From Thuidium tamariscinum (lineage: Eukaryota; Streptophyta; Bryopsida; Hypnales; Thuidiaceae), in the NCBI GenBank assembly GCA_947034885.2, contig OZ019759.1:3784501-3848500 (forward strand): a stretch of 64,000 nt of DNA, written 5' to 3'. The position numbers and the translations under genes were made by a program. Below are positions 1 through 64,000 of this stretch, one piece after another. Each line of letters opens with the position of its first letter. Position 1 is the first letter of the stretch. The notes beneath the pieces are model-generated. The model searched no databases and was not told the origin of the DNA. It worked only from the letters and a program-made list of their open reading frames with translations.

Positions 1-1540
1 TGCGAACTACATTCCAATTGGCCATTGCTCTATCTACCATGAATCCTTTAAAATTTGGCTCAACTATTCCGTGTTTCTCCATTCTAGCATTCAATGACCT
101 CCAGAATTGTACGACCTGTATGACCCCTCCTTGGTTGTTACGGCGGAAAGATGAGATGATATTCCGTATACTAGGACTACTTAGAAATTGGAAGCGATCC
201 ATGACTTCTTCCATTTCCTCTCCCTTCAATATCTTCTTCTCTCCTTCACCGTGGTGAAATAGGTGGTTTGTAAAGAAGTCTTTACTAGTGGATAAAGCTA
301 TGGAAGAGTTTGTGGCTGAAGAAGTTCTAGCAACTTGTTCGACTATGAGTTCGGTAATTTCTTTTGCAGAATCTCTATACATGCCTTTTCCTACCGGGTG
401 ATAGTGGATTCCTAGGTGAATAGCAACCCTAGTCATATTTGGATTATGATTGTAGCAATAGTAAATTCTAGCATCACAAGTGTTGAGACATGTAGGTATT
501 GTTTTGCAGACTTTACAAACTAGTTTGTAGTCCTTTGGTGGAATGACTCCTATTGTAAAAGGAAATACTATAGATCTTGTCCACCCTGTTTCATTTCTTT
601 GAGAAGTCCTAGACAAATACTCACAACTAGGGTTTTTACAAATAAGATGGCCAACGCAGAAGGACTTACGAAACTTTAAGTTGTCCGAGTTGTGAATATT
701 TGTTGTCACTAGCTTGCACCACTCGTGTCCATCATACCGCTTGTCCATTCCCTCCAAGTTCTTTGCTGCAGACGAAGAAGAAGAGGCCTGACATGGTGGT
801 AGTTCAAAGATGGCATCTCCATTGTAAATAGGTGGTAGAAACTCCACTTGGTGGTGCTTCACAATGATCATGTCTAATGTTGATAGTTCATTTCGTGAAC
901 AGTGAATACCAGAAAGTCCCTTCAAGCATTTCATTATACTTGTTGTACTAACTACACTAGGACTATGAACTTGTTGTGAGAAGGTATGTTGTTCTGAAGT
1001 ACTGGTGGAGGTATTTTGTATGGAGTACGGAAGTTTGATGTCGTTGGACTCGTGTTTTACCAAGGAAGCTTTCATCTCAAGAGTTAAGGAAGGAGACTTG
1101 CCTTCAGACTCACTAGAGAGTTTTACAATAGTCCCTAACAACTCTACCTTTGCTTCGGTAGACATCTCATTCTGTACAAATATTGAAAAGCATTCTATAG
1201 GTGTAGTAGGCTTAGCACTTTCAGGTCCAGAAGGTCTGTTCACTGTAGAATTATCAGATTGGTGACTTGCTATCTCAATGGATGAAGCTAATATAGTTAA
1301 AGGGAGACTATAAGCCCTATAGTTCCCCTGACCTAGATACCAACAATGACCTTCATCAAAGAGACATTTTGAAAGAGGAATTGATTGAAGTAATTCACCA
1401 GATTCGGAACGACGTTCCTCTTCAACATAGATAGATGACTCAACAAATTTGAATCGAACATGAAGCAAATGGTTAAATACAGTAGCATGACCTCCTCGGT
1501 CTAAAGGAATCGAATGACCATCTATGCGAATGCTTGCCAT
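1..1540 (-). CDS. Partial transposase-like protein, N-terminal 513 residues
   Basis: One minus-strand frame stays open from an ATG at 1538-1540 to the left window edge, so the C-terminus is missing. The first third is Ser/Thr-rich and looks unstructured. From about residue 290 to 350 there is a Cys/His-rich segment with CKNPSC and CKVCKTIPTC, suggestive of a zinc-binding fold. Near residue 500 comes GFMVDRAMANWNAVR, which resembles the region around a catalytic Asp in plant DDE-type transposases. That family link is from memory and not proven. The start is supported by a TATA box about 75 bases upstream and by the absence of any earlier in-frame ATG that I noticed. It is divergent from the plus-strand gene starting at 2029. 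No frameshift or stop is visible, so it may be intact, unlike most genes here. The frame is certain, the function tentative. Confidence 0.7.
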   Translation of the reverse strand, partial: MASIRIDGHSIPLDRGGHATVFNHLLHVRFKFVESSIYVEEERRSESGELLQSIPLSKCLFDEGHCWYLGQGNYRAYSLPLTILASSIEIASHQSDNSTVNRPSGPESAKPTTPIECFSIFVQNEMSTEAKVELLGTIVKLSSESEGKSPSLTLEMKASLVKHESNDIKLPYSIQNTSTSTSEQHTFSQQVHSPSVVSTTSIMKCLKGLSGIHCSRNELSTLDMIIVKHHQVEFLPPIYNGDAIFELPPCQASSSSSAAKNLEGMDKRYDGHEWCKLVTTNIHNSDNLKFRKSFCVGHLICKNPSCEYLSRTSQRNETGWTRSIVFPFTIGVIPPKDYKLVCKVCKTIPTCLNTCDARIYYCYNHNPNMTRVAIHLGIHYHPVGKGMYRDSAKEITELIVEQVARTSSATNSSIALSTSKDFFTNHLFHHGEGEKKILKGEEMEEVMDRFQFLSSPSIRNIISSFRRNNQGGVIQVVQFWRSLNARMEKHGIVEPNFKGFMVDRAMANWNVVR

Positions 1541-1613
1541 GTCACTCACAATCTAGACTAAGACACAAAGAAGAGTAAAAGTGGCTTTACATAGTGAAAT
1601 AAAAAACATATGG

Positions 1614-1622
1614 GTTTATATA
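1614..1622 (-). promoter_or_regulatory. TATA box of the left-edge transposase-like gene
   Basis: Read on the minus strand the site is TATATAAAC in a CCCTATATAAACCC context. It lies about 75 bases before the ATG at 1540, a normal plant TATA-to-start distance with a short leader. It is one half of a divergent promoter region spanning roughly 1541-2028. Confidence 0.6.
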
Positions 1623-1980
1623 GGGTTCTCAAGGGTGCATTCATTACTTGTAAATGATGGCGGTTTAGGGTAATATGGCTTAGGCTTTAGGATTGATGGT
1701 GTATACAATAGAGGGGCTATGAAGCTAAACAATCATTTCAAAAGTAACAGTCACATTAGCATTAGCAAATACAAAGTATATAGTACAGCCCTATACTATC
1801 ATTATGACGGTGTAATTAGTTGAAGCATCGGCAATTCTTCATATACTAATTAGGGGTTGAATTATAAAATTATCTTATAGAAGTTTCTAATCTAAGATAT
1901 TCAGTCATTGGAGTTGTGGCGTACAATAAGATTATTACCTTGGTGACTCATTTGAAACAACTCCAACAAATTTCTTTTAA

Positions 1981-1988
1981 TATATAAA
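1981..1988 (+). promoter_or_regulatory. TATA box of the divergent plus-strand gene
   Basis: TATATAAA lies about 40 bases before the ATG at 2029. Together with the minus-strand TATA box at 1614-1622 it defines a divergent promoter of under 500 bp. Transcription start would be near 2010. Confidence 0.5.
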
Positions 1989-2028
1989 TCTATACTTTGA
2001 CTGACATTGGCGGCGCTGTCTTGTCAAG

Positions 2029-2547
2029 ATGCCTCGGCCAATGCAATTTTCAAATTTCAGAAGTGCCGACACCGAAATAGTTAAGTCATACGACACGCGT
2101 GAAGCCGTGAAGTGCAAAGGCAGCGTTGAGGAAGACAAGTACTTAGGGAACTGTTGGAAGAGATGGAGTCATTTCAGGGTTATTCTTGGAGTGGATCTTT
2201 CAATAGTTTAGAACAGAATTAGGTGTATCTTTGATGAGCTCATGATTGTAGAACATTCCACTCCACATTCTATCCTTCTAGAGCAAAGTAAGAGTCATAG
2301 GAAACATTGTTCTTTTTTCTATTCTTCTAGGAAAGCTTTGAGGAGAGCCAAGATGACTCGTGCAAAAAAGACACTGTCAAAGCGAGGTCGTAGTGAACCG
2401 AGTGGGTCACAAAAGTCTCTTAGTTTTGAGATAGAAGGGGGTGACCATTCGATGAGCGTTGAAGGCAAAAACACAGATCCTGTGCAAGAGTATCCAACGG
2501 AGATGCATGTCAAGGATGAAGGCACACAGTCGTAGGAAACGTCCAAG
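2029..2547 (+). pseudogene. 5-prime exons of a plus-strand gene, probably the methyltransferase-like gene
   Basis: Two exons can be joined: 2029-2222 and 2331-2547. The donor at 2223 (GTGTAT) and the acceptor after a pyrimidine tract at 2330 keep the reading frame (phase 2), and the second exon ends in TCCAAG before GTAAGT at a codon boundary. The product is short, basic in the middle (KALRRAKMTRAKK, possibly a nuclear localisation signal) and acidic after it. Two in-frame TAG codons occur, at 2209-2211 and 2533-2535; both would be CAG after one C-to-T reversal. I infer that these are the first exons of the gene whose later exons begin near 6.6 kb, because the strand and decay style agree and no other gene lies between. 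That join crosses about 4 kb of repeats and is not proven. Confidence 0.4.
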
Positions 2548-2746
2548 GTAAGTCAATTAGGTGCATCTTTTCAATCATTTTCATTCCTTGTAGTTAAAGT
2601 TGTAAGCACTAAATCAATTCATTGTATAGCAAGCCATTGAAAGATTTGCAAGTGGTCATTGAGATTTTTGTTATTAAGAGCCATTGAAGGGTATGCAATT
2701 TTTGAAAGTAGATAGAGATTAGCCATTCTTTTGAATGATGTACTAT

Positions 2747-2845
2747 CACTAGAAGAAACGCCTCAAAATTTGTGTTTGTTTCAACATAACACGTCAAGTG
2801 AGTTATGTTGAAACAAACGCAGATTTTGAGGCTTTTCTTCTAGTG
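2747..2845. mobile_element. CACTA-type MITE, 99 bp (M1)
   Basis: The element is one near-perfect palindrome starting CACTAGAAGAAA and ending TTTTCTTCTAGTG, with a small central loop around CGTCAAGTG. It is flanked by the 3-bp direct repeat TAT (2744-2746 and 2846-2848). CACTA termini with 3-bp target duplications define the CACTA/EnSpm superfamily. It has no coding capacity and sits in the presumed first long intron of the plus-strand gene. Confidence 0.85.
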
Positions 2846-3340
2846 TATCTTAGCTTTGAAGAACGTATTCCATGATGTTTGAATGCCAACTTTAAGAGCA
2901 ACACAAAGATATTGCTTACAGTGAAAATAGGAGAGTAGAAATATAACTTAGAAACTGTAATTTGTATGAACTAAAAATTCTGATTGATGCTTTGTGTTGG
3001 AAAAGAAGTTCAGATAAGGATTAGCCACCTATATCCGATCACTTAAGCAACTCAGGAACACATTGTAAAGAATATGAGCCTAGATGCAAATTTTTCCCAC
3101 ATAGCAAGATAGGAAAGATAAATATTGCAAATTTTTCAAATTCTTACTCCCAATAATGAAATATCTTTGATTTCTGAAAGTCCAAAAATACTTTGAGTCT
3201 ATAGCCAATGTTTTCAATCTTATAATTTTGATCATAGTCAATATTTCCTTTCTAGTCGATACTTTTTTCTTATTTCATGACACTTTTGGACATGTGTCAT
3301 GACCTTGTTAGTACTAACCATGAAAATTAGGGAAAAATAC

Positions 3341-3556
3341 CATTAGTAGAAACCCCCGTTTAATGTGACAAGGCCTAATTTTTCTTGACGGATTTTGCTA
3401 GGCATCAAAAGTAACAACCCGTATTTTTATATCAGCATTGATGTTGTGTTGAATGTTATTGTTGACATAAAAATATGGGTTGTTACTTTTGATGCCTAGC
3501 AAAATTCGTCAAGAAAAATTAGGCCTTGTCACATTAAACGGGGATTTCTACTAGTG
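3341..3556. mobile_element. CACTA-type MITE, 216 bp (M2)
   Basis: Long inverted arms start CATTAGTAGAAA (first arm, one mismatch from CACTA) and end TTTCTACTAGTG, with a 3-bp target duplication TAC (3338-3340 and 3557-3559). Arms include AATGTGACAAGGCC and its complement. It has the same length and very similar sequence as M3 at 33295-33510, so both belong to one subfamily. Confidence 0.85.
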
Positions 3557-5048
3557 TACATTCCAAAGTTTGATTGAATAAGTCTTCTAGCCTTGGTTGA
3601 AAGTAGCTGTATCCATTGGGTATGAATACGAGTATCAATCCTTTGTAGGCAGTAGATGGGTTTACTTTACTAAGAACTTTTCCACCAAACGACAACGTCC
3701 ATTTCATAAGCCATAATAATTAAATTATTTCATTGAAAATGAGAGAATTTCCAATGAGCGCATGAAATAAATGGATTCATTTTGTATCCCTAGTTCCATG
3801 TTCCTGCTATTTGAGTCTTTAGGTTCTAGTCCTCACATTTGAAAAAGCTTTAATTTCTATTAAGTGAAAAAATGAAATGCCTAGAGTTAAAGGCGAAAGG
3901 ACTAAGGAGTTGGGCTTTGAATTATCAAAAAAATCTTCTGAAAATATAAGATCAGATAAATGATTAACAGCTTTCAAGGGAAGGAGCTGGGATTTCAGAA
4001 TCAGTATTTTAGACAGACGTAATCACCATGAATCCAAAAAATAAATATTGAATATAGTATCAATGAGTTAAAGAATGTTGTCAAAACATTCTCACCTACC
4101 AAATTGAACTCCGTCTACCGAAGTCCCAAAAGTAACCGAGAGTAAGACAAAGAATACGAAACAGCCAGCCTAAAACCAAATCTCCAAACTCGAGAATCAT
4201 GTGGAATTCCTCGAGTCACAGATCAGTGCACCGGCAAGTTGCCAACTTTTTAGTGGGCTGCCTGATTTCCTGCAAATCCAAGTCTGTCCTCGTCTGCTCC
4301 CACCGATGGAGCAAGAATTTCAGGATATTGTGGAGAATCTTGAGTCAACGCACCTTTCAAGTTATTGTTTGCTCCTTGTAACGCTGGAAAGTAAGGAGTG
4401 ACAGACTGAGCAGCCTACGCGCCATGCCTAAAATTTCTCAAGTGTTTATTCTAACACTAATCTTGAGCCACGACCAAGCTCTACTTACATTCCACTCAGT
4501 CTTCGCAAGCTCACTAGAAGTCGATGCAGATGGCGAGGATGACCCGGACCTGTGCAAGAGTATCGGAGAATCAAGACGGACAAGCTGCGGAGCATGAGGT
4601 ACCACTAACTCACAGACTTTCAATTCCTTTGTTCTCATGAGGACCAAGAAGGTCATCAATTCTTGTCATCTTGTCTTCAGTGAAGCCGAGTTACTCTTTT
4701 TTTTTAAATTGTTCACTTTCTAACTACACCATTTTGGATTCCTCGCGAGGTATGAGTGCTTTGAGATCAAACTGTCTTGCATTAGACTTCCATATACGTA
4801 CTGCTATGATTTTTGAAGTGCATTCGTTGCTTGTTTGCCAATGAGATTGCGGTCTGAGGACACTAAAGGCAGACTGGAAGCACCTTGAAAACGCACACAC
4901 TGAGTTCACGACCAGTGAGTCAGGGATCCAGCAAGTTTTCACGATGAAATTGCACATTCAATGAAGATCTTGAAGTACACACGCGCGGTGGACGCGCCCT
5001 AGACAAATCAGTTCAAGCAGTTAGGTTCCATGTTTTGAAAAAATAGAA
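3557..5048. other. Intronic or intergenic AT-rich DNA without a supported gene
   Basis: Short frames exist on both strands around 4.2-5.0 kb (for example 4201-4401 plus), but none has splice context or recognisable composition. The stretch is most simply part of the long intron between the exons at 2.5 kb and 6.6 kb. Confidence 0.4.
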
Positions 5049-5134
5049 AGCTCCGTGGGTACCATGAGGCCCAACGCAAAACCAAATTAGGTCCAATTTG
5101 GTTGTGCGCTGGGCCTCGTGGTACCCACGAAGCT
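5049..5134. repeat. Hairpin repeat 1 of 4
   Basis: Arms of about 40 nt pair: the left arm contains GTGGGTACCATGAGGCCCA, the right arm its complement with few mismatches. It is followed by CTCACTAGTTTTTTT, a flank shared with hairpins 2 and 3. It is non-coding. Confidence 0.75.
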
Positions 5135-5357
5135 CACTAGTTTTTTTAAAGTTGTGCTTCATGATCAAGATCCCATAGCGGGTCAGTTGTAAAGTTTCGT
5201 TTTCTTTCAACATCCAGAGTCTTGGAAACCAAAAAAAGTCTCAAGTATCTTCTACTTCAAGGATGTCGTTTGGGGTCTGCGGTGTAGCTGCAGGTACATA
5301 AACAATTTTTTGTGATTTTAAAACCGGTTTGACTGCAGGTAGTTGCAAGGCAGGAAT

Positions 5358-5421
5358 GAGCGCCGTGGGTACCATGAGGCCCACCACAAAACCAATAGGC
5401 CTCGTGGTACCCACGGTGCTC
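5358..5421. repeat. Hairpin repeat 2 of 4
   Basis: A 64-bp palindrome starts GAGCGCCGTGGGTACC and ends GGTACCCACGGTGCTC, with a short loop around CCACAAAACCAATA. Core sequence is shared with hairpins 1 and 3; the downstream CTCACTCATTTTTT matches the others. Confidence 0.75.
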
Positions 5422-5650
5422 ACTCATTTTTTAAAATTTGAGCATGATGTTCGAGGTTTGTGAGGAGCGGGTTAGAAATAATTTTTTTTTAAATTTGAAT
5501 TTGGAGTTTGGCAAGCAAAAATATGTCCTCAAGCATCCCATGGGGAAGGCTACTGCGCTCCTATTGCCATGTTCCTTCGTGTGCATAGATCAGCTTCAGT
5601 GATTATTTGGAGAGGCTGCATTCTTGTTTAATTTTAGGTACATGTAAAAA

Positions 5651-5744
5651 TGAGTATGTGCCGTGGGTACCACGAGGCACGTCGTAGAACGAAGTCGGAT
5701 CCGACTTGGTTTTATGATGGGCCTCGTGGTACCCACGGCACTCA
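5651..5744. repeat. Hairpin repeat 3 of 4
   Basis: This is the longest clean copy. The outer arms read TGAGTATGTGCCGTGGG and CCCACGGCACTCA, and the centre is the palindrome AAGTCGGATCCGACTT. It has the same core as copies 1 and 2. Confidence 0.75.
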
Positions 5745-6098
5745 CTTTTTCTTTTGTCGTCTTGCAAATTCGTTGTGTTCAACACCTTCGTGTTGGTTAC
5801 TTTCTTGAGTCTTTGTTTACTTTTAGTTTGATGGAATCTTTGTTGGCAATTGAGTTAACTTAAAGTGAGGCCCGTGTGAATTCCTCAAGCTGCCCTAGGA
5901 CCCTGAGATCGTCACAGACATAGATTCTTTGAATCCCTCCGTGTTTCCCTCTAAAGCTCTCATTATTTGAATTTGAACCTCTCTGTCTCCGAAGAATCCT
6001 GCTTTGTTTTACTTACACCTTTGAAAACATGAGATTTCAGTGTTAGACAATGAATTTCCTTGGTCAAGTTCAGTCTTCTTCAAAATTTGTGGATATTT

Positions 6099-6210
6099 CA
6101 AGGAAAATGGGCTATTCTGGGGGTACTATGAGGTGATTGGGAAAATTAAGTCGGATCCAACTTGGATTTGAGATTCACCTCGTAATACCCAATTATTCTG
6201 ATCTTTCTTG
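6099..6210. repeat. Hairpin repeat 4 of 4, diverged
   Basis: Arms carry GGGGTACTATGAGGTGA and the imperfect complement TCACCTCGTAATACCC around the centre AAGTCGGATCCAACTTGG. This shares the inner palindrome with hairpin 3 but the outer arms have drifted. Confidence 0.6.
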
Positions 6211-7842
6211 AATTTTTTTATTTGATAATGTTTTGGTACTCACATTGTTATGTCTTTGTTCAACCCGCTGCTAAAGGTAGAAGTTTTGGAAAGGACAATG
6301 AAGAATTGAAGCAACAAGTTGAATTTCTATCATTATAGATAATTATCTTGAAGTAGTGTCTTTATTTGCTAATGATTTATATAAAATGATCCTAAAGACA
6401 TGATTTAAATGATGAGGAAAATTTATTTTGAATTGAAATTGATATTGAACATTTGAATTAAGGACTTGTTTCAATTACTTAGAATCATGACTTCGCAAAT
6501 GAATGCTAAATTTAATCCTTTGATGTCCAGGGTGGCTAAGGACGGGGCAAATACCAGAAGGTTTAATCTATAGAGGAAGAGAGTTCTGTGAAATAGACTA
6601 TCCCTGATATGGACGTTGGTGAACCATCCAAGCCCCAGAAGTAGCCACAGCCAGGGGTTTCCATTTCACTTGACCAAAGTAATGCAGAACAAAATTTGGT
6701 GAGTTTTGAAGACATCATGAATGCTGCGGAAAATGCCGTTGACGCATTTGAAACAAGTGTGTTTAGTGGGACTAGGGGTAATGGCCCATGGTTCTCATCT
6801 TTCAGCTCTGAGATGGAGTATCCCTCTGATTTAGAGCTCTCAAACTCTAACAGTGTAGAGTTCTTCGATTTGTATATAGCGGAGAGTGTGGTGAACATGG
6901 ACTTGTTTCAGTCCGATGAAATTATCATCTTCAACTCTAAATCTGATGAGGATGATGATGTGCAAATCATAGAGTAGGTAGAGTTGTATTCTCGAAAACA
7001 TCGTATACCATACCAGGCTTTATCCTTATTCAAGCTACTTTAATTTTGTAAATGTAATTGACCATCCAATTGCAAATACTATTTTCCACTTGAAGTAAAT
7101 TATTTTTCTTGTTGTTCCATCATTTTCATTGCAATTCATATTGTTTTCGTTTATTGTGAACATTCCATTTATTAAACTTGAACTTTGTTCTTCTAGATGG
7201 ACATCTCCCCCACCAAAACCACGGAAGTAGAAACAATATTTGAAATGCCATCCTCTCAAAACCAGAGACAGCCAAAGATTGAACAAGGAGAAGGAGAAGG
7301 AGAGGAAGGAGAGGAAGACATGGACATTGTCATTCAAGATCGTGAGGAGGAGAAGGTGATGTCAGAGGAAGAACTCCGACATATTCAGAAAAGTGATGTT
7401 GTGAAGCTTTTGGGACAACATCGAATGAAGCTCGAAGAGGTATTTCGAATGCATATACCGTTGTGCAAACTTGTGGCAATGCCAATGGTCAGACTTGCTT
7501 TGGCATCTAATATTGCAAAGCTAGAACAAGAGTTTGCAGCTGGAGGGTACCGAGATGGAGCTGCGATATTCTATGTGTCAACTACAAACAAAGATGGAAA
7601 CACTGAAGAGTTCATCCAACAGGAGATGGACAGTTGGGACCCCATTTGGAAGGAGAAAAATGAATTCTTCAAACAGAAGTTTGAGTCAAAATCAGAGCTT
7701 CAGTTCTTGAAGAACTTAAAGCTCTTCATTTGAGAGGAGAACCACAGACGAGTTGCTTGGATGAATTATATTTCCAAGCACTCAAAGGAGCACTACAATG
7801 TCGACTCTATCTTGTTGAACACAAAAGGGAAGAATGAACTTG

Positions 7843-8191
7843 CACTAGAAGAAAACTACACTGTTCCTACTAAAAACTGCGTTAAACTTGCCAAAACTGC
7901 GTTAAACTTAACAAAAACTGTGTTGGGACTACGTTGCGTTCAACATAACGTGTGGAGTGGATTGTGTTGAATTCTCCTTTCGTAACGCAAAATTTTGTGT
8001 TTCAACGTTTCAACAAAAAATTGAACAAGGAAAACGCAGTATTCAACAAGGAAAACGCAGAATTTCGTGTTAGAATGAAAAATTCCGCTTGACAAAGCAG
8101 AACCTCAACACAATCCACCCCACGCATTACGTTTAAGGCAACATAGTTTTAACACAGTTTTTGTGAAACACAACGTAGTTTTCTTCTAGTG
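7843..8191. mobile_element. CACTA-type MITE, 349 bp, inside exon 2 (M4)
   Basis: It starts CACTAGAAGAAAACTAC and ends GTAGTTTTCTTCTAGTG, with a 3-bp target duplication TTG (7840-7842 and 8192-8194). Internal sequence is partly palindromic and contains AACGCAG-like short repeats. Removing the element and one TTG restores an open exon that ends at 8222 before GTAAGT with the phase needed for exon 3, which shows that it landed in coding sequence. Confidence 0.88.
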
Positions 8192-11100
8192 TTGTCATGC
8201 AAGTCATGTACGACGTAAATAAGTAAGTTTTTTCTTTCATAATGCTTTTATTTTTCAAAGACATAATCAATTTAATTTTCTTACTTCTTTGGAGATAGTT
8301 TACTTTGTCGGCTAATATTGTATTGAATGGCTTTCAGATCTGCAGAAGACTCCCATGTGAAGACGAACTGAATACACACCTTGTACCAAGTTCAGAAGTA
8401 TGGAATGCTACCCATAGCAAAATTTGCAACTTTATTTAGGCCTGCAGAGAGAAAGAGGTGCCTTGAGCACAAGGTGACCAAAAAATGGTATTCAATACAA
8501 GCTGAGGTCTTTACATTCTTCATCTTCAAGGTAAGCTCCTTCAACTTGTTTTTAATAAATATATTTTTGTTTTACAAAATCATGAATACTCATGTGAACT
8601 TTATATCTATCTGGGATGCATGTGCAGCAAGAGATTTTACAAGCAACAGATGCAGCAGTAAGAAGGCAAATGGAGGCCACACAAGAGACTATAAGTATAC
8701 TACAGGAGGCAGCCAAAGCAATGAGGTTGGGAGCGAGGGAACGAACAAAGGCGGCCATGGTGAAGATGTTCAAATTGCTAGCGGTTGCCAACCCGGCAAA
8801 GAGAGAGGATTTCCTTAAATAGGTACATTCCAATACTTCTTAGTCTCCAACTTTACTTAAATTGCTCAAAAGATAGTTCAAATCCGTATTGAAAAACTAC
8901 TTGAAATCTTCTTGTAGGTGGAAAAGCATTGGGGCAATTATGAGGTGCTTGAAATAACTTTGGAAAAGCTCCAATTGGTCGCCACTTGCAAGATGATTAC
9001 AAAACACAAGACAAAGATACTTCAATGGTGGAACTCTTCCACACTTTTACGCGAAGCAAGGAAGTTGCCACCAAAACCAGTCTCGAAAAACCTACTTCCT
9101 CAATTTCTGGTGAAGTGCATTTGGTATGCTAGGGTAAGTGTTCAATATCTTTGCAAGAGTGACTTTGATATTAGGGAAATTCTACACCCTCTTTGATGCC
9201 TTCAAATTGGCCTCAATTGAGGTCCTTCATTGGATTTGAAGGTGAACTTGTCAAAGACCCACCCATAATATTCAAAATATTTCAAAAGCTTTCTATAATA
9301 TTCATATATTTTGACATTGTGGTTTTCTTGAAGGTACATGTTTTTTTTGGATAATTGGACTTTAGATACTTTTTGTCATTGGAATTTTAGTACTATAATT
9401 GGGTTTCCTTGGTATCAACAAACAATAAGCAATTAAGTACTAATGGCTCATTAGTTTCTAGTACTATGAGGGAGAATTTGTTTTTTGAAATATTATTGGT
9501 ACTTTGTACTCTAGATGTTTGCACAATCAAATTCCATTCATTGAATAATAAAACACTTGGAAGTTGTTGCCATTTAAATATTTGGTACTACAAGTGAGCT
9601 TTTTACATTGACAAATTTAAAAGTATTTGATGAGATTTATTCAAGCTAGCGATACATGTTGTGCACTTAGGCTATCAATTGTAGCCTTCACTAAAAGCTT
9701 TACATATCAATTCTAGTGGGGCTATTTAAAATCTCAAAATTTCTCTAATGATTAAGGTTGATATGAATTCACTATTTCTTTCATCAATTTTGTTAAGATC
9801 TCTTTATTTCATGAATTACTACATATTGACTGTGTCACATTTTCAGATAGAAGATGCTGTAGTGGACTTCTTCAACAAAATTGTGAAGGACGACAACCTT
9901 TCCATCAACTACAACACACAACCAGCACCAGAGCAGCTGCTGGAATACATAGAAGGATGGAAGCAGAAGATTTGGGAACATGGCTTCATGAATTACTTCA
10001 AGGGCCAGAAGTACTTCAAGAGGGGCCAAACTTTTTCATCTCACAAAGGCTCTAACGCTATGGTGCGCAGAGTCCTTTATCGGTATGTCATTTTCTTTAC
10101 TACTTGATAGTTAGTGGCATCATTGTGTAGTTTATAATTATTTAAATTCAATAGCATCTTGTAATTCATTCTAAATCTTAAATTCGTATTGTCTTGGCTA
10201 CTTTTCCACCCTTCAAAGGAATGTAATACAACTTCCATGTTATATTTTGCTCTTAAACTTTCATCTTGAGATTGAACAGTGCTCCATATAACTCATTTTG
10301 ATTTAATTGTAGGTACTTCAAGTTAGCGCTTGAAGCAAAGGGGGCCATTGCAAAACTGGACCTCCCTCAATTCCTTTCACGCTTCCTCGACCGCAACTTG
10401 CCTTCATGCATGTCTAGCCCACATCAATTGCGCACTTACACTACTGCTCATCTCTCTGGTGCGGGCTGGTACTTGGACTGCATACTGGAGTTCACTCATC
10501 ATTCGGAGATTCAGCTCAGGGCATCATTGGAGGGCAAGGGGATAGTAGATTTGGAGGTTGTTGACGAGTTCATCGGCATGGATGATGATGCCAGGAGGAG
10601 GGCCATCAACAAGAGGGATGTAGTGGACCGAAAGAAAGAAGTAAAGAATCAACTCATCGTGGAGGCCAAGGAGAAAAAACAGGCAGAGAAATCAACAAAG
10701 AAGGTGGAGAAATCAACAAAGAAGGTGAAGAAAGAGGCCGAGAAGGCGGAGAAAGAAACCGAGAAGAAGAAGGAAGAGAAGACTAAGGCCAAGGGAAAGA
10801 AGAAAGAGGAAGAGAAAGGGCAAGTCTTAGCTTCCTCCACTGTGGATCAAACACAAGGCGGAGTACCAAGGAAAGTCACCATCTCACAGCTCACTGAAGA
10901 TGTCATTTCACGAGTCACACAAGCCATGGTCCTCTCCGACGATGATGTGCCAAAGACTGAGGATTTAATCCTTAATATTTGCATTGAGGACATCGCCATG
11001 GATATGGAGGAGAAAAGACAGGGTGTCTATGATGAGGTCTTGAACTACTTGGTTAAAGTAATCTCTTCAAACATCTTTGCTTAAATTTATTTTACTTATT

Positions 11101-11942
11101 GTCAATGATATGAATGCTATGTACCAATGTTGTTATAATAATACATTGAAGAAAGATTTCTCTATGGTCCACAATTACATTTTGTATTTAAGAATTTTTG
11201 TATTTAAAAAAATTAGTAAGACAACAAGGCAGAACTTACAATTCCATTGGATCCAATGAAATCATTTGTATTGCTATTTTGTTCTCTATTTTCCTCCTAA
11301 ACATTATCTACATTCATATGGTTTTGTTTTCTCTAGAAATAGTTGAACATATTGACAAATATGATTTCTTTTTCAGCTGAGCTTTTTATTAAAATGACCC
11401 TACAATTCTAAATGTTGTACTAAATATTATGAATTTTCATTGAAAGGTAGAAAGCTATGCAATACTAATTTATTGAAATTCTAATGAAATATGCTTTTGT
11501 AGATGGCGGTGGGAAAAACTCGCATGTTTGAAGGTGTGGCAAATGCAAGGGCTGGTGTTGATGTCATTTTTATTGACTGTCCAGAGAACTTGCCTGTGCG
11601 AGGCATCTCTCTTACGTCAAAGGAGGTGCTGTGGCAAGGCATATTTTTTATCTTTCCATTTAAATTCAGTATGGAGCGGAAAGTCGAAAAATTAGCAACC
11701 GGATTTGCTCAGGGAACGGGTAAGATCCAGAAGTAGTACCGGATAATGCTGTAGAGACCGGTGGCAGAATAATTCCGGTTTATTACGACGGAATACCGGA
11801 ACGGAAAAATTCCGGACCCTACAGAACGGATTCTATCCGGATTCAGTCCCAGAACGGAACGGATGATTTCCGGACTTGGACCGATCGGATGGGAAAGGGA
11901 ACGGATAATTAGGAACGAAAGACCGGATCCATTTCTGGAAAG

Positions 11943-11950
11943 TATATAAG
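11943..11950 (+). promoter_or_regulatory. TATA box of unit E
   Basis: TATATAAG is followed by GCCTGACATTTTCAGTTGG, a stretch conserved in the truncated copy F at 21539 onward. It is placed about 360 bases before the ORF, so transcription would start near 11975. Confidence 0.65.
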
Positions 11951-12301
11951 GCCTGACATTTTCAGTTGGCCCATTTGCTCTCGGGCGCTTCGTTGTGCGT
12001 TTTTAAACTCTCAAAGTTTTCCGCCTTTCTGTGAGTTTGTTTTCTGCGCGTGTTTGGTGGCGCGACTTTCTGTGGCGCGGTTGTCAGTGGTAGCGCCTGG
12101 TACTTGTCAGGGCGGGCGATTGTCAGTGTGCGCGGGTTTCAGACGGTGCGCCCAGGCGCTGGTGTGCGCGGGAGGACTGTGTGTGTGTTTTTGTGCAAGT
12201 GATTATTACGGGCGGTTTAGTTTTGTCTGTCATTGTGAGTGTGTGTGAGGAACGGGACGTGCAGCTAGGAGAGAAGTGAGGTAGTTTTCCGGATAGTTGC
12301 C

Positions 12302-13984
12302 ATGCCGCAGCTACGCCGAAAGAGAACCGAGTCCACTACACCCCCACCCTCAGTGATAAAGCTGAAGAAAGTAGTTCCGATCATCCCTTCCACAGAGCCG
12401 GAGAAAGGCAACTTGATGGCGGACTTAACCGCAATGGGGTGTCTAGGGTTAGCAGAGATACCTTGGGGGTTCAAGGAGGAGCGGATGGTGAAGGAACTGA
12501 GAGGAAAGGTGTCGAATCAGTTCGACAACACGACGCGGGGAATGCCGCACAAATGGATGGAGGCGCACTGGAGGGCCGTGTACGGGTTCAAGCACCAGGG
12601 GCACGGACCGGCTGGGAGGAAGGTAGACTTCCTCCAAAACAGGTTTCACGGCACCCCTCACCCGAAGGACGGATATCGGGTGATGGACTGTAACGAAGAC
12701 AGGCACAGACGCCTGTTGAAGTTTCAACTTCCGGTCCTGCATCTGGAAAAGCCAACCCGGGTGACGATCGGCCTGGCCAACACGATCTTCGGTGCCCTGA
12801 TCGGAGACCGGAAAGTGGACTGGGGCCGGATCATACAGGAGTTGATCACCCGGTTGCTGAAGAATCTCGGAGGGAGTAGGGCAACTCCGATCTCTCCCTA
12901 CCTCTTCCACCTCTACCACCATCTGCAGCTCCTCTCGGATACGGAGGAGAAGACGTGGCACGCCCAGAAGATAGTCTTGACGTACGGGGAGATGTCAACG
13001 GATGATGAGGAGAGCTCCGAGTCCGAGACAGAGCGGGAGGACTCAGATAAGGGAGAGGAACCGGAAGTTCCGCTCGTGAAGCGGCAGAAGACCACACCGC
13101 CGAACACGAGGGGATCTCCTCCGGTCCGACACAATCCGGGAACGGAAGGCAAAGCAGGACCGTCCGAACCGGGTCAGGCCGAACCAGCAGCAGAGGAAAC
13201 GGATCCTAGTGATCCGTTCGTGCAATTAACGGAAATCTTGTGCAACATCCGAGCGGATTGGGAGGTCAAGCGGATCGTCCTGGAGAACATCGCGGGGATG
13301 GTCAATGGCAAACCGGATCATACTCTCCCAACCATGGTAGGGAATTGCATCGCCTTGCTTGCGGATCTCGCCAAGCAAGAGGTGGAAAACCGGAAACTTC
13401 AAGAGGAAGTTGACGGTTTGAAGGCGGAGCTCCTTGTTCTCAAGGACAACGAGGCCGCTACCAAGGAGATGGCGACGGAGACCATCAGACTGGCGGAGCA
13501 AGTGAAGGCGACATTCGGGGAACCCGGATCGGCTGCCATCCGGGCTCAGCTGTTTGACGAGGAGGTGCACAAGGAGAAGAAACTGTCCGGAAGCCGGATA
13601 GTCCGGATTCTGTCCGACTTCTCCGAGAAGGTGGAGACAACTCTGGTGAAGGTTCGGGAGGCGGCCGAACGGATGGAAGACTGCAGCCGGAGACTGACGG
13701 AAATTCCGGTCAGACTCTCCGATCTGTCTCTTCCGGATCTTTCCGAAGGGTTGCCTCAGAGGCCAAGGAAGGAGAAGACGCCGCAGTCCAAGAAGTCGGA
13801 GCGGGCGTCGACGGGCAATCGGGAGGCGGCAATTCAGTTGTCGGAGTCTCCTACGAGTCCGGTTACTGGAGCTCCGGTTGCAACAGACGGAGAACGGAAT
13901 CGGAACCTCACTGAGGTCTTCGAGCAGATCAGCAGGGCGGAAAACCCAACTATAGGTTCTAGGGTAGCAGAGCCGGATACGTAG
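12302..13984 (+). CDS. Unit E protein, gag-like or plant-transposon-protein-like, 560 aa
   Basis: This is the only undamaged copy of the family protein in the window. Residues 40-220 form the conserved core, with HPKDGY near 118, RVTIGLANTIFGALIGDRK near 155 and PISPYLFHLYH near 195; these blocks recur in units A, B and D. Residues 233-256 are strongly acidic. Residues 350-470 are predicted coiled coil by heptad pattern and include AIRAQLFDEEV. The tail is Ser/Thr/Pro/Lys-rich. The core recalls the plant domain annotated as putative plant transposon protein (Transposase_32), known from LTR-retrotransposon ORFs; this is my recollection, not a search result. No Cys-His zinc knuckle, protease or polymerase motifs are present. 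The start ATG matches the start in F. A gag-like structural role is inferred. Confidence 0.85.
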   Translation: MPQLRRKRTESTTPPPSVIKLKKVVPIIPSTEPEKGNLMADLTAMGCLGLAEIPWGFKEERMVKELRGKVSNQFDNTTRGMPHKWMEAHWRAVYGFKHQGHGPAGRKVDFLQNRFHGTPHPKDGYRVMDCNEDRHRRLLKFQLPVLHLEKPTRVTIGLANTIFGALIGDRKVDWGRIIQELITRLLKNLGGSRATPISPYLFHLYHHLQLLSDTEEKTWHAQKIVLTYGEMSTDDEESSESETEREDSDKGEEPEVPLVKRQKTTPPNTRGSPPVRHNPGTEGKAGPSEPGQAEPAAEETDPSDPFVQLTEILCNIRADWEVKRIVLENIAGMVNGKPDHTLPTMVGNCIALLADLAKQEVENRKLQEEVDGLKAELLVLKDNEAATKEMATETIRLAEQVKATFGEPGSAAIRAQLFDEEVHKEKKLSGSRIVRILSDFSEKVETTLVKVREAAERMEDCSRRLTEIPVRLSDLSLPDLSEGLPQRPRKEKTPQSKKSERASTGNREAAIQLSESPTSPVTGAPVATDGERNRNLTEVFEQISRAENPTIGSRVAEPDT

Positions 13985-16501
13985 GTGTTAGGATTTCCTG
14001 TATCTTTAGTTTTTGACTTAGGAACGGATTAGGAAGTAATCCGGTCCGGATTAGGAACTTGGAGCGGGTTGGAATCCGTTCTGATTCAGGAGTAGGTAGG
14101 AACGGATCCGCCGAGCGTTAATCGCGGCGGACTTGTATGGCGCTTTTTGCTTTTTGCCCATTATTTAAGTCAGTCCCCTCGCGATGGACTTGGAGTCTTT
14201 CTTTTGCATTTTCCTTGTGTATTTTATTCTCTCTTGCTTTGCGCGTGTATCCTCCGAGTTTGGCAGGGCGGCGTGATGCGGAGTTAAGAAGGTGCAAGTG
14301 GTTTTGCAGGCGACATTCTCCCTTTGGTGCTTATTTTCCGTGTCTGAGTATATGAGAACGAGTAGAGAAGAGTTGGGAGTGTAATTCTAGTGCCTCAGCG
14401 CTTCTAGGACTTAAGATTCTGGGTGAGAAAGCCGTTGTTAGGCTAGGCGAGAGGGAGGGATTCCTTAGTCGTGCTAGAGCTCCTGGGTGGGAAACCCAGT
14501 TGAGTGTCCGATCTCCTGTGAGGTCTCACCGCCTTTGTGGCAAACGGAAGAGTTCTGGTTGACGTTGGAACGGACGGATACACTTGTAGCCACCTGACTC
14601 CCCATGAATGGAAAGCAGTGTCAAAGTCGTTGTAGTATGAGAAGATCATACGGGGGATCTCTGTGTGACCTACAGTCCGGATTTCTATCTGTACTGTTGT
14701 GAGGATCAAACCGGATCTGGAGTAATTTTAGAGTTAACGGGTTGAAAGTGGGTCTTCAGCCACTATAAGTCACGGAAGGAGCGGTGGGCCTACCGCTCAC
14801 AAAATCAAGCGGCGACCCCTCTAATGGTAAAACAGAGGCAAAGCTAAACCGGATTAAGGAACGGGTGTGGACGGATCATCCGGAACGGATTGGTCCAGAG
14901 AGGGAACCAGGAGCGGAATCCGTTAGGGAGCGGATCCATTGCAGTCTGAAGGAACGGATAAATTCCGCAAAACCGGAAAAGTGAGGGAACGGATCCGTTC
15001 CGAACCAGATTGCTAGAATATCAGTTTTGAACGGGATAACAGGTTGTTGTCTTCGGGTTGTTTGTGTGTTTCCGGTTCTAGATCTAGAATCGGATTATAG
15101 AGTTTCGGAGCTGTTCTATCTTAATCGCTTAACTAAGCCAGATACTTCACAGAATCTCGTGGGTTCGATCTTTAGAGTCACTTAGTTATACTCTACAGTG
15201 ATTTTTGTGAGTATAATGGGGAATTTACTTACCCTGTGTTACGACAAGTGCCAAATTGGAATGCGGATTTAGAAGCTAATGCTTTGCAATCCGCATGCAC
15301 CTTTGCAGTGGAACATCTGCACAATGATGGATGCATCATTGTCTTTCACTTCTTCAGCATTGCATCCAGAGAAGATTTAGCAAGAGTTTGTGAAGCATTT
15401 GACTTCAAGAAGAAGAAAGACTGGCTAGGCATGAACCGCATGCATCTCACCTCGCCAATGGATACTTCAAAGACGGTAATTTCAATTCATGTGCTAAAGC
15501 TTTTGTCACCTATTTTCTTTTAAATATCATTCATTGCTCTCTAATGTTCTTGTGTCATATATGTTGCAGATACAAAAGTTTGGAGTCACTCTCTTTGTGA
15601 AGGACCTCAAATCAAAAGGCGAATCCAAATTTTCTTTCAAGCGTACTCACATGATGAAGAAGGATGGGGTCGATGTCGAGAATGATGACATGCTGATGAA
15701 TTACATGCATGCAGATGACATCTCCATGAATGGGAAGAAGCCATGGAGAAGACCACACGAGAAAGACCCGAGGTTCTTCACCCTCCTCCTGGAAGCCACA
15801 AGCAATGAAGGCAATGTCATTGTGGACTACACGGCATCCACAGGTTTGTCTTCAGTTTTAATATTTCACACTTTTATGTCATTGTAACAATTTTGTCTAA
15901 ACTCTAACACATTTTCATTACATAAATGCCTTAGGTGCTTGCATTACGGCTTGTAGAAGAACTAGACGCAACATTCTAGCTTTTGAGGAGGACAAAGATG
16001 TTTTCAATGCCATTTTGAAGCCCATGAAGAAGTCATCAACATCAATGGCAGTGGCTCCAACCCTCGAGACAACAGTGGACTTGACAATGGATGTGCAAGA
16101 CGCGCCTATTGTGCCTCACAAGTTTGTTCGCAAGGGTCAAGGGAAAATCCAGTAAGTAAGTGGAAACTTCTTTCATTCTTTATTATTTTTCTTCATATCA
16201 CATTCGCAAAGACTAATATAATGTCTTAAATTTTTGCAGAGGTTGTGGATTGATCTTGAGAGAGGTCATGGAACAAAATCAAAGGCTTGTCGTCAGTCTA
16301 GAGAAGCCTTTCGAGCTGCCACCCTATGCTGAGTAGATGGCAAGTGCCTTTGCAAATTTTGGTTGTTCCAAATCAAAACGACACAAAGACACTTACGCCC
16401 TCAATGTCTTACTGTTTATAGATGCTTCTGCATCTGAGGGATGGGAGTCCTCAGAGTTGTCTACATGGTCAGATTCAGTGACTGAGTCCACAACCACTTA
16501 G

Positions 16502-17889
16502 ATTCTTGAGATTGACTAATCTCTTGAATCTTACTATTGTGTATTGGATTTTATTTGGATTGGATTTGTGTGTTTTATGGCTACTTTTGGAAGTCTCGAA
16601 TTTCTCTTTCTGTTTATCCAATTTTTGTTTTGAAAACATCTAAGGCAATGGCTCTTGCTAGTTCTCCCAAAACCTACACCAAAAATAAATAAATAAATAA
16701 ATTTTGAGGTAAGAAGGCAACACGTACAATTCCGTTGGATCCGACAAACCCTTACATATTGTCTCCCAATTCTCTCTTTTCATTATACATCTCAAAATCA
16801 ATCTTCTTTCAACAACACTTAGATTAACTTATTTAGTGAATGAGTTGCATCAAATTATAGTATTTCCAATGGCTTTTGTGATTTCAGGGTTTGTGTATTC
16901 ATGAGATCTTCTTTGCTGTTTTCATTTTGCCTTCACATTCATTAATTTATCTCTACATAAAAAAGATTTTATATTCTAAATAAAAGTTAATCCAAAATAT
17001 AAACCTAAGTGCTTTGATTCTCCGAAGTAGACTTTATATCCCTACTTTTGTATATACAATGTCCATGATCATAGGTGTATGCAAAGAGAAAATGAAGAAG
17101 AAAACAAAGAGTGATTTATATAGTCAAATCTTTGAAATAGACATCATATCTTCTCTGCCACCTAAACATTTAAAGTCCTCGATCATAGGTACTAAATTAT
17201 AATTTTTGTTATCCTAAAATCCACGATCATAGGTGGTCAACTCTAATTTTTTTCAAAATAAATTTCCTGCTCACAAGCTCACAGGCTCACAGGCTCTTGC
17301 TCCCACGCTTGCCTACTAGCAACCCTGGGAAGTAAACTAAAGTACATAGAAATTTGGGATCTAAAAAACCTTAAACACATACTCTACAAGCTACTGCCAC
17401 ACTATAGACAATGATTGTGCCTAATGCTAATAAAACGCCACACAAAACAAGAACATTGGAGTCTGGAGAGAAAGTCCCTACAATGGTTTTATTGTCATCA
17501 TTTTGTTGGAGTGAACAATTACAGAAAGTCAATGAATCTAATGCAATGTTGAATTTGAAGCCACTCTCATTGAGTAGCTTGAACAATATTCAATGTGCTT
17601 CTTTTCTTGAATTTGGTCCAAAGGCAAAAAGAGACACTTTTTTGCTGTGTGGTTTGTGTAATATATACAAATAATTGAAGTGCATTTGTATACTTTCTAA
17701 GTCACAAGAGAAATGGACCAATTTTTTGAATACCCACAATGCAAGGTAAAAGGTCTATAGAGAATACTACTATAGAAATTGAAATATGTCTTGGGGCACT
17801 TTTGGGTGCCCACCTCGGTGGTGGCAGTGTAGGGCACAGTGTGGCGCCGTTTTTTTGTGTGCTAAATATAGTTCAAACGGAGCAGACAC
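16502..17889. other. Intergenic AT-rich stretch
   Basis: No gene is supported. It contains three copies of GATCATAGGT (near 17070, 17182 and 17225) and a small GCTCACAG tandem run near 17275. A minus-strand frame at 17371-17586 ends with a hydrophobic, membrane-like segment, but has no other support. Confidence 0.4.
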
Positions 17890-19096
17890 TTGTTACCCTG
17901 GAATTATTTGATAAAATATTGTCAATCATTCATAATAAAAATAGATCACTCCAAGACTACTTCTCCACACTTTTCTCACAAGACTAAAGCAACAAAGTCC
18001 TTCATGAAAATGCATGTTGTTTTTACAGGCATGATTGCTTGTGGTGATGGTGATGTTTATTATGCCCACTACAATGTTGGCATTTTCCCAATAGATTCAA
18101 ATTATATTCTTCGATCCTTTCCAAAGTTGTTGAGTAATCTTGAAGTACCATCAAAGAATTCATTTTTTGTGAAGTATATATCAATTTCCTCATAGTTGTG
18201 CATACTTACAAAGACATTGATGTCTTTTTTGGTCAATGGAGTGCAAAGTTTAAGACTAATTACTATCCAACACTTCCAAAGTTGATGAAATCCTTTATGG
18301 ATTGTAAAACGCACCCTATAATTCCTCATCTCATTGAAGAAGTTTCCAACTTCAAGGCATTAGTCAATGGATACTTGGGCAGCAATGGGGCCTTGCTCAA
18401 AGATCATTTTAGATCCCAACAATTCAAGTTCTTCATGGATTCTAATAGATGGCCTTCGATGGAGTATAAGAATTTGTGTATAGATAAAAATTGGCTACCA
18501 GAGCACGAAAGGGGATTCAATTGTTTTTTGAGACTAAGGATAGGCTTCCCAACCTGCCAAGCAATAGTTTGCCACCTCTAGCTTCACATTTTGTGAAATC
18601 CCTTCAAGATGTGAAGAAAGGTTTGAACAGTTTTCTTGTTCATTGGAATAAAATGGCAAATGACAACTACTCTGAAGAGTTCAAATAGAAGAATGGTCCA
18701 CTAGAAGATTATTGGAAAGGCATTAAAGCTGTTTTAGATACACCTCTTCAAGCGCGTGAGACAATACTAGATGGATTTTAGCCGGATTCAAGGATCACCT
18801 ATGACGAGATAGATCAAAGGTAGAGATATGGTACACTATTTGAAGAGGATGCGAAGGATGCACTATTTGTTGGACATAAGTGTGATCGTCCTCATCCATC
18901 ATTCCGTGTTAATTGTGATACATTCGTGGATTATTTTACTGTAGTGCATTCCATTGATGGTGACCAGAAGCCATTTTGGCTTGCAAGGGCCATTGCAAAT
19001 CCAAACCAAAATTCATTACACACTCAAATGATCCAAATTCAATATTGGAGGCTTGCTTCAGAGAGACACATTGATATGGAGACATATAATGGATAA
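17890..19096 (+). pseudogene. Decayed TE-like coding sequence
   Basis: Three overlapping frames can be followed: 17890-18195, 18198-18581, and a frame from 18491 that continues to about 19096 through TAG stops near 18686, 18779 and 18821. Readable pieces include HFRSQQFKFFMDSNRWPSM and DGDQKPFWLARAIANPN, the second resembling a small chromatin- or nucleic-acid-binding fold seen in plant repeat proteins. I cannot name the family. One frameshift near 18.5 kb and three TAG codons make it non-functional. It is probably the residue of an older transposon. Confidence 0.4.
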
Positions 19097-21216
19097 GACA
19101 CTAAATAAGGAAATGTGTAGTTTGAGGATTGAGTATTATCTCCAACATGGTTAAGCACAAATTGTATCATATTGTCTTGGAAGTCATGTTTTCAAGAGGG
19201 AACTTGAGATCTAAAAATGGCAACTCCAAAGCCACTAATTGACATCATCAAAGTATTAGTGGTTATATTTCTATCTAATGCAAATAATTATAAATCTAAG
19301 ACAAAAGTATAAATTATAGTTCATAATTGTTGTAGTAGAATACTAGATTTTGAAGTTCATATTTGCATTCATGTATGTAATAATTTCTTTTATAATGATA
19401 TGGCTGTGTAATTAATATTTATATTTATTAATAATAAATTTGTTTCTCATTTATTGCGTCTCCAAGTAGTGTTTCAAAATTATGTTTTGGAAATTTATTT
19501 GGTTGAAATTTTTTCTTATCTAAGTTTGGATTTGCAATCTATAAATTAGTGCTTTGATGTATACAAGTCTTAATTTAAAGAATTATATCACTTTATGACA
19601 TCTTAGTCTATTTTGTTTTATATGGTTATTATAGATGTATTATAACATATTAAAGTCTCAATTTAATGAAAGATGTTTTACTCTAAATGTAAAATAGAAT
19701 AGTAAAATGAGATTGCAACTTGTTTCAATTTAATGAATAAGGCCTTCTTTCAAAGTCAAAGCTTTGTTGTGTGAAGGCAACTTGAGGCATAAATGGTATA
19801 TTTCAGAAAAGACAAAGGTATTTTTATAAACTTAATTCTAAAGAAGGTGCATGTAACAATGTTTAACTAAACATTAGGAATTAAAATCCTAATTTTTGTG
19901 ATACAACAAATTTCGAGCTAGAATTATTTTAACACACTTTTGTCAAGTCAAGCTTTGCCACTTTAAGTGTATTAGTACTAAATGTTGTTTCAAATATCAC
20001 AATGTATTAGTTTTTAGAGGTTTAGGATTTTAAGGTTTAGGGTAGACCTTAAAGCAAATTAGAGTTTGAAAGGATATTCCTTCCAAATTTTTGCAACATA
20101 TTAGAATGTTAAAGTTTAGCCTATACAACTAAAGAAAATAAAATAAAAATCACTATGAAGGGACCTTCTAGTCCTTCAAAGTATACAAATGAGAAATTAA
20201 AACAAAATTTCGCCAAAATATGGCAGCAATTAACACCTCAGCTTTGCTAGTATCACAAAAACAAAACAAATGAAAGTATAATGTAAATATGAGAAATAAG
20301 GGTACCAACAATCTCAATAGAAGGCCTTTTATACTTGCATCAAGAAGTTGTTGATGGAAAACATTCTACTTTCAATCTCTAAATATTTGTTAAACTATCC
20401 TAAAGTATTTTCTAAATAATATTTGTTTAATTAAAAAAAAATTTTAAATAGCCCTAATTAATTGAGATATTTTGTAATTAACCCTAAGATAATTTCAAAT
20501 TGTTTTTATTTGGCTTAAAGATTGCTAGTTACACAAGAATTAAGATCTTGACCAAATGCAATCTTCAATTTTTCAAAAGATATTTGTGAATGAACTTAGA
20601 ATTACCTTTAATTATAAATAAAAAAGTCAAACTAAAAATTGACCCTCTCTATTTTTTGAGGAACATTTTGAAAACAAAAACCATTTATGCCATCGCATTC
20701 AAGAAATCCTAATTAATCTAGAAAACCCTAATCCTTGTTTCCAAGGTTGTTTGTAAGTATAAAATCCACTTACAATAATTCCAAAGAAAAATCAAAACTT
20801 TAATTTTGGGAAGTAACATTTTTTGAAGAGTTTATCCAATTCCAATTGTTTGGAATGTTTGTAGCAGTAAGAAATGACCCCTTATTTGTTCCAATCGGTC
20901 ACCATTAGCTCTTGGTATACCAGTCAACTCACCGCCAAGTTATAAATTCTCTTGAAGTTCAATGTTGGTATTGATTCTCGTAGTTAGAAATATTAGAATG
21001 TCTTCAAACTTGATAAGGATCTTTATTAGCACAAAATACACTACTCTAATTTTTAGTGAAATTTTACCGCAGCATATGTAATTTTAAAGAAATTATGAAT
21101 ATATTTTTAAATAATTGACTTCCGATGAAGTCAATATAGAATTTTAGAAAAAGTATAAAACTTTTTGAGTAACCTCTAGGACACTCCTAGAATCTAAGTG
21201 CAAGATCCACTCTCAC
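19097..21216. other. AT-rich non-coding stretch
   Basis: No frame of useful length, no hairpin and no repeat with clear ends was seen in these 2.1 kb. A degenerate run of GGTTTAGG-like words lies near 20.02-20.05 kb. Confidence 0.5.
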
Positions 21217-21538
21217 TATGGCAAGGCATATTTTTTATTTTTTCCGTTTAGCAAATTTTGGGAGCGGAAGTCAGGAATTTAGCATCCGAATTTGTTCATG
21301 GAACGGGTAAGGTCCAGCAATGATACCGGATAATGCCGTAGAGATTCTGGTGGAACAAATCCGGTCCATAATAGTAGAGAACTGGAGCGGAAATGTTTTC
21401 GGACCCCTGCAGAACCGGAGCGGGTTCTTTCCGGATTAAGTTCCAGAGCGGAACGGATCCTTTTCGGACTTATGTACTGACCGGATGGGATCAAGAACGG
21501 AATAGGGAAACCGGAAGACCGGATCCATTTCTGGAGAC

Positions 21539-21546
21539 TATATAAG
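21539..21546 (+). promoter_or_regulatory. TATA box of unit F
   Basis: TATATAAG is followed by the same GCCTGACATTTTCAGTTGG stretch as in unit E. It drives only a truncated frame here. Confidence 0.55.
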
Positions 21547-21889
21547 GCCTGACATTTTCAGTTGGCCCATTTGCTCTTCGGCGCTCCGTTGTGAGTTTTT
21601 CAACCCTCAGCGTTTTGAGTTCGCTTGTTTTATGTGAGTTGGTTTTTTCGTGTGCTGGAGTGATTTTCGGTGGCGCAACCATTTCTGGCGCGGCTGTCAG
21701 TAGGGGTGGTTGGTATTTGTCAGAGCGGACGGCTGTTAGTGGGAACGCGGGTGTGTTTTTGGCAAGCGGGAGTTGTGTGTGTAAGTGTGCAGGTGGTTCT
21801 CTGTGTTTGTGTGAGTGGTTGTGAGGAACGGGATGTGCGGCTAGGAGAGAAGTGAGGTAGTTCTGTTGAAAGGTTTCCGGGTAGCTCTG

Positions 21890-22000
21890 ATGTCGCAGCT
21901 ACGCCGGAAGAGGACCGGATCAAATACTCCCCCTTCCACAGGAGTGAAACTTAGAAAGGTAGTCCACTCATCCCTTCAACGGAGCCGGAGAAGTCCAACC
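21890..22000 (+). pseudogene. Truncated start of the E-family protein in unit F
   Basis: An ATG at 21890 begins MSQLRRKRTGSNTPP, matching the N-terminus of the unit E protein. A small deletion near 21962 shifts the frame and the unit ends soon after, so no product is expected. Confidence 0.6.
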
Positions 22001-22171
22001 TAGTTAGTACATAATATATAAATTAGTACACATTCTATATGCAAAGTACATGCATGGTCATACACAAGAACGATAGCAAAAAATGAAAAAATGTGTAATG
22101 AAATGAATTCTCTCTTGATTCAAGCAAAACTTATATGGCATAGGTTGGATCTTTGTAGACGCCTTCATTTG

Positions 22172-25100
22172 TCATATGCCAACCACATAAGGTTTCACCC
22201 CATAGCAAAATACATGCCTGTAACAGGAATTCTCTTTGCACTGGCAAGGAGCGGGTAAATCTACATTTACCTTGGCAAAATTCTTAGTAGCAACTATAAA
22301 AAGCTTGGAACGAGGATAGTAAGAAAATTCCTCCAAATCATGGAATCCCATACTTGTTACATATACTGTGATTGGAATTCTTTCTAATCCGTTGGACAAG
22401 TCGCATGCATCATACCACAATTGTTTCCATAGAGAGAAATCTAACCTCAAAAACATATAACCTAGTAATAGTGGATTCAATGATTTGGAGGAATGGAATT
22501 ATAAATTAAACGTTACAAGAGGCAAGAGGATGGCTTCGATACCCAATTCACTAGTGTTGTTTTTCTCACTTTGGGTCTAATGGCCTTCACTTTCTTTTGT
22601 TATTGCTTCCCTCTGTACTAATAGTGGCTTTCTCAGCAACACCGTTGTCATTGATCGCAAATATGGACTCAACCGCCATGTTAGTGGCCTTTTCACCTTC
22701 TATTCCAATAGTCACTTCATTAGCAATTGTGGTTGTAGCCACTGTGACGGATGCATCACCAACAACTGAAATAGGGGCTTCACAAGCAAAGGTGACAGTG
22801 GCATCACCAAATTCAACATCAACAGCACAATCAAGGACTACTAGTATGCCTTTTGTAGTCCCTTTTGCCGAGGCTTTATTAGGAATATAATAATCAACTG
22901 CCCTTGCCATTGTGACCTCATCCCTTCCCTCTACACAAGGACGTGCCTCATTCCCACAATGTCCGCTATTACCATCCATCTTTTCATCACCATCACAATC
23001 CTTATTGCTACATTGTACCTGTTGATTTACACATTTGATATAGGAGGAACTGTACAAATTTGTACAGAATAGACATTTTCTGAATGTGCTTCTACATTTC
23101 AAAAAGAAGACATTATACAAAATTTGTATAAATGGTCAAATTTGTTCACAAACCGCATTTTCCAACTACTCTTCAACATTCCAAATAACACTAATTTGTA
23201 CATTTTAACTCCCCTTCAATATTCCGAACACTAATTTGTCCATTTCCATAGCAATACCTAGCAAATATGACTTGAATCTAAGAAACTACATTTGGTGATG
23301 AAGACCTACGTTTCTTCCTTGAACCCTTTCTATACATGAAAAAAAACGCACATTTGGAGTTCCGGTAAGTTGTGGAATTAACAAAAAATTATAGAAAAGG
23401 AATAAATTAGGGAAGGTTAAATAGAGATCATATCCAGACGTGTCTAAACCTGAATTATGCATTGTCATAGGACATTCCTCACATCCAATACAGAAGGGTT
23501 CAATACAACCTTGCACCACAAGGTTGTCCCCTCCCTCTCCATCAGTGGCTGAAGTGAATGGGAGCGCCCCTATTGTACGTACAAACAATGCAGTGATTGA
23601 ATTGAAGGGGAGCGTCTCCATCCTACATTCCAACACACTGTATTATGAGTTCAGAACTTAAAATACTTTGGTGAATATACTAAACAAATACGAAAACAAC
23701 AAAAAATCAAATGGAATAATTGAAAATAATACCCAATTGATATTAGTGCAAGAGGTAATGTTGTTGCTAAATAATGAGGTTGTTGTTGTTGATATGGTTG
23801 CTTGTGCTTGTTCTTATAAGCTCCGAGTTAGACTCCCTAAAGCGCTACTATGTTCTTTGTGAACCCCATCGTCATTGCCACCTATTGGTGTGGACAAATT
23901 TCCTCTCTCTCCTTCTCCTTCTCCATCCAAGAAACTAAGTGCTGCACCAACACAAGGCCTTCAATTTAGTAAACCAAAATTATGTTCAATATCTATATTG
24001 GGTACAAACATTCAAACATGATAGAGGTCGCAATACAAGAAGTACAACCTTGTGCAATTTGTACAAGTTTGATATCCATGTCAATTATGAACATTCAAAC
24101 ATGATAGAGGTCATAGTACAAGAGGTACAACCTTGTACAATTTGTACATGTTCGGTATCCATATCAAGTACAAACATTCAAAAATAATAGAGGTTACAAT
24201 ATAAGTGGTACAACCTTGTGCAATTTGTACATACAAGTTGTATACATTATACAATCTAAATACAAAACAAAGTGTATTGAAATACAACACCGCTTGCCTA
24301 AGTACATACAACATGTAATCTAAACACACAATGTACTTATTACTATACAACAAGTATATACAAAGGTTACCAAGTACAAAATTAGTAATCCCAAAACACC
24401 TTGGATTTAGAACGTATCTAAAAGTTACAGATTTGTACAAACTTGAGCAACAAAAGTACAAACAATACAACTATGTGGGCAAAAAGAAAAATCAAATACA
24501 AATGAATCATCTCAAAAACATATTTTGTAACAATCTACACAAAACATTTTATAATAGTACACAGTTGACAAACACATAGTACAATCTATACTACAACTAT
24601 TACAACCTATACAACTACTACAACAAAAATTACCTTTCTCCCAATCCCCAGAAAACACAAACGACTTGAATATAACACATTGTACCAATGAAGGCGATAG
24701 TATACCAATCGTAAAAAAGTTGCATAATATTACCTTGAAAATCTTCCATGGCTTGGCTATATTGTTGGATGGCAATATAAAGTTCTGCTGCGACATCAAT
24801 CCTAGTTGCTAATCCTTGAGTGATAGCAATGGCACACTATGTTGTCAACTTTGTCCACTCTTCACTTCCACTTCCAAGACATCCACAACCACAAACACCC
24901 CTAAATCCAAAACTCATAATCCATTCGATGGGTTGAATTTGCTTGCAATCCGAAGCACAATATTCTATGCCATCAGTGAAGTTCACCAATGCATACCATG
25001 GGTGATAAAGGTATTTGCAAGCAAAGACAATCATCTCATAATGAGGGAAGGGAAAACCGCAGAGGGAGTAGTTGTCCACCTGGATGGAACCTACTCCATT

Positions 25101-26095
25101 GCTTGCTTTCCCTATGACGTAGACCAACAGTAATGTACACAAATGAAACCACAAGATTCATGGCCAAAGTAAGCATGCTCTTCTTTCAGAGCACAAATAA
25201 GCATCTGCATTTTGAGAAGTTGATTTTTCTTAAAGGATCAAGAGAGTGCATTCTAAAGTCGCAGAAGAGTTCTCCAACTTCTTCACTTTTGGGCATGCGG
25301 TACATACCAGCTCCTTGTACGCCTCTACCTTTTGTGTTAAGTTCAAGTCCAACATCCCATCCTTGGTTGCTTCATATACATGTTTACCATACCTCTTTTG
25401 TTTAAGATTCATCAGGGTCTCCATCCCTTTGTGTTGATTCAACCTCTCAATATACTTTTTCTGTGCTGCCATAGTCTTTTGCTCAGCATCCATCCTGGTC
25501 TCAAGCTCTAAGTTTGTCACCATCAACAATCGACTCAAATACTCCAACTAAGAATTACACTCACCTTCTTCTAGAATTATTCCGCCTACTGAGTTCCCTT
25601 GGCCCTCGCAAACCTGTGATTGAAGTTCTTGAAGATTTGCATGAAATTTTTGCCATATAGTGCATTGAATCACCTTACCAATGTCCTTCACCTTTGCCTT
25701 CATTTTATCCAACCTAATAAGATTCCTTGCATGCAATTGTCGTTGAGTTTTGTTTGTTGCTTTCTTGAAGGTAGTCTAATTGACCAGAATCTTTTCTTCT
25801 TCTAGAATAATTTCCTTGGCCATTTTGTAAAGAAAGAAGGTTTGCGGAGCTTCTCGTTGATAGAGAGCTTGTAGGAGCTCTATGATCCTCTTGTAGAGCC
25901 TCAGAGACTTGACTTGATTCTAGTAATAGTCGTATCGTCCCGCAACTCCCATCACCTTTCCAAATAAGGCCACACATTTTCTATTGTCAAATTGTTTGCC
26001 TTCCCATTTCATGAAGAAATTGAGGTTGTACCCTTTGTCCTTGAATCTATACTTCTCCACAAAATCAGCTTTGGTAAGGTGATTGCAAGAAATAC
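22172..26095 (-). pseudogene. Gene H, coiled-coil protein with a HPW/Cys segment, fragmentary
   Basis: Minus-strand exon pieces run from about 26095 down to 22172. The best frame starts MAKEIILEEEKILVN near 25823, meets a TAG, and continues through ATNKTQRQLHARNL and a long heptad-like helix (25736-25548) and, after another TAG, 25547-25230. Upstream lies NFFMKWEGKQFDNRKC (near 26000). A further piece (25154-24837) contains IVFACKYLYHPWYALVNF and a Cys cluster. Two more frames at 23120-22587 (low-complexity Val/Thr/Ala) and 22480-22172 may be the 3-prime exons, but that link is unproven. Gene J (40.4-45.6 kb) is a paralogue sharing the helix and the LYHPW segment. Its N-terminal exon is probably at 34738-35220, now separated by retroelement B. 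In-frame stops and many repeats mark it as dead. Confidence 0.5.
23992..24236. repeat. Three tandem copies of an 83-bp unit
   Basis: Each copy contains ACATTCAAACATGATAGAGG (third copy diverged) followed by GTACAACCTTGTGCAATTTG or close variants. The spacing is about 82-83 bp. The surrounding kilobase is unusually rich in TGTACA-type words. It lies in an intron or spacer of gene H. Confidence 0.75.
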
Positions 26096-28689
26096 TTGTC
26101 CTTTTTTTTTATCCCCTTGACCTCCAACAAGTAGTTTTTTGCTCATAACTTTTGCATCTTTCCTTTATTTGGCTTGAAATTTGGAATGAAGGTGCAAACA
26201 AAAGTTTTAGATGTTGAATAATTTTTTTAGAATTTTTAAAATTAGTTTACTATTCTTAATTGCCTCCAATTGGGTGTCTACCTTGGCAATTTGGAGGTTT
26301 TTAGTCCTATTTTTTACTCAAAAATCCAAATTTGAAGCCACAAATAGGACAAGTTGGAGGTCTACTAACATTACAATGAATGACGATGAGTTTTTATGAA
26401 ATTAGCAACATGTCTATTGCACTCATGGGGTTAAAGTGACCTTCCTAGGTACAAAGGCTACAAAGAGGGAAAAAATTTCCTAGAGGAATTTTTTGTTGCA
26501 ATGCAAACGCAATTTCATTTAGAAAAAGTATAATTTTTAATATAATTTTTTGAATTTTTTTTGAATTACTAAAAATGAAAAGGTCTATAGACCTTTTTCT
26601 ATTATTTTCTACTCCTAGTGGCCCGAGTAGTACTTTGTAGCACTCTGTAATTATACATAGTACTATATAGTATTAAATCGACAGCCTAGATTTGCAGGTG
26701 TCCAAAATCAACGGTTGACATTGACAGGTGTAATACAAATGCACAGGATTGGCAGAATTGCACAAGATTGCCAATACTACACCAAAAAACTATTGTCGTG
26801 CGCGCAATCTAACAGAGAGCACCTTTATCACACCCAAACGTGATAACATGATATAGAATATCGTCCCAGGAGACTCCAGACATTACTATTAATTGCGTTA
26901 TCCGATTTCTAGGCTTTTTACCTCTGAAACCCCCAAGTTACTACTTTTCTCTGGAACACCACTATATTTCTGGATTCCATTTTGGATTTGTTACTTTCCG
27001 GATTCCTTCTTTCCTTCCAACTTCCGTTCCGGATTACACCTCTCTCCTTTTTCGGATTCCCTTTCTAGATTCGGATTACACCTTTTTCTAGATCTATGTC
27101 TATCCGGATTCCAGTTTAGTTACTCAATTATCGGGTTTTTTATACCCATGTTTTATCCTCACGGGGTCCTCTCTTGATCTTTAGAGGGGTAGGGACTTTA
27201 CCACTCATAAACCTCACACTCTCTCCTCTCAAACAAAACAAACAAAACACACACAAACACTCAAATAATCCAGGTGTTGCAGTAGAAGCCAATCTGGATC
27301 CTCACAACTTTTCGGATGGATCTTGGCCAATCAAGATAGCAAGTCACTCATGACTACATTCACTTTCCCTTACTACAATGACAGATCCACAGACCCCTAA
27401 GTCCAAAAGGACGTACTTCCCTAGTTCCGCGGATCAACTCAGTGGTTGGCAGACCTTCTAATGGACGGAAACTTTCCTCTGACGGCCGCTTATTTCCACA
27501 CGGATCCAACCCTGTGGATCCAAAACTTCCTCCTACGCCACTCTCGGGCTCACACCGGATCACCATCCCGGCAAATTAAAGGCACCACTCGCAATCACAC
27601 AATTCCGATCCAAGTTCTAGGAAGCTTATCATTCAATTCAGATCTTAGTTGTCTAAGCATTTGGATTCCTCCTCACCCGTCCTTCTCACCTCTCAAGACT
27701 CGAAGAAAATACACCAGTACACTTGAGACACCAAGTTAGAGCCAAAATGTCTGCCTAACGGCTCAGATTAGAGAAAGGAATGAAAATACAATTGAATATG
27801 CGCTAGGATGGAATGACAAGCCAACTAACTTGCCTACCTTTGAATACCAAAACCAAAACCAAAGTCAACACCTAAAAACAAAAAACAAAATGCCAATGCA
27901 ACAAGGAAAAATTTTGAACGACCAATTAGAACCCAACTGTGATATCTGAAAAGGTCCTAGCCAATTGTTCCTAAAATCCTAGATCGAGACCCACATGCGA
28001 GAAACCCATCCTAGAAACATCCGTTACAAAATTTGAATTTGTCTACCCTATTCTACTTGTGGGGCTTCTTCGATGAAGTCGCCCCCGATGGAACTAAGAG
28101 CCTCCGAGCTGCTGGCTTGGCGGGAGGAGTGTTCTTGGTTGCGGATTGAGTCTATCCTTTCGGAGCCGACTTGGGCGGAGCGGGTGGAGTTGTACTCTCA
28201 TCCTCTTCCGTGGTCTCTTCGGAATTGGCTTTGTCTTCATCCGACTCCTCGATCTCTTCCTCGAACTCCCCGTACCCTTGCTCCTTGTCGCAGATGATTA
28301 CCCCACACTCATCCTCCTTGTCGGAATCATCTAGTACGTGCACTATCACCGGTGTATTGTGTGGTACCAAAGTAGCTTCCGTCATATGGGCAAAGCATTC
28401 TGGAAACTCCTTGGCTGAATTCAAAAGTGCCTTCATCTGGATCTCCAGATTGATCCGGGTCGGCGTTGGTGTCGCGACGGGCGGAACAGACTAGACTACG
28501 GACATTTTGGCTCCTGTGCGATCCGGCCCAAGGTTGGACAGCCTCTTCCGCATTGGCATATTCCCTAACAGGCCTCTATCCATCAATAACCTTGCCTACT
28601 GCGTTGGACTAAGGTCTCTGAAGACCAGAAGGTTCATCAATTCCAGAAGGCCTACCCCCATTTCTGGATTCAAATTCCCTACCAAGGCT

Positions 28690-31600
28690 TGTGGCAACCT
28701 AGAATTCACCTAAGTAGGTTCTTAAGCAAAATACGGGAAAAAGGGATTTATTCAATCCCCATTTTTTTTTCCCTTAGTTTGACGCACAATTAAGACCAAG
28801 ACCGGAAACCGGAAAACAGCAGACTGGAAGAAGAAAACTACGTTAAGGAACAGCGTAAGAAAACCCGGATCCAGCCCACCTAGCGACCGAGACCGGATAG
28901 GCAATGAGTGGCTACCGAGCCTAGAGATCGTCGGGAACTCTCCCACGTGACCAGACTAGTTTAAACCTAACGGTTAGTAATTAATGCTGGGGGAAAAGTA
29001 TAAGACCAGGAGAGTAGGGCCAGGTCCTGCCACTTTCTTGCACGCAATTCGAGAAAGGGTCTTCCGGCCAGAGAGAGAGAGTATTCGGTCTACAGATAGA
29101 GAGAAGGGATAGAGAAGCTATCAATCCGGTCTGGTGTAGAGTTGAGCGATTAACACGAAGCCATCTGAGAGACTTTTGAGCATTAAGGGTTTAGTCAAGT
29201 TGGACCGCGCCTAGACAGTGTAATCGTACAGAGAGCGATGGCAAGTGAGGTACAGGAGGGGATGATTCTAGCCTTCCGGAATGTCAATCTGGTCGTGCCA
29301 ACTGACGTACAAGAGAAGCTGGAGTTGGAAGAAGACCTCAGGCAGATGGGCTGCGAGGGGTTTATGGCGCGTCCCTGGAACTTGAAAGACGAGGAGATGG
29401 TGGAGGAATTGTTGGACGGCCAGACCAACGAATGGAAGGGGACGGTCCGGGCGCTGCCAAGGGAGTGGAGTGTGGCTATGTGGCGCAAGGTGTACGCCTT
29501 CGAGCAAGGCGGAGATGCGACGGGCACCCGGACAGACAAGTTTCACCAGGGTAAGTTCCGCAGGCCCACCAACCCGAAGGATGGTTTCACGGTAGCCGAG
29601 TGTGTGTCTGCTAGACACAAGAGGTTGCTACAGTTCATGATGGCGATCTTGAACCCGGATAGACCTAGTAGAATTACGGTCACCGTAGCCAACACCATCT
29701 TTGGTGCACTGTCGGGAGACAGGAGGATAGATTGGGGTTTAGTCATGCGGGAGCAGATGGTTAAAATGGTGAATGGAATTGGGAAATCAAAACCCTCTCC
29801 CATTTCACCATTCTTGTTTCACTTGTACCACTCGTTAGACCTCCTAAGGGAGAGAGAGAGAGAGGCTTACGAGGTGAGAGCTGCAATGATAGAATATGAG
29901 ATAGAGGATCCGGAGGCCGACAAGGACCCGGATGATGAGGTCTCCGAGGAAGAGGGTCAGGATGAGCAGCAAGAGGAACTGCAGGAGAGAAAGGAAGAAC
30001 CAGAGGTAGGAGAAGGTAGTGTGCCGCTAGAAGCCTCTGTGTTGGCAAGAGAGACCCAAGGAGTGGATCCGGTCTGGGACAGGACCCCTTGATGAGGATA
30101 ATCCGGGACCTGGATGACTTTAGGAAGCACCACCTGGAGGAGAGGGGGTTACTGCAGGACATCAGCCGAGCCCTAGGCTCTATCCCACCCTCCAAAATCA
30201 TGGAGGTATTGGGAGAGTTAATTCGGGAAGCCCATGAGAGTCGGGACAGGGAGGAAGTGCTCCGGCTGACGAACCAGGTCTCAGCCCTGAAGAGGGAGCT
30301 CCATCACACTCAGGAGGAGCTGGATGAAGAGAGACGCCTCACCACGAAGGCCCGGAACACTCTCGGAGAAACGGAGAGTTCATCATACATCCGGGCGAAG
30401 TCGTCAACAAGGCCATGCTGTTCGACAAGAAGGTGTTGGAGGCAGGCAAGATGGTAGGTCCACAGATGCTCATTGCTCTGGTGGCCTACAACAAGAAGAT
30501 GGAGGCAATTCTGGAGAAGTGGCGAGCGGTTGCCACGGAGGTCTAGACTAGCTCTATTCCGGTCCCAAGACTGGAGGGGCAGAAGATGGAGGTGGAACAC
30601 CCAAAGGAACAACCACCACCAGCTACTGTTGAGATGGAGGCCGGTGCGTCCGAGCCAGCGAAAGAAGAAGAAATCAGGTCTGAAGCCGTGGTGGAGGTAC
30701 CTATCACACAGACCCAGATTGAAGAGCCAAGGGTTTCTGAACCCGAGAAGACCAAGGAGCCGGAACCCGAGCCAAGTGTGTTGCGGGAGGTTATCCGGGG
30801 AACAACACCACCGAGGGAGAAGACCAAGTTCATCAACTTGCTGGACGATTCTCCCGGTAAGTCATCACCCACAGTCATTACGCAACCAAAGACCAGAGGG
30901 GAAGCAAAGGCAACGGTGCCAGTCCGCACCATACTGAAGACCGGATCTGGATCTGGCTCACCAAGCAAGGGATAGGTCCGGATTGTCGAGAGAGTGGGGG
31001 AGCAGACCCCGCAGAGCAAGGCAGTGCACCATCCGCCCATCACCGGGTTCAAAAAGAAGACCACGGAGACGCCCACAGCTAAGCGGAAGGCCCGAGTTGA
31101 AGAGGAGGAGGATTCAGAAGAGGAAGATGAGGACTCGGAGGAGGAGACCGACTCCGGTGATGAGTCGAACCAGTACTCAGACGCAGACCAAGCACTGGCG
31201 GAGACCAAGCAGACCAGGGCCAAGGCGCAAGGTAAAACCAAGCCGAAACCTAGACCAGTCAAGATGTACCGGTCTCCAAAGAAGCAGCCAGCTCGGAAGG
31301 GTGCATCGCCTGTAAAGCGGGCGAGGAAGTAGGGAAGCATTAACGCCAGGTAGATAGGAAGGCGGCTAAAGCAGGATGTATTTAGGTTAGGTCTTTTTAA
31401 ACCTAGACCGGATCCAGATTTGTAGGATCTGAGATCCTATTTTGTTGGTATTTTTGGAGTTTTGTGGAAGTCAACCCGCCCAAGTTGTAGAGGAATGTCA
31501 CGTGGCATTCTTTGTGGCTGGTGTTGATTCCATTTGCACTTTTAGGTTTACTTGTAGTTTAGTATTTAAACCTGGTTTGTAATTGAATCTGGGCGCGCAT

Positions 31601-32599
31601 TATGTTATCTTACTTTCACAAGTTTTTGTGTTGCAAATACAAGTCAGAGCCTTTCTGATTCACTCTGGAGTGGATTGTGTGCATGGGATCTTGTCTAAGT
31701 GTTATGGTGATGGTTAGGATTGCAGCCTTGTGTAGATGAGTGTGTGCCCGGATGTTCAGTTTATCCGGTCTCTGGACTTAAAGTGAATTCGATTTTGATA
31801 GGGAATTTGTGCAGGATCTCACAGTGTTTTCTGGAACAGGTCTAGGGAGTATTCGATAGGGATAGACACTTGTAGAGTCTAGGTTTGAGATCGGGAAGTA
31901 CCCGGCCAAATGCCAACTGAATGGTGATTCGGTCTCTGTAGAAGAAAGAAGGACTAAGTGAGGAAATTCAGCTCTCTTGCATAAGCTACCGCCCTTGTTC
32001 TACCAGGACTTAGACTAACTGGATAATCTGTCGTTGTAGTCTTTGTTAGGATTAGGCAGGAGTGCTTGCATGACCTGCTGGGCCGGATTAGTCCCGGTCC
32101 AGTTGTGAGGTATTCCGGTCTGGTTGTAGTAGTAGTTTCTTTTTCTTTGCAAGTGGAACTTCTGACACTTTAAAACTTGAAGGGTAGGAGTAAGCTTCCT
32201 TCCTAAACGCCCAAACAAGCAGACCCCTCTTGTTATCGAGGTAAAACTTACATTTGGTTACTAATCTAGGGACTGGACCAACTCCTAGTATCCGGTCTTT
32301 AGTCCCATATCTAGTAAGGGTAAGTATGAAGGCGATAAATATATTGGTATAAATAGATGTACGAGCCTAGAAAGACAAAGGATTAATCTGGCAGCCAGAC
32401 TAAGGAAATCTTAGGTATCTTTGAGACCAGGACCGGATTGGTCTTTTGCTTGGGTTTTGTTGCGGTAACTACTAACGTATTCCGGTCTTTCGTCAACTTT
32501 CGACCAAATCCTTTGGGAACGATACACGAGTCACTTTAAGGCTAATTTAGTACATTCTAACGCCTTAGAGAAGGAATTGTGCTTTCCGGTGCTACGACA
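28690..32599 (+). mobile_element. Retroelement unit D, 3.9 kb, nested in unit B
   Basis: It starts TGTGGCAACC and ends GTGCTACGACA, very like the ends of unit E (TGTGGCAAGG and TGTTACGACA). Flanking pentamers are AGGCT (28685-28689) and GGGCC (32600-32604), a target duplication with two transition differences. Joining the flanks makes the unit B reading frame continuous (MRAL followed by VGNLNP), so it is a clean insertion. A TATA-like GTATAAGA is at 28999-29006. It has a single gene and no second LTR. Confidence 0.8.
29238..31332 (+). pseudogene. Unit D protein gene, nearly complete
   Basis: The first frame (29238-30092, 284 codons) holds the family core: NPKDGFTVAEC, VANTIFGALSGDRRIDWG and PISPFLFHLYH, then an acidic run. 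A frameshift near 30090 moves to a coiled-coil stretch, and a second near 30384 restores the original frame (AMLFDKKVLEAGK, matching RAQLFDEEV in E). In-frame TAG codons follow at 30544-30546 and 30973-30975; the rest (30586-31332) is a Pro/Glu- then Lys-rich tail ending in a basic stretch. With two compensating frameshifts and two stops, a full-length product is not expected. Confidence 0.75.
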
Positions 32600-33294
32600 G
32601 GGCCCTCATTTTCCTGAGCACCGCCTCCATCTTCGCCTAGTAATCCACCAGGATTGTAAGGAGCTTGGTCCCTGTTATGTGCCCCTCTTGTGAGGTGAAA
32701 AGCTGGGCCCTTACCACTGCCTCAGCTGGTTGAGCCACAAGCTCTTTCAAGCTCTGGACCACTGCGGTAGCTTCACTCACCTTCCCCTTGGTGATACTCA
32801 ACTCGTTCTCCAACCAATGCACTTAGTTCTAGAGCGAGTCGTGTTCCGTCCCCACCTTCTTGTGATCCTCTTCTACTTTTCAGATTCGCTCCTCCCCCTT
32901 CCGGATTCGTTCTTCCTGGATCCGAAACTCTTCCGGCCACTTCCGGATCTTTTCATCCTTCCACCGCAGCACTTCTAGGGTCAGGATCCGGTCTAAGACT
33001 TCCAGTATGCCTATTGGCTCAATTCTGCCCAACTTGGCTTCAATTTGTTGGAGTAGTCCTTCGAGGTGGCGATACTCTGCGTAGCCTATGATGAGGTGCT
33101 TGGTAGCAAGGTCGAAGTGGTCCACCTTCTTCGGCGATCCGGGTCTATCGTCCACCGGTACTCCTCTCCTCTCCGGAGTTGTATTTTTTCGACGATCCGG
33201 CTTTCAATCCGGAACGTCCCCACCTTCTTGGTCGCAGTATTCTTCTTCCATAGCTTTTAGATCGTGATCTAGCTCTTCCCGTTCTAGCTCCAAC

Positions 33295-33510
33295 CACTAG
33301 TAGGAACCCTCGTTTAATGTGACAAGGCCTAATTTTTCTTGACGGATTTTGCTTGGCATCAAAAGTAACAACCCGTGTTTTTATGTCAACAAAAACATTC
33401 AACACAACATCAATGTTGACATAAAAACACGGGTTGTTACTTTTGATGCCTAACAAAATCCGTCAAGAAAAATTAGGCCTTGTCACATTAAACGGGGGGT
33501 TCTACTAGTT
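33295..33510. mobile_element. CACTA-type MITE, 216 bp, nested in unit B (M3)
   Basis: It starts CACTAGTAGGAACC and ends GGTTCTACTAGT (last base T instead of G), with target duplication AAC (33292-33294 and 33511-33513). It has the same length and arms as M2 at 3341-3556. It inserted into the unit B gene after unit B itself had landed. Confidence 0.85.
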
Positions 33511-34737
33511 AACTCAGCGATGAGATCATACTTCAGTATTTGAAGTCCGATCTCGTATGCCATCAATTCTGAGGTGTTCAATACGTCCTTCTAATGACAC
33601 AGATGGAACAAGTACGTACTAATAGTATTATACTTGACCCTCTGAACATAGTCAGCTAGTTTAGAAACTAGCTGGGAGATGACCATAGACTAGTTCACGA
33701 TCCACTTCTCAAAACACTCGAAAATGGTGTTTGCCATGGTGATGGTGACCCAGGTAGGCTTTTTCGGGTAGAGGATGGGAATCAGAAATTCCAGCATCCT
33801 CTTATGTCGGTCATTCTCGCAATCTGAGATTGCGTATCCGTCCTTCGGATTTGTCGGATTCCAAAACTTCCCTATTGCGTACTTGTCGTTTCGGATAGCT
33901 AACCCTAATCTGGTTTTCTCAAAACCGTAAACTTCTGCCCAAGTCTTTGCCGTCCAGGTGATCGGTCTTCCTCTCACCGTCAACTAATATTGATTTAGAA
34001 CTCCCGTAAGGAGTTCCTGAATCATTTCCTCATTCTTTACACTTTGCGGACGGCGAATGAGTCCCTTATAACCTAAAATTATTAGGTCATCCTCTAACTC
34101 CTTCCAATGTTGCGGATCGGAAGAGATGACCGGTGATATTAATCTGGCGATCACAACCGCCTTTTGCGGATGAAAAGAGCTTGCCATTTCCTCGTCCGTG
34201 GATCCTCTCTATCGATGCAGTCGGCATCGACCCTAAACTGAACTCGGAACCGATTTCTAACTCACCACTCTTTCACTCAATTATACGCGCACTCTAGAAT
34301 CTGGACAAAACATACATTGCTCACAAACAAAAATTGAAAATGAGGTGGGGCAATGGGGTATAAATACCCGTCGGTACCCGCCGTTCTCGATCTCCAACAA
34401 AAAGTTGCAACGTTCCCGGACCATTACACTAGTTTCCGTAGGTCGGCGGCTTAGACTCGTAGGTGCTATCCATCCGGAACTCACTCAAATCCGATCCGGA
34501 TTGTAACCAATCCGTCCTAGGTTCCGTTCTGCTCACTGCTAGTGTCCGTTCCAAAAACTTTGAGGATCAATTCCGGAAACTTAAAAGACTTTCCAGATGT
34601 GTAAGCCCTTAGGCTGTAAAAGACTCTAGACATCTTTTATTCCTACATTTTAACCTCAAAATTTTGAAAATTTGAACTAATCTAATAAAATACATCTCCA
34701 TTTTATGTTTTGGATATTTTCAAATTGTGACAACTAC

Positions 34738-35220
34738 ATGTTTGAGACAAAAACATGAAGTGTTTCTTACAATGACCCATAAGTGCCAGTGGTGGGTTGA
34801 AGATCTTTTCCAACTCATTGTCAACATCAAACTCCACTTCTTGGGCAACATCAACACCTTGTTGCCTTTGCCTTCCTTATTGTCATCACTATCCTTTCTA
34901 CCGTCGCCCTCCTCACTGCCTTTGCCTTCCTCACTACCCTTGTCTTCTTTTTCACCTTCTTTGTTGCATTTGTCAGATTGGTTGTCATTGTCCCCCTTGT
35001 CGTTGCTGTTGTCGCCCTCCTTGCCCTCTTCTTCCCCTACATTGAGGGCTAAACAAATCTGCTTTACAAAGGCTGAGCCTTTTCCTCTCACCTTAAGTTT
35101 TGGTGAACCTAAACTTGTGCCTCCCCCCTACACAGTAAGCTTTGGCAAAAGAGAACCTTTACCTCCCCCCTGCACCTTAAGTCTTAGTGAGGCAAAACCT
35201 TTACGTCCTTTGTGAGGCAT
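34738..35220 (-). pseudogene. N-terminal exon of gene H
   Basis: On the minus strand an acceptor (CTTTGCTTCTTAG) precedes ATGCCTCACAAAGG at 35220. The product begins with a two-fold internal repeat of the LKVQGGGKGSLLPKL type and continues into a highly acidic Asp/Glu/Lys/Gly run. A TAG at 35128-35130 stands exactly where the first repeat has CAG. The frame runs to the edge of unit B at 34732, so B interrupts this exon. It is assigned to gene H because of strand and position; the join is inferred. Confidence 0.5.
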
Positions 35221-36740
35221 CTAAGAAGCAAAGCCTTTAACTCACAGCTGAACTATTTTGTTCAATTCTACACCCAAAAACAAAAGCATGATCGAATAGT
35301 ATAATATGTATAAAAATTTGTACAAATGGAATAAGTTGAAAGTGGGGTTCACTCACAGACTTTGTCCACATCCTAAACAATACTAAGAGAAGTAACATAA
35401 AATAATACGAGGGAGATGCAACCCTAAGCGCTGAGCATTTGTCTCAACATAAAAGAAAAGAAAGGAGTGCAAATTCAATGAAAGCAAATACCGAAGGAGA
35501 CATGTCGAGCAAACTTACTACACCCTAATTCGTCTAAACCAAATACTTCACCTACAACAGCAATATGAACAGTACAAATTTACGATCCAATATGTAAAAA
35601 TTGTACAAATAATGCAATTGGGAACTGGGTTTTTTTAGTACTCCTCAACAAATTCAAGCATCATTGAAGCTTCTTTCATGCCTTCAATAGGACCATAAGC
35701 GGAGAAAATTGTAAACAATGCCTCGGGTTTTGTAGACCTTAAAACACATATAATTTTATTCAAGAGGAAAAGTTTAAGAGACCACCTTGTACATTGTAAT
35801 GAGAGACGTAAAGTAGTGAAGGTGCATTGTAATCCATGAACTTGAGATTCGCAAGCGATGTAATTGTGAAGGACAACATTGTCTAAAAACTTAAGAATGG
35901 TTTTACCTTAAACAACAGCTTTGACATAATTCACCTCCTTTCTTCTCATCCTATTTGACTATAGATAAATGTTGCGCACTCTCCTTACAAGCTTTGACAG
36001 TGTTGCTTTCTATTGGACAAAATTACACTACAAAATGCTTTCACTAGATCCCATGGTCATCATAATGGACTAGCAATGCCACTCACAAACTTTGGAACCA
36101 ACCTATGTCTAGTCCTTGAATTAGAGTTTTATGCACATCAATCCACCCTAAATCATTGACAAAAAACAATTCAAGTAAGATGGAGCTGCTAAACAAGACG
36201 CAATGTAAAAAACAACAAGCAATCCAAAAAAAAAATGGTAGAAGAAGCTTGCCAAAGGGAGATGATGCATAATGCAAAAGAAAACGTGATGAACTTCCTT
36301 AGAAAACTCCTTTGCCGTTCCTCCTCTGGACATGTGTAACACATGCAAGTCTCCAATGCAAATCAATCTTCACAGTCCTAAACACAAAGGGTGCTAAACC
36401 AATACAAAACCAAGTACAATGTTGACAACAGATTGGGTAACATGACGGAAACATTATTGCAAAGGCTTTTGTGAACTATCGGTCCCCATTTGAACTTGAA
36501 CCAGGTACCACCAATCACCTGATCTATGGACTTAACCGTATACCCTTGTAGAATTGGTTAAACTTTAACCCACCAATCAATACAAGGCATAATATAAAAT
36601 AAAAGCTATTTTCACTCATCATCATTTTTAGAAATGATACATTGGGACCCTTAATAGTCAGTTAGTGTCATTTGTAGAACTCAATCAATTATAATAAAAA
36701 AAACATATAACTGTTCTTGTTGCCTTAATAAAAAAAACCA
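35221..36740. other. AT-rich spacer, possibly gene H intron
   Basis: No exon is convincing. The stretch around 35280-35640 again has many TGTAC words, as in the 24 kb part of gene H, which fits an intron of the same gene. Minus-strand frames at 36083-36366 overlap and look like shadows. Confidence 0.35.
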
Positions 36741-36745
36741 TATCT

Positions 36746-37540
36746 TTAAAAGAAAAAAAATGGATTTTAAGAATCTTGTATTGAGAAACATAAGCCATTG
36801 TAATAAAGTAAAAAAATATGGATGTTTTATGGTATTAAAGAAATGCATGACCAAAAAAGGGAAAAAAATAGATTATATGAATTAAGAGTATATTAAAAAA
36901 AAACTCTATTATAGTATAGGAAAATAAAAAAGAGTGTTTTTCATGACTTCAAGAAAATACACATCCATAAAAGAAAAAGAAAAATGAGTTGTATAAATTT
37001 TGTATTTAAGATAATACCCAATTGTAATAAAAGAAATAAACAAGGGAGTTCTTATTGTCTTAAAGAAAATATGCATGGGTAAAGGAAAAAAAAATGGATT
37101 GTACAAATCTAATATTGAAGATAATATTCAATTGAATTAGAAATCAAGTTAAAATATCTTCAATTGTTATGAAAGAAAATAAAAAAGAGAGTTTTAATGT
37201 CTTTAAGAAAAAAAATGATTGTAAAAGGAAAAAAATAGATTGTATGAATCTTGTATTTAAGATAATACTCAATTATAATAAAAGAATTAAACAAGATTGT
37301 TCTTATTGTCTTAAAAAAATACACTAGGATAAAGAAAAAAATGGGTTGTACAAATCTTGAATTACAAAATATACAAAATTGTAATAAAAAAAATAAAAAA
37401 AAGATGTTATTATTGTCTGAAAAGAAAATACATAAGGATAAGGGAAAAAATCAATCAATATATGAAACATCAAGTAAAAAATATATTCATTAAGAAAATA
37501 AGAGCATTTTTATTTATTTTTCTTTATTACAATGGAATAA
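36746..37540. repeat. Degenerate tandem repeat, unit about 105-141 bp, seven copies
   Basis: Units start near 36746, 36851, 36967, 37080, 37221, 37329 and 37438. Each begins with an A-rich run (AAAGGAAAAAAATGGATTG or similar), followed by CTTGTATTTAAGATAATAC, CAATTGTAATAAAAG and TTCTTATTGTCTTAAAG variants. Copies differ by many substitutions. It is AT-rich throughout, and frames within it are not genes. Confidence 0.7.
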
Positions 37541-38146
37541 AGATAATGGGCATTTTTATTTTCCTAGAAAAAATACTAAATTATATAAGTGTCACTAGTA
37601 AAGGGACTTTTGTCCTTGTGAAGATATTCTATAATTTACATAATGATGGTTTCTTAAAATGTAGGTTTTCTTATTCTTATAATGAAAATAGACTTATTTG
37701 AATAATAGAAAAAAAGAAGTGTTTTTAATTTGATACAAAATATATTCAAACTTTTTTTTAAATGTTATGGATGTTTTCAATATCATTAAATTAAACAGTT
37801 ATTTGAAATGATAAAGAAATTATTTGGAAATTTTTTTCTTAGCAAGATAATATTCAATCATAACAAAAAATAAAAATATAGGTCTTAAATTCTTAGAAAA
37901 GAATATTTATTAGTCTTATTGCAAAAAGAAGTTTTCTTTTTCTTCTTATAAAGAAGGAGCTGAACAAAATTATTGGTAAAATGAATACTTTTCTTTTTAC
38001 AAGTCATTAAACTTTTGAATTTTGCTTAAGAAAAAAATGGAGGTACTATTATGCTTATAAAGAAAATGTTGAATTATAATGAAAAACATCTCATTTTAGT
38101 TTTTTTAATTTTTTTGTTTTGTACGGTGGATTTGGTGTAGGTTAGG

Positions 38147-38190
38147 TTTAGGGTTTAGGGTTTAGGGTATAGGATTTGGGATTTAGGGTC
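38147..38190. repeat. Interstitial plant telomere-type repeat
   Basis: GGTTTAGGGTTTAGGGTTTA and neighbouring degenerate copies match the plant telomere heptamer TTTAGGG. It lies just beyond the AT-rich tandem repeat. Confidence 0.8.
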
Positions 38191-38729
38191 AAACTTTCAA
38201 GATGCCAAATTAGACCTTTAAGAGAATTTGGTTTTCTTACGAGAGAAATGAACATGCAATTGTAAGTATAGAAAAGCCTGTTGTATTATAGGCTATCTTT
38301 AAGCCCTTATTTTCAGCACATAGGATGGCGAACTTCTTCCCTCTAAACACGATGATTTAAGCATAGAATGCCAATGTTTTTCTTTTGTACTTGACAAATA
38401 TGGACTGCCACGTTTTTTTGAAATGTTCAAAAGTGAATGTTACTAAAAAGAATCCATCTAAACCTGGTCATAGTTATTGGTTAGTTGTGATTTAGTAAAT
38501 ACTTGGTCAACGTGTATTGGTTCCCTCTAAACGACATGTATACAGTGTACAATCCTTGTAAAACCTCAAAGCTACATCTGAAGTCGTTAACTCACACAAA
38601 CATTTGTAAGAAGATGTTGTCAAAGATATGTTTATGATATATTTATGCAACTATAGTTGTACAAGAATTGTGTAAATAGTATAGCTTGAAAATTAGAACC
38701 CAAAACTACAACTGTGGACCGTATGGTTT

Positions 38730-39063
38730 AGTGAATTTCTAAGCAAAATTGTCGGGCTATTTGTCGCTACTTAAAGTCTTCACTAAAACTGCTGCTTCAT
38801 TTGTTTGGAAGGAGTTTGTTGTTTGCAGATTTTTGTCACCAATGGACCACATTGTTGATCTCATTTGCATCCATAGCTCCATTGTTGATCTTGTTTTCTT
38901 CCATAGTTCCACCGTCCCTTTGTGGAACAACAAACGTCACCTTCTCGAGTTCCGTATGGTAATTTAGAATGTTGTGTAGAATTGTGTGAAAAGCTTCATC
39001 AACTTTTATAGTCCACACGACACGATCAGAGGGATGTAGAAGACAATTTATGAGAGGATCCAA
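38730..39063 (-). other. Possible exon, unassigned
   Basis: The minus frame 39063-38836 (75 codons) includes TIKVDEAFHTILHNILNY and a two-fold ENKINNGAM/DANEINN-like run. The composition looks coding, but no splice partners or family can be assigned. The plus frame 38749-38967 overlaps it and is judged a shadow. Confidence 0.3.
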
Positions 39064-39229
39064 TCATGGAAGTTCCAGATTCATGTGCTTACTCTTCTCA
39101 TCATACACCATTGCCAAGAATATGCATAGTTCTTATTTAGACTGTTGATTAGGTAGAGTGTCCACTATTCTAGAAAATAAGAACTACAATGCTAATTAGT
39201 CATGCTAATTTATATGTAGCATACGCTAA

Positions 39230-39900
39230 TTGGCATGCATAGCCGCACATGAATGACCTCATTTGCAATTGAAGAACAAATTTGCGTTTCAAAACTATGT
39301 GATTATAAACCCTAACAATAATCGACTTAAAATATAGCTTGATCTCTAAAAGAAACATTGAAAAAGGAGCTTCAAATAAAAAGGTATTGAAATCAATGGC
39401 TACCTCATTGCTTGTCAACTATATCAAAGTGTGACTATGATCTTGAAGGACTGAACTTATTTGCACTAATTTGTATTCAACGTATACTTATTGGTACACA
39501 CAAGATTGACCACATTTGCAATTGAAGAATAAATCTACATTTCAGAACTACAGGATCATAAACTCTAATTGTCATCAACTTAAAGTATAGCCCAATCTCT
39601 AAAAGAAGCATTGAAAAAGGAGTTTCAAATAAGAAGGTGTTGAAATCAATGGCTACCTCATTGCTTGTTGATTGTGTCAAACTATGACTATGAACTCAAA
39701 GGACCAAACTTATTTGCAATTGAAGAAAAAATTGAAGAAAAAATATACGTCACAACCCTAACCGATCATCAATACTAAAATTCATGAACATTTAGTATAA
39801 CCCAATCTCCATTACAAGCATTGAAAAATGAGCTTCTGATAAGAAGGTTTTGAAATTACCTTGCCACTTGCTGTTTCCTTGCTTGTCACCTTGTGTTTGA
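39230..39900. repeat. Three diverged tandem copies, 200-250 bp
   Basis: Each copy has ATTTGCAATTGAAGAA (near 39260, 39513 and 39708), then CCCAATCTCTAAAAGAAGCA or similar, and a GCTACCTCATTGCTTGT end in the first two. The third copy is more diverged. Confidence 0.65.
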
Positions 39901-42177
39901 GACTATAGCTAAGACTACAAACTCCGTGCAAAAACTAGGCATTCCGATTAGAGACAGAAGATCGGAATTGTTGAACGAGAGATAATAAAAAGACTATGAT
40001 TGGAAAATGTCAAAAGCAAAGGAAATCAAAAATGTCAAATGAAAGGGCAGAGAAGAGACCAAAAATGTCTAGTGAGTGAGAAAGAAGGGCAAAGAAGTAA
40101 ACTTATTGCTTTTTTAGGTTCTTTAGCATTCCTCATCATCAAAATTCATAAGAGCAACACTAAGATGTCTTTTCTAGGAAATTGAAGCACAAGGGCATAA
40201 ACACTTCATGATTAGTATGTATTCATCTGACATGTGGAAACTAAGAATTTAGTATAAGGTCCAAAATTTAGTGTACGACATGGCCCAATGTATAACATTT
40301 AGACTAAACATAGCAACAACATATAACTTACTGAATTGCCCACTCTGTATATAGTTGTACGTTTCATACCGAATTCAATTCTAAAATCTAACCAAGAGGG
40401 GTAATCCTCTGACTCTTCTTAGTTTTCCTAGACTTCTTCTTTGCTTTTTGTAATTCTTTAGCTGCTTTCTCTGAAGTAATCTCACTTCTTGTTTTTTGCT
40501 TGTTTTTGGCATCCTTATTAAATAGTGGAACATTAAGTGGGGGTGTGGGGTGTGGAGGCACCTTCACCACCGCCCTAGACACTCCCCCTGTCATGTATAT
40601 AACCATATCTACTTTAGCTTCTTCTCTAAATTTCTTGTGGCACTCTAATTTTGCAGCTTCTTGTCTTAACTTCTGTACTCTTTCAAACTCTGAATCCTCT
40701 TCTCTCAACTTTTTAATACGCTTCGGTAGCTCTGCCTCAATTCCTACTTTGCAAGACATAATAGAAAAATCTCCTGCAACAAGCTTTGTAACAACATCTT
40801 CAGTTTTCTTTGTGAGTTCGGTGGGAGGCTCTATGACATGATCCTCATCCTTCTGTGGGGAGTCAAATTCATCTATTAATGCTAGACTTTGATGTGTGGA
40901 ACGAAGTTGTACATTCTTACTATGACACCCGTCCTTACCAGTGGCACTATTATTGCCTGACCCAGCAATCCCACTCAAGCTAAGCAAGGGACCTGTGCTT
41001 TCTGTAAAAAAAGTAGTGCTTGAACCATCCAAGTTTAGAGTCCCTGCATACACCATGGATTCTTTGAATAGCTCTTCGTATAGTGTCTCATGATCTAAAG
41101 CCAAAAATAATTAAGTTGGTCAAGTTGTATGAACTAGTATGTACCTCAAGTTCTTCATAATATTTCTTTGGTACTAAAAAGTATACAACATATGAATAAT
41201 TGTAGAAAGTTGTATTAAACTTGACGAGGGAAGGACAGAATTGCGTACCAATATGGGGATGAGCATCTAGTACTGTCGATGTAAACATTGCTAGGAGTCT
41301 CTCATGTTCCTTTTCTAATTTCAAAGATTGTTCAAACAATTGAAGAGCTGAATGTAACTTATCAAATCCAAAATTGTTGAACTAGGAGGGATGTACTGTT
41401 TTGCCACAAAACGTATCTGTGTAGTTGCTAGCAACTCTAAACCAAATCCCTGCACACCACGGATGGTACAAATGGCCAAATGTGTAGACTATGATGTCCT
41501 AGAGGGGAAATCTATTCAAGCAAAGTACATAGGGTGTTAAGGAGATGGTGTCAAAATTGTCAAAATTCAAAAAATTGAGAGTACAAATGCCTTAGTCTTA
41601 GAGACATTCCAATTTCTCCCCTCTTCATGTGAGCAATTCGGAACAACAAGGCATTGAATTACTTCTTCAAACACATCTTCTTAGCTTCAAGTTGTTCGTA
41701 CCTCAAATTGCATTGTTTCAGTTTAGACGCAGCTACATCAATATCAACCATTGTGTCCCTTATCATTTCATTGTACACTTCCACTTTATTGGAGGCAACC
41801 TCCAAGCACTCCCCTTCATGAATCTTCTACAACTTCGAAACTTTGGCTTCAGTTTCTTGCAACACCCTTTTTTCTTGTAACACCTTTGTAGACAACCCTA
41901 CTCTCTCCCTCGTAGTGTTGGTATAGTCCTCCATTACAGCATGCAACTGTAATCTCGCCAACTTTGTCAGGTTGAAGAGGTTTTTAATGTCATTTTTGCT
42001 ATGTATATCGTCTTATACGCTCTCTTTACCATTTAGTCAACTCTTGGTACCATCTCGTACAACACTATCTACCTTAGAGTGAGTCTTCTCAAGTTCGGCA
42101 ATAGTATCATGGAAAATCTCATTAGTGCCGTCTACTGTGTATAGGTCGTTCTTGTTAGAGTTAGTGAAGTTTGCAAT

Positions 42178-44182
42178 TGTCGTACGCACAATCTAGTCGA
42201 AAGTACCTTTACGTACAAACATGTGGTAAAATGACACGAAATATCGTCCCAGGAGATTCCAAACACTATTATAAATTATGTTTTTCGATTTCTTGGTCTT
42301 TTTTCCAAAAGCTGACCAATTTACTACTTTCCTTTAGATTCGTCTTTTTCCGGATCCCGTTTTTATCCGGATTCCATTACCGGATTGCATCTCTTTCTGG
42401 ATCCGTCTCTTTTTGGATTCCGATTCAATCTCTTAATTAATGGTTTTATATGCTTTAATTTTACCCTTGATCCTTACAGGGGTAGGGATTCACCACTCAT
42501 AAACCTCACCTTCTCCTCTCTCAAACAAAACAAACAAAACATCCAAGTAATCTAGGTATTGCAGCAAGGAAGGAATATCCGGATCCTCACAACTTTTCGG
42601 ATGGCCAATTTTGGACAACAAGTCACTTAGGACTACGTTCACTCTCCCTTACTACAACGATAGACCCAAGGACAACCAATTCCAAAAGGACATACTTCCC
42701 TAGTTCTGTAGATCGATCAAGTGGTTGGCAAATCTTCTGGTGGACAGAAACTTTCTTCTGGCAATCGCTTAACTCCGCATAGAACCACACAAAGATTCCG
42801 GAATCTCCTCTACACCACTCCTAGGCTTTCCACCAAATCACCGTTCCAGCAAATTAAAGGCACTGCGGGCAAATTCACGATTCAAATCTCAAGTTCTAGA
42901 AATGAGTCTTTCAGTTCATTCTTAGTCGCCTAAGTATTTGGATTCCTCCTTGCCCGTCCCTCTCACCTCTTCAACACACCTAAGTGACAAATCAACACAA
43001 TCCGGATACAATGTTGGAGCTAGAATGTAAACCTAGTGGCTCAGATTAAAGAAGGAAATGAAATACAATTGAATAAGAACTAGAATGGAATGAAGGGGCA
43101 ACTAACTTGCCCGCCCTTAAAAACCAAAATCAAAACCAAAGTCAATGCTCCAAAAGTCAGAAAGGCACCATGGAAATTAGGGCAACCAACTAGTGATCAC
43201 CTCAAGATATCCAGAAAGTTCACAGCCAGTTATCCCTAAAAATCTAGATCACCTAGAAATTTGGAATCCTAAAAAATCTAAAATCCGGATCCACACTCAA
43301 AAAATTGGATTCAAATTTTAAAAATAAAGTCCTAAGTAAATGGAGATAGCCTTCGAGCTACCTCCCCCGACTTATTATCTTTAAACTGCTCCTACTTTGA
43401 CTCCCTGGTGTCTTTGCAAAAGCCTTAACTAGAGTAGTCTTGATTGCCACTTGGGTCCAAATCTTTTGTTCCGGATTCATTTTTGGATTCCGGATCCCTT
43501 AGTGTAGAATATTTCCAGATTGATTCCGGATCTTAAACATTTCCGGATCCTAAATATTTTCGGAACATTTCCGGATTGATTCCGGGTCCAATCCCAATAG
43601 TGCCGAAAGTCTTTGAAAATACTTTTTGGATCACTATCCAGGTTCTGGTTTCCAATTAGGACGAAAAGTGTAAACTTTCTCCTTAACCATTTTATCTCAA
43701 TTAAGAGACCCTATGGTTTGCTAATCCATACTTTTAATAATTTCTTTGTTGCTAACTCATAGAAGTAAAAGAACATATTAAAAATGGATTTCTTACTTCA
43801 AATTGTATTTGAAATAACAAAATCTAATTCTTTAGGTAGCAACAGATCCGCTTCTTGAGCTTGCTTTGGATTAGAATCAAGGTATTGGCTTTCGAAACTA
43901 GTTGTACGATGGGCATTCGGATTTCGGTACGCTTTGTTATGGAATCAGACAGCCTTCTTTTCACCTGTAGAGTCTTCCATGCACCTCCCATTCGGATCCT
44001 TTTCGGATTTTTCCGGAAGACTAAACATTGTTATGGAACTTCCAGTTTTGTAAACTCCTTAAACGATAAGAGACTCTAATTATCTTCTATTCCTATGTCT
44101 AAACTATAAAATTTTGAAAAATTGGACCATTCTAGCAAAATACACCCTAACTCTACGTTTTAGACATTTTTGAACCACGACA
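42178..44182 (-). mobile_element. Retroelement unit C, 2.0 kb deletion derivative
   Basis: On the minus strand it starts TGTCGTGGTTC at 44182 and ends GTGCGTACGACA at 42178; flanking pentamers on the plus strand are GCAAT (42173-42177) and ACAAT (44183-44187). Both ends match units A and B, but the protein-coding middle is gone apart from a short stretch near 43.4 kb. It sits in a coding exon of gene J. Confidence 0.82.
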
Positions 44183-44282
44183 ACAATGGTTGCCAAACAC
44201 ATCGTAACCTTCTTCAACCATTTTCTCCGTTGATTTCTATTGGATGTTTCTACAAACTCTACCTAACTTACAAGCTTCTTCT

Positions 44283-44434
44283 CACTAGAGGAAAATCAAG
44301 TTGCAGTGAATAAAAAATGTGGGCCAGATTTTAGTGACAATATGTTTGTAAACACAAAATCTGCGTTTACAAACGTGCCATCAACAAAATCTGGCCCATA
44401 TTTTTTTTCATTGCAACTTGATTTTCTTCTAGTG
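44283..44434. mobile_element. CACTA-type MITE, 152 bp, in a gene J exon (M5)
   Basis: It starts CACTAGAGGAAAATCAAG and ends CTTGATTTTCTTCTAGTG, with target duplication TCT (44280-44282 and 44435-44437). Inner arms carry GGGCCAGATTTT and AAAATCTGGCCC. Its removal restores the gene J reading frame. Confidence 0.87.
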
Positions 44435-45635
44435 TCTCTTGCTTTTCCATGATGATACCCCTAGCAAATTGCTTTGCTATTACCTTGGACCTTAGCAGAT
44501 CTTGTAAATACACAAGTGGGAAAATCTCAACAATGTGATGAAGAATTTCCTCATATTTACATTCGGCATATGCATACCCAAATCTCCCATTTCTCCCTTT
44601 TGCAAGTCCAAAAACATCACTGATGTCTTTTTCAATGAGGTCTTGTGGAATTCTAAGTTTGTGTGGATTCTTACCATATTATAGCAAACCATACTTGATC
44701 ACAAACTCCTCCATAGTAACAATACATGGAAGAAGATGCTTCTTCAAAGAAGCCAACTTTTCCAGGTCAAATTCGAAAGGACCCTTCGTCACCTTGGCGT
44801 CATCACTATCTACAAGCTGTAGTGATGTAGGAATAAAGTATTTTTTGATGCAATTGTCCCCACTAAAAATGCTACCATGCTTATCTTCCTTAAAAAAATA
44901 CAGCTCTTAACCACCCACTCTTTGTCAGATACCATAGTCGTTTTTAAGACTACAAAATGAAATAACATTTGTCTGAAATTGTTCACAATGTACTGCAAAA
45001 CTTACATGATGTAACAAGAACGTACATGATGTAATTATTATTGTATATATTGTACAAATGATAGTAATTTGAAGTATTGATGATCATACATAATGTATTG
45101 AGAAACGTACATTGTGCATAATATAGTGCGTAAGACATTGTGCATATTGTACTTTGATTGTACTTAAGAAACTCTACAAACACTGCTCGACTCCCTAATT
45201 GAAGGGTGTTGCATCTAATACCAAAAACAATGCACTAAAACATTGTACATAGAATACAAAATTTGTAGCCACTAAATCAAATCACCCAAACACTTGTAAA
45301 TCAACCATTAACAAAATGTAATCAAAAAATGAACACCATAACTAAGACTCATACTCTGAAGTACCCTCAATAGAAATCTAATCTCAAAATTAATGTATCT
45401 TGTAAACAATGTATAGTCAATACAACCTCTATGGACTCTAATTTGTGTAGAAATTGATCTCATTGGAAATTGACCTTGTTGGAAATTGACCTTGGTGTGT
45501 TCAGTAATGGAATAGTAAATGTGCACTAATGTTATACAAACTCCCTCAAACCTTAGCAGCTTTGATGTTCTTCAATGATTTTGCTAGCCCTTTGTTTTCA
45601 TGATTGACTCTGCTGTGAAGTCGGTGCACAATCCT

Positions 45636-46828
45636 AAATGTACAAATTCAAAATGAAAAGAAACATGATGCAAAGGAGAGGAGAGAAAAAAGAGGAGAGG
45701 AGAGAAGAGAAGATTAGGATGCCGCTAGGTTTTTTCGAATGTATAGATGAGGGAATGTCGTTGCAAAAAGTACACCGCATAACTTGGACATTGCAAGTGA
45801 TTCTAAATTTAGATGATGCATGGCGGACGGCTATTGGTCCTCAACATACAACAAATATGTACTATACAATCCTTGTATGAAATGAAAATTGTATACGATT
45901 CTATTAGGTTCAAGCAAGATTGTAAGGCAAAAATCTCTGATAGGAAAATATGAAGCCAAGACGTCATTTATACCAAAATGTAATGTTGGCCCATCTAAAT
46001 CAAAAGGTCTTTTCATAGATTTTCAGGTTTAAAACAGAAAAAAGCACTTTCAACTCAAAATTTGGGCCTCGTACTAAAATCACACATTACCTAGGATATT
46101 TTCTTATGAAATTTTCCAAATTGAAATTAAATGCTAAAATATTGTGCCTTAACATTATAACATTGATTTTTTGTATTTAATCTCCTTTCTAAATCCATCA
46201 ATGCAATAGTATGAACCAAACAAAATGGCGTAAAATTAACGCCAATGTGATGTGTGTTTTTTCAATGTGTCCAAACTCTGAAGTCTAAAATTTATCAATG
46301 CCACAGGTAAATGCCCTCTTGAAGCCCCTCGCTAGTCCCTACTAAGACAATGAAGGCAAAACAAAAGTAACATGAGGTGAACTTGCCCTCTAAAAGAAAA
46401 AAGGTTGAAAACTCCTTTGAAACTATGCCTCCAAAAAATTACAAGTTGGTACAAGTGTAGAAGAAGAAGCAACAAAGGAAGTCCCCTTCTAAAATAGTGC
46501 AAATATTGGGGCGAACCCAAACCTCAACCCAGATTGGTGGGTGCATGACAAAGCTTTGTCCTAACATTCTAGTGGTTTAAGAGGGGGTTTGGATTTTAGA
46601 CGTCTTGCAAAACACAAAGATTGTTGTCCAAAGAATCTTTGCTGATCAGTAGAAGAGATTATTTCCTAAGTAGGAAAATAATTCAATTTTTAAATTACTC
46701 TATACAAAATGGCAAATCTCCACTACAAATGAATGTAACCCTTCTAAATATGAACTAAATTGCATTCACATATGTGAACACTAACATTTTCATAACTAGC
46801 AATTTCTAAAGAGTGACATGTTGCATTG
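45636..46828. other. Mostly non-coding, with a possible degraded plus-strand frame
   Basis: Between about 46370 and 46610 a plus frame reads LPSKRKKVENSFETMPPKNY and continues through two TAG codons (KSPSKIVQILGRTQTST between them). Its strand and decay style resemble other dead TE genes here. Nothing else is supported; a Lys/Arg-rich frame at 45638-45880 is low-complexity. Confidence 0.3.
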
Positions 46829-47194
46829 TGTCACTGTCCGAAAATATCATGTAAGTGAAATAGGAAGATAGTTTATAGAATAGTTCAATTTTTCAAAATT
46901 TTTAGGTTTAGATATGGGGAGGAGAAGACATTTAGAGTCTTTTTACCCTAAGATCCGTCTAAACCGGATTGACCAAGGAGAGTTTCCGGATCCGAATTCC
47001 TCAGTATCTGGAACGGAACTTTCCGGAAGACAGAACTGGCTAAAGACGGATCCGGTACACTCCAGGACGGATCCGAACTAGTTCCGGATGGACGGCAACT
47101 ACGGGTCTACGCCGCTGACCTACGAAAACTAGAGTAACAGCTCGGGAACGTTGCGCCGTTTCGATGAGAACTGGGAACGCAGGGTACCGACTGG

Positions 47195-47202
47195 TATATA
47201 AA
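47195..47202 (+). promoter_or_regulatory. TATA box of unit A
   Basis: TATATAAA is followed by CCACTCCGCCCCACTTCA, the same order as in unit B on the minus strand (near 34360). It lies about 175 bases before the ATG at 47376. Confidence 0.6.
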
Positions 47203-47375
47203 CCACTCCGCCCCACTTCATTTTTCCTTTTCGATTTGGCAAATTGAGGTACGCTTGTGTGCAGGTTTTGGAGCGCGTATAGAGAGAGAAAGAGTGGTGA
47301 GCAGTAGAGATCGGTTCCGGGTTTAGTTCAGGGTCGGTGTCAACCGCACCGACAAGTTCCGACTCGGGCGGAGAG

Positions 47376-49376
47376 ATGGCGAGCTCCTCCAATCCGAAAC
47401 GGATGGTGGTGACTGCCAAGGCGATTTCGCCACTCATCCCTTCCGATCCGCAATATCGGAAGGAATTAGAGGATGATTTAGTCTTCCTAGGGTGTGAGGG
47501 ACTTATCCGATGCCCGTGGAGTGTAAAGAGTGACGAGATGGTGCAGGAACTCCTCACGGGAGTTCCGAATCAGTACCAACTCACGGTGAGGGGTAGACCG
47601 CCTGCCTGGTCACCGGAAGTTTGGGCGGAAGTATACGAGTTTGATAAAACCGGATTAGGTATGGCTTCCTAGACGGACAAGTTTAGTATCAACAAGTTCC
47701 AGAATCCGCCCCATCCGAAGGATGGATATTCGGTTCCGGATTGTACGAATGACCGGCGTAGACGGATGTTGGAATTCTTGATTCCCATCCTCTACCCGGA
47801 AAAGCCTACCCGTGTCACTGTAATAGTAGCGAACACCATCTTCGGATGTTTCGAGAAGCGGATAGTCAACTGGAGCCTAGTCCTCCAGTACGTAGTTAAT
47901 CGGCTAGCCAAACATGTTGGACGGGAGAAGACCAGCCCTATTAGCGCCTACTTGTTCCATTTGTACCATCACAATGACGTACTCAGCGAATCGAAAATCC
48001 TCTCCTATGAGACCGGAGTTCAAATCCTAAAGTAAGGCTTGACGGATGAGGTGGACGCGGATCCGGAGGAACCAGAGGACGAGCAGATGGAAGAAGAACC
48101 TCAGGAGCTGAAGCCGGCCGGCCAGCCAGCCGGAGCGAAAGGCGGAACGGAAGAAATCCACGACGCCGGATAAGAGGGGCAATCCAGACCCGGATCCACC
48201 CGGATCGACTCCGGGTAAGAAGAAGAGGAACCACTTCGACACCATCATCCGACACGCCATGATGGCACATGCGGACAGCAACAACCACCAGGCAATACTC
48301 GAGCAGATCTGTGTCAAGCTGGGCGGAGTGAAGATCGAGGACATTCCGGAAGTCCTGAATCATCTTCCGACTCAAGAGGTGTTACGGAAGAAGGACAAGG
48401 AGATCCGGAAGTGGGAGGACGAAGCCCGGATCCAGACGGATCGGATCCGACAAGCGGAGGATTTGACCCGAGTGGCTGAAGAAGGGCAGAAGAAGGCGAA
48501 AGAGGAGAGGAACGGGCTCCAGAGCACGGTGAACTATCTAGAGAGTGACCTCAGTGTCGCCAATGGAAAGATCACCGAAGCTACCACCCTAGTCCACAAC
48601 CTGAATTGGTGGCCTAACTGGCGGAAGCAGTGGTGAGGGCCCAACTGTTTTCCGCCCGGTTGATACAAGAGGGGCACGTCACCGGATCAAAGCTCCTTAA
48701 TATCTTGGTGGATTACCAAGCCAAGATGGAGGGGGTACTGAAGGAGATGAGGGCCTTGGTTGGGTCCCTCAATCCGAAAATGGGAGAGGGCCTTCCGAAC
48801 TTGCTCAACCAGCAGGTTTACACTGACTTCAGCCCCGGAGCACAAGGACGGATGTCGACGGATCGGAAACTGCTCGGTGACTCTCCAGTCATGAAGAACC
48901 TCGGCGAACTCGGATTGGATCCAAAGGCGACCGGAGCGTCAACCACACCTATGGTTCCGCCCGAGAAGAGGGCAGCGCCACGACTTGACCTAGAGATCCG
49001 GATGAAGGCCCTAGCGCATCCGGACAGGGAGAATCCGGCGAGGGAGGATCCGGAGAAGTTCGCCCATATGAAGGAGCCGGACAAGGTTCCGCACAACACA
49101 CCGGTCATCTTGGACGACTCGGACAAGGAAGACAATCCGCCCATCATCATCCGTGACGAAGTTGGGGAGCAGAGCGGATTCCAAGAAGTAGAGCGGTCGG
49201 AAAGCTCAGAGGCGGAATCAAATGAGACCTCAACGGAAGACAGTGGAACACTGCCAGTCCTGATTCAGAAGAGACAGACCCGATCCGCCACCAAGAAGGC
49301 TCCACCTGCCAAGGTAGTGACGCGCAGGAGTTTAGTTCCGCCCGCGGGTACTACATCGAAGCGGCCGCGTAAGTAG
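47376..49376 (+). pseudogene. Unit A protein gene, with stops and two compensating frameshifts
   Basis: ATG at 47376 starts MASSSNPKRMVV, matching the start in unit B (MASSFHPQKAVV). The core has HPKDGYSVPDC, VANTIFGCFEKRIVNW and ISAYLFHLYHH. In-frame TAG (47670-47672) and TAA (48033-48035) interrupt it. A shift near 48.15 kb moves to the helical part (48259 onward), and a shift near 48.62 kb returns to the original frame at VRAQLFSARL. The remainder to 49376 is a Ser/Glu/Lys tail with PHNTPVILDDSDKEDN, as in unit B. The intact relative is in unit E. Confidence 0.8.
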
Positions 49377-50575
49377 GATAGAGTAGAGTAGTTAGACAGG
49401 GTTTTTTTTGAGATTTTAGATTAGAAGTTTCTTGGACGGATTTCCCGGGTGTGGGCCCCGATCCGAAACTTTAGGAACAACTGGCTGGACCTTTCCGGAT
49501 AATCCGGTTGGGCTCCGATTGGTTGTTTCGGATTTTCTTTTGCCTTGTTGGCATTCCGTTTCTGTTTTTAGGCTTTGACTTTTGTTTTGATTTGGGGCTT
49601 TTAAGGGGCACGCAAGTTAGTTGGCCTGTCATTCCCTCCTAGCGCATATTCATGTATTTTCATTCCTTTCTTTAATCTAAGCCGGCAGGTGAACATTCCA
49701 GCTCTGACTTTTGTGTTTGGGATTCTCTTTGTGTGTTTGTTTGAAGTGTTGAGAGTTAAGAGGGACGGGTGAGGAGGAATCCGGATTCTTAGGCAACTGA
49801 GATCTGAACTGAGTGACTAAGTTCCGAGGGCTAGGGTCTTGACTCGTGAGTTTGAGCGTGGAGCCTTTAATTTGCCGGAACGGTGATCCGGTGTGAGTCC
49901 AGGAGTGACGCGGAGGAGGTTCTGGAACCACAGGGGTGGATCCATGCGAAGTTAAGCAGCCGCCTTAGGAAAGTTTCCGTCCACCGGAAGGTCTACCAAC
50001 CACTGAGTCAATCCGCGGAACTAGGGAAGTGCGTCCTTTCAAGTTTTGGCGGTCTTTTGATCTGTTGTTGTAGTAAGGGCAAGTGAAGTAGTCCTGAGTG
50101 ACCTGCTAACCGGATTGGCTTAGAGCTATCCGGAAAGTTGTGAGGACCCGGATCCGCCTCTACTGCAAAACCGGATATATTTAGGTGTCTTTTTGTGTTT
50201 TGTCTAGTTTATTTGAGGGAAGAGAGTGTGAGGTTTATGAGTGGTGAGTCCCTACCCCTCTAAAGATCAAGAGAGGACCCCCTGAGGGTAAAACAGGGGT
50301 ATCTAAAATCGATAAATCGAAGTGATGGAACCAAAATCCGGATTGAGACGGATCCGGGTAGAAGTGAATTCCGGATCCGGGAAGGGAATCCGGCAATAGT
50401 TGGGATACGGATCCAAAGAGAGGTGACGGATTCGAGGAAAAGGATTCCGGAAAACTAAGTAGTATTCCGGATTGAGAGTAGTAACTTGGGTGTTCTTGTG
50501 CTGGGAAACCTAGAAATCCGAAAACGCAACTAATAGTAACGTCTGGAATCTCCTGGGACGATATTCCGTGTCATA

Positions 50576-50597
50576 TTATCACGTTTGGGTGTGATAA
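50576..50597 (+). repeat. Small hairpin near the 3-prime end of unit A
   Basis: TTATCAC pairs with GTGATAA across an 8-nt loop, about 30 bases before the unit end. The same hairpin is present in unit B (26824-26845 on the plus strand). Conservation suggests a role in RNA 3-prime processing or replication, which is inference. Confidence 0.5.
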
Positions 50598-51229
50598 AGA
50601 TGCTTTCTGCTAGACTGCACGTACGACACATTGTACATTGCAATAATTGTACATGAAGACGTGATATCTTAAAGAATATCATGTTCTCCAACCACTTCAT
50701 TAATGATGTAAATTAGAATGTCAAATCAAAGAACTAAAACACACCTAAAATTATCTTCTACTAAGAGGTGAAAGGTTTCGTCTTCAAATTTTCACAATTA
50801 AAATTGAAAGAGCACAAAGCAAATGTCAATACTCTATAATCAATAATCCTATAGAGTGGCGAGTATAAATAGAAATTAGTAGCATTTTAGAATCTTCAAT
50901 TTCAAAATGTAGAAATGATTTAACTTCTAAAGGACGTTGAAGCGAAAAAAGGTTGGCATATATTGTCAACATAATGAATGTATATGGTCCTCTACTAACA
51001 CTCAAAAATTTCCAAAAAATTCTCAATTGATAAGTGGTATATCTATGACGTGGTGTGAAATTTACAACTTGAATGGAATTCATGTCCTAGTTAATTTTCC
51101 TTTATATATAGATCACTATAGAATGTACAAAACAACATACTTTAGAGGTTCAAAAATAATTTACAAAGTATTGTTGATAGAAAGAAATAGAAAGTAGGAA
51201 GTTATCTCAAGGAAAGTAGAAGTATATAT

Positions 51230-51870
51230 TTTGAGGAAGAATGTGGTGCAAATAAAGAATCGAGGATAAAGATACAAAATGGGATGTAAGAAAAGTAATG
51301 TGGATAAGAAAAGACATAGGAGAAAAAATGAAGTTTAAGTAAATAATTAAGGATAAAGAAGAAAATTAGGAGAAGGGAAAAAAATAGGGTATAATTTCAA
51401 AAAGAATTGGAAAAAAATTTAAAAAATGGAGATTTGGGAAGAAAATGGGATGTAAATACAACTTCAAGGCTATAGGGGAAAAAAGTGATTGGAAAAAAAT
51501 AAGGTGTAAGGAAAGAATTGGAGATAAAGAAAAAAACAGGAATAAGGAGAAAAAAAGAGTGTAAGAAAAGAATTTTGAATAAGGAAAAACATGTGGATAA
51601 GGATAAAAAGTGGGGTGTAAGTACAACTTTGGGGCTACAAATCAAGATAGGGTGATTGAAAAAAATGTGGTGTAAGTGCAAAGTTAGGAATAAGAAAAGA
51701 AGTTGAAATAAGGAAATAAATGGTATGTAAGTAAATAATTAGAGATAATGATAATTAAAAAACTAGGGTGAAGGAAAAAAATGGGGTGTATTTAAAGATT
51801 TGGGAGATAAGAAAAGAAATAAGAATTGTAATTAAAGATTTGGGGGATAAGAAAAAAAAAGGGAAAACCC
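51230..51870. repeat. Homopurine-rich degenerate tandem repeat
   Basis: The plus strand is almost all A and G over about 600 bp, with motifs such as GGAAAAAAATGGGATGTAAG recurring. Two larger units of about 160 bp carry GTACAACTT(C/T)(A/G)(A/G)GGCTA (near 51455 and 51620). The minus-strand frames here are pyrimidine-tract artefacts. Confidence 0.6.
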
Positions 51871-51999
51871 CAATTTAACTAATTATGGATTTATTCATAT
51901 TTTATAAATATTTATCAACTATTGCATATGCATTGGCTAATATCACATTTCAATTTAAAGTAATAAAAACTTTTGGATTATTTACAAAGACAATAATAT

Positions 52000-52317
52000 G
52001 GATGATATTAAGGCAATGTAGTGCATTTCATTTAGTTGAAGATAAGGTATATTAAGTCATGTACATTTGTTGGCATGTAGCCAAAAGATATTTATATTCT
52101 AAAGCTACAATACTACCTACCGAAATTCCTAACTACAAACTATAAACTAGCATAACATGGATGATATTAAAGCAATGCAGTGCATTTCATTCAACTAAAG
52201 ATAAGGCATATTAAGCTGTGTACATTTGTTGGCTTGTAGTCAAAAGATATTTACATTCTAAAGCTACAATACTACCTACCAGAATTCCTAACTACAAACT
52301 ATAAACTAGCAAACTAT
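52000..52317. repeat. Direct tandem duplication, 159-bp unit
   Basis: Copies start GGATGATATTAAGGCAATG (52000) and GGATGATATTAAAGCAATG (52159) and stay about 90 percent alike through AAAGCTACAATACTACCTAC and AACTATAAACTAGCA. It has no coding content. Confidence 0.8.
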
Positions 52318-52404
52318 CTAACTATAGAATTAGAGATTTTCAATTGCTGAACTAGAACTTCAATTATTGTGTTGGCTGCCAATCGATACGTGTTGAAGAA
52401 CTAT

Positions 52405-53094
52405 TCACCAAAAAATGCCCTCCCAATCAAATCTTCCATATTGGATAGATTTTGTGACCTCATAATGTAATTGGTTAAGACTTGCAGAAGACTTTAAGTA
52501 TTTTGAAACAAATTCATAGTCTACTAAAGGATAAATAAACGAAATAATATTAGTAGACACATTTGGAATAACACCACTGGTATTTAGAGATGATAGTTCT
52601 CCAACAAATAGAAAAGAAATGTAGCAAGCATTATCCAAGGTCCTATGAAGCGAAACTGGGCTAATATCAACCATGACGACTTGATCCTCCATGCAAATAT
52701 CCTTAGATTGCCTCTTCCTTTGAAACGTTCTCAACATCTTATAGCACGAAGGAAATTTCTCGTAATCAATACAATATTCTCGGCCAAAAATGAATGACAA
52801 TGTATAGATGACACTATGTGGGAGTAAGTGTAATAGTAAAGGTTACAATTCCTACACGGGCAACTTTGACCAAATGTCCACATGGAATTTCCGCAATAAC
52901 ATTCCAATTAAGAATTTATGCCTGGAACGCGCTACAACATTTTGATGCAGATTCCTACGATCAGTAGAGATTTGTGGGTCAACATAGCATAACAATTTGA
53001 TAATACAAAGCACACATTTCTTGATGGAATGTCGTGGACCAAAGACGGATCCATGAACAAAACACATCACAAAGCCTTCAAATAAGCAATACAT
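52405..53094 (-). pseudogene. Unidentified minus-strand gene fragment with two stops
   Basis: One minus-strand frame can be read from 53094 to 52405, interrupted only by a TAG at 52852-52854 and a TAA nine bases later. Pieces are SIKKCVLCIIKLLCYVDP, RSRHKFLIGMLLRKFHVD, then FIFGREYCIDYEKFPSCYK and MVDISPVSLHRTLDNACY. The composition is that of a folded protein. I do not recognise the family; a transposase C-terminal part is possible given the setting. Confidence 0.45.
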
Positions 53095-53246
53095 ACATTA
53101 GATTCAGTTAGAATGTAGAGAGTGGTATCGGTCGTCAACTGACAAGTGAAATGCATTAGCAAAATAGTAACCAAAATACTCTACCATTCTATCAATGTGA
53201 ACTTATCAAGAACATTAAATGGAAGACACAAATGTACACTAAAGAA

Positions 53247-53313
53247 TACATTTCAATGAAATGCTAAAATATACATTTCAATGAAATGCTAAAATATACA
53301 TTTCAATGAAATA
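53247..53313. repeat. 25-bp tandem repeat, 2.7 copies
   Basis: The unit ATACATTTCAATGAAATGC plus TAAAAT repeats without change at 53247, 53272 and 53297 (last partial), directly before the TIR element. Confidence 0.85.
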
Positions 53314-53965
53314 GACATTTAATCAGGGTTGCACCTGTCACGTCACGTTTGGATGGACGGCGTTCGGACGGAACGTTAGGATCCAACCTCATTGTTCGTC
53401 AGGATCAAATAATGGATGATTCTGTCGATAAGGTCGACACACAGGATGACAGGAGTCGCGATGCGGATGGACGATTTTCGTCCGCCGTCCCTGTAGATGG
53501 CTACGCGGTTGATGTCCGTCGACGAATTGCGCGGATGGTCTCTAGGACGGACTATGGCAATGGGCCATCTGGATGGACGGACCACGTGCACGGCCTTTTT
53601 GGACGACCACGAAGGACGGTTTAGGGACGATTTAGGGACGGTTTAGGCGGACGGCCCCTGGGGATGGTCCGGAAGTTCATAGTTCAGAAACTGCATCCTC
53701 AATCATTTTAGATTTTAAATAAAAAATTGCCCTCACATGAATTTAGAAAATTACAAATTTGTAGGGCTCTTAGTGTTTGTCCTTATGGTATTATGTTTGA
53801 GGGTGAGGACGGGTGTAACAGGAAAAATCCAAAATCATTGACACCTAATATGGGAGAAACTTATCATTTATTGCAATGACAGTTTTGAACTTACAATAGC
53901 TTTGTGAAAATTGGCGGATATGCACCAAGTAGAACTTCGTGACTACCCACTTCCTAATATGATGC

Positions 53966-54250
53966 CTAATCATCTAATACAATATAGTCAATACTTCTTC
54001 CACTAGCTCCAACACTACTGCCTACGCCATGAGGTACGATGCCACTTGGATGAAGTGCATCTTGTTGTACTTCAAAGTTTGATTCCATGATGCCGCAAGC
54101 TATACTTTCCCTCAAATAAGTTTGCAACCCTTCTTTGGATTGTAAATCCGTGACAATGGCCAAGGAGACTTTGTCTTCTTCACAATGTAGGAAATTATAA
54201 ATTGCTTTCAATTCCTTCATCTTGTAGTATGCCTTATGGCGTTCAAATTT
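53966..54250 (-). pseudogene. C-terminal fragment of the coiled-coil RING family (copy 3)
   Basis: The minus frame reads MKELKAIYNFLHCEEDKVS near its start and ESIACGIMESNFEV later. It aligns with the end of RING gene copy 2 (EELNLVYNYLS and QSIRCGILKPDFKV). No RING or coiled-coil part remains. The frame extends a few codons upstream (RELEKFERHKAYYK). It lies inside the TIR element. Confidence 0.6.
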
Positions 54251-54404
54251 CTCGAGTTCCCGTAAGCCGAGCCGCCTTCGTCCACTTCTGCTCCGTTCAT
54301 TCTTGGTGCCTTGAGCCCGGGATTGTTTAGTCTTGGTCCATCCACTAATGGCCCATCAAGCACATTAACTTTGGGGACGTAATACCAGAGTCGTAGATGG
54401 CCTT

Positions 54405-55120
54405 CATTGCCATGGAAGTACAGGGCGTCAAGCGGACGGCTTTGCCGTCAAGCGCACGGCTTTGCCATTAAAGTGAGGGCGTCACGCATGCGAAGTGACG
54501 GCATAGGAAATGAAGGACGGAAACTACATTTAATTGTAGGTCCGTCCTGTCGACGGCCTTCGCGGATGGCCAACGGGTTGCAACAACGAGATTGTATTAG
54601 AACCTGCCTCGCATTTTTGCATGCCCTTTTTTGATTACGCAACTTGTAGTGCGTTGTTGCCGTAATTATATTCTCGCAGCAATAGCTTGTTTGGATGTCC
54701 ACGGCCATTGCTGCGGAACACTATGCTTGCGTTGCATCATTGTCCTTTTGCCTTCTTCCAACTGCAGGTGTTTGGAACAGATCAGTGTATTCCGGAAGAA
54801 TGGCAAGGAGGCAATGGCGTCCAAGTGGGTTCCCCGTCAACCGTAAGCACTTGATTGAGTATATGCAGTAGGCACTCGCTCGATCAGGGTACTCGGTGGG
54901 GGCAGTTGAGTTCTGGAATCCGACTTTGTGGCAGCTCATGGTCGATAGGAGGACAACACTGAATTGGAGCCGTGCGAGGAAGAGGACGGCGCTTGCGCAA
55001 TTTGAGTTGCACACCGGTCGCTACTTCAACAGTTTCCGTCGAGAGCAACAGGCTTTGGCAACCAGGGTTGTCTATCCCGACGTGACGTGGGCTTTTCCCG
55101 TCCGGATGTCATGACGCGTC
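54405..55120. other. CG-rich element interior without a supported gene
   Basis: Several overlapping frames on both strands reflect CG-rich composition. A short tandem of CGTCAAGCGGACGGCTTTGC-like units lies at about 54425-54475. The end (55075-55200) matches, inverted, the repeat near 63.53-63.70 kb. Confidence 0.4.
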
Positions 55121-55227
55121 AGTCGTGACGAGTCAGGATGCGTCAGAGGCCGTCCCGAATGCTGACGGCGTCGTCGACGGCCTGGATGAAGTCCGTCGAC
55201 CGTCGACAAGGCCGTCCACCATCGACA

Positions 55228-55500
55228 GGGCCGTCGAGGAGGCCGTCCACCGTCGACAGGGCCGTCCACGAGGCCGTCGACCGTTAACAGGGCCGTCGAG
55301 GAGGTCGTCGACCGTCGACAGGGCCGTCGAGGAGGCCGTCCACCGTCGACAGGGCCGTCCACGAGGTCGTCGACCGTTAACAGGGCCGTCGAGGAGGTCG
55401 TCGACCGTCGACAGGGCCGTCGAGGAGGCCGTCCACTGTCGACAGGGCCGTCCATGAGGCCGTCGACCGTTAACAGGGCCGTCGAGGAGGTCGTCGACCG
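55228..55500. repeat. 31-bp tandem array with 93-bp higher-order period
   Basis: About nine 31-bp monomers start GGGCCGTC(G/C)A(G/C)GAGG and end GTCGACA or GTTAACA. They fall into three successive triplets, so the true period is 93 bp. Because 93 is divisible by three, both strands stay open for over 100 codons here without being genes. Confidence 0.85.
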
Positions 55501-55688
55501 ATTAGGGCTGGCCGGCTGCAAACTTCAGAGCCTTGTAACTTTTGCAAAAAGTCTTCAAATTGGGCAAATGAGATGTTTTTCGGCATCTACAGAAACTGTA
55601 GATGCCGAAAAACATCTCATTTGCCCAATTTGAAGACTTTTTGCAAAAGTTACAAGGCTCTGAAGTTTACAGCCGGCTAGCCCTAATC
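55500..55688. repeat. Long hairpin, two 93-bp arms around 3 bases
   Basis: Arms 55500-55592 and 55596-55688 are reverse complements with about three mismatches, centred on AAA at 55593-55595 (CTACAG and CTGTAG flank it). The outer part reads GATTAGGGCTGGCCGGCTG. It directly adjoins the 31-bp array. A transcript would form a long double-stranded stem. Confidence 0.92.
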
Positions 55689-55872
55689 GGTTCGATTCTA
55701 TCCTGGACGGTCCGGTCGACGGTGGACGGCCTCGTCGACGGCCCTGTCGACGATTTTTCATCCTCTGTCGCGGATTTTGTCGTGAATTTCATCCTGACGG
55801 ACGCTCGGCTCCCCGTCACGTCAGCGGACGGACATCCTGACGCACGGACGTGACGCGACGGAAGCAACCCTG

Positions 55873-56959
55873 TTGGCAACCGAGCGGCAACAGGAATGAC
55901 AAGTGGGCTGAGTAGTCAACTACTCAATGTGCATTCCTATTTTTTTGAGTTTTAGAAGTGCACACTACTTGTCAACAGATGACTGCAAGTAGTGGCAACC
56001 CAATTTTGTAGTTCAGAGGGGATCCATCTTTTGTAATGTAGGATGCCATGATTTGGCACTGTGTAAATATCTCACCTATTCGGTGATTTGATTTGGGGCT
56101 GATGCCCATTTCTCAATGCATTGAGAATTCTCATGTTATCACTGGTGTTTGCAACATTCCTTGAATCTCATGAAGTTCAAAAAGTTGTCAAAGATTTGAT
56201 TCTCTGGCTTTGATGTTGTGTCCGTCGTGTTGATGTCTTAGTTGATGGTGGGACTGTGGATTTCGATATGCCGTTGCCATAGTATCGTCTGCTCACTACG
56301 TTGAAGGATCTACGGGACGGACACGCCGACAGCTTTTTCATCCACGGATTCTTCCAGATGCAAAGGTCGTCCTGAATTCGTCGATCCCTCCACTGCATCG
56401 TCGGTGTCGCGGACGAATACACTGTCGAGCTCTATCGCCACTACTTCTCCTCACAGTAGACTCCGTAGACGGAGTCTTCACAGGGAGACTGTCCCTTAGC
56501 TGTCGACATCACTAGGGACAGACGGACCGTCGACACTCCCAAATGACGGACCGTCGATTTCTGCAGGGACGCGTGGCAGTCTTTTGCAAGATCGTCGAAT
56601 CTTGATGTCGACGAAAGGACCGTCAACTTCGTTGACGCATTTGTTGACGATGGCAATTGGCTGGCCGTCGATGGTGGTTGTGTCCACATTGACGGTCCTG
56701 CACCTTGTTTAGGGGTGGCCGTCCCTGTCAACGCTCCAGATTGGTTGCAGGTAAGCAGTCCTAGCTCTAAAAGCCCCAGTCGGAATAGCTTCGCTTTGTC
56801 TGTGCTTTCTTTTCTGAAGTTGGAGGTCCTGGTTTGCGAAAAGCCTTGCCTTCTAACTCGGGAAGAAGTCGGACGAACTTCAATTATCTTACTCGTTTCC
56901 ATTTGTTGGTGCCTTCTCGCAAGATGCACCTCAATTCCACGCTATTGTGATCAGTATTC
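55873..56959. other. Spacer with scattered GTCGACGG-type words
   Basis: No gene is certain. A plus frame at 56715-56981 resembles, at low level, the frame at 60450-60560 before RING gene copy 2 (VCEKPCLLTREE against FTKPYLLVEEF). It may be the start region of copy 1. Confidence 0.35.
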
Positions 56960-59617
56960 ATGGCTCTCACTGTGGTTGTAAACGCCGAGTCGGCTAAAGT
57001 GGAGGAGACAGGGACTGCATGTTCTGGACATGACATGCATACACCCATTAGAAAGAAACATGGTAACCGGTCCACCATTGACTGGGCCACATACAACAAC
57101 GATGCTGTATTGGCAAAGCCGGGTTGGGAGGACATCCCTAAGCCTTGGACACGAGTGATTTGTTGGAATTATATAGATTGGGCTCACATCAACTGCCACT
57201 GGGACAAACATCGATATGGCACTCATGTGAAGTCAGGGTGTGCAAACATTAAGCGTTGTTGTCATCCCGGATTTAAAAAAAGACTAAAAGAAGTTATCTT
57301 GGCGCTTTGGGGGAGCTTACAAAGGGGGCAGGGACATTGTCATTGTGCCAAATGGCCTATGTAGAGGTATTTTTGAAGAAGGATGTGGATTGGACTACAT
57401 TCTTGGCAAAGCAACGGAAGGGTAGATTTCCAACTAAAATTTGAACCATTCTTGCGAATATTGATGTGCCACTAGAGAACTTAGGAAGTGACATGGTAGG
57501 AGAAGAAGAAGATGAACATGAAGAGACGGATGACATAGAAGTGGACGTCCAAAATGAAGTTGGGAAGTGACATGGTAGGAGAGGAAAAAGATGAACATGA
57601 AGAGACGGATGACATGGAAGTGGACATCCAAAATGAAGTTGTTCATGATGATTTTGTACATGTCGCAGCAGAGGTTTTAAGGGAGGCCTCGATGGCCAAC
57701 ACTGTGACAATACAAGCTTCCATCTTGCCATTCCAAGATGCCACACATGGCTCACAACCTATGGAAGGTTCCATTACAACACCTACAGTGGAAAATGTAG
57801 CAAATGAGTTGGAACGCTTGCAAGCTATGGTTGCCGCATTGGAAATTGAGAAGGCAAAGGTGGTTAGGAGTCATGAAAAAAGTTTAGAAGAAGAAAGAGA
57901 GAAGGTGAAGGCATTAGTGGAAGAAAACCAAAGGTTGGAAGCAAAAATTCACGAAGTCATGAGTACTAATCGCCACTCATCTATGGATGGCACACCTTTG
58001 CTTGATGATGTAGTCGCCATGATTACATATGGCGTGGTTGATGACCAAGTGAACTCGAGTCCTCGAAATGGTTTTATAGTGCATCCTCGTGCTACTTTTC
58101 CAAATTTTGCCTTTGGAGGTGCAAGTTCTAGTTGAAGAAGTGCATTAGATGCCTCTAATCTCCAAAGGGTTGATCACTCTACCTTTGAGAGAATGCGAAT
58201 TTTTGCAGAGCAAGCAGAGATGCAGGTATTGCGTAGCAAAGTAGAGATGGATAAGCATTCCTCTGCCATGTATTCCCTTGAAACACAGGTATCAAATGCA
58301 GAAGGGCATGTGCAACGACTCACCTCAAGGAACGTGCGTATGGAGAAGGACATCTCTAAATTACTCATCCAAAATGCACAATTGCAATTATTGAATGTTG
58401 AATTGCGTAATGATCCTCATCGGGGGAAGAAGATGTTAGCAATGTGCAACATGTTTTTAGCATATACCTCAGCAATGAATGAATCGCAACAATTGCAAGG
58501 GGAGGTAAAAAAGGTGGCAGCTACTTTTGGTGACTACGGTCGACGTTATTTTGGGTTGACATCTTGGCTTCTATTGGAAGACATTTTTCCAGGATCGCTA
58601 CCCAAATACTCCAACAATGGTAATCAAAGCATTGATTGGAACAAAGATCCATCCTTGGAGTTTATGTACAACACAAAGCGATATACATATGCAGAGCCAT
58701 CTCCAAAGGGTTTGAAGCCACTAGTGTGGCCTTTTGTCCCTAATTTTGTTAAAGATGGAACGACATGCATTTTGTGTTTGGAGCCGTTTGGCCCCGAGGG
58801 TGGATGGAGTCTTGGTACTTGTATGCATATGTACCACCCGGGATGCCTTATTCCATTAATGGTGACTAGAAGGAGATGTGTACAATGCAAAGCTCCATTT
58901 CACCAACGTTTGTACAAAATGTTTTGCCTTGAAAACCATATGCTTGAACATTATGAATACAATGAGGCAAACTTACTGGGCCCTTCCAATAGATGCCATT
59001 GGGGTAAAGACATGGCTTGGCTATGGAAGTGGAAGCATGACCATCAGCATTTACCGACCCTAATGATATCCACAATACAGTGGGAGAATGATGAGCAAAT
59101 CACCGACGTTTGCAAAAAGATCATTCCATTGAATGATGCATAACGTCGATATTTCTTTGCTCAACTTGTAGGTGGCCACTGGAATATGGCTAGACAAGTT
59201 TTTGTTAGGGGACTACATCCAGAGGGATTATTGTGGGATGCTAAAGGAGACAAGATAGGAACTCAAGGCCAAATGACGTTTGCAGCTGAAACGGCCTACG
59301 TTGCGGACACAACATTCCATAAGCTAACATATCTACATGCCATATACTCTCACTTGCACGATAAATACGATGTTCACACGTAGGCACTCTTGAATTGTTT
59401 GCAAGCATCTGAAGAACTACAGAATTTCATTGAAGCCAACATAAATGAAGTGATATTGGAACAAGGCCTTGGCGCACTTGGAAAAAAAGGTTGTTCTTAT
59501 TCAGTTTCATATTTTTGTGAGCCTTGTATATTGGGACTTAAGGTAAATGTATGCAGTTTCAACTTGAGAAGAAAATTTGTTTTGTCTCCAAAATATAATA
59601 TTCTTCATGAAATATAG
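56960..59617 (+). pseudogene. Coiled-coil RING-H2 gene, copy 1
   Basis: The N-terminal part (56960-57364) carries a Trp-rich segment, DWAHINCHWDKHRYG and SGCANIKRC. After a frame change comes DVPLENLGSDM, a 79-bp duplication, then one frame from 57554 to 59617 broken only by TGA 58133, TAA 59141 and TAG 59381. This frame has long coiled coils and, at about residues 192-235 of the part beginning at 58193, a RING-H2-type pattern: CILC, then GTCMHMYHPGC, then CVQC. The C-terminal part includes GGHWNMARQVFV and HPEGLLWDAKG. RING-H2 domains usually act in E3 ubiquitin ligases; here that is only a fold-level inference. Copy 2 downstream aligns over its whole length. It is not expected to be functional. 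Confidence 0.65.
57484..57641 (+). repeat. 79-bp direct duplication inside RING gene copy 1
   Basis: Copies 57484-57562 and 57563-57641 both start GGAAGTGACATGGTAGGAGA and code for an acidic EEEDEHEETDD-like run. As 79 is not a multiple of three, the first copy runs into TGA and the frame changes. Copy 2 of the gene lacks this duplication. Confidence 0.9.
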
Positions 59618-60385
59618 TTTTGCCTTCTGCAATTTCGTATACTGCTGAGAAGGTTATGTACAAAGTGCATCCCTTGAGTGCGTCCCTTGAGTGTGTTCCT
59701 TAAGTCCGTCCCTTGAGTCCGTGCATAGAGTGCGTCCCTTGAGTCCGTCTTCCGAGCCCGTGCATAGAGTACGTCCCTTGAGTCTGTCCACTGGGTCCAT
59801 CGACTTGACATTCTAGTACCATCCCATCTCGTCCGAGCGGACAAGAAAAACATTTGACAACGCATTATAATTGCCCAAATCTAGCGACGGCTTCTCGATC
59901 CTACTGCCACCGTCCAGAGGATGTATTCACCGTCGATGGATTTTTTTAATGTAATCTGGACGATCCTCCTTTCAGATACAACGATGTGGTTAGGGGGAAA
60001 CGATGTTTTCTTTCTCTCCAAAATGTAATTTTCTTCATGAAATATAATTTCACCTTCTTCAATTTCGTATACTGCTAAGAAGGTTATGCACAAAGTGCGT
60101 CCCTGAGTGCGTTCCCTGATTCCATGTACAGAGCCCGTCCATAGAGCCCATCCACTGGGTTTGTCGACCTGACATTCTGGCACCATCCTGTCTTGTCCGG
60201 GCGGACAAGAAAAACATTTGATGGCCCATTATTATTGCTCAAGCCTAGTGACGGCTTCCTAATCCTACCGCCGCTGTCTAGAGAAAGTACTCACCGTCGA
60301 TGGATTTTTTTTAATGTAATTTGGACGGTCCTCCTTTCAGATATGATGATGTAATTAGTGAAAACCGATGTTAATTACCGAACTT
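59585..60385. repeat. Tandem duplication, about 430-bp unit, between the RING genes
   Basis: Units start TCTCCAAAATATAATATTC (59585) and TCTCCAAAATGTAATTTTC (60015). Shared landmarks are AATTTCGTATACTGCT, GCGGACAAGAAAAACATTTG and CACCGTCGATGGATTTTTT. The first unit contains an extra run of CCCTTGAGT(G/C)CGT-type short repeats. Confidence 0.85.
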
Positions 60386-60429
60386 AATAGCGTCAAGGAG
60401 TGAGTTTGTATACATTGGATGTTTGCTTA

Positions 60430-62961
60430 GTGTTCTACAACGCCACTTTGTTCTTGGCATTCTCCTTCAGCTCGATGGACCTTGGTTTCACAAAGCCCTA
60501 TCTTCTAGTTGAGGAGTTTGTGAGACTGTGCAAGTTTTCCAAGCAGGTAGACGGACCTGCAGATCCAACGCAGAGTGCCTGTCAAGTGCTGCAACGTCCA
60601 CTGGACGGACTTGTGGCCTTTGCCCTAGAGCTGGACGGACCTAGTTTGCAGAAACTAAGCCTTGCCTGCTAGTTGAAGGGAAAGAAGGTGAATGGCAAAC
60701 AGAGGCCCTACGAAGAAGAGGAGGGGGAACAAGCTTGAGGTGAACTGGGCCATATGAAACGATGCCCTGAACTTGGGAAACGTAGGATGGCAAGGAGACA
60801 ACGATGTATGGACTCAATAGACTTGTGGAAAGTATGTTGATTGGGCACACATTGTTCGCCATTGGGAGAAGGACCGGATTGCCACAATCCTCAAGTCAGG
60901 GACAGCCAACATCAAATTGTGTAGGCATGCCAAGTTGAAGAAGAGATTGACTCAATGCGCACGGGCATTGTGGGGCTTCAACACAAACCGAGATGGCACC
61001 TTTGCATTGTGTAGCATGGTATATGTAGAGGTTTTCTTAGGAAAGGATGTGAATTGGGAGACATACCTCGCCATTGTATAGAATGAACAATTGCCATTGA
61101 AGCTCCAAAGTATTCCACCAAATCCAGATGTCCCATTGGAAGAGAACCTGAATATGGGCAATGAAGACATGGCAATGGTGGAGGCAAGTGGGGTAGACCG
61201 CGTGGCAATGGTGGTGGCATAATGGAAGCATCTTAGTTCAATTGGAGTACCATTGAAGTCGGCCCTAAGAAACATCAATTGTTGAATGATGCAACACTAG
61301 ATCAGGGCATGGTACAGAATGTAGAGGGTTCAATGGTTGTGGAGGAGCAACATCCTATGATGGCTCCCTTTTTTGAAGCGGACGGATGAAGTTATTATGT
61401 TGCGTCAAGCGGCTTTTGATTTGAATGAGAAGCTTTGTGTAGTTGGTAAAGAGCATGCACAAGAGTTCAATGCCCTAAAAGCAAAGTTGAAGGCTATGGA
61501 GGAGGAGAACAATACCTTGAAGGCACTACCTCGTGTTGTAATTCCAACAGAATGCAGTGCTCAAGGGAAAGCAAGTGTGGATTTCCCCACATTTGCAGCT
61601 ATGCAAGCACGAGCTGAAAAAGCTGAGCAAGAGGTTGAGAATTTGACATATGTTTTGGCTGAAATGCAAAAAACCATGGAAGGAAATGGGTCACCAAACT
61701 CTCTCCATGAATACTATCAAGCGAAGCACGCCAAATTAGTCATAGAGCGAAATGACTTGGAGCTAGAGGTGAGCAACATGAAGTTGGCTTGCACTTTTGC
61801 CTTCATGCAGTCAGAGCAAATGCAACGTGAGGTACGGCGTATAGAGGCATCATTTGGAGATGGCGACAATCGTTTTTTTGGACTCACGTCATGGCCCATG
61901 ATAGAAGAAATGTTCATGGATGATTTATTGGAGAACGAAGACAATAGTAGCATTGATTGGAACCCCAATCTGGACTTGGAGTTCTAATACAAGATGGAGA
62001 GGTACAAGTATCCATTGCCCACACCACCAGAGATAGTAGAAGGAGAAAAGCCTAAGGAACCTAAGCTTAATCCACTAGTGTGGGCAAATGTTCCAAGCTT
62101 TGTCAAAGATGGCTTGACTTGTGCCCTTTGCACATTTTCGTTTGGCCCAGAAGGAGCGTGGAGTTTGGGTACATGTCCACACATGTACCACCCACAATGT
62201 TTGATTCCTTACATGGTTGTGAAGAAGAAATGTCCAGTGTGCAAGGCCCCATTTCATAGACGTATGTACCAAATGTTTGGGTTGGAGAGCAAAATGCCTT
62301 GTGATTATGAATACAATGAGGACAATTACCCTGGAACATTGGAAGATAGAGCAACAATATGGGGGACTGATTTGACTTGGTATTGGAAGTCGTCACACCA
62401 TGGACATTATGTTCCCACAAGAAGTCTAGCAAATGTCCCATTTGCCTCCACTCAAGAAATCACTCGGTGTGGCATTGCTATTCATCTGGATGGAGGAGGA
62501 AAAAAAGACGCAATTGGTTTGCAACCCTTGTTGGTGGCTATTGGAATTTGGAGTAGAATGTTTATATTGATGGTCCACATCCAGAGGGAGATATAGTATT
62601 CAATTCCCAAGGTAATGTTGTAGTGTATGCTCATGAATTGTCAGAAGCGGCATTGATATGAGCCACATCTAACACCTCATTCAATGAAGCGGAGGAGTTG
62701 AATCTTGTTTACAATTACCTATCTACGGCCTACAATGATTCAACGTTGGCTATTTTAAATTCTTTTCAAAGCATGGTGCCTTTGCAAGAATTCCTCAAAC
62801 AAAGTATCCGATGCGGCATTCTCAAACCCGACTTCAAAGTCCCAATTGGAGGACGTTGCATTCGACCAGACGGCAGAGGATCCACCAATATCAATGTTAA
62901 AGGTGCTAGTACAAGCAAAGCAAGAGGTGCCGGACCAAGTGGAAGCAATATGGTTCCGTAG
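60430..62961 (+). pseudogene. Coiled-coil RING-H2 gene, copy 2
   Basis: The order matches copy 1: a Trp-rich N-terminal part (YVDWAHIVRHWEKDR, SGTANIKLCRH, RALWG) with stops and frame changes, DVPLEENLNMGNEDM, a coiled coil (61373-61987), a TAA at 61985, then 61994-62596 with the RING-H2 pattern CALC, GTCPHMYHPQC, CPVC and APFHRRMYQMF. A further frameshift near 62.5 kb precedes the C-terminal frame 62698-62961 (LKQSIRCGILKPDFKV). It is degraded like copy 1 but by different lesions, so the two decayed independently after duplication. Confidence 0.65.
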
Positions 62962-63367
62962 AGTTCTAGTGACAAGTAGTAGACTTAGAAGTAAGAGGTA
63001 GGTAGGACAATAGAATAGCATAGGAGAAGCTCACATTACAACCACCCTACAACTTGATGGTTATTTTGTATGTGTAAATATTAAAAATAATTTTTTGAAC
63101 ATATCTGTGATCTTAATTTGCTTCCTTTGATTACCTGAATGCTACAGTTTTTTTTTGGATTTGTGAACTGGATGGAAGCAAGTATAAATCATAGCACTTT
63201 GTCAATTTTTCAATGCATTAAATCAATTTAAATGAGAATGTAAGCTGTTTTAGGAGCTGAAACCGTTATGACCCCAAATACGCATGTAAGACATTGCATA
63301 AGAACAAGAAGACACTAGTGCCAAATTTGGATTCAATTTTTATACTTGTTGCTGATCAGGGTTTATA
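62962..63367. other. AT-rich downstream spacer
   Basis: No feature is supported between the end of RING gene copy 2 and the CACTA-like terminus. Confidence 0.4.
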
Positions 63368-63710
63368 CACTACAAAAATGCTGTGAGTCGACGCCCATGC
63401 CGTCTAGTGGACAATTAGGCTGTCCAGTGCACTCACTAAACGTCTAGTTGACGAAGTGTCCGTCCAAGAGACAATCAGCCCGTCTAGATGGGCAGGCCAT
63501 CCAAGAGATGAGCAGGCCGTCTAGGAGGCCGCGTGTCCGTCCAGTCAATGGGATAGAGACGGACCCGACGAACTTCATCCACCCTTTTTTGGCCCCTTTC
63601 GGGTCACATCTGCATCGCGTCACAACTCAAACGCATCAGGACACATCCTGATGGACGCAATCGGACATCTTGACGGGAAAAGCCAATGTCACGTTGGAAT
63701 AGACAATCCT
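63368..63710 (+). mobile_element. CACTA-like terminus with subterminal repeats, possibly running off the window
   Basis: CACTACAAAAATGCTG is a typical plant CACTA terminus. It is followed by clustered (C)CGTC(T/C)A-type words such as CCGTCTAGTGGAC, GTCCGTCCAAGAGAC and GCCGTCTAGGAGGCC, as expected of subterminal repeats. The part from about 63530 to 63700 matches, in inverted orientation, 55075-55200. No matching right end is in the window. Confidence 0.5.
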
Positions 63711-64000
63711 GCATTTAATTGGCCAACTTTAAAATACTTTATAGTTTTAAAATAAAGTCTCCAAATATAAACAATTATTGAGTAAGAAGGGATTCTAAAT
63801 CCTCCAATAGCAACTAATCACAAGAGTTGTACAACGGATAATTTACAAAATATCTACAATCAAAATTACAAAAAGGATATCGGATGGCGGCTAATATAAT
63901 AAACAATCCCCTTTGAAAGGATGACTAACTAGGAATCCGTATTCTCCATCTTCTATAAAGAGCGCTAACACTATCAAATATAGCTTGTGATTTTGGAATA
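63711..64000. other. AT-rich end of window, nothing supported
   Basis: No frame, repeat or motif of note was seen. Confidence 0.5.

What the first reader, a model, noticed from the sequence alone, without database searches (positions are those of the whole stretch)
46829..50628. A family of 3.6-3.9 kb TG...CA units with 5-bp target duplications that encode one protein and no polymerase
Units A (46829-50628), B (26794-34732 with nested DNA), C (42178-44182), D (28690-32599) and E (11630-15246) all start TG, end ACGACA or GTACGACA, and sit between matching pentamers (A perfect, B, C and E with one mismatch, D with two transitions). A and B stripped of insertions differ by only about 5 bp in length. 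Each full copy has TATA box, leader, one conserved gene and about 1.2 kb of tail, but there is no second LTR, primer-binding site, reverse transcriptase or integrase. By established criteria TG...CA plus 5-bp duplications means LTR-type integration, so these are either solo LTRs that carry a gene within the LTR, or a self-contained unit class mobilised in trans.
Basis: partly seen in the sequence, partly recalled or inferred. Interest (0 to 1): 0.9.

Follow-up and report, generated by a model that had tools for sequence, protein, structure and literature searches.

The report
Solo LTRs carrying their own gene
These units are leftover end repeats of a plant retrotransposon whose long end repeats each carry a conserved protein gene, so a leftover repeat can keep a complete gene with its own promoter.

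Summary
Units A, B, D and E begin TG, end CA, sit between 5-bp duplications and carry one related gene; C is an internally deleted copy, and a sixth, truncated copy lies at 21218-21992. The window's own genome (363 Mb, 19 contigs) settles the nature of the units. E-type units occur in direct-repeat pairs 9.52 kb apart; the interior read (5.9 kb) has a primer-binding site, gag, CCHC, reverse transcriptase, RNase H, integrase and a purine tract. A- and D-type sequences also start directly behind pol genes elsewhere. The gene lies inside the LTR, downstream of a TATA box. LTR-borne copies are open over 560, 577 and 638 codons in three LTR types, and dN/dS is about 0.2 between subfamilies. The protein has no Pfam match above cut-off and no PDB or fold match, but 108 homologues in a protein database. 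Plant LTR retrotransposons with extra genes are known; a long conserved gene inside a plant LTR did not appear in the paper listings I searched. What the protein does is inferred, not shown. Among copies tested, solo LTRs far outnumber complete elements.

The parts
46829..50628 (+). Unit A: solo LTR, 3800 bp, TSD CATTG on both sides
   Evidence: ends read; 46 genome match rows, other copies 94% or less identical; A-type LTR starts behind pol in L104 (start only), L110, L111 and L112
47195..47201 (+). TATA box of unit A (TATATAA)
   Evidence: sequence; promoter use inferred
47376..49376 (+). LTR gene of unit A, broken by stops and frame shifts
   Evidence: pieces match the E protein at 52%, 39% and 38% identity; open pieces 47301-47669, 47673-48032, 48112-48633, 48618-49373
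26794..34732 (-). Unit B: solo LTR interrupted by unit D and a MITE-like hairpin
   Evidence: 74% and 70% identical to A over its two arms; flanks ACTAT/ACTAC
28690..32599 (+). Unit D: solo LTR of a second type, inserted in the gene of B; TSD AGGCT/GGGCC
   Evidence: A supplies the unoccupied site; 44 genome match rows; D-type LTR behind pol in L107 and L108
28999..29004 (+). TATA-like box of unit D
   Evidence: sequence; inferred
29238..30092 (+). 5' part of the LTR gene of unit D (284 codons)
   Evidence: 39% identical to the E protein over 211 aa, E 4e-61; dN/dS 0.16 to an LTR-borne copy open over 577 codons
42178..44182 (-). Unit C: internally deleted relative of A/B, gene lost
   Evidence: matches A 48-115 and, in pieces, A 2642-3800; flanks GCAAT/ACAAT
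11630..15246 (+). Unit E: solo LTR of a third type, 3617 bp
   Evidence: 40 genome match rows, 7 of them the LTRs of paired elements; empty site is an open frame; flanks GGTGC/AGTGC
11943..11949 (+). TATA box of unit E (TATATAA)
   Evidence: sequence; inferred
12302..13984 (+). Intact LTR gene of unit E, 560 aa: mostly helical domain about residues 10-230, disordered linker, coiled coil 305-467, disordered tail
   Evidence: 108 homologues; AlphaFold2 mean pLDDT 75
15152..15169 (+). GAATCTCGTGGGTTCGAT motif near the 3' end of E, shared in part by A, B, C and D
   Evidence: alignment; similarity to U5 ends of plant gypsy LTRs is recalled only
21218..21992 (+). Unit F: 5' piece of an E-type LTR (71%), starting TATGG, cut inside the gene
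33293..33509 (.). Hairpin (MITE-like) insertion nested in unit B; second copy at 3339-3556
   Evidence: 94% alike, arms about 96 bp

Best explanation
The units are solo LTRs of several related types of Ty3/gypsy LTR retrotransposons in a plant-like genome. Each full LTR (3.6-3.9 kb) has about 0.3-0.4 kb of U3-like promoter DNA ending in a TATA box, a leader, a gene of about 560-640 codons where intact, about 1.2 kb of tail, and TG..CA ends. The complete E-type element that was read is LTR - PBS - gag - CCHC - RT/RNase H/integrase - purine tract - LTR, 13.1 kb (a protease domain was not looked for). Such elements spread by reverse transcription and integrate with a 5-bp duplication; recombination between the two LTRs then removes the interior and leaves a single LTR. 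The anatomy is shown; the recombination step follows from established knowledge of LTR elements. Inferred: since the gene lies downstream of the LTR's own TATA box, it is the first open frame of the element's RNA and can stay a complete transcription unit in a solo LTR. Its product, a helical domain plus coiled coil without a recognised enzyme domain, most likely works in trans as an accessory protein of the element, such as a regulator of its RNA or expression or a Gag-associated factor. It has been kept by selection (dN/dS about 0.2).
For: E-type units on one strand at constant spacing: C2 8438338/8447860/8457382 (9522 bp, twice), C5 30006733/30016255 (9522), C4 22786323/22795847 (9524). The C5 interior has a PBS-like TGGCGCCGCTGCCGGGG 11 nt after the LTR and a purine tract before the 3' LTR, plus Retrotrans_gag 3e-10, zf-CCHC 4e-10, RVT_1 2e-20, RT_RNaseH 3e-35, Integrase_H2C2 1e-13 and rve 7e-11. 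Outer TSDs are perfect in 3 of 3: GTAAT on C5, GCGAG on C4 and CTGGG around the C2 array. The genes in the two LTRs of the C5 element are identical over 560 codons. Of 13 pol genes whose 3' side was read (of 34 places), 12 run through a purine-rich tract into a TG.. LTR start, and in 9 of 13 tblastn finds the gene there, in one of them only a 75-aa piece; these are A-, D- and E-type LTRs and two further types. One D-type LTR is followed by a PBS-like stretch and then pol. dN/dS is 0.18-0.21 between the window's E gene and six loci (five distinct sequences) open over 560 codons, 0.19 and 0.20 for two more, and 0.16 within D over 284 codons.
Against: No complete element was found by spacing among the scored A- or D-type LTR matches, although only 37 of 551 and 36 of 789 candidates were scored; the link of A and D to pol rests. 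4 of 13 pol-adjacent sites lack the gene: two have deletions inside the LTR, one diverges after about 250 bp, one shows no LTR. One of 16 tested E copies has flanks that do not match. Two shorter frames give dN/dS 0.43 (261 codons) and 0.16 (377 codons), and comparisons among nearly identical young copies scatter from 0.2 to 1.6 on few differences. No transcript or protein evidence exists; the function is inferred.
Confidence: 0.96

Rival explanations
1. Self-contained single units mobilised in trans, with no two-LTR stage.
For: No interior was found in the window, and of the E-type copies without a partner that were tested 14 of 16 are single with perfect duplications; a transposing single unit would look the same locally.
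Against: Units of type E are paired at constant spacing, and the interior read has gag-pol, PBS and PPT; a transcript starting at the internal TATA box would lack the first 0.3-0.4 kb, so one unit could hardly be copied whole by itself; an LTR-interior-LTR-interior-LTR array on C2 points to LTR-LTR recombination.
Confidence: 0.03
2. DNA transposon with short TGTCG-like inverted ends and the LTR gene as transposase.
For: Ends are weakly inverted (TGTC../..GACA) and the protein is the only one recognised in the unit.
Against: The same termini are the LTR ends of elements with reverse transcriptase and integrase; no transposase family is among the matches of the E protein or among the 25 of 88 families shown for 51 members; no fold match at E 0.001.
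Confidence: 0.01
3. The LTR gene is a non-functional passenger captured once and decaying.
For: In 25 A-type copies examined the longest open stretch is 595 codons and no copy is open over the whole gene; two LTRs of one type have lost most of the gene, beside pol genes with one and three stops.
Against: dN/dS 0.16-0.21 between subfamilies over the longer frames; frames of 560, 577 and 638 codons in LTRs next to pol in three types; homologues with conserved columns on many other contigs.
Confidence: 0.05
4. The LTR gene is a second structural (Gag-like) protein rather than a regulator.
For: Mostly helical domain followed by a coiled coil; a separate transcription unit could adjust its amount.
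Against: The interior already encodes Gag with CCHC; no fold match to a capsid protein at E 0.001.
Confidence: 0.3

Closest known systems
Ty3/gypsy LTR retrotransposons of plants (Neumann et al. 2019, PMC6317226; passages read)
   Same: gag, RT, RNase H and integrase in that order, PBS, PPT, TG..CA LTRs, 5-bp TSD; that paper reports LTRs up to about 5 kb, and extra ORFs in most OTA elements
   Different: The extra gene lies inside the LTR, so twice per complete element; [quoted passage not shown]
OTA elements with extra ORFs bearing the plant mobile domain, Transposase_28 or Athila ORF-1 (same paper)
   Same: Large plant gypsy elements with an extra lineage-specific protein
   Different: No such model is among the matches of the E protein or the 25 of 88 families shown for 51 members; no chromodomain and no second RNase H listed at E 0.01 in one pol
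Mouse mammary tumour virus sag (LTR-borne gene; recalled, seen only in search listings)
   Same: A protein gene within the LTR, so present twice per provirus
   Different: Animal retrovirus, and sag lies in U3 (recalled); here the gene lies downstream of the TATA box; the proteins were not compared
TR-GAG, LARD and TRIM non-autonomous plant elements (listing; details recalled)
   Same: Ends of LTR type and little or no pol
   Different: Those have two LTRs; these units are single LTRs, and complete members have their own pol

Membership tests
Ty3/gypsy LTR retrotransposon | RT - RNase H - integrase order in pol | tested here: met
   RVT_1 525-686, RNase H 751-880, H2C2 1001-1057, rve 1074-1172
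Ty3/gypsy LTR retrotransposon | two LTRs in direct orientation with TG..CA ends and 5-bp TSD | tested here: met
   C5 GTAAT, C4 GCGAG, C2 array CTGGG
Ty3/gypsy LTR retrotransposon | PBS after 5' LTR and PPT before 3' LTR | tested here: met
   D type PBS-like stretch; complementarity to tRNA-Asp is recalled, no tRNA was compared
Ty3/gypsy LTR retrotransposon | gag with zinc knuckle | tested here: met
   Retrotrans_gag 3e-10, zf-CCHC 4e-10
Solo LTR | one LTR with its own TSD, no interior, same sequence as LTRs of complete elements | tested here: met
   perfect TSD in E 14 of 16, D 9 of 10, A 18 of 24; identity with LTRs of complete elements read for type E, with pol-adjacent LTRs for A and D
Chromovirus clade | chromodomain at the C-terminus of integrase | tested here: not met
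   none listed at E 0.01 in the one pol scanned
Tat clade (OTA) | additional RNase H (aRH) | tested here: inconclusive
   Pfam lists only the usual RNase H; no aRH profile was used
Phygy clade of Physcomitrella | insertion preference for NCGN and short elements | tested here: not met
   TSDs are varied, most without CG; the complete element is 13.1 kb; no RT tree was made
TR-GAG or TRIM | non-autonomous element with two LTRs | tested here: not met
   the complete member read has pol

The most novel reading that the evidence does not exclude
By placing a trans-acting gene in the LTR, these elements make it resistant to a common form of removal: each LTR-LTR recombination deletes gag-pol but leaves a complete promoter-gene unit. 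Solo LTRs would then be a dispersed reserve of helper genes that keeps supporting, or regulating, the few complete elements.
Probability: 0.3. Interest if true: 0.8.

Novelty: new variant of a known kind. Interest (0 to 1): 0.6.

Why it matters
Solo LTRs are usually counted as dead promoters. Here an LTR is also a gene, found in five LTR types, present twice in a complete element, and without a Pfam family above cut-off. It gives a testable case of a retrotransposon that keeps a protein gene alive through its own excision. It also shows one way in which genes of unknown function multiply in such genomes, and warns annotators that LTRs of 3-4 kb can be coding.

Tried and rejected
Trans-mobilised single unit and DNA transposon: rejected by the paired elements. 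Units as parts of a larger element in the window: rejected, each has its own pentamers, and no interior protein (tblastn, E 0.01) or interior DNA (blastn, E 0.001) of the E-type element matches the window. B and C as the two LTRs of one element: rejected, each has its own pentamers. Protein families: Pfam gave only weak, scattered matches (25 of 88 families shown in the latter), PDB sequences none, folds none at E 0.001. Relatives in IMG/VR, GTDB and plasmids: none confirmed. Literature: ten searches spent; no listed title or abstract start names a conserved gene inside a plant LTR, and some lists were cut (10 of 19, 15 of 16, 15 of 28, 10 of 12); (sequence motifs) was useless. PMC1560396 (passages) speaks of a maize gene within an LTR retrotransposon, not inside an LTR; PMC4016481 (passages) was a false match.

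Function of the protein could not be tested. The species was not established: a TTTAGGG-type tandem and eleven contigs of 17.5 Mb or more seen among 19 suggest a plant, possibly a moss, by recall only.
Full report
What was checked in the window. The five units are real. Their ends and pentamers are as described, with A perfect, B, C and E at 4 of 5, and D at 3 of 5. D lies inside the gene of B. The matching place in A is unoccupied and suggests the original pentamer AGGCC, from which both copies beside D differ by one transition each. E interrupts an open frame: removing E and one copy of the pentamer gives one frame of about 132 codons across the junction; no homologue of that frame was sought. 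C is a deletion derivative without the gene. Self-comparison of the units (B with D cut out) shows no long terminal direct repeat. No RT or integrase was found among 20 of the 116 window ORFs of 90 or more codons, and nothing in the window matches the E-type interior.

The gene. E encodes an intact 560-aa protein. D and A encode relatives: 39% identity over 211 aa for D, and 52%, 39% and 38% over three pieces for A. A database search found 108 homologues, and a profile search 125; both scored only the candidates sharing most words (7972 and 7971). No Pfam family passes its cut-off in the nine proteins, and 51 members scanned one by one gave weak, scattered matches (25 of 88 families shown). 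AlphaFold2 gives a confident, mostly helical domain (about residues 10-230), a disordered linker, a long helical stretch (305-467) and a disordered tail. No PDB or viral fold matches at E 0.001.

The genome. The window lies at C11:3784501-3848500 of a 363-Mb assembly in 19 contigs. The A search gave 46 match rows (37 of 551 candidates scored), E 40 rows (40 of 407), D 44 rows (36 of 789). Duplications: 24 of 30 tabulated A-type copies have TG..CA ends, with 18 perfect pentamers and 23 with at least 4 of 5 matching, against a shuffled mean of 1.4 and maximum of 7. For 26 D- and E-type copies tested 23 are perfect, against a shuffled mean of 0.9 and maximum of 7; the three others are one D copy with 3 of 5, one E copy followed by a PBS, and one E copy whose flanks do not match.

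Two-LTR elements. E-type units stand in same-strand pairs at 9522-9524 bp on C2 (three units, two interiors), C5 and C4. The outer pentamers match perfectly in all three places: GTAAT on C5, GCGAG on C4 and CTGGG around the C2 array. The C5 interior, the only one read whole, begins with a PBS-like stretch and ends in a purine tract. It encodes gag, a zinc knuckle, reverse transcriptase, RNase H and integrase. The gene in its two LTRs is identical over 560 codons, which marks a recent insertion or gene conversion. One of the three copies compared has a private in-frame stop in gag; an in-frame TGA before pol is shared by all three.

Other types. A search with pol listed 34 places, scored out of 1109 candidates. 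I read 3.2 kb behind 13 of the 34. In 12 of 13 a purine-rich tract is followed by an LTR start. In 9 of 13 the LTR gene is found by tblastn with the E protein and 13 homologues (E 1e-5), in L112 only as a short piece. By DNA match the LTRs are A-type in L110, L111, L112 and (start only) L104; D-type in L107 and L108; E-type in L114 and L115; L102 and L106 represent two further types. Full-length frames were seen in L102 (638 codons), L107 (577), L114 and L115 (560 each), that is 4 of 13. L103 and L109 belong to the L102 type but have lost most of the gene by different deletions. One D-type LTR has a PBS-like stretch directly behind it and pol next.

Selection. Between the window's E gene and the E-type loci open over 560 codons (L034 and L035, which are identical, L036, L038, L039, L040) dN/dS is 0.18-0.21; the two shorter frames give 0.43 (L037, 261 codons) and 0.16 (L041, 377 codons). 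L114 and L115 give 0.20 and 0.19, and within type D it is 0.16 over 284 codons. Among the nearly identical young copies the ratio scatters from 0.2 to 1.6 on few differences. In 25 A-type copies examined the longest open stretch is 595 codons and no copy is open over the whole gene.

How it most likely works. Shown: two-LTR elements of type E with polymerase, PBS, PPT and 5-bp duplications; single LTRs of the same sequence with their own duplications; the gene inside the LTR; selection on it. Established knowledge: integrase of gypsy elements makes short duplications, and LTR-LTR recombination leaves solo LTRs. A survey of fifteen plants notes high solo ratios in Physcomitrella and cites a link between LTR length and solo formation (PMC7251063, passages). 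Inferred: the TATA box lies upstream of the gene, so the gene is the first frame of the element RNA and can be transcribed from solo LTRs too; gag must be reached by splicing, internal initiation or another promoter; the protein acts in trans.

Comparison. The element read meets the tests for Ty3/gypsy. It lacks a recognised chromodomain; membership of Tat could not be decided; the TSDs do not show the NCGN target preference reported for Phygy (PMC6317226, passages). Extra ORFs in plant LTR elements are well known (PMC6317226, passages; PMC7264820, abstract start and two passages). The passages read do not say whether any lies inside an LTR. A gene in the LTR is known from MMTV sag (recalled). 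Hence a new variant of a known kind.

Limits. Only part of the candidates was scored in each genome search; two genome searches did not complete; no expression data were available; the species is unknown.

Noticed in passing
contig C11 of the window's genome (17.5 of 363.2 Mb): C11 holds 32 of 46 A rows, 13 of 40 E rows and 39 of 44 D rows (rows can be pieces of one copy), against about 2 expected by length. This may be a gypsy-rich sex chromosome as described in mosses (PMC11704416, passages); but the queries come from C11, which biases the ranking.
   Followed up: partly
3339-3556 and 33293-33509: Two copies (94%) of a MITE-like hairpin with arms of about 96 bp; one is nested in unit B.
   Followed up: no
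55138-55691: GC-rich 31-bp tandem array followed by a 96-bp, 98% complementary inverted repeat with a 3-bp spacer.
   Followed up: no
57539-59140 and 61361-62593: Two related gene copies, each encoding a frame with weak coiled-coil matches followed by a RING-H2-like frame.
   Followed up: no
18144-18578: Frame matching DUF7869 (PF25273, E 2.5e-16), downstream of unit E.
   Followed up: no
L031:1851-1853 and the matching place on C2 and C4: An in-frame TGA followed by CGG between the zinc-knuckle frame and pol, shared by 3 of 3 copies compared; possibly read-through.
   Followed up: partly
L103 and L109: Two LTRs next to pol of the L102 type that have lost most of the LTR gene by different deletions; gene-less derivatives may depend on other copies.
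   Followed up: partly
about 50245-50315 (A) and 14780-14840 (E): Conserved tail block whose hairpin stem seems to differ between A and E by paired changes, read by eye in the alignment; no structure was computed.
   Followed up: no
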